From assembly GCF_025602895.1 (NCBI RefSeq), contig NW_026516329.1, positions 1 through 64,000 on the forward strand: a stretch of 64,000 nucleotides of DNA, read 5' to 3'. The stretch comes from Polychytrium aggregatum. Its lineage: Eukaryota > Chytridiomycota > Chytridiomycetes > Polychytriales. Shown piece after piece: positions 1 to 64,000 of the stretch. Each line of letters begins with the position of its first letter. The first letter of the stretch is position 1. Position numbers and translations under genes: made by a program. The notes below the pieces were generated by a model. That model did not search any database. It had not been told where the DNA came from and saw only the letters and a list, made by a program, of their open reading frames with translations.

Positions 1-481
1 GACTCTAACAGCAAGAGTCCTAATGCAAGACTCGAACGTAGGGAGAGGAGCGGGGACTGGACTGGGACACAGAGTGTCAAGTGTGAAGCCAAAGTTTTAT
101 TCTAGATCCAAGGCTTAGGATACTAAAAATACAAAGTGGCAAGACGAAGGCAAAAGACAGAGGCTGGTCGGAGGACTATTTATGCGAGCGCCAAGGATCG
201 ACGCTGCAGAGCGAGGGGGGCAGGAGCGAAGCAGCGGCGGGGAGGGCGAAGCAGCGAGCGAAGCAGGTGGCGGCCGTGACTCGGGATCCGTGAGTCAGCG
301 GGCGTCAGTGGCGGCGGCATGGCGGCGCCAAGGCGTCAGGCGGCGTCGAGGCGGCGTCGTGGGCGTATCCCATGACCAACAGCAAGGAAGCGGGAACGGG
401 ACACAGACAGCGCGCGTGCTGGCGGTAAGACAACAAGGCAGCACAGCGCGGGAAACAAACAAACAGAAGGAAGGGAAAGCA

Positions 482-1417
482 CTAAGGCAGGCAAACAGAA
501 AGGAAAGGGCAAGGGTAAAGGAAGGAAGAGGGCAAAGGCAGAGGGTGTTCATGACAGAGACCCTCTGCGAGACGGCGGTCTTTCTCTTCTCGGGTGAGCG
601 GCGCCTTCGGAAGCATGTGGATGGCATCCACTTGCATGGCTTCGTGGTTGGTGGCATCTGGGGCAGGGGCGTTGCTTGATTGGCGGTAGCCACTGTAGTT
701 ATGGGTGGAGAGTTCCTTTTCCATCCGGCGAGAATTTTGGCGCTTGTCGAGGCCAATGCAGAGTCTGGACAAGTCCTCCAAGTTCTCTGGGACCACCAAG
801 GTTTGGGCCAAGGCATCCTTGATGGAATCGTTGAGGCCGTCGTGGTAGTGCTGGAGGAGGGCCACGTCGTTGTACCCGGACTCGAGCGCGAGTTGCTTGA
901 ACTGGGTTGTGTAGTTGACACACGACGTTCTGCCTTGCTTGAGGGTCTTGAGACGGGCTCTGGAGGTCCAGACCGCGTGCGGGTCTCCGAAGGTCGCCGA
1001 GAGGGACTCGAAGAAGTGGTCAAGGGTCACAGGAGGTTCGGGAAGCGTGCGAAACCACGCGAGAGCCTGGCCTGTGAGCAACGTGCTCACGTAGAGGACC
1101 TTGACAACTTCCTCCTGGAAACGCGACGGTTGTAGAGCGATGACGTTCTTCACGCCGGCAATGAAGTTCTCCAGGTCGCGAGCGACACCGGAGAATTTCT
1201 CAGGGCAAGGCACTTTGGGTTCCTTGGGCTGGGGTAGGACGGCCTGCGCGGCGGGAATTTGGTACTGAAGGTTTTGCTGCTGCAAGTGAAGTTGCTCTTG
1301 CTGCTGAAGCTGTTGCTGGAGTTGCTGCTGAAGCAAGGTGATTGCTTCCTGCTGTTGCTGGCACTGAGCGGTAAGCAAGGCAAGGTGATCAAGGAGGGCC
1401 TGGTTTGGGTCAGCCAT
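482..1417 (-). mobile_element. LTR-retrotransposon Gag fragment
   Basis: The 311-codon ORF starts with a Gln-rich coiled coil (residues about 17-55). A retrotransposon Gag core of the Ty3/gypsy type follows, with segments such as CPEKFSGVARDLENFI, QALAWFRTL and SRARLKTLKQG. In this family a CCHC zinc knuckle and then protease/RT come next. Here the protein reaches RRLAEGLC, where the first knuckle Cys would be, and then runs into unrelated Pro/Leu-rich sequence. No protease or RT is visible in the 480 bp that remain downstream. I read it as a truncated, non-autonomous or dead Gag. The coding direction points off the left edge of the window, so the rest could in principle lie outside, but the break at the knuckle argues for a relic. 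Confidence 0.75.
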
Positions 1418-1712
1418 GGCAAGTTGGGGAGTGAATTATTATGTCAGGAATTGGCGAGGGCAGGGCAGGGGAATCAAGGGCAGGGACAGGGGAGCTAGGA
1501 CGGGACGGGAACAGGGACAGACAAGGAGAGTGATAGTCGTTTATTAGAAGTGATAATTCACTAGCGTTCATCAGGAGGGGAGCGGGGTGGTCTATTTAAG
1601 TCTATGCCTACTCCCCCCCCCGCTCGCCCTTCGGAGAATATATTTAGTCTCCGATCCTATGTTTCCCACGGTCATGAATCATGACCATGTGGCCATGCAG
1701 GGTGGATCATGA
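1418..1712. other. Region upstream of gag, possible LTR or leader
   Basis: About 300 bp with no gene, lying just 5' of the Gag start on its strand. It contains a C-homopolymer run (about 1612-1622) and a short A/T-rich patch near 1636-1652. An LTR would be expected here, but I cannot find a matching second copy in the window, so LTR identity is only inferred from position. Confidence 0.3.
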
Positions 1713-2621
1713 GTGACGTGTCGCGCGACTGTCAGTCACGTTCATAACATTGATGATCGAGATCGGCTCTGGAGCTCCCTACCGGGAGTGATTGCTCGGA
1801 TGGGGAGGCTCCGACTGACTGGTCCTGAAGTGGACTCGGACCTTGGCTCTGAAGTCAGCTCAGTGTCAGACTACGACATTGACTTTGACTTCTTGGTAAG
1901 AACCGACCCAACGCCGAGACCAATCTGGGACGAGCTTGACGAACTGTCTCTCGATAGTGGAGGACACTACTGCTGGGACACTGACCAGAGTTTGGACTTA
2001 GTATCCCACTCCGATCATAGTGGGGACCTAGTGCCTCACTCTGACCTTGGTGGGGACTTAGTACCTCACTCCGACCAGAGTGTGGACTTAGTGCCCCACC
2101 ACCCCGAACCGAGCTCAGACCTTGCCTCGGGGTCGAACTGGGGAGGAACCTCAGAGTCAGTCTCAGAGTCTGGCTCAGAGTACTCCCCTGATGGCAACCA
2201 AGACTCCCTCCCGAACCGAGACCGAAACCGGGCCAGGGAGACGAATAGAAACATAGTCTCTGGCCTCGAAACCATAGAGGTTCCCACGCCCTCCCAAGGA
2301 CGAAGTACTGACCCGATCCCAGAGTCCGACGATGACTTGGGTCTGGGTCAGACCCCAGGATACGAGATAAATCCCGAGTACCCCTCCCACAGACAAATTC
2401 ACACTCCTTTGAGGGCAAGTCAAGACCCAACACCGCACAGCAAACCCTGGAGTGGGTTCGAGATGATACTAGAGAGGGACTTGGAGAAACCAGCCCCCGA
2501 CATCCCTGAGCGGGACTTGGAGACATGCGACTCCCTCTGGGAGTTATTAGAAGAAGTGTTCACCCGCATGGCTCGCCGTGTGGGCTGGAGAGTCGGCGAA
2601 GGCCGCAACAGGGGTGTATGA
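1713..2621 (+). CDS. Unrecognised acidic, repeat-bearing ORF (302 aa)
   Basis: I do not recognise this ORF. The protein is rich in Asp, Ser, Glu and Pro and has no membrane segment. Residues about 92-130 are imperfect tandem copies of a 12-residue unit (SHSDHSGDLVPH-like). Ser/Glu runs (SESVSESGSE) follow, and the C-terminus is a more ordered charged stretch containing DSLWELLEEVF. It lies between a Gag relic and a recombinase relic, so it may belong to a mobile element or be a chance open frame in repeat-rich DNA. The start codon is simply the first ATG. Confidence 0.3.
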   Translation: MTCRATVSHVHNIDDRDRLWSSLPGVIARMGRLRLTGPEVDSDLGSEVSSVSDYDIDFDFLVRTDPTPRPIWDELDELSLDSGGHYCWDTDQSLDLVSHSDHSGDLVPHSDLGGDLVPHSDQSVDLVPHHPEPSSDLASGSNWGGTSESVSESGSEYSPDGNQDSLPNRDRNRARETNRNIVSGLETIEVPTPSQGRSTDPIPESDDDLGLGQTPGYEINPEYPSHRQIHTPLRASQDPTPHSKPWSGFEMILERDLEKPAPDIPERDLETCDSLWELLEEVFTRMARRVGWRVGEGRNRGV

Positions 2622-2691
2622 GCGAGCTTGGCCACCCACTGCCGGGTATCCTGCGATGCTGATGGCCTATTGAATATTCTTGAATATACAA

Positions 2692-3303
2692 CTACCAAAA
2701 AAAAGCGGGGTATCGCTTCTGGTTCGAGAACCAGTTCTTGACAAAGTCTCGGACTGCTTCGTTGATGAAATCGGCAGCGACACCTGTCTGGCAGATCCAG
2801 TGGTCCTTGTCGTAGCAAGAAAGGACACCGACGCGCTGTCTCAGGTGCTCCAGGAGGACTGTCTTCTTCTTCTTGGGTGGATGAGGTTTCGGTGGCTCTG
2901 GAATCAGGATCTCGCCAAGGCGATTCTTCCACTTATTGTTGGGGTACTGCTTCTGGAGAGCATTGCTGGCAGCCATGTATGGCTCTCGCTCTCGTTTCCA
3001 GACTTGGAGTCGCTCGAGGTCTGCTTGCTGGTGGGATGAACTGACTCTGGCGTAACAAACTATGGACCTGGTTGTGATGGGCTGGGTGAGGCAGAAGACT
3101 CGCTCAATGTCCCGCACATTGGAGAGTCTGTGTCCGTTCTCGTTGGGGCGGATGTATCGCACTTTCCCAGCATCGGCCCACTTGGACAGGGTGGATGGGA
3201 CGAGGCCGAACTGCTTGGTGAGTTTGTGGATGGATATGTATTTTTCATCGCTCATGGAAGGCAGGGTTGTTGTCGATGCTGGCCCGTTCTTACCCTTGCC
3301 CAA
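2692..3303 (-). mobile_element. IS607-like HTH plus truncated serine recombinase
   Basis: The 203-aa ORF begins with a MerR/excisionase-type helix-turn-helix (residues about 20-70, YISIHKLTKQFGLVPSTLSKW and then a wing). The signature CYARVSSSHQQADLERLQ follows at 83-100. This is the N-terminus of small serine recombinases of the IS607 TnpA type; Arg86 and Ser88 match the invariant Arg and nucleophile Ser. The remaining recombinase core does not follow. The chain runs into a basic Pro/Lys linker (residues about 138-147) and a segment I cannot assign. IS607-type TnpA modules occur in eukaryotes next to, or fused with, Fanzor nucleases, and Fanzor tails are present at 55.6 and 59.9 kb of this window. 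Recombination activity is unlikely with so little of the catalytic domain left. It could instead be a DNA-binding N-terminus of a larger broken protein. Confidence 0.7.
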
Positions 3304-3541
3304 GAAAAAAAATCAGGCAGATTCGACACACTGATTGAACGGACGCCGGCCCGGACGACGAGGATACTATGTCGCAATTCAGGGTGGGCTCGTCCTCTTC
3401 CTATCACTGAGAGGGGCTTCATCGGACCTCCTTATTGATTCTTCAGGAGTCACAGTGATTGCATATCTGGCTTTGCGATTGCAGCTGGGATCAGCCGGAT
3501 CGCTGGAGCGTTGAGGTAGATCAGTCGTTGAGGAAGAAGTG
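3304..3541. other. Short intergenic spacer
   Basis: No gene is seen between the recombinase relic and the stop codon of the SAM-TIR-NACHT-WD40 gene. This is presumably its 3' UTR plus spacer. Confidence 0.5.
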
Positions 3542-6500
3542 TTAGATGAGTGGAGGAACGAGGGCGAGGAGTGGTGGGCTTACCAGGATGATGACGGGAC
3601 GGACAGGATTTATCTTGCTCATCACGAAAAATACACCGGATGGGGGAGTAAAGCAATGAGCCGAGCTGAAGAGGAGGAGTGGAATCTTGATGCGATGGCT
3701 GCCGTGGCGGATCCATTGGGGAGCGTTATCGATTCCGATCCACTGGGATGAAGAATTTGAGTCGGATGCGGCGATGAAGTTGGTGGGATTATAGTTGGAA
3801 GAAATCCACTGGTCACCACGGCGGACGAAACAAGTTCGACTATTATCCCAGGCCCAAATCTTGATCGGGTTGCCTTCGAATGAGATTGCCATGGAGTTCA
3901 TGTAGTTCGGGTGCCCCTCGAGGGTGTGCTTCACCTGGCCAGTGGTGGCATCCCACACCTTGATGGTCTTGTCACGAGAGCCAGAGACTACCCACTTGCC
4001 ATCAGGTGAGAATGCCACGGATGTCACAATATCTGTATGTTCCTCGAGAGTGTGCTTCAGTTGGCCCGCAGAAGCATCCCACACCTTGATGGTCTTGTCT
4101 GTCGAGCCAGAGGCTATCCACTCGCCATTGGGTGAGATCGCCACGGAGTTCACATTGTTTGTGTGTCCCTCGATGATGCGCTTCACCCGACCCGTGGCGG
4201 TATCCCATATTTTGATGGTCTTGTCACGGGAACCGGAGGCAATCCACTTGCCATCAGGTGAGAATGCCACCGATGTCACTCTCTCTGTGTGTTCCTCGAG
4301 AGTGTGCTTCACCTGGCCAGTCGAAATATCCCACACTTTGATGGTCTTGTCACCGGAGCCGGAGGCAATCCACCTGTCATCAGGTGAGAATGCCACGGAT
4401 GTCACAATATTGGTGTGTTCCTCGAGAGTGTGCTTCACCTGGCCCGTCGAAATATCCCACACCTTGATGGTCTTGTCAGTCGAGCCAGAGGCTATCCACT
4501 CGCCATTGGGTGAGATCGCCACGGAGTTCACATTGTTTGTGTGTCCCTCGATGATGCGCTTCACCCGACCCGTGGCGGTATCCCATATTTTGATGGTCTT
4601 GTCACGGGAACCGGAGGCAATCCACTTGCCATCAGGTGAGAATGTCAGGGAGTACACCCAGTATGTGTGTCCCTCAAGAGTGTGCTTCAACTGGCCAGTC
4701 ACGGCATCCCATACTTTGATCGTCTTGTCACGAGAGCCAGAGACTACCCACTTGCCATCAGGTGAGAATGCTGTAGATGTAGCGGTATCTGTGTGTCCCT
4801 CGAGGGTGTGCTTCAGCTGGCCAGTGGTGGCATCCCACACCTTGATCGTCTTGTCGTCGGAACCAGAGGCGATCCACTTGCCATCAGGTGAGATCGCCAC
4901 GGAGTTCACACTTTTCTCGTGTCCCTCGAGAGTGTGCTTCACCTGGCCAGTCGAAATATCCCACACCTTGATGGTGTTGTCACTAGAGCCAGAGGCAATC
5001 CACTCGCCATCTGATGAGATCGCCACAGAGTTCACATATCCTGTGTGTCCCTTGAGGTTGTACTTCCACTGGCCAGTAGCGGCACTCCACACTTTGATGG
5101 TCTTGTCGGAGGAGCCAGAGACAATCCACCTACCATCTGGCGAGATTGCCACAGAGTTCACTTCTTTTGTGTGTCTCTTGAGGGTGTGTTTCAACTGGCC
5201 AGTGATGATATCCCACACCTTGATCGTCCTGTCCTCGGAACCAGAGACAATCCACCTGCCATCGGGTGAGATCACTACGGAGTTCACACTATTTTCATGT
5301 CCATCGAGAGTATGCTTCAACTGGCCAGTGGCAGCATGCCACATTTTGATTGTCTTGTCACCGGAGCCGGAGACAATCCACTTGGCATCAAGTGAGATCG
5401 CCATCGAGTTCACTCCACCATCATGTCCGCTCATTGTCATCTCACACGGATCCCAGGTGGGTGCTGGACCGGCCGTGACCAGGAACGGGATCTTGTCCTC
5501 GAGTCGGTCGGCATATGTCTTGTAGATCGCCGTCTCCTTCGGTGTGAATGCAAACCCCGAGTTGTACACCTGTGGTGCACTCTTGATGATCGGATCGGCA
5601 AACTCGCGGATGAATCGATACGTGTCCTTGACCAGTTCCTTCGTGGTATCGTCGACGATGGTGCTGGGTGCCTTGTCAATCACTCCTCGCAGCACAGCCA
5701 GTTGCTCGGCAATCTCCTGAATACGGTGTGTGAGCGACCCACACTCGAGCCAGAAGAACACATGCGTCTTGACGAACCGAGTGAGCACCGCTGCAGCATC
5801 GACAGTCTCGGCCGACTGCCACACCGAACTCGACTCGGCCACTCCTTCCACACACCACACAAAGTGTGTGATCCAGTGGGCGACGCTGTATCGCAGCGAC
5901 GGTGTGATCTTGTCTGCGACCCTGTCCTCGAGGTCTGGGGTGTTGTCGTGAAAGTCGTAGATCTCGCAGATGTTGACCACTGGCTCGTGCGAGAGGATCA
6001 CTCCGAGACATCCCTGGGCAAACACCGTGTGGAACGAGCCCGACACATGCCATGGATGGCCAGCCGATGCGTCGCCGAGGAGATAGTCCGCCACCGACTT
6101 GTGGTTGAACTTGACTTCGGTGTTGGTGGACGGGCTGCCTCGGGGACCCAGTCCATTGGCGCCAGGATCGAGGACCAGACTGAGGCTCTTGAGACACTCG
6201 CAAACGACGCCGATCTCGAGTCCAAACACATCGGCGATGATCTGCGGGGTCAGGATCGACTGGGCCGTGGCGATGGCCGACACCACCGTGACCAACTCGG
6301 CCGGGTGGCTCGACTGCGAGTGGATCTTGGCGAATGTCTTGTGGTACAGCTGCCCGACATCGGCAGCGCTGTCGTTGATGTCCTTGATGGTGGTGAGTGT
6401 CACTGGGCCGTCCGTGGATGCTGCGTCGACGGTGTTGAGGATCAGGTTGATCCACACGAATGTCTTGGACTGGTCCAGCAGGATGGCGACTGCCTCGGTG

Positions 6501-8582
6501 CGGTCCAAGTCACTGAGAGTGTCATACACTCGCAGTCGGTGGCGGATGAACACCTCGAGGTCACGGATGTTCTCCTCGCTCGAGGGTTCGATTGTCTTGG
6601 TCGGGACTCCATCGAATGCTGCCTTGATGTCCTCCTCGGGTCGGGATGTCAGCAGCAGCTTGAACCACGGACGGGTCCTGCTCAGCTCGACAAAGCGCCA
6701 GGCAAGCAGACTGAGCAGCTGGTCGCGCGGAGAACACTCGTCCAGTCCATCCACCAGGATCATCACCGATCCCTTGGGTCTGTATTCGCCAATGGCTTCG
6801 AGTGGATCAGCAATCACGGCCTTGAACAGATCGTTGATGCTCATCTTGTCGAGATCGTCTTTCTTGTGGCCAGCCTCGAGCAGCTTGCGGCCGATCGGCG
6901 AGTACCACTTGCACAGACCGTATGCGATGGTGTTCAACACAACTCGTGGATCGCTCTTGCGAGTGTCGTTGTACCTGAGGAACAGCGCCGACACCAACTG
7001 TGCGTTTGCCTGGAGGATGTTGGCGATCTGGGCGGCGGCGACAGACTTGCCCACACCAGCAACGGCATTGACCCACAGGACAGTGTCGGTGGTGTCCTGG
7101 TTGACCCACTCGGTAGTCTGGTCGAACAGCCACTGGCGAGTGCCTTCGACAAACAGATGCTCAAGTGCTTGTCTGTCCAGGGTTGAGTCGATGGGACTGA
7201 GGAGGAGTCGCAGGGCGTGGTTCTCGTTGGCAGTGAGGACAGTCGATCCACTCGGCAGATAGGCTGGTACGGTGGCAACGAGGCTGGTTTTCTTCCAAGT
7301 CTCGCGGATCTCGGGGACGAGTCTGTGGATGTGTGAGTCAGCATCTAGATGGTCTGCATCAATGAACTGATGGATGAGACGGATGCCATCAGCAAGTCTT
7401 ACAGACACACTCACTTGGTGACGGCATAGTCGTCGGCGGCAATCAGCGCCTGCAGCTTGAGCAACTCCTCGAGAGTCTGGCGCACGGTGAGGGGAGGGCT
7501 GATCTGGTGCAGGTTGGAGGGACTTGCTCTGTGGCAGTGGATGGCATTGGGAAAGTCGTTTGTGTTGGGGAACCAGTCCCTGGTGTACTTGGTGCCGTCA
7601 ATCATCACACTTGACTTGATGAGGATCGGCAGGATCTGGACGGGCGAGCGGGTGTTCTGGGTCTCCTTCATCTGCTTCAGAGCCAGCTCAATCTGGGACA
7701 GGATCGTCGGTGAGTAGATGGCGAGTGGATGGTGCTGGACTGGATCGACGACTCTCACCTCGAGGAACTGGTTGTCGGGACGGGTGTTGGCATTCTTGGT
7801 TCTCTTGAGTCCAGCCTCGGAAAGGAGGAGCACAATGACCTTGGAGTTGGCCAGGCCGTTCATGAAACCATCCTCCCAGTCCAGTCCGTTCTCGAGACAG
7901 CGGGCGTCCAGGTAGACATGGGAGGGATGCTGCTCGCCGACACGACCAGCACTGAGGGCCGAGTGGAGTTTGACAGCAGTCACCTCCTCACTGGCCACAC
8001 GATAGCTGGATGGATGCAATATCGATGAGATGGATGCGAGATGGATGCGAGATGGATGCGAGATGGATGTGAATGGATCGTGGGCAACAACAATCGCCAC
8101 CAACAAACCTGATGAAGATGTCGTGGATATGGAAGCCGTTGGTGCAAGTCCACTCGGGATTGAGGACAGGCGGGTTGTATTCTCGCTCGTTGGCAGCAGG
8201 AGTGAGGGTCGAGGTAGAAATGGCAACGACTGGAGGGGCAGTGGGAGTTGTGGTGGCAAGTTGGTTGTGGTCCCGTTGGGCTCGATTGATCTTGGTGACG
8301 GCCCCTTCCTTCAGTCCAATTGCCCGCATACTCTCATCTGCCATATCCAGGATCTGGATGGGGATTGGTATCAGCCACCGGGCAGCGACCACACTCTACC
8401 ACCTCATCAGCACATACCGAGTCGATGGTGTCGTATTCGTTGTCCAGCAGACATTGCCTGTTTCTCTCCAGTCCATATCGTTTGAGGAAAGCGTCAAAGT
8501 CGTCTGTTCAGGGCAAGCCACCAGTCAGCTGCTGTGCAAGTGTCCACCATCCTGCCACGATGCGGCACTCACCTCCCGACAT
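3542..8582 (-). CDS. SAM-TIR-NACHT-WD40 NLR-like protein
   Basis: Spliced, about 1,548 aa. Inferred exons (minus strand): 8582-8573, 8503-8418, 8353-8109, 8005-7759, 7692-7415, 7322-3542; the lengths sum to a multiple of three. The protein begins with a SAM-like bundle (residues 3-65). A TIR domain follows (about 107-250): the splice at 8109/8005 creates HDIFISYR, then VYLDARCLENGLDWE and KVIVLLLSEAG. Next is a STAND/NACHT NTPase with Walker A GVGKS (about 378-382) and Walker B VMILVDGLDEC (about 475-485). A helical arm follows, then 13 WD40 repeats from about residue 920, the last one degenerate. TIR domains of the SARM1 type cleave NAD+; Glu198 (FLEIEL) fits the catalytic Glu. By analogy with fungal NWD/HET proteins the WD40 array would sense a ligand and oligomerise the NTPase. 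The gene is divergently paired with the kinase-Sel1 gene. The true C-terminus after the WD array is less certain. Confidence 0.9.
3910..5430 (-). repeat. WD40 coding repeat array (126-bp units)
   Basis: Twelve canonical 42-codon WD40 units plus a degenerate thirteenth, with consensus VNSVAISPDGKWIASGS and then DKTIKVWD. Units 7-8 and 10-11 (about 4,090-4,215 to 4,500-4,670) form a nearly identical two-unit block that occurs twice, which points to recent internal duplication or conversion. Most units end in GH or EH before the next blade. Confidence 0.9.
8029..8075. repeat. Short tandem repeat in TIR-gene intron
   Basis: Imperfect copies of the 10-11 bp unit GATGGATGCGA lie inside the 103-nt intron (8006-8108) that splits the TIR motif DIFISYR. 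Confidence 0.8.
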
Positions 8583-9259
8583 TGCAGAGTCCCAGGACAG
8601 GCGATGTCAATGGAAGGCAGATTGACAGAAGGCGAGGGGGAATGAGAAGGCAGGGAGACGCCACCAGTTTTGGGGAATCAACTTGCCAGCGAAGCCAAAT
8701 GGAGCCAGGGTGGATCCAGGTTGGAGCCGGGTGGCGATGCAATCAACTCTGGTCAATCCAGCACACAATCTCGCCTTTGACACTTCATCATCTTTCATGG
8801 GCCATCATGGCAGGGCACTGTGGTGTGGAAGCAAGGTGATGGTCTTGGAGTTCGGGGAGTCGGTAGGCTGTTCGGTGTCCTTGTGACGACATTGATCTCG
8901 GATTTGACCTTGACATCCTTCCGAGTGTGGGCAATGAGGACTGGCTGTTCGAAGCAGAGGTGGTTGCCAAGATAGATCCGGCAGGTCTGATATGGAATAT
9001 ATGAGCCACATACTTGGATGACAGGATGCGGCTTCGATTCCACATTCGATTTCATGATCGATTCATGTTCAATGACTGTGGCAGTGCATGAGGAACAACG
9101 ACTCCAGCCATCAAACAAACGAATCGAGCCAGATTTGTGTGTGTGATCTCGATAGCCAGTGTTTGGCTGGCCAGGGTTTAGTTCCCTCACCAAATCCTGC
9201 CCATCTCCATTTCCTGCTTGCCTCCCTGTCATCCTATCCAATTGTCTCCCATATTCACC
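8583..9259. promoter_or_regulatory. Divergent promoter region, pair 1
   Basis: 677 bp separate the start codons of the SAM-TIR-NACHT-WD40 gene (leftward) and the kinase-Sel1 gene (rightward). No coding exon is seen. The GTTTGGCTGGCCA motif at about 9161-9173 recurs upstream of the paralogous Sel1 gene (about 16131-16143), in the same position and orientation relative to the rightward gene. Confidence 0.55.
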
Positions 9260-11278
9260 ATGGCCAGCAGAGCCATCATCAGCCCCGCTCCCGAGCGTCC
9301 GTCCTGGTACATCTCGCCCAGGGACATCACCGACCGCTCGGCCAACCCCATCGGCCGCGGTGGCTTTGGCGAGGTCTTCACTGGCACATACTTTGGCTCC
9401 AAGGTCGCCATCAAGCAGCTCCTCGGAAACTACAACAACCGGGAGCTCGCTGACTACAACCATGAGATCGATATCTGGCAGAAACTCAGCCACCCCAACA
9501 TCCTCCCTCTGCTCGGTGCCTGCGACAAAGACGACGACGGCAATCCGATTCCTCCCTTCATGGTCTCGCCCTTCATGCCCAACGGCACCCTTCGCAACCA
9601 TGTTGCCAACAACAATGTCCCACTTGAGGAGAAGCTCCGTCTCCTCTTCCAAGCTGCATCGGCTCTGGCATACCTCCATTCCCGCCGCATCATCCACGGC
9701 GATCTCAAGGCCCTGAACATTCTCCTGGACGGCTTGAACAACGCCGTCGTCACCGACTTTGGCATGTCCCGCACCAAGCACACCTCTGCCTCGCTGGACC
9801 GCAACCGATCCATGGGCCCCACCGGCGGTACCGACGGTTACATTGCACCCGAGATGCTGGACGATGATGATCCCAGTGGCACGACCATGAAGACCGACGT
9901 CTACGCCTTCGCCATCACCATGTATGAAGTCCTCAACGATGCCAAACCCGTCTGGGTCACCAGCAACGGACAAGCAATGCTCAGCCGCGCTATCGAACGC
10001 ATTTCATGCAACGGCAAGCGCCCCAAGCGTCTCGATGGCATCCCCGACGATATCTGGGCCCTCATCGAGCTCTGCTGGCAACAAGATCCCGCCGCCCGCC
10101 CTGCCTTCACCGAGATCCTTGCCGTCCTCCAGCCATACAACCGAGCTGTTATCCCTGCAAGCGCTGCTCTCGCTGCTCCAGCCGCCGCCAAGTTCCCTTC
10201 CGTCAACCGGGTTGCCAGCCATTTCACCACTCTCAGCGTGAACAACCAGCCCCCATCCCAGTCCAGTCGTCCTGCCGAGCTCAAGTTTGACGGTATCGAA
10301 TCGGCCACTCGTCTCCCTGCCTCCATTATCTCCCGCGCCAAGCAAGGCGATCCCGATGCTTGCCTCGATGCTGCCAAGATGGTCTCGGAGGGTCTCCCTG
10401 CACGCCACCAAGATTGGAAGCTCGCCGCCCAGCTCTACAAGGTCGCTGCCGACCGCGGCAAACTCGAAGCATCCTTCCAGCTGGCCTGGCTCGCGTTCCT
10501 GGGCGAGGGAATGGCCAAGAACGACCGCAGCGCCTTCGACCACTGGCAAGAAGTCAGCACCAAGTCGGATGACAAGGTCCTCAAGCCCATCGCCACTCAC
10601 ATGGTCGGTTGGATGCATTATCTTGGCCGGGGCACTCAGCAGGACATACAGAAGGGCACCAAGATCATCCGCGACAACAAATCGGATGAGTTCAAGCTGG
10701 GGGAAGACGAGTGTCTGGCAGCGCGATGGAACGCCATCAAGTCTGATTCACCCGCATCCTGCAAGTTCTTCGAGCTGTGCCAGTTGGGATCGGAGCAAGA
10801 ATGGCTGTGCAGACACTTGATGGCTGTGTGTGTGTTCCATGGATTCGGAACCATAGAGGACGAGAAGCAGGCAGCAGGCACCTTTGAGCAGCTCGCCAAC
10901 GAAGGCCACAGCGACAGCCAATTGTGGATTGGAGAGTGCTACTACGATGACTGGGGAGTATCTAGGGACTGGAGGAAGGCATTCGGGTGGTTCAGCAAGT
11001 CTGCTGGCAAAGGCAATTCGTATGGGCAGTGGAGGGTTGGCCGCGGCTACCACCGTGGATACGGAGTCACCAAGGACCACACCAAGGCAGTCGAGTGGCT
11101 CCGCAAGTCGGCCGGGCAAGGAAATCGGTATGGACAAGATATTCTCGGCTTCTGCTACCATGATGGGTATGGTGTCCCCAAGAACATCGACACCGCCATC
11201 TTCTGGTACCGCAAGTCCGCCGACCAGGGATGCGATTGGGCCATCGACAGTCTCAAGAAACTCGACCAGTGGCCCTGA
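9260..11278 (+). CDS. TKL-type protein kinase with Sel1 repeats
   Basis: 672 aa from the ATG in CACCATGG; the frame is open further upstream, but this start fits the family N-terminus. The kinase domain spans about residues 25-290: Gly-rich loop GRGGFGEV (32-39), VAIKQL with Lys52, HGDLKALN (146-153), DFG (166-168) and an APE motif. The catalytic loop reads HGD instead of HRD, so it is a non-RD kinase; all catalytic residues remain. A linker leads to Sel1-like repeats (about 380-670), 36-residue helix pairs such as GRGYHRGYGVTKDHTKAVEW, which usually scaffold protein complexes. The C-terminal half is paralogous to the gene at 16.3 kb and the kinase half to those at 11.8-15.3 and 18.2-22.3 kb. 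I see no introns. A signalling role is inferred. Confidence 0.92.
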   Translation: MASRAIISPAPERPSWYISPRDITDRSANPIGRGGFGEVFTGTYFGSKVAIKQLLGNYNNRELADYNHEIDIWQKLSHPNILPLLGACDKDDDGNPIPPFMVSPFMPNGTLRNHVANNNVPLEEKLRLLFQAASALAYLHSRRIIHGDLKALNILLDGLNNAVVTDFGMSRTKHTSASLDRNRSMGPTGGTDGYIAPEMLDDDDPSGTTMKTDVYAFAITMYEVLNDAKPVWVTSNGQAMLSRAIERISCNGKRPKRLDGIPDDIWALIELCWQQDPAARPAFTEILAVLQPYNRAVIPASAALAAPAAAKFPSVNRVASHFTTLSVNNQPPSQSSRPAELKFDGIESATRLPASIISRAKQGDPDACLDAAKMVSEGLPARHQDWKLAAQLYKVAADRGKLEASFQLAWLAFLGEGMAKNDRSAFDHWQEVSTKSDDKVLKPIATHMVGWMHYLGRGTQQDIQKGTKIIRDNKSDEFKLGEDECLAARWNAIKSDSPASCKFFELCQLGSEQEWLCRHLMAVCVFHGFGTIEDEKQAAGTFEQLANEGHSDSQLWIGECYYDDWGVSRDWRKAFGWFSKSAGKGNSYGQWRVGRGYHRGYGVTKDHTKAVEWLRKSAGQGNRYGQDILGFCYHDGYGVPKNIDTAIFWYRKSADQGCDWAIDSLKKLDQWP

Positions 11279-11753
11279 TGTCCGTCTCGAATACCAACTC
11301 GCTAGCAGCCATGGTCCTCCAGCCCCATTTGCAACCAGAGCTACAAAGCAAGCCATATCAGCATACCCATCATATCGCCATGATTCCAGTAGTGGACTAG
11401 CAAGGAGATTCCTACGAAACGGAAATGGCCAGGTCATCTTCTGTCTGACCTTCAATTCCCCACCAAATGCTGACCCGAAAATGAGTTAGTTGACCATCCG
11501 ATCAATTTGATTTGATTCAGCCGTTTGCCACCCGTCCCCAACTCGCTCCATCCCATGTTCCAGATGCCGGAATGGTTCATCGGCTTTGTTGAAACGGCAT
11601 CTGCGGTCGGGTTTGGAGTTTGAACACAAATGGCGACGACAGAGACTGATCCATGCGCATAATAGCATGGCACAGTTGCACTTTATTCATGACGTCCGTT
11701 CACCGGTTGCGATCGATGTTCTTGTGCTGGTCATGAACATATTCATACCGGCT
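11279..11753. other. Convergent intergenic region
   Basis: About 475 bp between the stops of two convergent genes. It holds the presumed 3' UTRs; no other coding signal is seen. Confidence 0.5.
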
Positions 11754-14700
11754 TCAACGGAAGAACTTTGCCAGTCCCTTTGGTTTGGCGGCTTCGATTC
11801 TTCTCGCCTCCTCAACCTTTCTTGCCTGCTCTTGCGCAACTCTTGCTTCCTCGACCTTTCTCTCTTCTTCGTACTTTCTAGCTTCGGCATATATCGTTTG
11901 TTCTTGAGCGATTCGCGCCTGTTCTTCGCAGTATGCTGCCACGAGCCGACTTGCAAGGATCGCTGCTGCACGAGCTAGGTTGTGGGGATTATTCGAGTTG
12001 CTGATGTACTTGGCAAACACAACTTGGATTTCAGGGATGCCCAGGTACACAGGCTGATGTTTATTAATGGTTAGTCGGGGGATGTGGGCACTGAAATGGT
12101 GGTCCGACAGACTTACCAAAATATGGCTGACGATCTTCTTGCTGGGGCGGCCAAGATTCAATGGTATCTTGATGGCATGAACTCCGTGGCGGATCCACTG
12201 TGGCTGATTGTCGATTTCAACCCACTCAGCGAATAACAGTGAGCTGGAAGCCGCGACAAAGGACGCCGGACTATCCCAGCTACGGACAAAGCCGTTGCCA
12301 CGACGAACCCAGATGATATCGTTGCCATCGTTTTGACGGGAGAGGATTGAGTTGCCATCGGATGAGATCGCCACGCTGTTGACAGCGCCTGTGTGTCCTT
12401 CGAGGGTGTACTTCAACTGGCCCACGGTAGCATCCCACACCTTGACAGTCTTGTCACTTGATCCAGAGACGAACCATTTGCCGTCGGATGAGATGGCTAT
12501 TGAGCTAACAGCGCCTGAATGACCCTCGAGGCTGCGTTTCAGCTGACCCGTGGTGGCATCCCACACCTTGATAGTCTTGTCGTATGAGCCGGAGGCCAGC
12601 CACTTGCCGTCGGCTGAGATGGCTACGGAGTACACATAATTGATGTGTCCCTCGAGAGTGTGCTTCAGCCGGCCCGTAGTAGCATCCCACACCTTGATAG
12701 TCTTGTCGTATGAGCCGGAGGCCAGCCACTTGCCGTCGGCTGAGATGGCTACGGAGTACACATAATTGATGTGTCCCTCGAGAGTGTGCTTCAGCCGGCC
12801 CGTAGTAGCATCCCACACCTTGATAGTCTTGTCGTATGAGCCAGAGGCCAGCCACTTGCCGTCGGGTGAAAAAGCCACAGAGTTCACCTGACTGGTATGT
12901 CCCACTAGAGTGTACTTCAAACTGCATGAAATAGTATCCCAAAGCTTGATTCTGCTGTTGTTTCCCCTTTCGACCACCGCCACAAGCGTGCCATCAGGTG
13001 AGATTGCCGATTGGAATTTCATCTCCAAATGACTGGTGAAGGCTCTCTCGATTTGCCCGGTGCTTGCGTTCAGATGCTTGATTGTGCAGTCTGACTGGAC
13101 AAGCACAAGCGTCGTGGCATCGGGTGCGGCTATCATGGCTGCAACACCCATTGATATCGATCTCAACTCGCAAGTCGCAGCATTCCACAGCTTAATAGTT
13201 CCATCGCTTGACCAAGATGCAATCCAGGTCCTACCTGGTGAAATCACATATGACCCCACCTCCAATTGTCCCTCCGTCGATTGCACTGGGCTGTCCCAGT
13301 GGCTCTTAAGACCCAGAATAGCCAAGAATGGAATCTTGTCCTCGAGCCGAGAAGCATATGTCTGGTATATCGCCGTCTCCTTTGGAGTGAAGGCATACCC
13401 CGAGTTGTACACCTGAGGTGCACTCTTGCTGATCGGGTCGGCAAATTCGCGGATGAATCGGTGAGTGTCCTTGACCAGTTCCTTCGTGGTATCATCAAAG
13501 GCGGTGCTCGATGCCATTGCGAGTGCTTCCTCCAGCGAGCGAAGCTGTGTGGTAAGCTCTGATATCACATGAGTCAGCGAACCAGCTTCCAGCCAAAATA
13601 GCACATGGCTGGTGAGGAACTGGCTGAGCAAGTCGCCCAAGCCAGACGCACGGTACTGCTTCCAGATCTGCCGGTCAAACGATTCTTCGTTGATGCACCA
13701 CACAAAGTGTGTGATCCAGTGGGCGACGCTATATCGGAGCGATGGTGTAATCTTGGCTCTGACTCGGCCCTCGAGGTCAGGGATTTTGTCGTGAAAGTCG
13801 TAAATGTCACAGATATTGATCACTGGCTCGTGCGAGAGGATCGACAGCAGACACTGGGAGGCGAACGCCATGTGAAACTTGGGGGAGACATGGAACGGTT
13901 CGCTGGCAGACTCGTCTCCGAGCAGATATGCGACGATGGACTTGTGCTTCTGGGCCTTGGCCATTGAGCTGCCTTGCTTGTCGCGGTTCAGTTTGCCGGG
14001 ATCGAGAACGGGTTCGAGCTCCTTGATGCACCGACGGACGATTCGGATGTCAACCCCAAAGAGATCGGTAATCATTCGGATAGTCAGGGGAGACTGTGAC
14101 GTCGCGATGGCCGAGATGAACAGCGGGAGCTGCTGCTGATTGCGGGACTGGGCATAGATATTGGCAAAGGCCCGCTGGTAGCTGGTACTGTCGTTTCCAT
14201 CGGAGACCGCAAACCACAGATCAAACTCATCGTCATCGTCTTCGTCTGAATCAAACTCAGCATCGACATGGAGCAGCTGCAGTGCGTCTGCCAGGCTCTT
14301 GACAGGAATTGGCTTGGACGTGAGCACTGCAGCAGCAAGAGGGGTTTGGGGAGTCAATGGTTCGGGGAAGGACATCCTGGGAGCGGATACTTCTTGTATT
14401 GGCTGGAACGACTCCAAGCGACGAGGGGCGATGATAGTGGGTCTTTGCACCACGTCTTGAATGGGAGAGATCTCAATGGACTGACGGAGGATAGCAAGGA
14501 TTTCGGGGAACTTGGGTCGCTGGGAGGGGTCTTGGTGCCAGCAGCGCTCGATGAGGGCACGGATGTCGTCGGGGATGCCGTCGAACTGCTTGGGACGGTT
14601 GCCTCGGAGGACTTGGCGCTCGATGGCTGTGGGTCTCATTGGCTGGCCATCGTTGGTGACCCAGATGGGCTTGCAGTCATTGAGGATCTCATACATGGTG

Positions 14701-15317
14701 ATGCCGAATGCATAAATGTCTGTGGTTATTGAAGATCCCATGGGGTCGTCATCATCAAGCATCTCGGGTGCCATATAGTCAAGGGTGCCACCAGTTGGCT
14801 GGTCGCGGCGGGTTCGGTTGGCCGTGGCCGAAGTGTGCTTGGTTCTGGCCATGCCAAAGTCAGTCACAACGGCATTGGATGAGCCATCCAGCAGCACATT
14901 GAGGGACTTGAGGTCGCCGTGGACAATGTTGTTGCCGTGGAGATAGGCCATGCCAGAGGCGACTTGATACAGGAGACGGACCTTCTCGCCAAGGGGTCGA
15001 GGGGTATCCGCTGCAGAAATGTGGCTGTGGAGGGTGCCATTGGGCATGAACGGCGAGACCATGAAGGGCTTGGTCGTGGTATCGCAGGCACCGAGGAGTG
15101 GAAGGACATGAGGATGAGTGAGTCTGTGCCAGATGCCGATCTCCCGTCCAAAGTCGGCGAGCTCGTTCTGGTTGTAGCCTCGATAGAGCTGCTTGACGGC
15201 GACAGGGGCGCCGTAGTATGAGGCAGTGAAAACCTCGCCAAAGCCGCCGGCTGCGAGTGGGGTGGCAGACCAGTTGGTGATGGCATCCTCGGGGATGTAC
15301 CAGGATTTCTCAGCCAT
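11754..15317 (-). CDS. TKL kinase fused to post-NACHT arm and WD40
   Basis: 1,166 aa after removal of a 63-nt in-frame intron (12054-12116, GTAAGT...CAG with CTAAC branch). The kinase domain spans about residues 12-285: GGFGEV (24-29), Lys42, HGDLKSLN (133-140, non-RD), DFG (153-155), MAPE (182-185). An acidic linker follows. From about residue 370 the protein matches the arm that follows the NACHT domain of the 3.5-8.6 kb gene, including [33 protein letters not shown] and [12 protein letters not shown]. Next come degenerate and then canonical WD40 repeats, of which three are nearly identical. The end is a charged coiled coil ([20 protein letters not shown]) and KGLAKFFR. It keeps the NLR-like sensor but has a kinase where the SAM-TIR-NACHT module would be. 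The NTPase is absent. Kinase signalling coupled to WD40 sensing is inferred. Confidence 0.92.
12400..12960 (-). repeat. Near-identical WD40 coding repeats
   Basis: WD40 units of 126 bp. The two units at about 12590-12715 and 12716-12841 are identical or almost identical at the nucleotide level, encoding [16 protein letters not shown]. This marks very recent duplication or gene conversion. Confidence 0.85.
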
Positions 15318-16253
15318 AGTCGAAAAGGGAGAGAACAGGATGAGGAAAGCTGCTGGTGCAAACGGACGAGACCGAGTTGGAGAGGGATGGGGGCAATCCT
15401 CGGGTTTATCGCCCGGAACCGCTTCAGCAGATTGCAGAAGTGGCGCAATATCACTCGACTCAGAGAAGAATCAGCTGAGAACACAGGCGCGACTATCTCA
15501 TGTTGTCGACGCGATTCTGAAACACCCAGTGATACGAGATGATTCGAATTTGGACAGATCCCGCCTCATCTGGGAGATTTGACGAATGGCATTGGCCACT
15601 CCAGCCTGTCGCTGTGTGCTTTGCTATTTTTCTTCTCTCGCCCATTGTTTGTGTGCAGCCGCCAGGTCCTTTCGCCCGCATGTCGGCTCTGTGCGATCCG
15701 CTCGGTCCTTCTGGGATACTCTGCATCGAACCTTGCGTTGTTGTCGGCTTTTGGCGAGGCGCTGTCGTTCGTTACTCCAAATCCATCGCCCGGTCTCGAT
15801 TCTGCGGGAGTTACAGAGGTATCAATCATCTGCCATGACAACCAAGTCTAACATGTCGGCCGCCTCGGCGTCTGGATCCACAGCAACAACACCGAAAGCG
15901 ACCGGCACAAATCATGGTCACGATACGAGAAGCCAACATTCGAATCTCCACCTCCATAGCCCCCCCCATGAGCCGGTGAGAAACGGGATTCATCGTCCAA
16001 GTTCAGTCCATCATCAGTCACCAGACAAGATTGGGTGACTGATTCCATTCAACTTTGATTCGATTCTGATGGATTGGGCACTGGCTGCGCATGTGTGTGT
16101 GTGTCGTCAGTGGCCAGCCTTTGGCTTGCCAGCGTTTGGCTGGCCATGATTTGGCTGGCCGGGGTCCGGCTTGCTTCGCCACAACCTGCCTCTCTCTCCT
16201 GTCCATCGCCATCATCCACTTGCCTCCATCCTGTCTCCGTCAACTTGGTCAGT
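15318..16253. promoter_or_regulatory. Divergent promoter region, pair 2
   Basis: 936 bp between divergent start codons. Near the rightward gene are clustered TTTGGCTGGCC or TTTGGCTTGCC copies (about 16112-16163). This motif is shared with the divergent region at 8.6-9.3 kb. No convincing exon is seen. Confidence 0.5.
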
Positions 16254-17834
16254 ATGAACGAGCCTGCTTCGAACACAGCGCCATCTCACACTCAGCAAGC
16301 CCAAGATGAATCCAGGCCAACCTCGTCGATGCCCGATATCACCCAGCTCTCACTCGCGCACAACCCAGACATTTTCACCATCATCTGCTTCAATGACGGT
16401 TTCCAACACGCACTCGATTTGAACGCCATCAAGACCCTCCTTCGAGTGTGCAAACGAGCCCAGTCTCTCCTGAGCTCCAAGGTGCCTCGCCTCCACTCCT
16501 GGTGTCAGAGTGCAGAACTGTGCCATCCAGACCGACGGTTGCGGATCGGCCTCACACCGAGCGACAAGATTGCACTCTCGCTTCATTGCAAGGATCAAGG
16601 CACAACCGATAGATCTTGGATCGTTGCCTTGGCCAGCCGGAGCAATACTGCTGCATGGTTCTTTATGGCAAGGATCCTCCAACTCGATCTTATCGGTCCG
16701 TTGTCGGCGAACATGCCCAAAAAGGGAAGGATCAACCAGCGAATCCTGCGCCATCTGAAGAAGGCTGCTGATGCCGGCCATCTCATGGCACAGCTCCACC
16801 TGGCCGGGTGCTATAACGATGGCATCGTAACCAAGAAAGACTACGCCAAGGCCTTCGAGCTGTATCAAGGGCTTGCAGAACGTGGAATGGCGCAGGCCCA
16901 AGTTGCCCTCGGTCGATGCTATGAGAATGGCGAAGGAGTTGATCAAGACTTTGATACAGCCATCGATTGGTATTCCAAGGCCGCAGATCAGGCCAGCGAA
17001 GACGGTCGTCTCCACATTGCATTCTTCCGTGGATGGTTCTCGTTCATCGGCCGCGATGTCGACCAGAGTGACGCCGACGCCTTCAGCCACTGGCAGGAAG
17101 TCAGCACCCAGTCCATCAACCCGGTCATCAAGCCCATCGCCACGCACATGCTCGGGTGGATGCACTACCTCGGCCGGGGCACCCAGCTCGACAAACAGAA
17201 GGGTGTCAAGATCATCCGAGATAACCAATCGGATGAGTTCAAGCTCGGCGAAACCAATTGCTTATCCGTCATTTGGAGCTCGACTACCTCGTCCGATTCA
17301 CTTGCAGCCCGCGAGTTCTTCGAGCTATGTCGGATTGGATCAGACCGAGACTGGCTCAGTAATCATCTCATGGCTGTGTGTCTGGTCCGAGGATTCGGAA
17401 CCATGCAAGACCGAATGAGGGCAGCGGGCATCTTTGAGCAACTTGCCAACGAGGGCTACAGCGACAGCCAGTTTTGGATCGGAGAGTGCTTCTACCAAGG
17501 TTGGGGTGGACCGACGGACCGCAAGAAGGCATTCGAGTGGTTCAGCAAGTCGGCCGACCAAGGCAACTGGTTCGGGGAGTGGATGGTTGGTTTGTGCTAC
17601 TTGCTTGGCACAGGAGTCACCCGGGATCGCTCTAAAGCAATCGAGTGGTATCGCAAGTCGGCCGAGCAAGGTTACCGGTACCCACAAGCTTCTCTCGGCG
17701 ACTGCTATAAGGATGGATGGGGTGTTGACGCAGACATCGACACCGCCGTCTTCTGGTACCGCAAGTCCGCCGACCAGGGATATCAAATGGCCATCAACAG
17801 CCTTATAAAACTCGGCCAGTGGCCCTCACCTTGA
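16254..17834 (+). CDS. Sel1-repeat protein without kinase domain
   Basis: 526 aa from MNEPAS; the frame is open upstream to 16074, but that part has repeat-like untranslated character. Residues about 30-160 are an unassigned N-terminal region with no kinase motifs. From about 165 to the end are Sel1-like repeats, for example LAGCYNDGIVTKKDYAKAFE and LGRCYENGEGVDQDF. The C-terminal 200 residues are paralogous to the kinase-Sel1 protein at 9.3 kb, sharing IIRDN(K/Q)SDEFKLGE and FWYRKSADQG. Sel1 proteins act as scaffolds or adaptors; a role with the neighbouring kinases is inferred from paralogy and from divergent pairing with the kinase-WD40 gene. It may represent loss, or alternative partitioning, of the kinase domain. 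Confidence 0.88.
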   Translation: MNEPASNTAPSHTQQAQDESRPTSSMPDITQLSLAHNPDIFTIICFNDGFQHALDLNAIKTLLRVCKRAQSLLSSKVPRLHSWCQSAELCHPDRRLRIGLTPSDKIALSLHCKDQGTTDRSWIVALASRSNTAAWFFMARILQLDLIGPLSANMPKKGRINQRILRHLKKAADAGHLMAQLHLAGCYNDGIVTKKDYAKAFELYQGLAERGMAQAQVALGRCYENGEGVDQDFDTAIDWYSKAADQASEDGRLHIAFFRGWFSFIGRDVDQSDADAFSHWQEVSTQSINPVIKPIATHMLGWMHYLGRGTQLDKQKGVKIIRDNQSDEFKLGETNCLSVIWSSTTSSDSLAAREFFELCRIGSDRDWLSNHLMAVCLVRGFGTMQDRMRAAGIFEQLANEGYSDSQFWIGECFYQGWGGPTDRKKAFEWFSKSADQGNWFGEWMVGLCYLLGTGVTRDRSKAIEWYRKSAEQGYRYPQASLGDCYKDGWGVDADIDTAVFWYRKSADQGYQMAINSLIKLGQWPSP

Positions 17835-18190
17835 CGGCGCTCGCGGATGCCATACCACACGACCGAACATGCAAGCAGAGCCGCCAAGCAAACTACTCGC
17901 CACCAACGCCATCCCAGGCACCAAGATACCAAACAGTGGGCTTGCAGGGTGGCTGACATGTAGTACCAATTGCCGAATGATGCCGTACTGGATAGCCAAT
18001 GAACCAATATACAAAACAATTCTACACCATAACAATCGCATATCTTGATCCACGGACTCGACATTACATCCTCGGGGCAGCCAAGGACGAGATTGTCGAG
18101 CGGTGTAATCCAATTGTGTAGCCCGAAACAACTATACTGCCCGCACGGCCCCCCGGTGATTGTTACCGGTTGCACGTTGTGTAAAGGCCA
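17835..18190. other. Convergent intergenic region
   Basis: About 355 bp between convergent stop codons. No gene is seen. Confidence 0.5.
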
Positions 18191-21100
18191 TCAGAACTCG
18201 TCCAGTTTGTCTTGGGCCTGGGTGTGGCCCTGATCTGCGGCCAGTTGGAGCCAGTATCGAGCCGTCTCCCCATTCTTGGCCGCTCCTTGGCCCAACTGGT
18301 AGCACAGCCCAAGGTTGAATTGAGCGTTTGCATTTCCTTGATGGGCAGCCTTAATGTACCACTCGACAGCTTTTACGGGGTCCCGACTGACGCCACTGCC
18401 ATTGTAGTAGCAAGTACCCAGGTTGTTCTGAGCGTCCGGACTTCCCTGGTTGGCCGACCTGCTGTACCACTCAACAGCCCTGGCATAGTCTTGGTCGACA
18501 CCGTTCCCCGTGTAATAGCACTCTGCGAGATTATCCTGACCATAGGAGTTTCCCTGATTAGCGGCCTTGGTGAACCATTCCACAGCCTTGGAGTATTCCC
18601 GGTCGATTCCGGTGCCGTTGTAGTAACAAAGACCAAGATTTACTTGGGCAACTGCATTTCCCTGTTGGGCCGCCTTTGTATACCACTCGAATGCTTGGGT
18701 CCAGCTTTGGGCGACGCCATAACCGTACTCGTAGCAGAGACCGAGACCGTTCTGGCCGGAAGCATTGCCCTGTTTGGCCGATTTAGAGTACCACTCGAAT
18801 GCCTCGGAATAGTCTTGGTCGACACCATTGCCGTGATAGCAACAGTCACCGAGATCATCTTGACTGGAAGCATGGCCTTGATTGGCGGCCTTGGTGAACC
18901 ACTCCACAGCTTTGGAATAGTTCCTGTCGACACCGTTGCCGCTGTAATAGCAACGGCCAAGGGCATGCTGGCCAAACACATTGCCCTTGTTGGCCGACTT
19001 TGTGAACAGCCTGAAAGCCTGGACGTAATCCTGGCTAACGCCGCTACCACTGTAATAGCAAAGACCGAGGCCGCTCTGGCCATTGGGGTTTCCTTGGCTG
19101 GCCGATCTGGTATACCACTCGAACGCCTTGGTATAGTCTTGTACTGCCCCATTCCCGAAATAGTAGCAGTCACCGAGATAGCCCTGTCCGGATGCATTAC
19201 CTTGATTGGCGGCCATAATATACCACTCGATAGCCTTGGAGTAGTCCCGGTCGACCCCGCCGCCGTTGTAATAGCAGTTGCCGAGATTGGATTGGGCAGC
19301 TGCATTTCCCTGTTGGGCCGCCTTTGTATACCACTCGAATGCTTGGGTCCAGCTTTGGGCGACGCCATAACCGTACTCGTAGCAGAGACCGACACCGTTC
19401 TGGCCGGAAGCATTGCCCTGTTTGGCCGATTTAGAGTACCACTCGAATGCCTCGGAATAGTCTTGGTCGACAACATCGCCATTGTAATAGCAATGGCCGA
19501 GCGCACTCTGGGAATCTGCGTTTCCTTGCTCGGCGGCTTTAAAATACCACTCGACAGCCTTGGCATAATCTCGGCGGACACCACTGCCGTACTCATAGCA
19601 TAAGCCGAGGCTGTGCTGACCATACGGGTTACCTTGACTGGCAGCTTTGGCATACCACTCAAACGCTATGGCATAATCTCGGTCGATACCATTACCGCTA
19701 TAATAGCAGCGACCGACGCAGCATTGGGCATTGGAGTTTCCCTGGTTGGCCGATCTCGTGTACCACTCGAAAGCCATGGCGTGGTCTTGGGCAACGCCGT
19801 TGCCGTACTCATAGCATAGGCCGAGACTGTGCTGGCTATGCGAGTTACCTTGATGGGCAGCCTTGGTATACCATTCAACAGCTTTGATGTAATCCCGATC
19901 GACACCATGACCATTGTAATAGCAAAGACCGAGGCCGTTCTGACCGTTGGGGTTTCCTTGGTTGGCCGATCTAGTGTACCATTCGAAAGCCACGGTATGG
20001 TCTTGCATAGTGCCATAGCCGTTGTAGTAACAGACGGCGATGTTACATTGTGCGTTGGAATTGCCCTGTTTGGACGATCTGGTGTACCACTCGAAAGCCT
20101 TGGAGTAGTCCTGGTCGACTCCGTTGCCGTTGTGATAGCAGACCCCAAGGGCGTTTTGGCCTTGCGAATCGCCCTGGCTGGCCGATTTGGTGAACCACTC
20201 ATAGGATTTGGCATAGTCCTTGGAGACACCATATCCCAGATCAAAGCATTTGCCGAGTAGAAACTGACTGATTGCGTGTCCCTGGTCAGCCAATTTTTGG
20301 AGCATTGTAGCGGCCCGCAGCGGGTCGTCCTTGGTACCGAACCCGCCGATGTAGCATCTCGCGGCCAGATGTTTGCAGAGCCAATCGCCCTCCGATCCAG
20401 ACTCGCAAAGCTTGAAGAATTTGGTGGCGACATCCGAAGACGATCGGACAGATTTGTTGAGATTCAGAGAGTCCTGGCTCAGCCCAAAATCATCCGTCTT
20501 CGACTCGGCCAAGAGCCGGTATCCCCTTCCCACATCCAGTTGTGTCGCGCGACCTAGGTAGCAGTACCATCCCATCATGAATGTGGCGATAGGCTTCATG
20601 GCGGCGTCGTAAGCTTGCTGATAAACCGCTTGCCAGTAGGCGAATGCCTCAGTGTCACTCTTGGCCACGCCGATACCGGTGAAATGCAGCCAGGCTAGCT
20701 CGAACGCTGCTTCGACACTCCCTTTGTCGGCGGACGTATGATAGAGCTTGGACGCGAGTGTCCAGGCGGGGTCGTTGGTCGACTTGCCGTCCGTGATTTG
20801 ACGAGCGGCAGTGAGATGGGCCCCAATTTCGCCACGCTGGATATCGATAACCGTTGCCCGAGAGAGGCCATAGACGACGCTCAGACTCTCAAGAAGTTCT
20901 GGATCGAGAAAGGACTGTGAGGCAAGGGATGTCGGAGGTCGAAGCGGCGTGTTGTCTGTCTCGGCGCCGCCGCGCTCTTCGGATATGTCGCTTGTGATGG
21001 ATAGATTTTGTGGAAGAACAGCAGTGATCTTGGTCGCAGAAGGTGCGATGGCGTTGTATCCAGCCAGAGAGTGGACGACATCAGCAAATCTCGGACGCTT

Positions 21101-22252
21101 GGCAGGATTCTGATGCCAGCACGACTCGATGATTGACCAGATTTCGTTGGGGATACCATCCAATCGGTAGGGCCTTTGGGCGTTGCAAACCGTGCTCTTG
21201 GTCGTTTGAGCTTGCACCGCCAGGTTTTGATCAGACACCCAAACTGGCACGCCGTTGTTCAGGACTTCGTACATAGTGACGGCGAATGCGTAGACATCGG
21301 CCTTGGTGGTGAGGGATGTTGTGGTGTCCAGCATCTCGGGAGCTTTGTATCTATCGGTGGCTCCGATGGCACTGTTGGACCGGCTGGGGTCCATCAGTGA
21401 TGAAGCAAGCCTGGTTCTGGACAGACCAAAGTCGGTGACGACGGCCTGGAAGGAGCCATCCAGAAGGATGTTTGTCGCCCTAAGGTCGCCATGGATGATT
21501 TCTTTGGTGTGCAGATAATCCAGCGCAGATGCAACTTGGTATAGAAGCCGGAGCTTCTCCTCGAGAGCGACAGTGTTCTTCGCAACATAGTCACAAAGTG
21601 TGCCATTTGGCATGAAGGGGGAAACTATGAGCGGAGCGACCTCCTCGCCTGCATCGTCCGGAACACAGACTCCAAGCAGGGGGAGGATATGGGGATGACT
21701 GAGACTCTGCCAAACCCCAATTTCGCTGTGGAAGCTGGTAAGCTCATGGTCTTTTGGAGTTGCGAAGAGCTGCTTGATGGCGACCTTGGAGCCAAAGTAT
21801 GTGCCAGTGAAGACTTGACCAAACCCGCCATGGCCGATGGGGCTGGTGGAACGGTCGGTGATATCTCTCGGGGAGATCCACCAGGAAGGGCGGTCATCGG
21901 GTCGGCGGACAGTCGGTTGGTCGGTCGCCTCGGGCATCTCAGGTATCTCAGGCATCTCAGGCATCTCAGGCATCTCAGGCATCTCAGGCATCTCAGGCAT
22001 CTCAGGCATCTCAGGCATCTTGGGCATCTCAGGCATCTCAGGCATCTTGGGCATCTCGGGCATCTTGGGGCGGATGGGAGGAAAGGGCGGGAGCGGCTCG
22101 CCGTCTGGCTCGTGCTTGGCTTGGGGGCGGTGCCACACAACAATGCGCCACATGATGTCATTGGTGTGTCCGGCTGAACCACGCGTTGTTGGCGAAGAGG
22201 CCACGAGGAACCCAAGATTTGTGAATGGTGATCGGCGTATGTCTGTACTCAT
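18191..22252 (-). CDS. TKL kinase with about 19 Sel1 repeats
   Basis: 1,353 aa if the first ATG is used; a later Met at residue 34 is possible. Order: a 63-residue leader; a run of Met-Pro-Glu/Lys tripeptides (64-108); a TKL kinase (about 125-395) with HGGFGQV, Lys160, HGDLRATN (non-RD) and DFGLSRTR; a linker; then at least 19 consecutive 36-residue Sel1 repeats of the form LGLCYYNGxGVxxDYxKAxEWYxKAAxQGN. Two degenerate repeats precede the array. Blocks of repeats are duplicated inside the array: residues containing LCYEYGYGVAQSWTQAFEW occur twice. A long Sel1 solenoid implies a large binding surface. It is paralogous to the other kinases in the cluster. The GATE-type activation segment GATDRYKAPEM is intact, so an active kinase is likely. 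Confidence 0.92.
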   Translation of the reverse strand: MSTDIRRSPFTNLGFLVASSPTTRGSAGHTNDIMWRIVVWHRPQAKHEPDGEPLPPFPPIRPKMPEMPKMPEMPEMPKMPEMPEMPEMPEMPEMPEMPEMPEIPEMPEATDQPTVRRPDDRPSWWISPRDITDRSTSPIGHGGFGQVFTGTYFGSKVAIKQLFATPKDHELTSFHSEIGVWQSLSHPHILPLLGVCVPDDAGEEVAPLIVSPFMPNGTLCDYVAKNTVALEEKLRLLYQVASALDYLHTKEIIHGDLRATNILLDGSFQAVVTDFGLSRTRLASSLMDPSRSNSAIGATDRYKAPEMLDTTTSLTTKADVYAFAVTMYEVLNNGVPVWVSDQNLAVQAQTTKSTVCNAQRPYRLDGIPNEIWSIIESCWHQNPAKRPRFADVVHSLAGYNAIAPSATKITAVLPQNLSITSDISEERGGAETDNTPLRPPTSLASQSFLDPELLESLSVVYGLSRATVIDIQRGEIGAHLTAARQITDGKSTNDPAWTLASKLYHTSADKGSVEAAFELAWLHFTGIGVAKSDTEAFAYWQAVYQQAYDAAMKPIATFMMGWYCYLGRATQLDVGRGYRLLAESKTDDFGLSQDSLNLNKSVRSSSDVATKFFKLCESGSEGDWLCKHLAARCYIGGFGTKDDPLRAATMLQKLADQGHAISQFLLGKCFDLGYGVSKDYAKSYEWFTKSASQGDSQGQNALGVCYHNGNGVDQDYSKAFEWYTRSSKQGNSNAQCNIAVCYYNGYGTMQDHTVAFEWYTRSANQGNPNGQNGLGLCYYNGHGVDRDYIKAVEWYTKAAHQGNSHSQHSLGLCYEYGNGVAQDHAMAFEWYTRSANQGNSNAQCCVGRCYYSGNGIDRDYAIAFEWYAKAASQGNPYGQHSLGLCYEYGSGVRRDYAKAVEWYFKAAEQGNADSQSALGHCYYNGDVVDQDYSEAFEWYSKSAKQGNASGQNGVGLCYEYGYGVAQSWTQAFEWYTKAAQQGNAAAQSNLGNCYYNGGGVDRDYSKAIEWYIMAANQGNASGQGYLGDCYYFGNGAVQDYTKAFEWYTRSASQGNPNGQSGLGLCYYSGSGVSQDYVQAFRLFTKSANKGNVFGQHALGRCYYSGNGVDRNYSKAVEWFTKAANQGHASSQDDLGDCCYHGNGVDQDYSEAFEWYSKSAKQGNASGQNGLGLCYEYGYGVAQSWTQAFEWYTKAAQQGNAVAQVNLGLCYYNGTGIDREYSKAVEWFTKAANQGNSYGQDNLAECYYTGNGVDQDYARAVEWYSRSANQGSPDAQNNLGTCYYNGSGVSRDPVKAVEWYIKAAHQGNANAQFNLGLCYQLGQGAAKNGETARYWLQLAADQGHTQAQDKLDEF
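18230..20290 (-). repeat. Sel1 coding tandem repeats (108-bp units)
   Basis: About 19 tandem 36-codon units encoding Sel1-like helix pairs. Larger blocks of two or more units are nearly identical (for example around 18640-18820 and 19290-19480), suggesting unequal exchange within the gene. Confidence 0.88.
21935..22070 (-). repeat. 9-bp minisatellite encoding Met-Pro-Glu repeats
   Basis: About 14 copies of CATCTCAGG (plus strand), with CATCTTGGG and TATCTCAGG variants. On the coding strand this gives Met-Pro-Glu, with Lys variants, just before the kinase domain. It is in frame, so copy-number change adds or removes tripeptides without breaking the gene. Confidence 0.9.
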
Positions 22253-22630
22253 CGCGATAGAACTGTGGGAGATTCACTCATCAAGCTGGGTTTGGAGAAT
22301 CCCAACACCAGCAAAACTACACTGTCGTTACTGTGATTTCCGCCTCGCGCATCAGAAATCCTGCGTCGCTGGCTAATCGCGATATCTCCTGCTCACGGCG
22401 ATACTGTTGGCCCCACTCCCGAGATCCAAGCGAAGCAGATCTAGTGTATTGCAAATAGAGCCAAGAGTTTATCGACCAAAAGCCGAGCCAGTCAGGCATC
22501 GGCACCGGATGTCAGTCGTTTTCAAGCTATGGAAGAGAAGCCCCAAGTAGGGACGCCCAAAGTTGGGAGACCTGTGCAATATCTTGTACTGGACACGGCG
22601 GCGCAGTCTGTGCGGAAGGCGCATGTCACT
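22253..22630. other. Intergenic region
   Basis: About 380 bp upstream of the large kinase-Sel1 gene and downstream of the arylsulfatase. It should hold the kinase promoter. No coding signal is seen. Confidence 0.5.
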
Positions 22631-24528
22631 CTAAGAAAGGATGGCGTACTCGTTGGGTGCGAGGTAGTAGTTGAGGCAGGTGCCAAAGGTGAACTTGGGC
22701 AGGCTGGCGTAGAACTGGTCATAAGTGGCATTGAGGGCGTCAGTCAAGCTGCGAACAGGAGGATCGGCGCTGGGCTGGATAGTCGACCAGGGCTGCCGGC
22801 AAGTCTTTCCCTTGCAGGTTCGGAGGACGTTCAAAAGAGCATCAAGGCGATTCAGGAGCTGAGGGCTGGTCTGGTTGAAGGCGTTGGTGAGCTGGTACGG
22901 GTCCTTTCTCATATCGTAGAACTCGTGCTCGCCAGTGCACCAGGTGGAGTAAAGCAGATCGTAATCCTTGCCGTGCAGGCGAACAGACTTGTAGGCGTTG
23001 GTGTGAGGAGGCACGACGTAGGTGGAGTTCTCGATGAAGGCATCGCTCCAAAACTCGACATCAAACGCCTCGGGCGAATGGAGGTCGGCAAAGGTGGGGC
23101 CGCACTTGTCATGGTGGGTGTAGTCACTCTCGAGAACAGGGATGGACGCGGCGTCCAGATCATCTGGAATGGGGAGACCGGCAAGTCTCAGGACGGTGGC
23201 GGCAAAGTGGGTGTGGGTAGAGGCAGCGTCGCGCTGCTGGTTCTTGGCAACTCCGGGGCCACGGATGATGAAGGGGATGTTGATGTCTTCCTCGTAAGGA
23301 GTTTGCTTGCCTGAAACGCAAACGGACATGTCAGTCACGGCTGTTTGTGTGGTTGATTGCTGGCAAATGAAGATCGCCACAGGAGATACATACCAGCATA
23401 CAGGCGATGGGCACCCAGATGATAGCCATTGTCGGTGGTATAGATCAAGTAAGTGTTGTCGAGCTGGCCGTTGGCTTCGAGACGGTCAATCACACGAGCA
23501 ACGAGCTCATCGGTGGCCTGGAGAGAACGGAGACGGTTGCGGTAAAGCTCGTCCAGGTCATCAATCTGCTGGTCGGTGAGAAGAGGGAGATTCTGGACCC
23601 AGGAGACCTTGTCCTGGACGGCGGGATTGAAGTTGGGGCGACGAGGAACCTTGACGTCGTTGAACAGGTTGCGGTGACGCTCGGCGGGGACAGGGGGAGT
23701 GAAGATGGTGCCGTTCGGGGTGAAGTAAACCTCCTGATGAGGGGCCGTGGGGGAGATGACGAACAGGAAGGGCTGGGTCGAGTTGGCAGCGAGTTGGTCG
23801 ATCAGGGCAATCGACTTGTTGGAGATGACATCGGTCTGGTACTGACCAGTCAGGCGCTCCAAGGGTCCGTTGTTCAGGGAGAAGATGGGGTCGTTGAACA
23901 GGTAGATGTTGGGAGCGACGAGGGGTTCCCAGTGATCCCATCCCTTGGGGGCTTGGTGGAGAGTGGTGCTGACACCGTTGATGAACTTGCCAATGTAGTG
24001 GTTGCGGTAGCCGGCGTTCTGCAGCCAAAGGGGGAGGTAGCTGTCATCAACCTTTTGGCTAATGAACTTGGTGTACGAGCCTGGCAGATGCGAGAGCAAG
24101 ATCAGATACCGAGAATGCGATGTTGGAACAGCCACTGAGCAAAGGGTAGGCCATAGGACCGCAGCCGCAGGGGCGACTGAAGCAAAAGAGCATGCGAGAG
24201 TATGCCATTGCACAAATGCAGAGCAACGAGGGTGCTTACCGTGCGGAGGGCTCTCATCGGTGACGTTGTGGTTGTGGGCAAACTTGCCGGACCACAGCGA
24301 GACGCGCGAAGGACAGCACATAGCAGTGGTAGTGTAGTAGCGTGTGAACTCGGTGCCCTGCTGCAGAAGCGTCTTCTGGATGTTGGGCAAGTAGTTCAGA
24401 GAGTCGTAGTGCAAATCCTGGTCATCCGTGAGAAAGAGGATAAAGTTGGGTTTCTGCTGCTCGGCCGCGACGAGGGAGGTGGCAGCAGCGAGCAGGGCCG
24501 GAAAGGCGAGGAAGATGGTGGACTTCAT
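22631..24528 (-). CDS. Secreted arylsulfatase
   Basis: 551 aa from exons 24528-24240, 24080-23394 and 23310-22631 (introns 159 and 83 nt; total divisible by three). The start at MKSTIFL gives a clean signal peptide ending near VAAEQQ, so it is secreted or lysosome/vacuole directed. Type I sulfatase motifs: metal-binding LTDDQD near the N-terminus and the active-site signature CCPSRVSLWSG, whose second Cys, the one in the C-x-P-S-R motif, would be converted to formylglycine. A second signature GYRNHYIGKFINGV follows the first splice, with TDNGYHLG further on. Length and motif order fit fungal arylsulfatases, which hydrolyse sulfate esters to obtain sulfate. The substrate is not predictable. 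Several Asn-X-Thr/Ser sequons suggest glycosylation. Confidence 0.9.
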
Positions 24529-25529
24529 TGCGAGTACAGGGCAAGAGCAGGTTGTTGAGGGTCTGCGGGGCGGGTCTCGGCTGATGGATGGCTTCGACGG
24601 AGGGGCAAACGAAGAAGTATTTATCCCACTCATCGGCTTGCTCGCGTGGGATGGGCTTGTAGTCGCAATCATACAGCCATGGACGATGGTGCGATTGTGG
24701 ACAAGGCGGATGTCGCCACTGCCCTGGGCTTGACCTGCCAGAGGAATGGACGTATCGCCACGAGGCTGGTTTCAGGCTCGTGCGGGAGCGGAACCGAAAG
24801 GCGGTGCCGGCTGCTCGGCACAGCAAAATCAACGCGGCAAGAGGACAAGGCCGAAATGGCGTCAGTCGAACAAGAGGATAGCGCCAGGCGACAGCCATGC
24901 GGCCAGGCCCAAGCCCAACCCGGGTGCCTGCCAAGTTGGACAAACACTCCGATGGCCAAAGGCATGCTTCCCTCTGGGTCGGAAATATACAGGGCGATTT
25001 GAAACCACCGGGAGCAATACCATCACCGACGACACGTGTGCATTCTCTCGCCATCGCCCTTGTGAGGACAGCCCCGGCTGCGTTGCAATGGGACACCCCT
25101 CGAGTCACCCGACTACATCAATATCGAGCAGCCACAGAAGTGTCCAGATGGTCAAGTACCTGCACCACACTCCCACATCGCGATATCAAGGCTGTCAGGA
25201 ACATGAACCCATCTGCTTGATCTCCTGCGGCGATGATTAATGGACATGCCGCGATCAAGACCCTGCCCCCCCAAACTAACCAAGCTACTGAATTGTCAAC
25301 GAAGAGAAGAGTCCAATTACGTAGCCTACACTCCGAGGTCTACAGATCACTGAGGGACACTCAGGGACACTCAGGGACACCCTGAACCCGTATCGTTCTG
25401 AATGTGCTGGAACTGTGCTTGGAACGACCTTCACCACGCAAAAGTACTTCAACTGTGCTCCCACGGGTGTGGCTGTGAGTGTATTCGGGATCCAGAAAGT
25501 TCGTCGTCTCAGAGTCAGGACGCACGGCT
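24529..25529. other. Intergenic region
   Basis: About 1 kb between the sulfatase start and the MFS stop, containing the sulfatase promoter. A perfect triple repeat of the decamer CTCAGGGACA lies near 25358-25380. I see no gene. Confidence 0.5.
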
Positions 25530-27344
25530 TCATTTTGGATACGCTGTAATCTTGGAGTTCTTGCGCATTTCCTGGCCCTTGAACAGCAGATATACGTACG
25601 CCAGGGTGCCAAGGATGTTGACGGCAGCAAAGAGGACGCCGATCCATTGGACGCCGATGCTGTTGTCCCAGGGTGTGGCCATCAGCGACATCAGACTGGC
25701 AATCAGCATCTGAAGGGCGGCAGCACTGGCGATGGCGCTTGCGCCCTTGCCGGGGATGGCGTCGACGAGGTAGGTCGAGGAGGCAATCAGGATCTGCACC
25801 ATCCCAAAGCAGATCAGGAAGAAGCTGAAGATCGGGAAGCCGATCGACCAGCGGGCCCAGATCGACCATCCAAACAGCAGGCAGCCCAGCGGGATGATCA
25901 CAATGCCGCTGAAGAAGGTAAAGGGCGACAGACGGTCTTCGGGCAGCGGCTTGGAGTCGGCTCCGCGCTTCCGGATCGCCTCTCGCAGATAGTAGTCCGA
26001 GATCTTGCCGCCGATGAGCGAGCCGATGATGTTGCCCGTGCCGCCACCGAGGAAGGTCAGGCCGACCAAGTTGGCGGGGGTGCCGTAGACCTCGGTGTAG
26101 ATGACGGCAATGATGGTCTCGTACGTGAACATGGTCGCAAAGCACAGAGCGCCTTGGACACAGATGATCAAGATAAAGCCGTAGCGCAGGTAGATGAGCG
26201 ACTTGAGCGGGTTGAACGTCTTGGTGCCGGCACGAACCGCATGGCCTTTGCCTTGGGTCTGGGTCTCGTCCTGGATCTGGGGCAACGATTCGGCTTGATG
26301 CTCGCCAAACTTGGCCTCGGAGCGGTATGTTTCGGGCGAGATGAAAAAGATCATCACGAGCACCAGAAGACCCAGGCCGGTGCCGACCCAAAAGGTCGAG
26401 CGCCAGCCAAAGGCTTCGCCGAGAAAGCCGCCGATGATGGGGCCGATCAGCGGACCAACCGAACCGCCGGCCATATAGACGCCCATACGGCTGCCTCGCT
26501 CGGTCGGAGCCCACAAATCGGCAATGGTGCCGGCGCCGACACTCTCGACGGCGCTGGAGCCAAACGACTGGCAGCAACGCAGGATGATCAGCACGATGAC
26601 ATTGTCAGTGACCGCACAGCCGATCGACGACAGACAGAAGATGGTGATCGAGGAGAGGTAGATCCATCGCCGGATTTCGAGGTAGTCCGAGCCGGAGGCC
26701 CAGATGATGGGGGCAACGCTGCGAGTCGGTGGATGCGAGCGGGTCAATGCGAGTAAAGAGATACTGGGTGAGATACCAAGCGAGCGAGCCGGAGGAAGAG
26801 CATGAACAGGGACCCTCCCCAGCAAGACAGCACTGCAATCTCCGATTTCCTCTCACCGGGCCGGACATGGCTCTCTCCTGCAATCCATCCCACCGTCCTT
26901 CTCCGCCCCGATGCTTGTCCACACATCGCTGGCCGAGAACACTCACCCCATGAACAGGATAAAGAGCGACAGTGTCAGGTTGATCGACATGGGAGACGCA
27001 TTCAGGTTCTCGGTGACCTGCGGGACGACCGGCAGGTACAGCGTGGACGAGAGGCCCGGCAGACAGGAAGCGCTTGTGATGCAGAGCAGGATCAGCGATT
27101 TTTGGAGCGACGGCAGGTTGCGGGGGTCGGATGTGACGGGCGGACGCAATGCCAGACGGCTGCGGATATAGGCTTTGAGCGAGAATGGCTCCGAATCGAT
27201 ACCGGACAGGGCCTCTGGTGCCGAAGGAGAGGCCGGGCTTGTGGGCTCGTCCTTGCCGTGGTCGGCGATGGATACGCTGGTGCTGTCAGCGACAGTCTTG
27301 GTCAGGTCGACCTCGGAGGCGAGGGTAGCTTGGGGCTGGGCCAT
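25530..27344 (-). CDS. MFS transporter, DHA1-type drug/H+ antiporter
   Basis: 528 aa from exons 27344-26947 and 26718-25530 (228-nt intron). A cytoplasmic N-terminus of about 90 residues is followed by about 12 membrane segments. The splice restores FILFMGVAPIIWASGSDY, the loop 2-3 region. TM5 carries the antiporter motif C in SVGPLIGPIIGGFLGEAFGW, typical of the 12-TM DHA1 family (polyamine and multidrug exporters of fungi). A long central cytoplasmic loop (about residues 285-345) separates the two halves. Substrate is unknown; proton-driven export of small amphiphilic compounds is the usual role. The start was chosen at MAQPQAT because the frame upstream is not conserved-looking and lies in the probable 5' UTR. 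Confidence 0.9.
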
Positions 27345-27876
27345 GGTCGGCGAGGGTGCTGCTGATCCTGGAAACGGACGTGCGGTTCGGACCGACAGGG
27401 GGAACGGAGCAGGCTGGACGAAGACGGCAGCCGATGGTGGCTCGACGGGAATGAGGCCGGGGCAACAGGGACAAGTACGAAACTCTAACGACTGTGTTTT
27501 GATAGATGAGAGTGATTGGCCTCCCAGTCTGACGGAGGACCACCTCGGGAACCTCCCCACGGAGAAGCACCGAGCGTGGGGGGGAGCGAACAGTGATCCT
27601 TGCTGGTCTGTCGGGCTGAATTCCGGCAATATCGCCAGACAAGCGTGCACCCATGGGCTCGGTGTCGAGAGGCGCTGAAACAGGACCGGCCAACTTGGCG
27701 AGAAACGAAAGTAGCTCCACGTCTGCATGCGTGCGGTCAGTCCCGCGACGTGCGTAGGAGCGTGGGATGCATGGAGTCCTGGATCACTCTGTGGTCGAGC
27801 CCGTTGATGGAACATTCGATGATCGAAATGGGGTGCACTGTTTCATAGAGTGAGCCGGTGTAACAGGAAGTCACGG
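27345..27876. other. Intergenic region upstream of MFS gene
   Basis: About 530 bp between the MFS start and the tRNA cluster. It is probably the MFS promoter/5' UTR. No gene is seen. Confidence 0.5.
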
Positions 27877-27950
27877 GGTTTCGTGGTGTAGTTGGTTATC
27901 ACGTGAGTCTAACACACTCAAGGTCTCCGGTTCGATCCCGGACGAAACCA
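27877..27950 (+). tRNA. tRNA-Val(AAC)
   Basis: The acceptor GGTTTCG pairs with CGAAACC. The anticodon stem TGAGT/ACTCA encloses loop CTAACAC, giving anticodon AAC. The T arm is CCGGTTCGATCCCGG. No intron. Only 7 nt separate it from the next tRNA, and no T run lies between, so the two may be co-transcribed. Confidence 0.95.
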
Positions 27951-27957
27951 TTCTTTC

Positions 27958-28031
27958 GCTCCGCTAGCTCAGTTGGTTAGAGCGTGGTGCTAATAACGCC
28001 AAGGTCACAGGTTCGATCCCTGTGCGGAGCA
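27958..28031 (+). tRNA. tRNA-Ile(AAT)
   Basis: The acceptor GCTCCGC pairs with GCGGAGC. The anticodon loop CTAATAA gives AAT, and the T arm is CACAGGTTCGATCCCTGTG. It is followed directly by TTTTT, a Pol III terminator. Confidence 0.95.
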
Positions 28032-28036
28032 TTTTT
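28032..28036 (+). terminator. Pol III terminator after tRNA-Ile
   Basis: A run of five T immediately after the tRNA-Ile discriminator base. Confidence 0.8.
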
Positions 28037-28201
28037 GCTTCCCGTTCATTCACCCAGCTCCACTCTTGGTTCTCGAACGCCGTTGCAATATCTGGCTGCA
28101 TACTGATCATGATCACCCCTTGGAGTCAGATGTTACAGCGGTGTTTGCGAGGCTCGAGAGCGGTATCGGGTCAAGTTTGCACAGTGAGAAAATCTCGTCA
28201 A

Positions 28202-28217
28202 TCCGCATTGGTCCAGT
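28202..28217 (+). repeat. Target-site duplication, left copy (tRNA-Glu nt 1-16)
   Basis: TCCGCATTGGTCCAGT is identical to nucleotides 1-16 of tRNA-Glu at 33679-33694. It lies directly at the 3' end of the minus-strand LINE. Flanking bases differ on both sides, as expected for a target-site duplication. Confidence 0.9.
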
Positions 28218-28461
28218 CAATAGGTGGGTCTTTATTAAAGACTTTGCCTTAGCGTCCCTTTTGGGCTCTGGCACTGGGTGTTGGCTTTGCCAACCGGGAC
28301 ATTTGGGTCGTCGGTGTACAGCTCTCTATCCCATGGGGCCTGTTTGCGGAGGGACGGCGATGTCAAGTTTTGCCGAACTCATCCATTCAGTGACAGTTTG
28401 GGACTCCAGCTCCGGCTTCCCTGTCCAAGTGTCTGCTCATGCGTCTGGGAGGGTTTCTTTC

Positions 28462-31400
28462 TCAGGTACTTGTTTGCTGCGATTGGTCAGCCCGAGGGGC
28501 CGCTGTCCACGACAGACATTTGGTTGCGATGTCATCCAGCACCGCCACGACATCCAGCCAGATCGCTGGTCTGTTGTTCAGTACTCGGCTGCGCTTGGCA
28601 CGCCATCTTCTCTGTTTTTCAGGATCGGTGGTGAGTGGTCTTGTTGGCACTCGAGCCAACTTGGGGAGTGCGTCGATTGCAAGGTCGATGTAGGTGATGC
28701 CTTCGGGGATCGATGTGGGGTGAACATATTTCTCGAGTCGGTCCTTGGCTCGGACACATTCTGCTGCATGTTTTCTGTTGACATACACCTTGGGGCCGTT
28801 GGGTCCGGTCTTTTTGCACTCCTTGTCGGGTTTAGGTGGGAAACACCCGACTCGCCACAGGAGCATTCTCCTTGCTTGGGCAACTGTTGCTACTGGCATC
28901 CGCGCTGTCAGGATGGGGTCGCCTTCCCACTTGTAGGTGCCTGCGATCGACATTACTTTCTCGGGCTTCCGCTCTTTTTCAAAACTGTGAACGATCACCG
29001 CCTTCTTGATGGGTGTGCCGGTGCCAGTTCCAGATTCAAACAGGTCCAGTCTTGTTCTGTCTGGGGAGTCTCGGTGCTGTCTCTCGAGCTCCTTCCATGC
29101 GGCGCTTCCGGTCAGCTTGGAGAGTATCTTCTTGTTTGGGTTTCTTGGGGGCAACTCGGTGATGTACTTGAGCACGTGGGATCCAAGATATCCTGGGTCG
29201 TCTTTCCTGTCGAACCACCGTCCGAAGCACTTGATCATCAGTATCTGTTTTCTGGTCGCCATGGTGTAGATTCCTGTGGCTGTCATGACAGCCGGACCAG
29301 ACGCGTTCTGGCGGATGTTGAGTGCCGATCGCAGTGTGTCCAGCATGCACCCCTGTAGAGTGTTCATTATCGGGCCCTTCATGTTGACGATGGCAAGGCC
29401 GTACTCCAGACGGGGCCGGATGAAAGCCTTGTAGATTTTGACGATCAGTCCAGGGTAGACTGACTTGCTGAAGATGCCGTGTTCCTTGAGCTCTTTGGTT
29501 CGGAACTGGGCTTTGTGCTTTAGTTGAGTGACGTGGGCCTCTGCGTCGATGCCATCAGGGCCGAACTGCACCCCGAGGTACTTGTAGGTGCTGGTGACGA
29601 AGCTAAGAGGTGTTCCCTTGAGTGTGATTGGGGTCGGGTTTGCTTCCGCGGTAAGCACTTCGCATTTGGTCGGAGAGAAAGCGTAATTGTTTTCGTCTGC
29701 GTGTGCTTCGGAGATGTCAACAAGTCTTTGGAGGTCTTCTTGGTTCTTTGCTACCAACGCCATGTCGTCGGCGTACATGACATTGTTGATGATGAGGTTC
29801 CCTATTCTGGGTGATGTGACTGCTCGTAGGTTCTGTGCGAGGTCATCCATGAAGAGGCTGTAGAGGGTGGGTGAAAGAACCGACCCTTGCAGCAGCCCGA
29901 TCTCCAGCCAGTACGGCCGGGATTTGGTGCCGCTCACGAGAACAGCGGTGGTCACGTTGTCGAAGAGCGCGCGTAGGATGCGGATGGTATGCGGGGGGAT
30001 GTCTCGTTGCTCGAGTTTGTGCCAGAGCCGATCCCGGTCAACTGAGTCGTACGCGGCTTTGATGTCCATGAACGCGATCCACGGGGTGTGGCCGTCGTTC
30101 TGTAGGAACTTGACGATTGAATCGAGTGCGAATACCTGGTCCAGGGTTCCCCTGTTGCTGCGGAAGCCTCCTTGGGAGATGTCGATGGGGCCCATCTCCT
30201 GGAGGAGTCGGCTATGTAAGATGCTTTCGAATACCTTTCGGACAACTTGTAGCAGAGAGATCGGGCGATAGTTCTTGATGTCCTCTTCTTCGCCCTTCTT
30301 CTTCCAGATGGGGTGGTTGATGGCGACATTCCATTCTTGAGGGACGATGCCGGTCCACATGCACCAGTTGAAGAGCTGACGCAGCCAATCCGAGACTTGG
30401 TCGGTTACTGGGTGTAGGAGCTCGGCACTGATCCCGTCGGACCCAGGGGCCTTGTGTTTCCCCATGCGTCGGATGGCTGTTTTTACTTCTTCTGCTGTGA
30501 TTTCGCGGCCCAAGAGGCGACTGAATAGTATTTCCTGAGGACGCGGTGTATCGTTGGCTTCTTGAACACCGAGACGACTTGAGATGTTCCCAAAGTGGGC
30601 CCGGTACTGGTCCATGCTGTCTTGGTCGTTCGGAAGAATCGACCGGTTGAAGAAGCCGCTTTTGACCTTGTCTCGCTTGCTGATTTCCTTGAGGAGCTCA
30701 GAGTCCGATTTGGTGGAGAGAGACTGGGCCCAGGTGTTGTAGAAGGCGCGTTTCTGTCGTCGTATGAGGTCCTTGAGTTTGTTGTTCATGTTTTCGTAGT
30801 CGGCCATGGCCTGCAGTTGGATTCTCGAGCCTTGTGGCGACTGGTTCACGATTCGATAAGCCGTGTTTCGTCGTTTCTTGATGTCAGCCATTTCCGGTGT
30901 CCAAAAGCCGTTGCGGGGAGCCGGGCCATCCTTCTTTCGCTTCCCAATGACGATTTGTGCCACCGCTGTGACGTGGTTCTTGATGATATTCCACCCAGAT
31001 TCAACGAGGGCTTCGGCGTCTTCGCGTGCCATGGGTCCATCCTCTTGTGGTAGCCGGGTTCCCAGCTGTGTGATCTGCTCTACGACTACTGGGTGGTGGA
31101 CTCTAAAGGCTTCCGTGTATTGCTGGAGGGTTTCGGGGTCTTCGAGCTTGTTGGTTCGCCACACGAGGATTGGTGGGCGGGCAGGCTCTCTGGCGGCGTT
31201 CCATTCAAGTTCCATCGACACCATGCGGTGGTCTGAGTTACAGGTGTCGTTGGAGTGGACCGTCACCGTCTTGGCGTTGTGTCTCAGTGCCGTCGAGACA
31301 AAGAAGAGGTCCAGTACTGAGTGTTGTGGTTTCTTCCCGTTGACGACGTGGGTCCAGTGTTGCCCCGTGGGGTTGGTCGAATCCACGAATTCCAGGAAGC

Positions 31401-31959
31401 CGCCCGCTACAGCTGTCCGCAGTGGTTGCAAACGGTTGGCGGTTTCATGGGTGTCTCTGCTTGTCTGGCCCATGCGGGTGTTGAAGTCGCCCATGATCAC
31501 AGATGGGATAGGATTGTTCATTTCTGTGGTGTTGGTCTTGATGGCCGACAGGGCTTCTCGGAACTTTTGCAGGGCTGCCGCATTGGCTGACAGAGCAGGC
31601 TTGAGGTAGAAAGATCCAAAGACGATGCCTCGGAACTTGAACCAGATGCTCGTGTGATGAGGTCCAACGCGGAAGTTGCTAAAGTCTTCGAGGTTGGTGG
31701 TTTTCGGGTTCCGAATGAGGGCGATTCCTCCGGTGCCTCTTGCGAGGCCGTCGACAGAGACATATGGCTCTCGGGTTTCGAAAACTATGAGGTTCTTGTA
31801 AGGTCCGATGGATTGCTGTGGTTTGAGCCACGTTTCTTGGGCTGTTATAAAGTCGAGGTCTTTTGCTTTTACCATTTCGATAACCTCGTGTATAGAGGTT
31901 TCAAGTCCGCAGACATTCAGGGTCGCGAACCTAATAGTGGGCGTAGGTTGGGGCTGCAT
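28462..31959 (-). CDS. LINE ORF2: endonuclease and reverse transcriptase
   Basis: 1,165 aa. The N-terminal exonuclease-endonuclease-phosphatase domain (about residues 8-250) has LNVCGL, the QETW glutamate, MGDFNTR and the terminal SDHRMV. The reverse transcriptase (about 480-780) has NYRPISLL, QGGFRSNRG, FMDIKAAYDSVDR, GLLQGSVLSP and catalytic YADDMAL (near 29,770). A C-terminal Cys/His cluster (CFPPKPDKEC and then HAAEC) is the CCHC-type motif common in LINE ORF2 tails. I see no RNase H domain. Translation appears coupled to ORF1: the ORF1 stop and ORF2 start share a base in TGATG. All catalytic motifs look intact. Confidence 0.95.
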   Translation of the reverse strand: MQPQPTPTIRFATLNVCGLETSIHEVIEMVKAKDLDFITAQETWLKPQQSIGPYKNLIVFETREPYVSVDGLARGTGGIALIRNPKTTNLEDFSNFRVGPHHTSIWFKFRGIVFGSFYLKPALSANAAALQKFREALSAIKTNTTEMNNPIPSVIMGDFNTRMGQTSRDTHETANRLQPLRTAVAGGFLEFVDSTNPTGQHWTHVVNGKKPQHSVLDLFFVSTALRHNAKTVTVHSNDTCNSDHRMVSMELEWNAAREPARPPILVWRTNKLEDPETLQQYTEAFRVHHPVVVEQITQLGTRLPQEDGPMAREDAEALVESGWNIIKNHVTAVAQIVIGKRKKDGPAPRNGFWTPEMADIKKRRNTAYRIVNQSPQGSRIQLQAMADYENMNNKLKDLIRRQKRAFYNTWAQSLSTKSDSELLKEISKRDKVKSGFFNRSILPNDQDSMDQYRAHFGNISSRLGVQEANDTPRPQEILFSRLLGREITAEEVKTAIRRMGKHKAPGSDGISAELLHPVTDQVSDWLRQLFNWCMWTGIVPQEWNVAINHPIWKKKGEEEDIKNYRPISLLQVVRKVFESILHSRLLQEMGPIDISQGGFRSNRGTLDQVFALDSIVKFLQNDGHTPWIAFMDIKAAYDSVDRDRLWHKLEQRDIPPHTIRILRALFDNVTTAVLVSGTKSRPYWLEIGLLQGSVLSPTLYSLFMDDLAQNLRAVTSPRIGNLIINNVMYADDMALVAKNQEDLQRLVDISEAHADENNYAFSPTKCEVLTAEANPTPITLKGTPLSFVTSTYKYLGVQFGPDGIDAEAHVTQLKHKAQFRTKELKEHGIFSKSVYPGLIVKIYKAFIRPRLEYGLAIVNMKGPIMNTLQGCMLDTLRSALNIRQNASGPAVMTATGIYTMATRKQILMIKCFGRWFDRKDDPGYLGSHVLKYITELPPRNPNKKILSKLTGSAAWKELERQHRDSPDRTRLDLFESGTGTGTPIKKAVIVHSFEKERKPEKVMSIAGTYKWEGDPILTARMPVATVAQARRMLLWRVGCFPPKPDKECKKTGPNGPKVYVNRKHAAECVRAKDRLEKYVHPTSIPEGITYIDLAIDALPKLARVPTRPLTTDPEKQRRWRAKRSRVLNNRPAIWLDVVAVLDDIATKCLSWTAAPRADQSQQTST

Positions 31960-33575
31960 CAGTTGCGGGGAGGAGTGGTTCCTTCGCGTCCGCCTTTTTC
32001 TTGGCGGCCTGGTTTGTTGCGAGCCAGTTCCTTCGCCTTAGCAGTGATCTGCTCGGCGACGGCTGGGTCGTTCATCTTCCGTTGGTACAAGGTCGCCGTG
32101 AGGAGGTCATTGGATTCCGCACATATCCTGGCAGCGCGTTCAATGAAGCTCTTGATTTGGAGCTTCTTGGACTCCTTCTCGGCCTCGGTGATCTTCGACA
32201 CGTCCATGTGTGCGACTTCAGTGAATTTCATGTCCGTAATGTGCTTCAAGAATTCTTCTCTCGAGCTCTTGTCTCTGAGAACAAACTCACAGACGCTGTT
32301 GTTGACAAAGCTGATATTGAGAATCTGGTTGGTGGCAAAGCCCTTCTCCTTGAAAGCTTGTCTGATCGTGCGGTAGCTACCCCGAGGGATACCCTTGACG
32401 TAAACCCAAGCGGCGTTGTCCATCCTATCCTTTAAGGGTCCTTCCTCGACAGGGACCGAGGATCTGATCATCCTGAATGGCGTGGCAGTCTTGGGCACCA
32501 GCCACTTGCCGTCGGTGGGGTCACGGCCGCGGAGGATGGCGCCGATGGCCTCGTTCTTCTTGCCGGCATCGGCCTCCTGGTGGACTTTTTCGAGGGCCGC
32601 CAGCTTGCGCGCGTCGATTGTCTTGTTGTCGGGCTGCTTCTTGGCACCCCGCTGGGCGGCTGCTGCGTAGGATGTCGGAGCTGGGCGTTCCGAGATGGCC
32701 CGGGACGCATGCTCCAGCTCGGAGGCGAGCGTCTGCATGCACTCGGTGGCGCTCTGGGTCAGGGCCTTGATTCTAGCAGCTTCCTCGGGCTTGCTGAGGT
32801 CCAGCTTGGCGAGTTCTTCGTTAATCTTCTGAGCTTTCTTGAGAAGCTCACTCTGGATGTGCTGAAGCTGCTGTTGGGGACTCTGCTTCTTGCGCATGTC
32901 GGTGGCGCAGACGCGCTTCCCGACAGCCCTGGCATCGGCGAGGGAGGCCCGTTGTTCGAAAAGCTTCCATCCGGCTTCGTCATGGCGGGTCATCAGGCCC
33001 CAGAATACGAGGATGGAAAAATGCTTCCCGCATTCTTCCACCTTGGTGGCGGCGTCCGGGCTCATCAGCATGTTCTTGCAGACGACCGAGTGCTGGGCGT
33101 CGTCGATACGCCAGGCGGGGGGCTTGCTCCCTCTGCAACGGGAGCATTGAACTTGGTCTGCCTTCAGAGCGAAGACAAACCTAAAGCGGCGGTAGGTGAT
33201 GTCTTTGAAATCGACCGGGATGAAGTCCTGGTCGGTGAGAGTGTTGTTCTTGGCCTTCTCGAGGATCGAGAGGGCCCACTTCTTTTCTTCAACCACGTCG
33301 GGCGGGTTGGGAAAGATTGCCGAATCTGCATAGAGCTCTTCGATAATTTCTTCGACGGTCTTCTTGCGACCGACGTGCAGCTGGATGGGCTCACCATCCC
33401 TGCGGTGCTTTTTGGTGGGTGCTGATTCGGTGGCCTCGGTGATATTGGCGCTACTGACCTGATGGCCGTTGCTTCCTAGGCTGCGATTTTCGTCCGGTTG
33501 GCCTGGTTCTTGGGCAGCAGAGCTGCCCGAGGTGTCTATGGCCATCTCGTTGATGGCCGTTTGGGTCGGGGGCAT
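31959..33575 (-). CDS. LINE ORF1: nucleic-acid-binding protein
   Basis: 538 aa from MPPTQTA. A longer frame would start inside the tRNA genes and is rejected. The N-terminus is Ser/Glu-rich. A Cys-containing region (QCSRCRGSKPPAW and a later VVCKNML...EECGKHF) may bind zinc. Next is a predicted coiled coil (about residues 255-330, QLQHIQSELLKKAQKINEEL). A C-terminal RRM-like fold follows, with WVYVKGIPRGSYRTIRQAF and then VNNSVCEFVLRD. LINE ORF1 proteins trimerise and coat the RNA. No classic CCHC knuckle is seen. It ends in TGA overlapping the ORF2 ATG. Confidence 0.85.
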   Translation of the reverse strand: MPPTQTAINEMAIDTSGSSAAQEPGQPDENRSLGSNGHQVSSANITEATESAPTKKHRRDGEPIQLHVGRKKTVEEIIEELYADSAIFPNPPDVVEEKKWALSILEKAKNNTLTDQDFIPVDFKDITYRRFRFVFALKADQVQCSRCRGSKPPAWRIDDAQHSVVCKNMLMSPDAATKVEECGKHFSILVFWGLMTRHDEAGWKLFEQRASLADARAVGKRVCATDMRKKQSPQQQLQHIQSELLKKAQKINEELAKLDLSKPEEAARIKALTQSATECMQTLASELEHASRAISERPAPTSYAAAAQRGAKKQPDNKTIDARKLAALEKVHQEADAGKKNEAIGAILRGRDPTDGKWLVPKTATPFRMIRSSVPVEEGPLKDRMDNAAWVYVKGIPRGSYRTIRQAFKEKGFATNQILNISFVNNSVCEFVLRDKSSREEFLKHITDMKFTEVAHMDVSKITEAEKESKKLQIKSFIERAARICAESNDLLTATLYQRKMNDPAVAEQITAKAKELARNKPGRQEKGGREGTTPPRN

Positions 33576-33678
33576 GTGGAGGGGGTCGTTGGTTGAGAGT
33601 GTTGAGCGGTTTGTTGATAAAAAGAGCGACGGAGAGCCTGTGCCTGTGGATCCAAAAGTTGAGATCAAGGTCAAGCTC

Positions 33679-33750
33679 TCCGCATTGGTCCAGTGGCTAG
33701 GATTTCTCGCTCTCACCGAGACGGCCGGGGTTCGATTCCCCGATGCGGAA
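33679..33750 (+). tRNA. tRNA-Glu(CTC)
   Basis: The acceptor TCCGCAT pairs with ATGCGGA. The anticodon stem TCTCG/CGAGA has loop CTCTCAC, giving CTC. The T arm is GGGGTTCGATTCCCC. Its first 16 nt are the right-hand target-site duplication of the LINE, so the functional gene was regenerated by the insertion; its upstream flank is now the LINE 5' end. Confidence 0.95.
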
Positions 33751-33754
33751 TATC

Positions 33755-33826
33755 GGTTCCATAGTGTAGCGGTTAGCACTCAGGATTCTGACTCCTGCAA
33801 CCCGAGTTCAAATCTCGGTGGGACCT
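33755..33826 (+). tRNA. tRNA-Gln(CTG)
   Basis: The acceptor GGTTCCA pairs with TGGGACC (one G-U). The stem CAGGA/TCCTG has loop TTCTGAC, giving anticodon CTG. It starts only 4 nt after tRNA-Glu and is followed by a T run, so Glu-Gln may be a dicistronic Pol III unit. Confidence 0.94.
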
Positions 33827-34471
33827 TTTTGTTTTCTGCGGTCTTGCCTCTGTTGTTGACCGAGCTCTTCCAGTCGCTTTGGTTGCTGGTGCCAACGGAT
33901 ATTTGAGAGTAAGTCTAAGCCCAGCGCCAGGTGCCACAGCCGCAAATATATTATATTATCCAAGCTCGACTCTTTGGCAACCTCATGGACATGTGGATTC
34001 ATTGTGCTGCTGTCGGTATCAAACTTGATTAACACAACATGCCCTATAGCGTGAGATGCTGATCGAAGTAACAAATGCCATCTCAAACGATTCCCTAACG
34101 ACCCAAGCTGTTGCAACTTACTTCAAAAATCAAATCGACTTGGGATGTCCGGGATGTGTTTTCGTCAACAATGACGGATCGTCGAAGGTGAGCATCCGCT
34201 CCCTTGGTTGCTTGGGTGCGCCGCACTCCATTCTGTAGTATCGCACGCTTGAGTTTCCGTCGGCCTCCATGATCTACCCTGATCTCTCTGCTCCATCTGG
34301 CACCACGTGGCTGTGAGCTCCTGAAATCCGCACACTCACGCACAAACTCCACCGCCCGGCGTTTTCTCATCGCCACTCGCATCACTGGTCCAGGTTCCGT
34401 CGGACTCACTTACCGCTGGTGAGTGACGAGCACTCGCCACTCAATGAAGTCGTTCTCAACTGACCCCACAG
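33827..34471. other. Spacer, possibly containing a lost or distant 5' exon
   Basis: About 640 bp. A candidate exon at 34056-34187 (ending at GTGAGC) encodes IDLGCPGCVFVNNDGSSK, but its reading phase does not match the next exon of the downstream gene. It is either a real exon with a junction I cannot resolve or a degraded 5' end. Confidence 0.35.
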
Positions 34472-36110
34472 TGCATCAATTCCAGCATGCCCGCCAGGCT
34501 GGCAGCCCTATTCAAGCGGAACGGCATCGCAGATATGCTTTCCGTGCCCCGCTGGTAGGTCTGACCGTGTCTCCTATCTCGGGAGACGATCGTCCATGGC
34601 ATTCATGCATGTCCAACGAGTTTGCAGAATGCCATTCTTGACATCTCCCCACTGCTGACCCCCGGGGACAGGAACCTACAACCTCAACTACAACTCGGCA
34701 TGCACACCATGTCCGGTTGGCGCCACATGCGAGAACGGCAACATATTGGTGTCGCGAAACTACTGGTTCGATGCAAACGCCTCAACCATCGACTCGGCCT
34801 TCTATCTGTGCGATTCCACAACAGGCTGTATGTAGTCAACAAATCGTACTGCGACCAGGGCCTGCTCTGCTGCCACACCCTCGCCTTGCTTGATGCCGTG
34901 TGCCGTGGACGCTCGCTGACTCCGTTGCTGTGAACAATGACACGAATTCTTCGTGGGCACTTAGGCTGTGCAAGCGCATGTCGCATCGACGACGGCAACC
35001 AGTGCATCAATGGCCACGTTGGAGTGTAAGTATTGATGGCAGATGTGTGATGGCAGCAGATCTGGAGAGATCATGTCCGTGGCTGTGACGGTTGTGGCTC
35101 TGGCTGACGGTGACCATGTCCGATCAATGTCTCTGCAGGCTCTGCAGACAGTGTCCAGAGGGGCAATACGAATGGGGCCGTCAGTGCGTCCGCTGCGACG
35201 ACGCTGCAAGGAACATTGCAGTTGGCATCGCGGCATTCATTGCGTTGTTTCTCGTGGTCTGCATCCTGTGTGTGATTCCTGTGTCAAAGGAGAGCTTTGT
35301 GTTTGATATGGTATGCAGCGCATCTTTGCCATGCTGACGGATCGGGCACATGCAAGCCTCGCCTGGCTGCATCAGAGATTTGCCCTGGATTGCACGCAGG
35401 AGCATCACCAGTCTGGACCCAGCCGCAGTTCGCCCCACTGGCTGACCCATCCTTCTGTTGGCAGGTCCTGATATATCAGCTCGCCTACCTGCTGGACTTT
35501 GATCACACGACTGTTGTTTCGAAGGCACTGTCGTTTCTCAGCCTGAGCCTCAACATAGAGAACAGTCAGGGTGGATGCGTGCTTCCATTGAGCCCGTTCG
35601 ACAAGATGATCGCTCCATATGTGGTTGCTCTTGGCATGATCGTTTGCCAGGGTCTGTGGCACGCGATGATCCAGTTCGTTCGGGGTCCTGATCGAGGCCC
35701 GCTGTTCAAGAAGATCTGGGCAAAGACGATCCATTGGTTTCCGTATCTGGACACAGGCTTGGGACACTCTCTGAAACGGACAAGCATCATCCTGATCTTT
35801 TTCTACTTCAGCCCGGTCTACAGCACAGGTGAGGCGCATCCTTCGCAAGATGGATTCGTTGTGCACGCTCGAGAGTGTTCACACTGATGCGGACGTGTGC
35901 TAACATCCCTCGAGCAGCCGTCGGCGTTCTGTCCTGCAGGACCATTGAGGGTCTTCCCTCAGTTGTGTGGGACTATCCGTCGATCCAGTTGAGCTGGATG
36001 CGGGACGAGCGCACCAGAGCGAGTCAGTACTTTCTCGCAGCAGCCAGGAACTCACTCAGCATCGGCAATAGTGGTGGACGGAGGCGTGTATTTTACAGTC
36101 GGGACACCTG
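34472..36110 (+). CDS. Multi-exon membrane protein with Cys-rich ectodomain (ends uncertain)
   Basis: Phase-compatible exons: 34472-34554, 34672-34828, 34965-35025, 35139-35310, 35465-35828, and 35917 to about 36110. The first reads CPPGWQPYSSGTASQICFPC, an ephrin-receptor-like Cys-rich repeat. More Cys pairs follow (CTPCPVGATCENG, LCRQCPEGQYEWGRQC). A membrane segment comes next (IAVGIAAFIALFLVVCILCVI), then at least three further hydrophobic stretches, including YVVALGMIVCQGLW and ILIFFYFSPVY. CTAAC precedes the last acceptor. Large Cys-rich multi-pass receptors of this architecture are common in zoosporic fungi and protists; ligand and function are unknown. The 5' end is missing or unresolved (no phase-matching start exon), and the 3' end after about 36090 is not conserved-looking. 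A 5'-truncated gene is possible. Confidence 0.6.
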
Positions 36111-36777
36111 ACTCAGAACAGGGTTCCCGTTCGCTTCGGATGCGCTGCAACCTTCGGCCAGAGCCAGTACGACATGGACTTGAGATGGTACAGGTTTTCT
36201 GCTGGCCAAACACCCCCAAGCTTCCAGACAGAGTTACGGTTGCCGAACCACGAAAGCGCTCGGCTCATCGGCACATGCATCCTCATCACCGCGCTGGTGC
36301 CCCGTGCCGCCAGATCCAGACAGAGACCTGCACATGACGGATGGCTCGCGGGCCAAGGTTGGTTCGTTGTGTGCCGCCACCGATAGGGGAGCGGTGTTGG
36401 GTGCCACCGGTTCCGAGCCGTCGAGGCCAACCTTCGGCCCAGCAAAGCGACCACTTCCCAAGGCGCACCAAACTCTGCTTCCAACTCTGATGACACGCCC
36501 GACTGACTGTTCGTGCCATGCTACATACTTGCTTGCCAAAGCGGTACCTGTAGCCTCCGGACATGTCTCCTGCGATGTTGTACGCACTCCTGCGTCACCA
36601 GCGTGATCTATCCTATCTGGTCAGAAGGCTCTCCCGCCAACCTCCTCTCCTTGCGCCCCCTCTTCGCCCCGTCCCCAGAGGGCTCCTCTGGACCCGCGAG
36701 GCACATAAATATGAAGTGCCGCCCGGTCAGAAACAGACATCACTCGTCATCCAGCCGCCACCATCCCGTCCACAATC
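36111..36777. other. Intergenic region upstream of OPT gene
   Basis: About 670 bp containing the OPT promoter. No convincing exon is seen. Confidence 0.45.
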
Positions 36778-39321
36778 ATGGCCGAGCCCGCTCACAAAGA
36801 GCACCACCACACCACCCCCAAGCTCGACACCGAGGAAAAGGAGGTCCTTGGGATCACCACCATCGACTCTGACGATGTCGAGCACCTCGATGCCCACAAT
36901 GCCTACGCCCAGATCAGTGCCGTCGTCTCGACCACGGATGATCCCTCGATTCCTTGTTTCACCGTCCGTGCCATGTTCCTGGCGGTGTTCTTCTGTGTCT
37001 TCACCTCGGCCGTCAACGTCATTCTCTCCTTCCGCACAAATGCTTTCTCCGTCCCCGCCTATGTCGCCGTGGTAAGTGTCGGCTATACTCTGCACCTTTG
37101 TGCATTCTTTAGAAACGCCTGTCTGGTCGGGCGCTCCATGACTGGGCGCTTGCTCCATGACTGGGCACTCGCTCCACCTGCACTTGACTACCTTCGGCAT
37201 TGCTCTTTGTTGTGTGCTGTCGCAGTGTGGGTTTTTGACCCATGCCCCGGTCGTATCTCCTCCCCCCCCCTACCAAATGTCCAGATCGTTTCGTACCCCA
37301 TCGGCATCTTTTTCTCCAAAGTCCTCCCCGATGTCCGCTTCAAGCTCTTTGGCGTCGAGAACTCGCTCAACCCCGGCCCCTTCTCCATCAAGGAGCACGT
37401 CCTGATTTACATCATGTCCAACACTGGTACCCCCTATGGAATCGACAACGTCATTGGTCAGATCGCCCCCCAGTTTCTGGGCGACACACAAATCCAAGTT
37501 TGGCACTCGATCCTCTGGATTCTCGCGACCCAGTGTATCGGTCTTGGCCTCGCTGGTATGGCCCGTGAGTTCCTGATCAAGCCCGCTGCCATGTACTGGC
37601 CCGGCAACATGGGTATCCTGGCCATGTTCGCTTCCTTCCACGACGAAACCACCAACGAAAGCGCAGCGCAATCCAAGTACAAGACGTCTCGATTCAAGTT
37701 CTTCTGGATCGCGTTTGTTGGCTCTTTCGTCTGGTACTTTGTTCCAGGCTTCATTGCGCCCGCTCTCCAAGCCATTGCGATTCTCTGTTTCTTTGGCGCC
37801 GGCCCAAACAGCATGGTCAACATCCTCGGCTCAGCTACAAACGGCGTTGGCCTCGGTGCCATCACCCTCGACTGGTCTCAGTTCAACCTATTCGTTCAGC
37901 CTCTGACGGCTCCCTTCTGGGTCAACTGCGTCCTCCTGGCGGGTTACGTGATCTGGTCATGGATTGTTGTCCCCATCGCCTACGTCAGCGACCTCTGGGA
38001 CAGCAAGTTTGTCGGCTGTAAGAAGCCTGGCCCCAACGGCTGCGGCTTCCTCAATGGCAACGGCCTCTTCAACGGCTCCAACCTCGGCCAGCGCCTCAGC
38101 GGCCGTATCCTGCTGAACCCCAGCACCTTTGAGCTCGATATTGCTGTCTACAACACAGCTGCACCCATCCACCTCGGCATGTCCTTCATCTTTGTATACG
38201 CCACGTCCTTCATGGCCATAGCCTCGGCCATCACCCACGTTGCTCTCTGGTACGGCAAGGACATTGTCCAGCAGGCACGCGTTGCCATGAAGCAACTCAA
38301 GGAGGACCCCGAGCACCAAGATATCCACAACAAGCTCATGGCCGTCTACCCCGAAGTCAGCAACTGGATCTACCTCGTCATCTTCACGCTTTCGACCATC
38401 CTTATGCTCATTGTCGGCTCCTTCACGCCTTACAGACTCCAGTGGTGGGGTGTGCTGTTTGCCGTGGCCATCGGTGTCATCTTTGTGATTCCTCTCACGA
38501 CAATCGTGGCTCTCTCTGGCCAGTACATTGGCCTCAATGTCCTGACCGAGTTCGTCATTGGTCTGATCGTGCCTGGGCAGATGATCCCCGTCATGTCATT
38601 CAAGTCGCTCGGCTACAACACCATGATCCAGGCACAGGTGCTGCTCAACGATCTCAAGATCGGCCACTACATGAAGGTGCCTCCCCGCGCCATGGTTGCT
38701 GGCCAGGTCATCGGTGCCATCCTCTCTGCCTTCGTCTGCGTCCCCGTCGCCACGGCCTTCACGCTCTCGCCCCTCTTTGGCAAGGGCGACTGGCAGGCCA
38801 CTGGTCATGGTGTCTTCTACTCTGCCGGCACGATTTGGGGAGCCATCGCCCCGGCCCGCTTCTTCGGTGGCGGTGCTCTTTACCACGACATTCTCTGGGC
38901 CTTCCCCGTGGGCTTCCTCCTTCCCGTCCTCCCTTGGCTCGGAAACAAAATGTACAAGCATCCGTTCTGGCACTTGATCAACGTTCCCATCATGGTCAGT
39001 TGGATGGGCCCTCAGGTCGGCAACCAGGTCGTCATCATTGTTCCTTTCATCCTGGCCTTTATCTTCCAGCACTATCTCTTCCGCTACAAGAACGAGTGGT
39101 GGAAAAAGTACAACTTTGTTTTGTCGGCCGCCCTCGATTCGGGTGTTGGTATTGGCGCCATCGTCATTGGTATTCTCCAGCTGCTGTTCACAAAAACCGA
39201 CGAAGACGGCAATGCTGTAGGCGGCTTCCTGATGCCCAACTGGCTTCTCCGACCTGATCCTTTGGCCACATACACCGATTACTACTGCTTTGGTCAAGAC
39301 TACCTTGGCAACCCGATCTAA
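36778..39321 (+). CDS. OPT-family oligopeptide transporter
   Basis: 776 aa after removal of a 213-nt intron (37072-37284, GTAAGT...CCAG). The intron is a multiple of three without a stop. OPT hallmarks: RTNAFSVPAY before the splice, VSYPIG after it, then LNPGPFSIKEHVLIYIMSNTG, which contains the family motif NPGPF-x2-KEH. About 14-16 membrane segments are spread over the rest. The motif GDWQATGHGVFYSAGTIWG and the Trp-rich segments near the C-terminus also fit. OPT proteins import tetra-/pentapeptides, glutathione or metal chelates across the plasma membrane with protons. The cytoplasmic N-terminus is about 60 residues, His- and acid-rich. The specific substrate cannot be told. Confidence 0.94.
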   Translation: MAEPAHKEHHHTTPKLDTEEKEVLGITTIDSDDVEHLDAHNAYAQISAVVSTTDDPSIPCFTVRAMFLAVFFCVFTSAVNVILSFRTNAFSVPAYVAVVSVGYTLHLCAFFRNACLVGRSMTGRLLHDWALAPPALDYLRHCSLLCAVAVWVFDPCPGRISSPPLPNVQIVSYPIGIFFSKVLPDVRFKLFGVENSLNPGPFSIKEHVLIYIMSNTGTPYGIDNVIGQIAPQFLGDTQIQVWHSILWILATQCIGLGLAGMAREFLIKPAAMYWPGNMGILAMFASFHDETTNESAAQSKYKTSRFKFFWIAFVGSFVWYFVPGFIAPALQAIAILCFFGAGPNSMVNILGSATNGVGLGAITLDWSQFNLFVQPLTAPFWVNCVLLAGYVIWSWIVVPIAYVSDLWDSKFVGCKKPGPNGCGFLNGNGLFNGSNLGQRLSGRILLNPSTFELDIAVYNTAAPIHLGMSFIFVYATSFMAIASAITHVALWYGKDIVQQARVAMKQLKEDPEHQDIHNKLMAVYPEVSNWIYLVIFTLSTILMLIVGSFTPYRLQWWGVLFAVAIGVIFVIPLTTIVALSGQYIGLNVLTEFVIGLIVPGQMIPVMSFKSLGYNTMIQAQVLLNDLKIGHYMKVPPRAMVAGQVIGAILSAFVCVPVATAFTLSPLFGKGDWQATGHGVFYSAGTIWGAIAPARFFGGGALYHDILWAFPVGFLLPVLPWLGNKMYKHPFWHLINVPIMVSWMGPQVGNQVVIIVPFILAFIFQHYLFRYKNEWWKKYNFVLSAALDSGVGIGAIVIGILQLLFTKTDEDGNAVGGFLMPNWLLRPDPLATYTDYYCFGQDYLGNPI

Positions 39322-39868
39322 AAACCAGTGTGGAAAACGAGCTGGGCAGTATCAGCTCTCTGTTTCAATCATGGACCTGAAGTCAGACGATCTGCAGGCC
39401 GCGTGGTCAGCTGGAGCTGCGTCGTTTCTTCTCCTGTGGGCTCAAATCTTCTATGATGTTGTTGCTTCGATTGCATGGTCGCTCGTGCTTCTGAATACAA
39501 TTCGCTATGAACAAAGTCTCGAGCCTGGCGCAGGAGCAGGCGGAATCTTGCTGCCGCACGCGACAGCCGCGTGGGGAACACCGTGTCCCCATGTTTGCGC
39601 ATGCCCTGTTCTGGTGACACCTCCAATCCACCAACCACGCGTCGGGGGATCTCACCACCCGACGCAGGGGCTGTTGCGCCGGCGCTGATGGGTTGATCTC
39701 CTGGGCCCCGTCGCCCGGTCGGGACCATCTTCCTCTTCGATCCGTCTTCCTCCTGGGATCTGTCACCCCCCCCCGTCGAGCAACATGGTCCTCGGGTGTC
39801 TCCCGTGCTGGCTCTGCCTGCCCTGCGCTGAAAGCGATCGCAGCTGCCCGCCTGTGGGTACTGTGTCG
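39322..39868. other. Intergenic region
   Basis: About 550 bp between the OPT stop and the next gene. No gene is seen. Confidence 0.45.
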
Positions 39869-42800
39869 ATGCCAACCGCAGAGGCCACAGCAACCAGAAG
39901 CACCGAGCACAACGAACTCGCCAAAGCCGCCGACCAGCCCCCAGACAACGATGCTGCGAGCGCAAAGCCCAGGGCTCCCCCACACCCACTCAACCATCCG
40001 ATCCAAACACCGCCTATGGATCCATTCGGGCCTTGGGTTCATCCGCTTGCAGCCATGATCCAGTTGGCTGCGACCGAGCCAGAGTGCCTGGCCATCTACA
40101 CCCGCGAAGCTGGCCCCATCGAAAAATATACCTATCGCCAACTGTGGGACAGAGCCTTCTCCGTTGCGCAGTGCCTGAAGCAGCTCCCCGGCTGGACGGA
40201 CGATATGGAAACAGTAGCCTTGCATTTTGAGCCCGAGGCGCACTGGGTATTCTCCACATATGCCGCATGGATTCTCGGAAAGTAGGGCCTCGTTTGTTCA
40301 AACCGTTCGCCTGCCGCATCTCATGCATCCGCTCGTCTGGCGCCAGCCTTTCTCGGGCCATCTTGCTGCCTCTGCGTCCTCGTATTGCTTCATCACGACT
40401 CATGACCTGCCACCCGTTGCACTCGAATTGGCGCCCGGACGTGTCGCCCTTCAACAGAAAGGTCATCAACTTTGCTCTGAATTGGCCTGCCTCCGTGCGC
40501 AACGAAATAGCAAAGCGGTAGGAGCAGCGCATATGAGCTCAACCCGATGCTGCTTTGGACAGCATGCCACCCCAGCACATAGAGGGAGTCAATGGATCCC
40601 ATGCATCGGCCTCGACTGCCAGATTCGCTGACGGCGATGCTATGCAACATCATGGTCTGTCCCAATTCCACTCAAACCAATGCGGTGAACTTTGTGACAA
40701 GACTGAGCATAAAGTTCGTGCTCTACTACTCCGTGGCGCCAGGGCGAATCGAAGGCGTCGAGGCAGTCGACATCGGGTCGTTCTCGCTGGTGAGCAACAT
40801 CCCCCGACCCTCGACAGAGCATCACGGGCCTCTCGATGACAGCTTTGCCTATCTCTGCACCTCAGGAACAACAGGTACGATACTAAGCGGTGCGAGGCAG
40901 AGCTCTTGACTTAGTTACAGGACAGAGGCTTTCGCCGCTGGTTACTTTCGCAATCATATACTCCACGGGAGATGTCCATCGACTAACACGATCACGGTCT
41001 CACCCCGATAGGCACCCCGAAGACGTAAGCGTTCCCGCCGCCAGTCCGCGCGTCTGCATCAGCAAAATATGGACCGCTGCTAGGCCTCTCAGGTCGGTTG
41101 CAGACAAAGAGATGTGATAATTAACAGCGTCGATGTGGCTCCAGCTTCCCGATTTCTCATACGGCTGGTCGGATGACGCGGCCTTCGTATGGTGGGCCCT
41201 ACCGCGGAAACTGTATCTTCCAGGTGAGCCCGCAGTTCGAATAAAATGGCACAGGCCTGTGCAACAACAAGATCTCTGAACGATCCGAATTCATTCTAAC
41301 TTGATTGCAGAAACCATCCTTTTCGGCATCGTTTGGATCACTTGCCATGAGTTCAAACATCAAAGGCTCCGTTTGGTTTCCCAAGCTGACGCAGAACTAT
41401 GCTGAACAAGCCCGGAGCGTTGTGGACCTGCTTGACGACGGACTGGACATCCTCAAAGGAGTAAGATGCGCTGGTGATTGTGACGATCAAATGTACCTGC
41501 GATCGGCCGAGGCTCGGGCACAGCATCCACAGCATCCACAGCATCCACAGCATCCACAGCATCCACAGCATCCACAGCATCCACAGCATCCACAGCATCC
41601 ACAGCATCCACAGCATCCACAGCATCCACAGCATCCACAGCATCCACAGCATCCACAGCATCCACAGCATCCACAGCATCCACAGCATCCACAGCATCCA
41701 CAGCATCCACAGCATCCACAGCATCCACAGCATCCACAGCATCCACAGCATCCACAGCATCCACAGCATCCACAGCATCCACAGCACTCCGCCCCGCCTC
41801 TTGAATGCATCGGCATGGTCGAATTGACTGTTATGTCTTCCACTCAATTTATCCTGAACAGACGCCATCCTTCATCAAAATTGTCTTTCGCGTCGCAACC
41901 AGAGAGCGACCGCACCAGACTTGGCCGCACACTAAGCAGATCAGCATGGGATCGGAGCTGATCCCGATTGCGATGGTTTGGTGGGTTAAGGAGCTGTGTC
42001 CGAATGCTCTGATTCAGTGCGGATATGCTTCCAGCGAGGTGAGTAAGCGATCATGCATAACTCAAGGCGATTACTGTCCGATCAATGTCAACACAAAAGA
42101 TTCAATTGCGGACCAAGATGCAATAGTAACGTACATGATTTATTGGCACCAATGTAGTCATCGGTTATACAGGCCTTTGGATTCTGCGTGATTCGACCCT
42201 CTGATCCTACTCCAGAGCGCCTGGTGTACTCCATCAAGCGACCCAACGTTACTTGTCTTCTCTTTGATGAAGACGGAAATCCAGTGGATCGGAATGTGTC
42301 CAACAGCGGAATACTCGTCTTTGCCGTTGGCAAAGATGACTCCGTCAGGAACCATCCCAGTTTTGTTCAGTCAAACAGAGAAGACAGGCTCGCCTCATTC
42401 GGTTACCTTGAGGATGGATCTCCTCGCGTTTGCACCATGGATCATGTCGAGCTTGTAGATGACGACAAGTTTGTGGTGTTTGGAAGGTGGGTGCCTGGTA
42501 ACGTGAAGTGGATGCATTGAAGACTGTTGCTTGGTACTCCAAACAAAACACAATTAACACGTCGTTCACGCTCCAGGGTCGGCCAGAAAGTCAAAGTGAA
42601 TGGTGTTTTTGTAGACCTCAATTCGCTCGAGAACATCGTGACAACCACGCTTTCCCACATGGTGTCCGACTGTATCTTCATTCAGACTTCCGAGCTTGAG
42701 ATTATATTGATTTACTCACCAAACAAAGATTCAAACATTTCTACAACTCCCAAGCAAGTTCTCGAGGCTGCAGAGAGTATTCTACTTCTCCAAAATATCC

Positions 42801-44740
42801 CAAAGGTCCCGATCCACAACTGCTTGGAGCTCGACGAGTTCCCCTTCAACGACTCGGGCAAGCGCGACCTCAAGAAGCTCAGGCGCATCGCCGAGAATGT
42901 CGATCAGTTCGGCAAGTCGGTCGAGTACCCTCCCCTAAAACTCACCAACACTCCCCTGTCCCGCACTGCCGCCAAGATCTCCACACTTGGCAGCCAGATC
43001 ATCGACAACCCCGCCCTCGACGGCCGCAACTACTACATCGGCGGCGTCGGCTTTGACTCGCTGAGTGTCGGCCGTCTGGCCCTCGCCATCAAGGACGAGT
43101 TCAATGTTGAGATCTCGCCACTGATCCTCCTGTCGAACGGAATGACACCGACTGATGTCGCCCAGCTAGTTGTCGACATCCTCGACGACAGACCGATGAT
43201 TCCGCCGACAGTTGATCTGGCTGCCGAGGCCGCCAAGCTCGACGATGCGAGTGTGACGGCCGAGGGTCTCCCTCCGTTTGTCTATCCCAAGGACCCTCGC
43301 GGCATCGTCCTGACCGGTGCCACTGGCTTCCTCGGTGCCTTCCTGGTCTTTGAGCTGGCCCACAAGTTCCCTCGGGCCAAGATCTACTGCCTGGTCCGAG
43401 CCCCGACCGAGCAGGTGGCTGTCGAGCGCATCATCAGCACGGCTCAGAAGCTGGTCCTCGATCCGAGCCAGAGAGCCTTCCTCGACCACAGCCTCAAGTC
43501 TCGACTCGTTGGACTGTGCGGCAACCTGTCGCAGGACAAGTGGGGACTCTCGGACGAGCGATGGAAGGAGATCAGCGAGGAGACCGACATGATTGTTCAC
43601 AACGGCGCCGAGGTCCACTGGCTGTTTGACTATGACAGACTCAGGGGACCCAACGTCCTCAGTACGGCGACGGCCCTGAGACTGGCCACAACCCACCACC
43701 TGAAGCCGCTGCATTACATCTCGACCATCGGCACGATCCCGATGGCCAAGAAGGCAGACAAGCCGCTCGAGGAGACGATCTACTCGGCCTGGAACATCTC
43801 TGGCGGGTATGGCCAGACCAAGTGGGTCTCTGAGCAGCTGGTCAACAAGGCACGATCGAGGGGAGTACCTGCGACGATCATTCGCCCAGCCGTCATTGCT
43901 GGCGACAGCCAGTACGGAGGTGAGTCGAGTGTGGTGTGATGTGGTGTGATGTGATGGAGATGTCTCATTCGCTCATATGAACTGGCCATGAATCGATGGT
44001 CTCGATTGTCAAGTGCCACTCATCACCAACTAATACCAACTGACACCTTCACACCCACCATCGCTCTAGTGTCCAACTCTGATGACTATATCTGGCGATA
44101 TGTCAAGGGATGCATCCAACTCGGTGTTGCTCCCTCGCACGCCACTCTCGTCACGATGACCATGGATCCCGTCGACCACGTCGCCAAGGTGGTTGCCGAG
44201 ATTGCCGGCACGGAGGAGTCCCTGTCCAAGTTTGTGTTCCACATCAGCGACTCGGAGCACAGGTGAGGAGTGTGTGATGTGGTGTGAAGTGCGATGTGGT
44301 GTGCGATATGGTGGATGGTGGATCCTGACTCTGATTACTCACTCACTCACTCACTCACTCACTCACTCACTCACTCACTCACTCACCGCAGTGTCCTCTC
44401 CGAGACCCGGCTGTTTGAGATTGTCAGGAACCATGGCTGGCCGATCCTGTTCGAGACCCGCGAGCAGTTCAAAGAGGCATTTCACTCCCACCCCGCCGTC
44501 GAGAGCAACGCCCTGTTCCCGCTCATGCACATCATGATGGACATGTCCTTCAAGATCGACAACGCCAACACCCGCTCGATCTACCCGACTCCCTGTCCCT
44601 CGCTGGAGGGGGTTGTCGAGAAGTGTATCAGCTACTTGAACCACGCTCGCTTCCTTCCCAACCCCATCAAACCGTCGAGCGAGCTGAAGGACGAGGAGTA
44701 TCCCGAAGTCAGCATCTTTGGCCGCACCGGACGTAGCTAG
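39869..44740 (+). CDS. NRPS-like adenylation-carrier-reductase protein
   Basis: Multi-exon; the architecture is A-T-R, as in fungal carboxylic acid reductases and Lys2-like enzymes: ATP-dependent activation of a carboxylic acid, loading on phosphopantetheine, then NADPH reduction to an aldehyde. Adenylation motifs: YLCTSGTTG (near 40850), TPKT, FPISHTAG (near 41143), CGYASSEAFGFCVIR across the 42039-42172 intron, and the NDSGKRDLKKL lysine. The carrier site is GVGFDSLS. The reductase has LTGATGFLGAFL and GYGQTKWVSEQL (Tyr/Lys pair). Well-supported introns: 41461-41939, 42039-42172, 42487-42577, 43920-44069, 44263-44391. Junctions between about 40280 and 41310 are unresolved and the frame shifts there, so the A domain may carry more introns or be damaged. 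The start is uncertain (ATG at 39785 or 39869). Substrate unknown. Confidence 0.78.
41519..41786. repeat. 9-bp minisatellite (CATCCACAG)n within intron
   Basis: About 29 near-perfect copies of CATCCACAG lie inside intron 41461-41939 of the NRPS-like gene. Each unit ends in CAG and resembles a 3' splice site. There are few or no variants, which indicates recent expansion. Confidence 0.95.
44337..44386. repeat. (ACTC)n microsatellite in last intron
   Basis: About 12 copies of the tetranucleotide ACTC lie in intron 44263-44391, ending close to the CGCAG acceptor. Confidence 0.95.
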
Positions 44741-44953
44741 ATACCACGGTACCAGATCAATGACACACCGCACTCTGATCGCCAGCCTATACTGGTTCGA
44801 TTTACAGCCAATCCAATAAAAAACGGCACACCCCGGATATTGGTCGTTGAGCGGGTATTTTGTTGCCTTAGAACATCGCGAGCTGGACAAACAGCTCTCC
44901 GAGGATACTTTATGTCTTTTCCTCCAGTCTCAATAACAAAGCATTTATTAAAG

Positions 44954-45003
<50 letters not shown>

Positions 45004-45125
45004 ACGATTCTTATCGCTGCGCTGGTATTCATGCAACCCACAAGCCAAAGCAACGGCGACGCAACATTGTCCAGATTTCTCCGCGCACCATAGGTCATAT
45101 ATGGCAAAATTGTTCAAACTCACAA
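44741..45125. other. Intergenic region with (CT)n tract
   Basis: About 385 bp between the reductase stop and tRNA-Arg. It contains a CT dinucleotide run (about 44959-44998). No gene is seen. Confidence 0.6.
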
Positions 45126-45198
45126 GGGCGTGTAGATCAGTGGATAGATCGTCTGACTTCGGATCAGAAGGTCGCAGGTTCGAACCCTGTCTCGCTCG
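45126..45198 (+). tRNA. tRNA-Arg(TCG), copy 1
   Basis: The anticodon stem TCTGA/TCAGA has loop CTTCGGA, giving TCG. The D stem is GATC/GATC and the T arm GCAGGTTCGAACCCTGT. The acceptor GGGCGTG/CTCGCTC has a G-U at pair 2 and a T-T mismatch at pair 6. An identical 73-nt copy is at 63261-63333 on the other strand, which argues that the unusual acceptor is tolerated. Confidence 0.85.
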
Positions 45199-46095
45199 CA
45201 TTGTTTTGCTCCTCTCTCCCTGACGAGTCTCTCCGTGTTCACAATCTGTCTCTCAGCGTTTCCAAAATGAAATGGGACACCCCGTTTTGAGCCATGCCGG
45301 GGCTTTTTTTCTGTGACCTGTATACACCCATCCACTCATTGCGTTCATGGCCAAACACAGCACCCTCGATTTCCGCATCGCTGCACTCGGAGGCTGCCAA
45401 AGTGATCTGTTCTATTTCTTATGGCATAGTTAGACGCATGCCATCGCATACTACGCTGACAAATGGGTTGTTGGCAGGTGTCCCAGTGTCCCATTTCCCC
45501 CTGAATCCAGTGTACACAACTTTTTTTCTCTCTCTCTCCTTTGTCAGCTCGCCTGGATATGGTCTGCATTAGATGTATTTGCCCAGTCGCTACTTGGAAA
45601 AAAGGGAAGGACATGCTGACGGATCCCGCTGTGCATTTTGCTGGCGATTGCTCGTCCAGCACGCCGACATTTCCCTCAATCATCTCATCGCCATATACCG
45701 ATATTAGCACGGCCTACGCACTCCGGGGATCTTCAAACCAACCCATTCACACTGCCAGGCCACGCCCGACTCTGTGTTCTGGCTTGCAGCAAAGCCAGAA
45801 CCAGGACTCTCCTGTCCCAACAGAGAGCCAAGCGCATCCCGGCACCACATCGATATGGGAGAGGAACAAACGAGCTACTTACTAGGGAGTGTGTGTAAAA
45901 GCAACGGTATGTACATGTGTCATTGGAGGGAGGGGAAAGGGGGGGGGAGAAACGGAGAAACGGAGAAACGGAGAAGAGGAGAAGAGGAGAAGAGGAGTAG
46001 AGGAAAAGAGAAGCGGATGGCAGGTCCGCCACCTCCACGAGTCATCGAGTTGTCGTTCAAATCAAAAGTCAGGGAGGAAGGGAGGAGGCCCATGC
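45199..46095. other. Intergenic region
   Basis: About 900 bp between tRNA-Arg and the stop of the C2H2 gene. It includes a purine-rich GGAGAAACGGA tract (about 45940-46015). No supported gene. Confidence 0.5.
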
Positions 46096-48338
46096 CTACT
46101 CCAGATCATGATCATCTTCTTCGGAATGCTCGTTCTCGGACTTGGAGCCACGTTTGGCCGTGCCCGAGTTTTTGCCTCGGTTACGGATTCGAGCCGGGGG
46201 GAGAATACCATTGCAGACATCCAAGTGTTCCTTGTGCACATGTGCTCTATAGAAACCAAGCCCGCACTTGTGGCATTGGTACGCGCACGTGCTTCCGTGG
46301 AGACGACGGATGTGCACTTGCAGATCATATTTGCTCACAAAGCTCATTTCGCAGCTTGTGCATTTGAAGGGCCGTTCGCCTGTTCAAGCGGAAGGGTTAG
46401 AGCGCTGGGCAATCAGTAACGACAGAGCGGCTGCTTGAGAGCCGCGCCAAGCTCATTGTGGTCGTGGCTCGATCCGCTCGGATAGACAATCTCATCGATT
46501 TCCAGGACATGGATGACTCGTACTTACACGAATGGCGCATGAAGTGGCTCTCGAGGCGATCCGGTCGATGGAAAGACCGGTTGCACCCTTCGAACGTGCA
46601 ATGGTAGACCTTCTTTTCAGGAGGGGGAGGCCGCCGAACCCGTTTCCGGATCGGGCCCCCGCCGGCACTGACGAGCTCGTGCTCGGATAGAGAGCCGCTG
46701 ATGCTGTTGAGCGAAGTGACACTATTGAGGGTGTCGTCGGATTCATTGTAGGCATCCATAAGGGCCTGTGGATTGGCCAAACCCAGGGCAGACTTTGCGA
46801 GAACTTGGTCGGGGGGCAGTGCCCCCGACTGCGATGCACGCAGAGGCTGTGTAAGGGACTGGAGTTGCTGTGGCGAATGCAACGAAGGTTGAAATGGCTG
46901 TGTGGACTTTTGAAGCGGCTGGGGATGCGGCTGGGAGAAGGACTGGAGCGATTGCGAGAGTGTGTGCTGGAGCGGCTGCTGAAGCGACTGCTGGAGCGAC
47001 TGCTGGAGCGTCTGTTGCGGCGATTGAAGAGCTTGTGGCAGAGATGGGAACGGTTGCTGCTGTTGCTGTGGTTGCTGCTGAGGATGTTGAGAGTGCCGAT
47101 GATGCTGATGGGACTGCGACTGCGGATGCTGGAACTGCTGTTGTTGGTGCTGTTGGTGTTGTTGGTGTTGCTGCTGTTGTTGCTGCATGGCCTGGAGGAA
47201 TTGGACATTTGGGGACTGTGCGATCAGCAGCGGATCGGGACAGTAAACCAGCGTCGCCGAGCTTGCTTGTCTGGATGGCGTGGGACAGGAAAAGAGAGTG
47301 TCGTTAGAGCACATCGTTCATGGCAGCGGGCGAAGCCGAGGGCCTGTCTGCTGGCACCGCGGAGGAGGCTTGTCGCGGGGAACGAGCAAAAGCGACGGAC
47401 GCATCGCGGCCACGCGATCAGGAATCCCACGAGGCGCTGTTAACCGGACATCAGGGTGGCTCTCGACGACCACGGCGGTATGCCCGCACCAATCCGCAGG
47501 ATCGACAGGGGAAGATGAGCCGTGTGCGCTGAGCAGTCGGCACTGGAGACGAAACAAACTGGGGAGGCTGGGCGGCCAAAGCCAATAGCGACTGCAAACA
47601 CTAGAAAACAAAAGAGAGTGCGCTCCAAAAGGTAGAATGGCAAAAACAGCCCACCCTTACAAAAGCCAAAAATAAGACCAAGAGTTCCATCCAAAATACA
47701 GGCGGCAGCAGCAACGACGACGATGATCGGACATCCGATTGTACGGGTACCAAGCCGGTGCGCCACTCGGTCGGCAGACCACCACCGCCCGACAACGAGA
47801 CGAGATCGGACCATGCTGCGGCCCGAGTGAATGACGAGATCAGGCTCGTCAAAGACACGTTCAAGTACCTTGATGGTCCCATCAGTGACGAATCGAGGAC
47901 GTTCTCAGGGCGTTGCGGGATCCGGGACAAGACAGACGATAGATCCAGGGAGCTGCTCTGGGGCTGGATGGCAGCAAGATGTTGCTGTGGTTGCTGCTGG
48001 GCCTGGGGTCGCGGAGGCACAAAGCCAGAAAAGGGATGCGACTGCGGGTGGAAATGTTCGGCGGAAGGGTACGGATGGGTGATCTGCTGCAGGGGTATAA
48101 ACTGACTGCTGGTAGGATAGGGTTGGAGATAGAGTGGTTGAAGCGACGACGGAGCAAAGGGGGAGGGCGACGACGCCGCGGACGAGGCCGATCGATCAGC
48201 GGTGGTGGGCAGAGACATGGGGCCGGCAAAGAGAGGCGACGACGAGTAAAATGACTGGGCGGGAACACCAGCGGCGGTGGACGGGTCCTCTTCTTCCAGT
48301 ACCGAGTCCTCTGGAGGGGGCGGCAGCAGCGAGGTCAT
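46096..48338 (-). CDS. C2H2 zinc-finger transcription factor
   Basis: 498 aa from exons 48338-47869, 47270-46528 and 46379-46096 (total divisible by three; introns 598 and 148 nt). Residues 1-155 are Pro/Ser/Gln-rich. Exon 2 carries a long Gln/His-rich stretch (QQQQ and HQQHQQ) of the kind found in activation domains. Three C2H2 fingers follow: CTFEGCNRSFHRPDRLESHF, then across the splice ERPFKCTSCEMSF...HIRRLH, then YQCHKCGLGFYRAHVHKEHL...C, where the last ligand is Cys. The tail is basic and then acidic. A nuclear DNA-binding regulator is likely; targets are unknown. The HGERPF-type linker is HSCERPF here because of the splice phase. Confidence 0.85.
46900..47190 (-). repeat. Gln/His-coding triplet repeats
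   Basis: Imperfect CAG/CAA/CAC triplets (coding strand) in the zinc-finger gene encode runs of Gln and His, and a downstream 12-bp-like unit encodes LQQSLQQ. Confidence 0.8.
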
Positions 48339-49337
48339 GCACGAGAGAGGAGGAAGGCGAGGAGAAGCGAGCAGGATGATAGGGGGGGATGACGAAGGCG
48401 GCTGGTGGCTCGCAAGAGAGGCAGGGGAGGGGAGGGGCGACGGCAGCGGACAGGAGGCCGATCGGGCCGCGGAGGGTGGTGCCGAGAGTGGTGCCGAGAC
48501 AACAGGAACACGAAGGACAGGACGGGTCCGGCAGCGAACGCAACAGGACGAGAGCAGGTCAGGGCAAAGAAGAACAACGTGCGGCGCCCAAGACCAACCC
48601 GAAACCAGGCGAAAAGCAAAATCGTCACTGTGACCGAAGCGAACACGTGCGGGCCGAGTGGGGACAAGCGACAGTGGTTCTGTGCAGTGGTTCCGTGAAG
48701 CCTCGTTCTGTGCGCTGTATGTGCTGCGCTGCGCCGCGATTGGCTGTGTGTGTTGAAGGTTGTGCTGTGCTGTTGGTTGTGCTGTGCTGCTGGTTGTGCT
48801 GTGCTGCTGGTTGTGTCTGTGTTGAGGGTTGTGGTGCACTGTGCTGTCGCATGTTGTGCTGCACCCGCTGGTCGTGTCACTTCTGTGCTGCCTCTCTTCG
48901 CTCACTCTGTGTCCTCCCCCCTTGTCCTGCCCGAGTTCTTCCGCTGTTCCCAGCCGCCCTTGCCCGGCCCACAAGCTGCGTGGGAATTCTGTGTCGTGGC
49001 CTGGTGCTGCCGCCTGTGCTCCCACAGACCCCGTGCCTCGCTCCCGCTTCTGTTCGTGTGGGGTCGTCCCGATGTGTGCATGTGCCCTTGCCCACCCACC
49101 CTCTCTGGGGCTTGCGGTCTCTGGCCTGTGCTTCTGGTCACCCACTCGCACTGCCCCTGGGTAACCCGCCATCGCGCCCATATGCTCGGCTGCCATCGTG
49201 CAGTGCGCACGACATATATTCTTCGGACTTGCTCGCCTACAGACGTGAACGCTGGCTGCTCACCGAAAGGAGCCTTGCATCGTGGACCGGGAGGAGCAAT
49301 CGTCTCTGGACGAGTGGATTGGCTGGTCCTTGGCCAT
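48339..49337. other. Intergenic region
   Basis: About 1 kb holding the zinc-finger gene promoter. A GTTGTGCTGTGCTG-type tandem repeat lies at about 48750-48850. Long open frames here are compositional and have no recognisable domain. Confidence 0.5.
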
Positions 49338-50950
49338 TTACGAATCCTTGGGATAGGGGGCGCCAATGAGCTCGTCGTTCTCTTGCCACTTTTGCTTGGC
49401 CTTGACGTCCTTATGAGTGTCCTGTCCAAAGCCCACCAGGTTGTCGGACGCACGCTGGAACATATCGGGGAAGGCAACGCGGTGGATGACCGGCTTCTCA
49501 ATGAGGTTCCAGATCAGTTGGTCGTTGGCCTCGCGCTTGCGGATCGCAAACCACTTTTCGTTCTCGGCATGAATCTTGTCGTTGCTGATGGCGAGCGAGT
49601 TCAGGAACTCGGCCAGAGGATGTACCTCCTTGCCCGCCGACAGGTATTCGTTGCCACGGTAGATGAACACGCCCAGGATCAGAGTACCCAGGAGCTTTGT
49701 CCAGAACGGAGACGAAAAGTTCTCGCCGCGTCCACCGGCGCCGGTGTCGCTGCCGTCAATGACGCCGTGCGAGTTGGTGCCGTGCTTGGGGGCCTGGGGT
49801 ATCGTTACCGTGTCTTGCCAGAAGCCACCGGGGTACAGCTCTTCGTGAGGCCATCTGAGGACCACGAGCCAAACACGACATTTGAGGTGTTGATGTATAT
49901 GCCGTACATGTCGGAGGAGAGCCGATGGATGTCGCGTGGGTGTTGTGTAGCATCAATGGTCGGTAGCGATGGATTTCCAAATCGCGGTGGAGGGGTCCGA
50001 CGGCAGATATCCAGATGATGATGCATTGCAGTACGGCAAGACCATGACAAAACCACGTCGAAACGCCGGATTCGGGTTCGGATGCGGATGCCGGAGCCAG
50101 CACGTCCAGACAAGCAGATCGATCGGTTGTCGCCCAGACACCACGTCCAGACGCCGCGTCCAAGAGCGTTGTTCGTCGTTCAGTTCAGTCAGGCAGCCGT
50201 CATAGATCGGTTGCGTAAGCCGAGGGCGTGTCGATATTCGGCGTAGAGTGGTCGTTGTAAATCGGCATTGCCGAGGGATGGAATACATCAAAAGCACCAA
50301 ACAAGATCCATTCGTTAGATTGGACTGCAAAGGTGTTTGTCCAAGTTCATCGACAATGACGATAATCCCCAATCCTCGACCGCCCAAATGAACGCCCGAG
50401 CATTCATTCAGTTGGTGTCTACTGTCGACACTGAGCGGCTTTCCGATGGCGGCCCAGCTGCCGTCCTCGTCAGAGCAAGGAAACCGGGCATCCGATCCAC
50501 GATCCACCCCCGCAACATAACCAATCCATTCCGTCCAAAGCACGATCCCCTTTCCATCCGAAAGAATGTCCCAGTGGATATCCAATATCTGGGATCCAAA
50601 GTCCTGCGCCTCACTCTGGGCCGCCTTCAAATGTCCCCCGTCCTCCTTGCTGTTTCGTCTCGGAAGTTTTGGAAGTCGCTTCGATGGATTGGGATCGCCC
50701 TGGCGATATCCCCGGAGCCGTATGCATAGAAACCATGGCCACCGGACTTCGACGCCTGCCAATATGGTCACTCAATCCGTAGCTGGTCTGCCACTTACTC
50801 TCGGGCGACTTTCAGATACTCTTCGGGATGCAGCTTCTCGGGGGCGCTGTGATCATCGTGGTGGGCACCACCGCGGACGGCGCTGGAGGAGGAGAGGCTG
50901 CGAATCGCCGCGGCACTACGGGAGCGTGTGGCGAGGATGCGGAGGGCCAT
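49338..50950 (-). CDS. Small mitochondrial inner-membrane protein, possible complex I subunit
   Basis: 222 aa from exons 50950-50799 and 49854-49338 (944-nt intron; total divisible by three). The N-terminus MALRILATRSRSAAAIRSLSS is an amphipathic, Arg/Ser-rich mitochondrial presequence with no acidic residues. A His/Asp-rich segment follows. The splice creates AREWPHEELYPGGFW. One membrane segment (LLGTLILGVFIY) lies near the middle, then a soluble tail with KWFAIRKREANDQLIW. This layout (presequence, one TM, tail of about 100 residues) resembles single-TM accessory subunits of NADH dehydrogenase, but I cannot assign a specific subunit. An alternative start at 50977 adds nine residues. Confidence 0.7.
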
Positions 50951-51234
50951 GGTCGTGGGCTTGAGCGGGAGCACCATTGCTGCTGTTCGTTTCGTGGAGG
51001 CGCTTGCGACAGATAGCGGCAGCAGCTCTTGCAGGACGCAACCCTCGACAGGAAACCGATGTTGGGGGCTCGAAAAAAGAGAGAAACGGCGGGGGGTGTT
51101 CCGTGGCACCAGCGAGGGACGGCCGACACATACACCTGGCTCGAACCGCCCACACGAATCGATTTCATTTTCATTTCCGATCCAAATTGAATCCATTAGC
51201 GCAGCCACGCGCAGTCCGACAAGTAGCTGCGCAT

Positions 51235-51235
<1 letters not shown>

Positions 51236-51289
<54 letters not shown>
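51236..51289. repeat. (CA)n microsatellite
   Basis: About 26 CA dinucleotides without interruption. Confidence 0.95.
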
Positions 51290-51292
<3 letters not shown>

Positions 51293-51383
51293 GCGGCACA
51301 AGGCAAGGCAAGGCGCGGCTGAGGGTGTCTGTACATCCGCGCTCGGGCGGCCGGCCTGTGCCACCGACGGTGGTGGCTGGTGG

Positions 51384-51386
<3 letters not shown>

Positions 51387-51455
<69 letters not shown>

Positions 51456-51458
51456 GAG

Positions 51459-51490
<32 letters not shown>
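51387..51490. repeat. (CAACAG)n microsatellite
   Basis: About 17 hexanucleotide units, interrupted once by CGAGAG. Confidence 0.95.
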
Positions 51491-51492
<2 letters not shown>

Positions 51493-51887
51493 TGCCACAG
51501 AAACAGCAGCAGGCCACACACAAAGCAACGGCACACGCACAAAACAGCAACCGGACCAATCAGCCAGCACCTGGCGCGCCGCTGCGGTCGCACTTGGCAT
51601 CCCTGTACCACCACCGCCACCGTCCCGATGCCACGTGGTGCGGCGCCGCTTCCTGGCTCGCGTCGATCGCAATCTGCTCAGCCGTGTTTCTCCGTCCCAA
51701 GGCTGGGGGGGGGAAGGAAGGAAAGGAGGGGAACTGGGCCTGGGTCGCCGCGGCTGTCCTGCGGGGGGGCGACCCATCCGGCTCCTGCCTGGCTCCCGGT
51801 CTTCTGCCGCCGTCGCTGCTGCCGCTCTGTCTGCCGGCCATCCCCTCATCGCCCAGAGCGACGCCGCCGTCGCCGGCTGCTACTTCT

Positions 51888-54448
51888 ATGAGACATTTCG
51901 TCGCCGTCTTCGTGGCTCTGCTCCATGTGGCCCTGCTGCCCTGGGCGCTGGCAGTCGCTGCCGAGGTCCGTCTGGTGCATTTGGCCTCGACGGACAAGTA
52001 CTCGCTTGTCGATCGGTTGAACCGCAATGCTGCCTTCACCAAAGCCAAGCTCGGCGCATCCAGCCGCGGCCGGGCACCAGCGCTGCGAGAGCTTCTGGCC
52101 TTTGACAACCAAGTGAGTGACCAACCCTCACGCCTCCGTATCGCAGTCTTTTTGAACGGGCTCGATGTGCATGGCCAGCACGGAAAAGCGATATGCCGGC
52201 CTGTCTTCCCAGGCCCAGTCTGCCCAATCCCGATGTTTACGGGCCTGTGCTTGGCCCACCGGCCAGTCGTCCTGCAACTACAGCCCCCGCTTACGCATCG
52301 CTTCCTGTCTCGCTCTGCCCGATTTCGTGTGCCCGCGGTGCTGTCCGACAGACCGAGAGCGAGCTGCCACTCATATCCAACCCCGCGAGCCTGTTCGAGG
52401 TAGACCCCTGTCGGCTATGCCTGCTGCAAAATCGCCTGTCCTCGTGGCGGCGCTTGTCGCCGGTATTACGGCTGAATCCTGCCGTTGAAGGCCCCGAGCC
52501 CGAGCCCGAGCTCCTGGTCCGTGGTCCAGGCTCGGGCTTGCGTGCCAAGCCCGGATGGGCCCGTGTATTTGTCCCGTCTCGTCTTGTCGGCTTACCACCG
52601 CCGGCCTTGCTCCTTCCCGCTCGCCATACAGTATGCCGCGGTCATCTCGCTGGGCACGCCGCCTCAGCCCTTCCGTGTCATCATGGACACCGGCTCCGCC
52701 AACCTGTGGGTCTTTTCCAACTCGATTGTCCTGCCGCCATCCAAGAACGTGAGCACCTTCAACGGCAACACTTCGTCGACGGCCCAGGTCGTCCCCAACG
52801 GCGCCAACGTCAACATCACATACGGCACAGGTCATATCTATGGGGGGCTCTACGCCGACACCTTTCAGATCAGCGGCGCCCGCGTCATTGGCCAGCAGTT
52901 TCTGCTGGCAACGTGGTGCGATGGCCTGATATACAACCTCCTGGACGGCTTCTGGGACGGCATTCTTGGCCTCGGCTATCCCCGCCTCGCCACTCCCTCA
53001 GGTTCGTGCCCGTCCCCTTCACACACACATTCCCACCGCACCCACACCCGATTCGCTCGACCCAGCCTCGTTGTGGCGATGCACATGCATGTACTCTTCT
53101 CTGGTCTCACGCTCTGCTCACCTATCCGCCATTCCCGCGGATATCTCACTTCGGTCCCGCGCCGTCGCAGCCAAGGGGCTTCGTCCTGTCCCTCCTCTGA
53201 CCAACATGCTCAAAGGCGGAGCCAACGGTCTTTTTTCCTTCTGGTTCAATCAAGCCTCGGCCTCGGACCCACAGGCCCTGCTCGGCAAATTCACTTTGAA
53301 CGGATGCAACTCGGACTACTATGCCGGCGACCTGCTTTGGTATCGATTCTTTCCAACACACTTGGAGCTCGGTTCTTGAGCAGGACGTGGGACTCGACAG
53401 CAGAACGGGGGTTTGACGTGCTTCTTTCTTGATCCAACAGCATTCCCATTGTACAGAATCAGCAATATGGCCTCTACGACCACTGGCGCATCCCCGTCGA
53501 CAACGTCACCGTAGGATCCCAGCTGTTGGACCTCCCCTCGACCGACCAAGTGGCCATCATCGACACGGGCACGTCGTCCCTGGGTCTGCCCAACTCCATA
53601 TACGACAGCGTCATCCAACAGTTTGATATCCTTGGCTGGTCTGGTAGCATAGCCGCAGTGCCTTGTTCCCAAGTCGATTCGATGCCAGCCATAACGATCT
53701 CGGTTGGAGGACACGCCTTTCCGCTTTCCCGTAGGTTCTATACGATGGCTCCGAGAGCAGCGCGGACGGCTCCGTCGGACCCATAGGCACCCCTCCCCCT
53801 AGCTCAATGTGCCGTGTGTTCTCCGTCATCGCTGTACCTCCTTATCCCGTCCATGGTTCTAATTCGCTCCGTGGATATCTCCTCCTCTGCCTCATAGCAA
53901 ACGAGTACGTCTCTCGACAAGGCGACGGCTGCTTTTTGAATTTCATCAAAGTCAACGGCTTTGTCGATGGCCTGATCCTTGGTCTGCCTTTTCTGAGAAG
54001 ATATTACACGATCTTTGACATGGCCAACAACCAAGTCCGTGTCGCCGCATCCAGAGCAACGAACTCGTCCGGGCCATCCTCTGGATCCTCTGGATCCGGC
54101 TCAAGCACGTGCGAATGCACGTCGTCTGTGCAGCTCGAAGCTGATCTGATCCCGTCAAGCAACGTCATCCGCATCGGCGATCTGCAAGTCGATATCGGCC
54201 TGTTTTCGGCCATCGTAGCTGGCAGTGTGCTCGTGATAGCGAGCACCGGCCTGATTATGTGGCGCTTCCGACAGAATCACCTCCGGCGCACGAATCGGCC
54301 GACCGATGATCATACCGTATCCGATATCGGCTACGACAAGGGCAAGTCTCAAGAGAAAGCGAATTACTCCGCAACTGTTATTATTCAGGACTACGATCTC
54401 TCAGATGACGCCGGCAGCTCACCGCGCCTCGGTGGAAGTACTTGCTGA
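51888..54448 (+). CDS. Membrane-anchored pepsin-like aspartic protease
   Basis: 534 aa from exons 51888-52112, 52632-53001, 53171-53339, 53441-53730 and 53898-54448 (total divisible by three). The signal peptide is MRHFVAVFVALLHVALLPWA. A propeptide of about 50 residues follows. Exon 2 begins the mature enzyme, YAAVISLGTPPQPFRVIMDT, with the first active-site DTGSANLW, the flap tyrosine in NITYGTGH, and FDGILGLGYP-like FWDGILGLGYP. Exon 4 has the second site IIDTGTSSLGLP. Exon 5 has GDGC and LILGLPFLRRYYTIFD. After a Ser/Gly-rich stalk comes a C-terminal TM helix (LFSAIVAGSVLVIASTGLIM) and a 60-residue cytoplasmic tail. MEROPS A1 family. The TM anchor suggests a cell-surface or endomembrane sheddase/processing role (inference). 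Confidence 0.92.
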
Positions 54449-55580
54449 ATCACTTTCGAATCGAGGAGTCTCCGTCAATACCACCAACACAAGAGCAATC
54501 CCCCGGCTGCCTCACCTTTCTCAACCAACTCATAAGCTGGTTTGTCTCTGCGCTTTTTTTCGTTTACCCAACCCCTTTTCGTTCCAGCCATGCCGGCCAT
54601 GTGTTTTTGTGTCTTCTCATGCTTTGCCTTCTCTGCTGCCTTGTCTGCCCCTGAATCTGCCCCCTTTCGGTTTATCGGACATGTACGAACGGTATTTCGC
54701 TCGGGGAAGTGCGTCTATTCCAAACCTCCGTGATTCTTCCTTGGCCTTTACCCTCTCTTCCGATGATATCTATCCTCTTCTTGCGGCACGCTCGCAGATC
54801 ATACCTCGTTCTTCTATGTCGGTGCCTACATCTATGCAATCCCTGGCTCTTGTACATACTGTGGTGCTTTCCTCCCTGATTTTTGCGTGTACAGCCTTTC
54901 CTTGAAAATAAAAAAATCATATATAAAAAAACAGGTGCCGCCAAACTTTTGAGGCCCAATCCGATCGGCAATGGCCGCCTGGTCCTCTTGGACACTGTGG
55001 ATGGAGATGGCCTTCGAAACGATCCAGTGGTTGGAGCATATCCTGATGACAAGGCTGCCGTGCCCTGCATCGCAGCGTACCCCACATCCTTGCTGCGTTT
55101 TGAGCGTACCTGGGATATGCCGCAAGCGAACATCGCAAAGGATCGAGCCCGTATGGGCTTGGAGCGGCCATCGCTTGGGTGTGGGGTATGGCTTTGGGTT
55201 CTCTGGCTGTTGGCTGTCCCTGGCAAATCACGCCCTGGACACCCCCATCACTATCAATTTTTTCCGGCCCCTCGCGGCTGCTCATCTCGGTCACCTGAAA
55301 GTCACGTTGGATGTGACGCAGCAAAGTTGGAATCCGGCCATGGTCGATTGACGGCATTTGGTATCACCTCGAGCCGATTGACGGTGGTGGGCAATTGGTG
55401 TGGAGGAATGACCAATTGTATCATTGTTGGAAGCTCCACTCCGATTGCGGACAAGAATCACCACCATCTGAATCTCTCTGGTTGGAAACCTAGTCAAGCG
55501 TGGCTGTGTGTCAGCGAGATGACATGATCGTTTGGCTATCAGGCAAGACTCTCCTTGACAAGATGTCTTCCCACGACTGA
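54449..55580. other. Intergenic region upstream of Fanzor fragment
   Basis: About 1.1 kb. I looked here for the missing N-terminal half of the Fanzor protein, including a RuvC-I aspartate motif, and saw none. There is an A/T-rich patch at about 54906-54931. Confidence 0.5.
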
Positions 55581-56522
55581 TTGAGCGAGCGATGCGTTTC
55601 TGGATCTGAATCGAGGACGCCACTGCGCAGTATCTCTGCCAGCCCAAAATGCGCTGGTTTTGAAGAGAATTTTTCTTCCCCAAGGGCAGAACCAGCCATC
55701 GCTGCTATTTTCTCGCCAGATGGCTCCCCGCAAGAGAAAGACACCACCCAGGCGACCAAGTGGATCCAGAGCACCCACAAGATCCTTGGTCTGCAGCAAT
55801 GGATGAGCACCACACCAAGTCCCAAGATCCCCGGGTTGGCTCCCTTCCTGCAATATATTCGCCATGTGTTCGATGGAGACATGCTGGAGAAACAGCTGTA
55901 CTTCAGCCTGACCCGGCGACGGCGATTCAAGCGACTCGATCTCCACAGCAAGCGACAGCGCACCGTCCACGAGATGTGCAAGCAAGTCATCGACCAGGCA
56001 CCAAAGGAGACCGAAGTGGTGATTGCCTTTGGGAATGCATCCTGGAAGCAAGGGAAGGGATACGCATCCAGTCCCAGGAGACTCAGGTTCGCCAAGTACT
56101 TTGAGCAATTCCACCACCACCAGAGACGCCCACCAGACCGATCCGTCTCCAAGATCCATGTGTGCTCGGTGAACGAGTTCAACACGTCCCAGGTGTGCTC
56201 ACATTGTCGGGAAGCCAAGCGACTCGAGAAGGTCGAGTATCTTGATATCGAGAAACCACACTTTGTCCGGAGCTGTGCAAGCTGCCATACGCTGTGGGAT
56301 CGAGACGTCAATGTAGCCAGGAACATGGTCTCGGTATGCCAGTCGATCATCGCCACAGGAGATCGACCGGGTGTATTCAAGACTGTGCTTCCCAAACCAA
56401 CGAAATCAAGGAGATTGCCGACGAAGACAGGAGTGCAATGCCATGGCCTACCCGCTGGGCCTACAAGTCAGTCAGCGGGGTTCAGAAGCCAGAAAGTGAC
56501 TGTCCCGTTTCTTTCTGGATAG
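55581..56522 (+). mobile_element. Fanzor (eukaryotic TnpB-like) nuclease, C-terminal half
   Basis: An open 313-codon frame. From about residue 105 it matches the C-terminus of Fanzor RNA-guided nucleases. The RuvC-II region VVIAFGNASWKQGKGYASSP lacks the canonical Glu. The strand SVNEFNTSQVCSHC carries Glu199, which fits the alternative catalytic Glu described for Fanzors. Zinc-ribbon cysteines are C206/C209 and C232/C235, and RuvC-III is LWDRDVNVARNM. Fanzors are relatives of IS200/605 and IS607 TnpB and cut DNA with a guide RNA derived from the element's 3' end. The N-terminal REC/wedge part and RuvC-I Asp are not seen in this ORF or the 1 kb upstream, so this looks 5'-truncated unless distant exons exist. 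The first 90 residues have no Fanzor similarity. IS607-like recombinase sequence lies at 2.7-3.3 kb. Confidence 0.82.
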
Positions 56523-57682
56523 ACTGTAAGTATATCGCACTGTTCCTTGAGTATGTCGACAGTGGATGCCGGGTCGCCCATATTCTGGGCAGTCCACTTC
56601 GGGGTTGCCATCCCTCTTGGGATGGTCGATGGGAGGTGGTTGACTCCCTTGTGCAAAGTGTGTGTGTGTGTGACGGCGAGAGGCTTCTCGCCTTCCCTCG
56701 GGGGTCTCTCGCCAGAGACTGCTCTTCTCGCCGACCGAGGTGGCTCCGAGAGCGCGTTTTTTCGTTCTCGCTGATTTTATTAACAAGAAATTTTTTCATA
56801 GTGTCTGATGACCCAGGAGATTTGGTTCAAGAGCCGAGAACGGAGCGAGAGCAATGGGAGAGAAGGGCGAGAGCAATGGGAGAGAAGGGCGAGAGAAGGG
56901 CGAGAGAAGGGCGAGAACATGAACCACGAGTTGGAACCACTCCCACGAAACTGCAAGCATGAACTGCAGGCATAAACTGCAAGCATGAATCGCGGACTGA
57001 ATTCCACCACCAAGCACGCACTGAAGGCCACATCGTCTCGTGATGGACAAAGGTGTCCGCCGGTCTGGCACCTGGCCACGGCCGGCTCGGCGACTTGCTT
57101 GTTTGATATCGGTGGTGTGATGCGGCATTCGCTCGGTGTTTCACTTGTGCGTCTGCTCCGTTCCAATGCCCGTCCGCCGGCGATCACTTGACTCTCGTGT
57201 GCTCGTTTTGTACGTTTGTTCGTCCATTCGTCCATTCATCCATTCGTTCATTCGTTTGTTCGTTTGTTCATTCGTTTGTTCGTTTGTTCATTCGTTTGTT
57301 TGTTCATTCGTTCGTCTGTTCGTTTGTTCGTTTCTCGACCCCCCCCCACTTCCGCCTGCTGCAGATCCCCGTTGCTCAGTCGCCCACACTCCCACAGCCG
57401 CAGTACCGCGGCCCCATCCGGCGCCTGCAGAGCCCCCGTCTGTCCGACAGTGCACCCGCGTCCATTTGCCCGGCCCGCCTCGCCCTCCCCCGTCGCCGCT
57501 CCCCCCACTGCCAGGAGGCCATTTCGCCGCCCTGCCCCCCCCCCGAGAGGTGACGCATCCCACAGCGTCCTTCGCCCGTCTGCACCTTTATTGTCATCTG
57601 CACCTCCGTCGGCATCTGCACCTCTGCTTTGATCCATCATCTACATCCAAACTCCCCTTCTTATCCTCGCAGTCCAGTTTCC
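56523..57682. other. Intergenic region with simple repeats
   Basis: About 1.16 kb between the Fanzor fragment and the arrestin-like gene. Repeats: GAGAGAAGGGC-type (about 56840-56920), a CTGCAAGCATGAA-type duplication (about 56950-56990), and a TTCGTTTGTTCA-type array (about 57205-57335). Any guide-RNA-encoding element end would lie just after 56522, but I cannot define one. Confidence 0.5.
57205..57335. repeat. (TTCGTTTGTTCA)-type minisatellite
   Basis: Imperfect tetranucleotide-based array of TTCG, TTTG and TTCA. Confidence 0.9.
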
Positions 57683-59390
57683 ATGCGTCTCTCGCAGCGG
57701 CCGTCCTTCTTTGGCTTCCCCCGCCCGCTGGCGTCGTCGCACTCCTCCTCTTCCTCCTCCAAGATGCATGTCCCGCACCTGCTCCCCTCTGTCGAGATCC
57801 ACATCGAGCCGACTCCTGTCTGCCAGCCGTCCAGCCATGTCGTATCTGCTCTCAAGTCCATCGCCAAGGAGTCCCTCGTCCTGACCCCCCGCAACGGCAT
57901 CTACAGCATTTCCGGTACCGTGCGCCTCAACGTCCATTCTCCTATCGAAGCCACGCTGCTCAAGCTGACCCTCTCGCAGATGGAGGAGCTCTGTCCCGAC
58001 AACCTGATTGGTCACGCTGACGAAAAGTCCAAGGATCTCCTCGAGTTCTGGTCCATGCCTTCGCTGTTCTCGGCTCGCACCGGCCCCGACCACAACATCC
58101 TGCTCTGGGTTGCCCAGTCCAATGCCAATCAGACAGTCCAGCCCGGCCAGCCCCTCCATGAAATCATCAGCAAGGGCATTCATGAATACGCCTTTCAGTT
58201 CGAGCTGCCGGTGTCTGCCATGATCCCGAGCGTCTCCTTGGCCGTCGATTTCGGCCGGATCCAGCACATCCTCAAAGCCGAGCTGGTGCTCCATCCGTTG
58301 GTGCTCCAGTCGCACCCGCATTTCCATCGCCACCACCCCAACCCCATCGATCTGCACTCGCACCTCCCCGAGGTCCACGACATTCGGCCATTGAATCTCG
58401 AGCTCCTGGCCGACTCGCTCACTCCAATCGTCCCGCGCCCTATCCGCTACACTGGCACCACCCCGGACTCGGAGTTTCAGTTCGACGCCGACATTCCGTC
58501 CTTTGTCCCCATCAACTCGAAGCTGCTGCGGATGAACATCCAACTCATGTCCGGCAATGTCGACATCGAGCGAGTCACCGAAATCGAGGGCGTGCTGGTC
58601 GAAAAGCATTCCATCAAGTAAGCTCGGGAGAGGGCATTGGTGCCGCCATGTTGGTTTGTGGGATTATTGTGTTGCCGATGACGGCGCCACCTCATTTGTG
58701 CCGTGACGTTGGGTCGCCGTGGTCGAGGACAGTGCTCGGATTACAAGCCGCCGCATTTCACCGAGCTGGCATCACCGTCGATGCAACGTCGCCACAGACC
58801 ATCTCAAACTAACGCTGCCCCTGTCGTTTCTTGGTCTGCGGTGTGCCTCGCCGATATTCGCATCATGGTCCCTCACAACCCTCGGAATCGGTAGCATCTA
58901 CGACGGGTTCGAGAGCCTCATTTCCGATTACGTCCAAATCACCCAAACAACCACCAAAACCCTCCGCCATCTCTCGGCGCAGCCCATCCTGATCGGTCCA
59001 TCGGTCGTGCGCACTCATACTCCGGGCGACTCTCTAAGCCGCCAGATGGGCTTTGAGCTTGAAATCTCAACCCGAGCCCTGCCCGATGTCTCGACCCAGC
59101 ATATCTCCGTCACCCACGTTGTCGTCTTTTCGGTCGTCTACGAAACCTACCCTAATGGCTCCGACACCTCTCTGACCCAAAACAGCGAGGTCGCAACCGA
59201 ACTCTCGTCCTCGCCGTCTGCCACGGCATCGATCGCGCCCACAACTTCGGCTTCGTCTGTCTCGTTCTCACCAAAGCGACCCTTTGGGATGTTCATGAAA
59301 AAGCACCACCAACGCCCCCTACAGCCCAAGCTGAATACGGTCTTGCTCGAGTTCCCCATCCGCTTCGAGATTGGATCTAGTTTTTCGTAA
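57683..59390 (+). CDS. Arrestin-like protein
   Basis: 476 aa from exons 57683-58617 and 58895-59390 (277-nt intron; total divisible by three). After a Ser-rich N-terminus the protein shows alternating beta-strand segments typical of alpha-arrestins: SVEIHIEPTPV, GTVRLNVHSPIEATLLKLTL, HEYAFQFELPVSAMIPSV, HILKAELVLHP. In exon 2 come MGFELEISTRALPDVS, VTHVVVFSVVY and LLEFPIRFEI, fitting the arrestin C-lobe. Fungal arrestin-related proteins recruit ubiquitin ligases to membrane transporters. No PPxY motif is obvious, so that role is only an analogy. The splice gives KHSINIYDGFE. Confidence 0.7.
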
Positions 59391-60467
59391 AGTCACCTTG
59401 GCTCCAGCGCCTGGATCTGGATCCTCGAGTGTTTCCCGGATCTAGGGCTCTGTACAAGTGCTGATGAATGTTCTCCAGAGCGCCGCGTCGTCCTCCAAGT
59501 TATATCCCTATATCGTCTTGCCGCATGAACTAGCTTTCCCGTGACTCACTTGCATTGACTCGCCATTCTCGATTCATTTGCACTGACCGACCTTCATTGA
59601 CTCACTGATTCATCAACCTGGACATCCATGGCTTCATCGTGTACATTACCCTCGTCATCGATTGCATTTATTGCGCTCCCTCATTTCCGATACGCCCCCG
59701 CGATAGCAAACCCGCCTCTGCTCTCTCGTTACCATATCCTTTTTTTTTTTCTTTGGTATTTCCACCAGTCCATACCGCCAGTGCGGTGACCCCCCCCCAG
59801 ACAGTCTCCGTTCCTCCTGTTGCAATCATGGCCTGAAGCCCGATGATCTGCGGACCGCATGGTCTCAGTCGTACGACTGTTTCCTGTCTCGGTTGGAAAT
59901 CAAAGTTTTGGTGTGGGTTTGGGAGGGGGGAGGAGCAATGCTCTTGAATACACCCGGTCGATCTCCTGTGGCGACGATCGAGTGGCATACCGAAATCATG
60001 TTCCGCGATGTGGGAGTGCGGTGCATGCATTCGATATGTTATGGGTCTCGAGCCCACAGCCGATGCATTCTGCTTGGAGCAACCGTAGGCGTCTTGGTGA
60101 TGTCGCTGTCGTGGAGTCAGACAGGACTATGTGAGCTTGATGACGGATCCCATTGCAGGTCAACACAAGTTCCTCCACGACAGCCACACCCCAAGCGACG
60201 GGCCGGATTGATACGGTTCATTTCCTGCGCTCCGCTTCACATCCTCGTGTCGTATGGCCCACAGGATCACTGTCGCATGAACGATACTGGTGTATATTAC
60301 CGCCAACTACACATGTAGCAGAGGGCCCACAAATAGGACCATCATCAACAGCGCAAGACGCGGAATCGATCGCAGAGACTGTCGGTGCTCCGGAAGAGCC
60401 GAATGCATCGTAGGTACGGCTGACCAGAAGGAGGTGCCGCGCGATGGGGTGAAGGCGCCTGGATCGT
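59391..60467. other. Intergenic region holding a Fanzor tail
   Basis: About 1.08 kb between the arrestin-like gene and REI1 (convergent). Apart from the Fanzor relic (separate entry), only T- and C-homopolymer tracts near 59740-59800 are seen. Confidence 0.55.
59860..60020 (-). mobile_element. Degraded Fanzor 3' end, second copy
   Basis: On the minus strand, 60004-59942 matches 56320-56382 of the Fanzor fragment at 59 of 63 positions by eye, including a 28-nt identical block. It corresponds to the segment after RuvC-III (NMVSVCQSIIATGDRPGVFK). The zinc ribbon and everything upstream are missing. It is a short relic in opposite orientation to the larger copy. Confidence 0.8.
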
Positions 60468-62550
60468 TTAGTAATCGACCTGGTGACGGAAGTGCCGCTG
60501 GAGCTTGTTTGCTTTGATGCCCGTGCGCATCTTGTAGTCCTGGTACTGCTTGATCTGGGTCTTGGCCTGCATCATCTTGTCGCGGATGACCAGACGCTCG
60601 GGCGAGTTGGTTGGCAGGCAGCCCAGCTCGCGATACTGGCCCATAAGCCGGCTGATGATCGCGGCGTCGCGAGTTTCGTCTGGTTTCAGAGTCTGCTTCC
60701 AGATCTTGTTGAACTGTCTGTGGCCGACGCGGTGGCCGGATGGAAGAACCATCTGGGTCTCGTCCATGATCACGAGCGAAGGGCCGCTGGAGGGAGGGCA
60801 ATGAGCAGGAAGCAGCGGTCAGACTCGGTGCAGTGGAAGAGTGGTAAATCGATGACATGAACGCCGTGGCTCAATACATGGGCTTTGCTGTTCAGTCACC
60901 AACCCACGACTCTCGACCAAGTGACTGTCGTTGGACGAGCAGCCTCGAGCTTTGGATGGTGCCAGGTTCAACCATCGTGCAACAGAATCCCACAGCGGCC
61001 ACTCGCGGCACAGTGCAGCACAGCATAGCCTTACCTTCGTGACGATGGTCCATTTCCAGCCTCTGATGCATCTTCCCACTCTCCATCGCCATTGTCCGCA
61101 TCGGCATCGACAATCTCCTCGTCCTCGTCCTCGTCGACATCTTCCCATGTCGAGCTAAAGTCGTAGAACTCTGCCAGCTCCATTTCGGCATCGCCTTCAT
61201 ATAGAACCTTGCAGTGGCCCTTGTCGATCTGGAAACAGCCATGCCAATAAAGATGTCAGATTTTGTGCGTAAATTGGCTCCCCGAATGCGTCCATTAGGT
61301 CGTGCGATCCATGATCAGCATGTTTGGGTGAGCTTCTGTTTTGCCACGCTGCTAAGCCTTTCAATGATGCATATCCGGCCACTGCATCCCGCCGATTGGC
61401 GAGAACACATCTCCCCTGCAAAACAACACGAATCATAGAACCACCCCAGGATATTCTGTACCCACCATATGCGCGCGCACGGCCTCGAGCGAATGGATGG
61501 CACGCCCGGCACCGTTGCAGTACAGGCAGATGTTGCCGACAGAAATCTTTTCGCCCAGATACAGGAGCAGGCCCTTGAGATCAGCCAGGTATTCAATGTC
61601 CGGGATGAAGAAGCTGTGGGCAGCAGACATGTGCTTGATGTTGGCCTCGAGCGAGCCGGACTTTTTGGTACAGAAGAGGCAGTCAGTCTCGGTCAGGCGC
61701 GGCGCCGATGCAATCTTCTCTTCCCAGAGAGCCTCGGCCTCTTCGGCGGTGGTGGCCGAGGCCAGCTCCAGGCGCCAGTTGCGCTTGGTGGTCGAGGCCG
61801 TGTCCATGCTGTCGTCTGCCGACGAGCTGGATTCGGTCGACGACTGCTCCAGGGCTGGCTGGCCGGCTCGCTTGGCCTCATGCTTGGCCGCTAGCTCTTT
61901 GTGCTTCTTGGACTGGAGATGGTTCTGGTATGCGTTCTCGGTCTGGAACTCCTTGCGGCAGGGAGCACATTCGGCCGTGAATGCAGCCTGGGCTACGTCG
62001 GCTTGGTGCTTGGACTGCTGGGCCTCGAGGCGCTTGGCAAACTCTTCGAGAGCCACTGGAGGCAGCTCGGCAACCTTGCGCTTCAGATTGTAGCGATGCC
62101 AGTCGCTATGGTAGTGCTCGCGCTGCTGATCAGCGGAGCGGAAGGCGACCTGACACTGTTATCAAAGCCACCGCCGCCATGGCAGAAGAGGAGTACGGAG
62201 GAGGTGAGAAGATATTACAGCGACAAGGATCGGTGGTGTTGGGACAGAGCGCCTGGCTCACGAAGCGGGTCTATTCGCAGACTCCGAGCCCGATCGAGCC
62301 ATCTTCGAAGCCCCAGAGATGCGGCTACACGACCACATCGCAATCCGTCACCATGGACAACGGAGTGATATGGATTAGGCTGATGCATATCGATACCTAC
62401 GGCCAGACAAGTGTAGAGATTTGATCTCGGGGCATGGATGTAGGAGCGGGCCATCGGAGCAGGCGCCTGCATCGTGGGATGAGAGAGGCCCGAGGAGGTT
62501 TCGGAGAACTCGGATGCCGTTTCGGAGTGGATGGATTCGGTTTCGTCCAT
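60468..62550 (-). CDS. REI1: Rei1/ZNF622-type cytoplasmic 60S biogenesis factor
   Basis: 450 aa from exons 62550-62401, 62155-61466, 61228-61035 and 60786-60468 (total divisible by three). The splice 62401/62155 restores the first zinc finger YTCLACQVAFRSADQQREHY, then HSDWHRYNLKRKVAELPPV, a Rei1 hallmark. A second finger is CAPCRKEFQTENAYQNHL, and two more follow: CLFCTKKSGSLEANIKHM and CLYCNGAGRAIHSLEAVRAH, with HSFFIPDIEYL between them. Next come the conserved AEFYDFSSTWEDVDED, an acidic stretch, and the C-terminal LPSGHRVGHRQFNKIWKQ. In yeast Rei1 releases Arx1-Alb1 from pre-60S subunits in the cytoplasm and probes the exit tunnel. The N-terminus is about 50 residues longer than yeast. 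All Cys/His ligands look intact. Confidence 0.95.
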
Positions 62551-62905
62551 GGTGCTGGGTGATAGCGATGCGACGTTGGGTTGTGGATGTGTTGTAGATG
62601 TGCTGTGGATGTGTTGTAGATGTGCTGAAAGTGCGGCGATCGGAAGCGAGATGCAAGGATTTTATCTGCGGCTGCTTGGGGGGTGTCGGAGTCCGGCTGG
62701 TGTGACGGCAGAAAAAAACGACGCAGCAGAGCCAGGGCGGATCAGCGGCAGGAGGCGACAAAAGGCGTGAATTCCGCCAATGGATTTGATTTGATTTGAT
62801 TTGACTTGGGCTGGCTGGAGTGTGGCTGCGGGCTGGCTTGGTGTGGCGATGCACTCGGTGGCGTGGCATGTGTCAGAATGCACAGGCTCGATCCGATGAT
62901 TGTGA
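62551..62905. other. REI1 promoter region and spacer
   Basis: About 355 bp upstream of REI1. It holds a GATGTGTTGTA/GATGTGCTGTG minisatellite (about 62585-62628) and a TTGAT run (about 62784-62806). No gene. Confidence 0.55.
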
Positions 62906-62977
62906 GCCCTTATAGCACAGTGGTAGTGCGTCAGTCTTGTAAACTGAAGGTCCCGTGTTCAATCCACGGTGGGGGCA
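62906..62977 (+). tRNA. tRNA-Thr(TGT)
   Basis: The acceptor GCCCTTA pairs with TGGGGGC (two G-U). The stem TCAGT/ACTGA has loop CTTGTAA, giving TGT. The T arm is CCGTGTTCAATCCACGG. Confidence 0.94.
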
Positions 62978-62986
62978 CAGCTTGCT

Positions 62987-63058
62987 GCCTTCTTAGCACA
63001 GTGGTAGTGCGTCTGCCTCGTAAGCAGAAGGTCGCGTGTTCGATCCACGCAGGAGGCA
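62987..63058 (+). tRNA. tRNA-Thr(CGT)
   Basis: The stem TCTGC/GCAGA has loop CTCGTAA, giving CGT. The acceptor GCCTTCT pairs with AGGAGGC with G-U. The 5' half is very similar to the tRNA-Thr(TGT) 9 nt upstream, so they are probably a local duplication with anticodon change. Confidence 0.94.
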
Positions 63059-63260
63059 CTTGAGGTGGTACATTTTGACTCGAATTTTGCATCGGTTTGC
63101 GGATGTTTTCTGCTCGCTGGCTCCTTTGCTTGCGTACTGAGAAAGCGACAAAACCCGAAGAATAGCGTGCGATTTCGATCCTCAGTCCCCACTCCGGTCG
63201 TCGCAGGTTCGGGCGGCTCCGAAGGTCAGCGATGGAAAATCACTGTGAGTCAAAACATTG

Positions 63261-63333
63261 CGAGCGAGACAGGGTTCGAACCTGCGACCTTCTGATCCGA
63301 AGTCAGACGATCTATCCACTGATCTACACGCCC
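63261..63333 (-). tRNA. tRNA-Arg(TCG), copy 2
   Basis: Identical over 73 nt to the copy at 45126-45198, including the acceptor T-T mismatch, but with different 5' flank. Anticodon loop CTTCGGA. Confidence 0.85.
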
Positions 63334-63777
63334 TGGATGAACAGGGCTGCATTTTCTGACAATATGATGTATTGCAGGATCTCCAACATCCAGTCTCACT
63401 CTCGCTGACTGGATGCCTCGGCCGCCTCTCCCCGCCTCGATCTTCCGAGCTGCCCCGCCCGCATTCGGCGACTCTGTCTTTCAGTAGTGTATCCTCATGA
63501 AGCGGCACCACGCCTGCCCGGCCTGGCAAGATCGTATTCAGTCGCCCCTTGTGTACCGGTCCCGACCGCAGCGTTTGCCGGTTATTCCAAACACCACAGC
63601 TCGGATGATGCTCCACACGATGAATGTATTGTGGATATGAGTGTGCTGTGAATGAGGCCACGGAGACCCCCGATGAGGCATCGGCCAAATACCGACTGAC
63701 CATATCTCAGGCAGTGCATCGCACGCTTCGTCTAATGGAAGCAATGCGCCGCTCGGGTTGAGGATCTCTGTCGATGC
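63334..63777. other. Intergenic region
   Basis: About 440 bp between tRNA-Arg and the stop of the last gene. No gene is seen. Confidence 0.5.
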
Positions 63778-63921
63778 TTAGAAGCCAATGGCAAGCTTGG
63801 CGCCGCTGTAGAACAAGACGCCGACCATGCCGAGGAAGCCGGGATAAAAGAGCAGAGCGCCCTTGTATCGGCTCTGGGGGCCGCTCTTCTGGTAGCCATA
63901 AGTGTACAGGATGCGGCCAAC
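63778..63921 (-). CDS. Last exon of a probable MAPEG-family membrane protein (partial)
   Basis: 47 codons to the stop, preceded by CTAAC and a TTCAG acceptor (boundary at 63921/63922). The peptide VGRILYTYGYQKSGPQSRYK and then two hydrophobic stretches (ALLFYPGFLGMVGVLFY, AKLAIGF) fit the C-terminus of microsomal glutathione transferase 3-like MAPEG proteins, where GR-x-LY-x-YGY and a basic residue before the last TM are conserved. Such enzymes are four-TM proteins of the ER or outer mitochondrial membrane that conjugate glutathione. Upstream exons lie beyond the window edge. Confidence 0.6.
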   Translation of the reverse strand, partial: VGRILYTYGYQKSGPQSRYKGALLFYPGFLGMVGVLFYSGAKLAIGF

Positions 63922-64000
63922 CTGAATACGCAGAGTCGAGAGGCACAGGGCCAGGCAGTTAGAATCCAGTCGCTGCCCATGACTTTTCCACAGACGATGC

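Follow-up and report, generated by a model that had tools for sequence, protein, structure and literature searches.

Integration into a tRNA gene with restoration of that gene is familiar from prokaryotic integrative elements, which rely on site-specific recombinases and usually rebuild the 3′ end of the gene from sequence that the element itself carries. Among non-LTR retrotransposons, the elements at tRNA genes tabulated in a 2018 review (TRE5, TRE3, NLTR-A, and NLTR-B) all lie outside the gene, as far as the passages of that review go (PMC5911963). These dictyostelid elements are found at the tRNA genes of compact genomes, in flanking windows upstream or downstream, and the TREs carry two ORFs and an apurinic-type endonuclease (PMC5006619, PMC5911963). 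In the excerpts of the literature drawn on here, landing beside the gene is presented as the way in which tRNA-targeting LINEs limit harm, and transposons inside RNA genes are said to be tolerated because the genes have many copies. DNA transposons of the Dada type are of the latter kind; they occupy fixed positions inside tRNA genes, many of them at the A box (nt 8 to 13), and the cited passages describe a DDE transposase and a duplication of 6 to 7 bp (PMC3706591, PMC8869645). Fixed positions in or near multicopy RNA genes are likewise used by R1, Keno (U2), Mutsu (5S), and Dewa, all with an APE-type endonuclease; R1, Keno, and Mutsu target rRNA or U2 genes, Dewa targets a tRNA-Leu spacer, and the passages in question make no claim of target repair by these elements (PMC3706591, PMC4640811).

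Here, we describe a full-length LINE of the chytrid Polychytrium aggregatum that lies at a fixed base inside tRNA genes, with the interrupted gene rebuilt. The element was found in the first 64,000 nt of contig NW_026516329.1 (referred to here as the window), in antisense orientation to a tRNA-Glu gene (Table 1). The 16-mer TCCGCATTGGTCCAGT, which corresponds to nt 1 to 16 of this tRNA, matches exactly at two places in the whole window, one at each end of the LINE, and no third match was found in the window with up to three mismatches allowed. The duplication, which the first-pass annotation had described as starting at tRNA nucleotide 1, comprises exactly 16 bp, with differing bases beyond each edge, and the tRNA is intact. 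Given the base composition of the window, the probability of an exact 16-mer match at one given place by chance is ∼2.6e-10. A search of the window gave no second copy of the LINE.

Table 1. Positions of the LINE, its target, and associated features in the window, and sister-family junctions elsewhere in the assembly
Feature	Position	Strand	Remarks
tRNA-Val(AAC) and tRNA-Ile(AAT)	27877..28031	+	Same tRNA cluster, upstream; ARAGORN, Rfam
Left copy of 16-bp target-site duplication (tRNA-Glu nt 1-16)	28202..28217	+	At LINE 3′ end; single copy in empty site L114
Full-length LINE, 5461 bp	28218..33678	−	5′ end 33678, 3′ end 28218; boundaries from junctions of other copies
3′ UTR	28218..28461	−	No poly(A) tail; AATAAA 13 nt from end; conserved 3′ core common to sister family
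ORF2, 1165 aa	28462..31959	−	Endonuclease PF03372/PF14529 and reverse transcriptase PF00078
ORF1, ∼538 aa from first in-element ATG	31959..33575	−	Start read from translation; approximate
Right copy of 16-bp duplication (nt 1-16 of regenerated tRNA)	33679..33694	+	Putative first nick on + strand, 33694/33695
tRNA-Glu(CTC), regenerated, intact	33679..33750	+	ARAGORN (anticodon) and Rfam
tRNA-Gln(CTG), neighbor of target tRNA	33755..33826	+	ARAGORN, Rfam
Sister-family 5′ ends at tRNA-Ala(AGC)	L054-L058, L124, L129-L139		Junctions read

Both ORFs are open, as had been noted from the sequence at first pass, and the stop codon of ORF1 overlaps the start codon of ORF2 (TGATG, read from the sequence). 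The Pfam matches of ORF2, which are above cut-off, identify an apurinic-type endonuclease and a reverse transcriptase; no RNase H family was among them, and ORF1 gave no Pfam match. In a comparison with the PDB, ORF2 matched R2 and L1 ORF2p, and the endonuclease gave a weak match to L1-type entries (best E value, 2.2e-4). The element combines an endonuclease and a reverse transcriptase in ORF2 with a target-site duplication and no LTRs, which are the features of an APE-type LINE. A scan of viral contigs with ORF2 retrieved no relative. Taken with the copies described below, this is almost certainly an active or recently active non-LTR retrotransposon with a fixed insertion place inside tRNA genes, the tRNA being restored.

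The window LINE shares with the dictyostelid elements its placement at a tRNA gene of a compact genome, and with the TREs its two ORFs and type of endonuclease. However, its duplication consists of tRNA nt 1 to 16 and its putative nick falls inside the gene, which it rebuilds, whereas the TRE and NLTR integration windows lie outside. NLTR-A and NLTR-B, in the descriptions cited, carry RNase H, and none was found in the window LINE. The nearest arrangement is that of NLTR-A in Dictyostelium purpureum, 2 to 6 bp upstream of the mature tRNA; neither "TSD" nor "target site duplication" occurs in the main text of the source (PMC5006619), and a hidden duplication in NLTR-A is conceivable. Dada elements resemble the window element in the position used but differ in their proteins and in the length of the duplication. 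Prokaryotic integrative elements differ in the part of the gene rebuilt, which in the window LINE is the 5′ part, and in the means, which here is the duplication. The R1/Tx1 clades, among which Mutsu and Dewa are placed, likewise use a fixed base of multicopy RNA genes; for the window LINE, this is a likeness of site use, not a clade assignment. We found no description, in open-licence papers, of a LINE that inserts inside a tRNA gene and rebuilds it. Set against the descriptions of known systems, the window LINE is a new form of tRNA-targeting, site-specific LINE integration.

Further copies were sought in the assembly (64.7 Mb in 418 contigs), which contains at least 42 matches to ORF2. Those listed include 12 full-length matches at ∼99.5 to 100% identity without a stop (family 1), as well as more distant families at ∼76%, 61%, and 31% identity. 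As a sign of specificity, the first-pass annotation had named further junctions at nt 1/16 of tRNA-Glu together with duplications of 16 bp, and junctions of this form did recur, at several tRNAs: in all 12 near-identical copies examined at both ends, tRNA nt 1 to 16 is present exactly at each end, the element's 3′ end being followed by the reverse complement of the 16-mer and its 5′ end abutting nt 1 of the same tRNA. The target is tRNA-Glu(CTC) in 4 copies, tRNA-Ala(CGC) in 2 (one of which, on C411, lacks the first two element bases), and tRNA-Gly(GCC) in 6, and it is intact. Random insertion sites, which the annotation had named as a contrary outcome, were absent for near-identical copies. 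Exact element 5′ ends occur at 17 places in the assembly, all of them abutting tRNA nt 1 and all with a whole tRNA found by ARAGORN; by coordinates, 15 are flush with Glu, Gly, or Ala, and the other 2 are at tRNA-His(GTG). Because the latter two share their tRNA-side flank, they were counted as one locus. At the other end, at least 17 full-length 3′ UTR matches were found, and among those listed, the tRNA 16-mer that follows is exact in 16 and imperfect in 1 (C37).

The number of independent events is lower than the number of copies, since some contigs share flanks: one flank is common to C40, C114, C18, C37, and C266 and another to C39 and C257. Such sharing speaks for an assembly artifact or the segmental duplication of a single insertion, a reading that we nevertheless regard as exceedingly improbable and that is refuted by distinct flanks. 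The junction table has 15 family-1 rows (12 with both ends and 3 with the 3′ end only, among the latter C37), and a hand count gave 11 distinct outer 3′ flanks, to which the tRNA-His locus is additional; the copies also involve several tRNA species and three forms of 3′ junction. Exact tRNA 25-mers were counted 31 times in the assembly for tRNA-Glu, 39 times for tRNA-Gly, and twice for tRNA-Ala(CGC). The element is present at both of these tRNA-Ala(CGC) genes, whose surroundings differ, and ARAGORN finds both of the genes intact. In four contigs (C70, C222, C312, and C339), a tRNA-Gly begins at base 3, two bases after the contig start. Contigs may therefore be broken where elements are inserted, and the copy numbers given here may be too low.

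The first-pass annotation had also considered that the left 16-mer might be a piece of tRNA in the LINE's own 3′ end and not a target duplication. Extra bases (ACTG or ACTATTG) at some 3′ junctions are in keeping with this, as the last few bases of the element RNA may resemble the target, but the 16-mer changes with the tRNA that is hit (Glu, Gly, or Ala) and is therefore not part of the LINE; in addition, it agrees in all 12 copies with the tRNA on the opposite side of the element, and the empty sites contain it once. This outcome was absent for near-identical copies and is extremely unlikely, being refuted by the Gly and Ala copies.

As a control, we used a third LINE family from the same genome (∼31% identity), which ends in poly(A). 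Seven copies were fetched and one without a tail was excluded; only 3′ ends were scored, against an incomplete set of tRNAs. A tRNA 10-mer was present in the next 60 nt in none of the six copies, compared with 15 of 15 for family 1, and all six scored flanks were non-tRNA and mutually different. This comparison bears on a further explanation, namely, that insertion is widespread and that selection has kept only those copies that spare a tRNA. Any insertion is subject to selection, and compact tRNA clusters could be tolerant surroundings. Intergenic insertions would survive as well, however, yet none of the 17 exact 5′ ends lies away from a tRNA, and the flanks of the third family show no such pattern; we therefore consider this explanation very unlikely.

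Older relatives of the element give a less uniform picture. Among the other 25 3′ UTR matches listed, a tRNA-Glu-like junction is present in 11 (5 exact 16-mers and 6 mutated ones) and none in 14. Six of these 14 miss the element's last bases. The remaining eight, which reach the end, are 74 to 82% identical, represent three distinct flanks, and adjoin sequence unmatched to the incomplete tRNA set. Such unrecognized flanks may be unseen tRNAs, decayed tRNAs, or real off-targets of older lineages. No tRNA junction was found at the end of four relatives at ∼75% identity (L020, L021, L027, and L028). Complete 3′ ends of older relatives beside sequence not recognized as tRNA are those at L083 to L086, L014/L090, and L095/L096, where other targets are possible.

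A comparison with an uninserted locus, as suggested at first pass, could be made within the assembly. In a counterpart of the window locus (C235:52180-52450, L114), the left flank runs straight into an uninterrupted tRNA-Glu, and the sequence matches the joined window flanks except for one base in a T run. C49 holds the empty counterpart of the C346 copy, with zero differences from the joined flanks, and C20 that of the C224 copy, with two flank substitutions. The 70 bases that precede a stack of copies at C367:103380 likewise occur beside an uninterrupted tRNA-Glu at C367:96504 and C356:123212. Judged from sequence, the empty counterparts are alleles or near-identical paralogues. Zn_clus matches number 27, in keeping with a fungal host, and many come in pairs of equal score, pointing to an assembly that includes parts of both haplotypes. 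Ribosomal L3 gave matches of about the same strength in many eukaryotes.

These junctions can be accommodated by the following mechanism. The ORF2 endonuclease would make its nick within the A box, separating nt 16 from nt 17 of the tRNA-sense strand (AGT^GG), and the freed 3′ end (...CCAGT, ending in T16) would serve as the primer from which the element RNA is reverse transcribed, beginning at its 3′ end. In many copies, this primer apparently pairs with a terminal ACTG of the RNA. The other strand would be cut opposite nt 1, and fill-in would duplicate nt 1 to 16, so that the downstream copy and the rest of the gene would together form a whole tRNA, the two internal promoter boxes included. 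With a complete tRNA rebuilt, the gene keeps its sequence and the target site remains available. Across the 11 distinct flanks, the 3′ junction has no extra bases in 7, ACTG in 3, and ACTATTG in 1. Such a pattern is in line with an element RNA that would end in approximately ACTG, either paired with the primer or copied whole, with occasional slippage. A constant 3′ junction with 0, 4, or 7 extra bases would likewise fit target-primed reverse transcription. The last 183 nt of the window LINE fold no better than shuffled sequences (z score, −0.51). Conserved between families is a 3′ core that consists of CAGTGCCAGAGCCC, a variable four-base loop, and GGGACGCTAAGGCAAA (four sequences); it may be a binding site of the reverse transcriptase.

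Repeated hits on a rebuilt tRNA predict stacks of copies parted by tRNA fragments, and such stacks were found. At C367:103380-103800 (L104), an intact tRNA-Glu(TTC) is preceded by two element tails of 85 nt, both of which have a tRNA 16-mer of their own. In C39 and C257, after a full-length copy (with ORF2 in two frames) come a tRNA-Gly 16-mer and, next to it, the apparent 5′ end of another, diverged copy. The two tails in L104 are truncated at the same base and possibly represent a short nonautonomous derivative; very short 5′-truncated tails (85 or 168 nt) with tRNA-Glu 16-mers were also seen at C346:51427 and C49:20379.

A sister family, with ∼61% amino acid identity to the window LINE in ORF2, has a poly(A) tail, in contrast to family 1. 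For this family, 5′ ends and stack junctions were read. Its 5′ end occurs at 22 places (copies, not independent events), all of them exact in a search that allowed one mismatch. Intact tRNA-Ala(AGC) follows in 17 of these, directly in 8, after one extra G in 8, and after two in 1; the first four bases of tRNA-Ala(AGC) are all G, so slippage may account for the extra G. The other five (L017, L018, L019, L025, and L125) are stack junctions, at which two copies are held apart by a short poly(A) stretch and a fragment of tRNA-Ala that is 14 nt long and, in L017 and L025, mutated. The length of the fragment places the sister-family nick at nt 14/15 of tRNA-Ala(AGC).

With respect to target choice, the fixed nick site in tRNA genes that was proposed at first pass stands as to its place, but the site is not peculiar to tRNA-Glu, as several tRNAs with AGT^GG at nt 14 to 18 are used. 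The targets of family 1 (Glu, Gly, Ala, and His) share the consensus T-R-G-Y-N-Y-A-G-T^G-G. Other tRNAs with AGTGG at the same place, including Asp, Thr, Val(TAC), and Arg(TCG), are represented by none of the 17 exact 5′ ends. The 14-base motif TRGYNYAGTGGYWR occurs at 215 places in the assembly (100 of which were listed), compared with 311 for the reversed control pattern; hence, it probably occurs outside tRNAs as well, and the element is likely to use a longer site or to be aided by Pol III factors. We infer that the element's endonuclease would recognize the site directly. It is also possible, with a likelihood that we put somewhat short of even, that the endonuclease has little sequence preference and that Pol III factors, either TFIIIC bound at the A box or TFIIIB, tether the element and set the nick position. 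Among young copies, exact 5′ ends are found at tRNAs without exception even though TRGYNYAGTGGYWR probably also occurs elsewhere, and for TRE5-A, the cited passages report that B boxes are necessary and that the ORF1 protein contacts TFIIIB (PMC5006619). On the other hand, the junctions here are exact to the base, compared with a spread of several bases or more in the available descriptions of TRE5 and NLTR-A; moreover, AGT^GG is common to all family-1 targets seen, and the sister family uses another tRNA at a position two bases away. Tethering concerns how the site is found, is compatible with the remainder of the main explanation, and could act jointly with direct recognition.

In a broader reading, we consider it probable that these elements belong to an undescribed LINE lineage, of at least two families, that uses tRNA genes as renewable landing pads. 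The A-box nick, with a stagger equal to the distance to nt 1, would make each insertion yield a complete tRNA and a fresh target, and head-to-tail copies would accumulate beside one working tRNA; the Pol III-bound region maybe serves as a divergent promoter. Rebuilt targets explain the tandem LINE stacks at tRNA genes. In family 1, the cut is internal and yet the gene sequence remains whole, even for tRNA-Ala(CGC), which was found twice and hit both times. Landing would thus be harmless and would leave the tRNA open to the next hit. The place of the nick and the length of the stagger seem fitted to the host gene, which makes for a testable case. The junctions further suggest a natural endonuclease specific to the tRNA A box, with harmless targeted insertion as a possible use.

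Several other features of the window were observed in passing. Its tRNAs are often closely paired (Val-Ile, Glu-Gln, and Thr-Thr), and two identical tRNA-Arg(TCG) genes lie in opposite orientations at 45126-45199 (+) and 63260-63333 (−). Three very long open ORFs, all on the minus strand, encode a WD40-repeat protein (3542-7414), a protein kinase with WD40 repeats (11754-15317), and a further protein kinase, in which 19 Sel1 stretches were found (18191-22252). An ORF at 55581-56522 (+) contains a Cas12f1-like TNB domain (PF07282) in this eukaryotic genome and encodes a protein that resembles the Fanzor/TnpB type.
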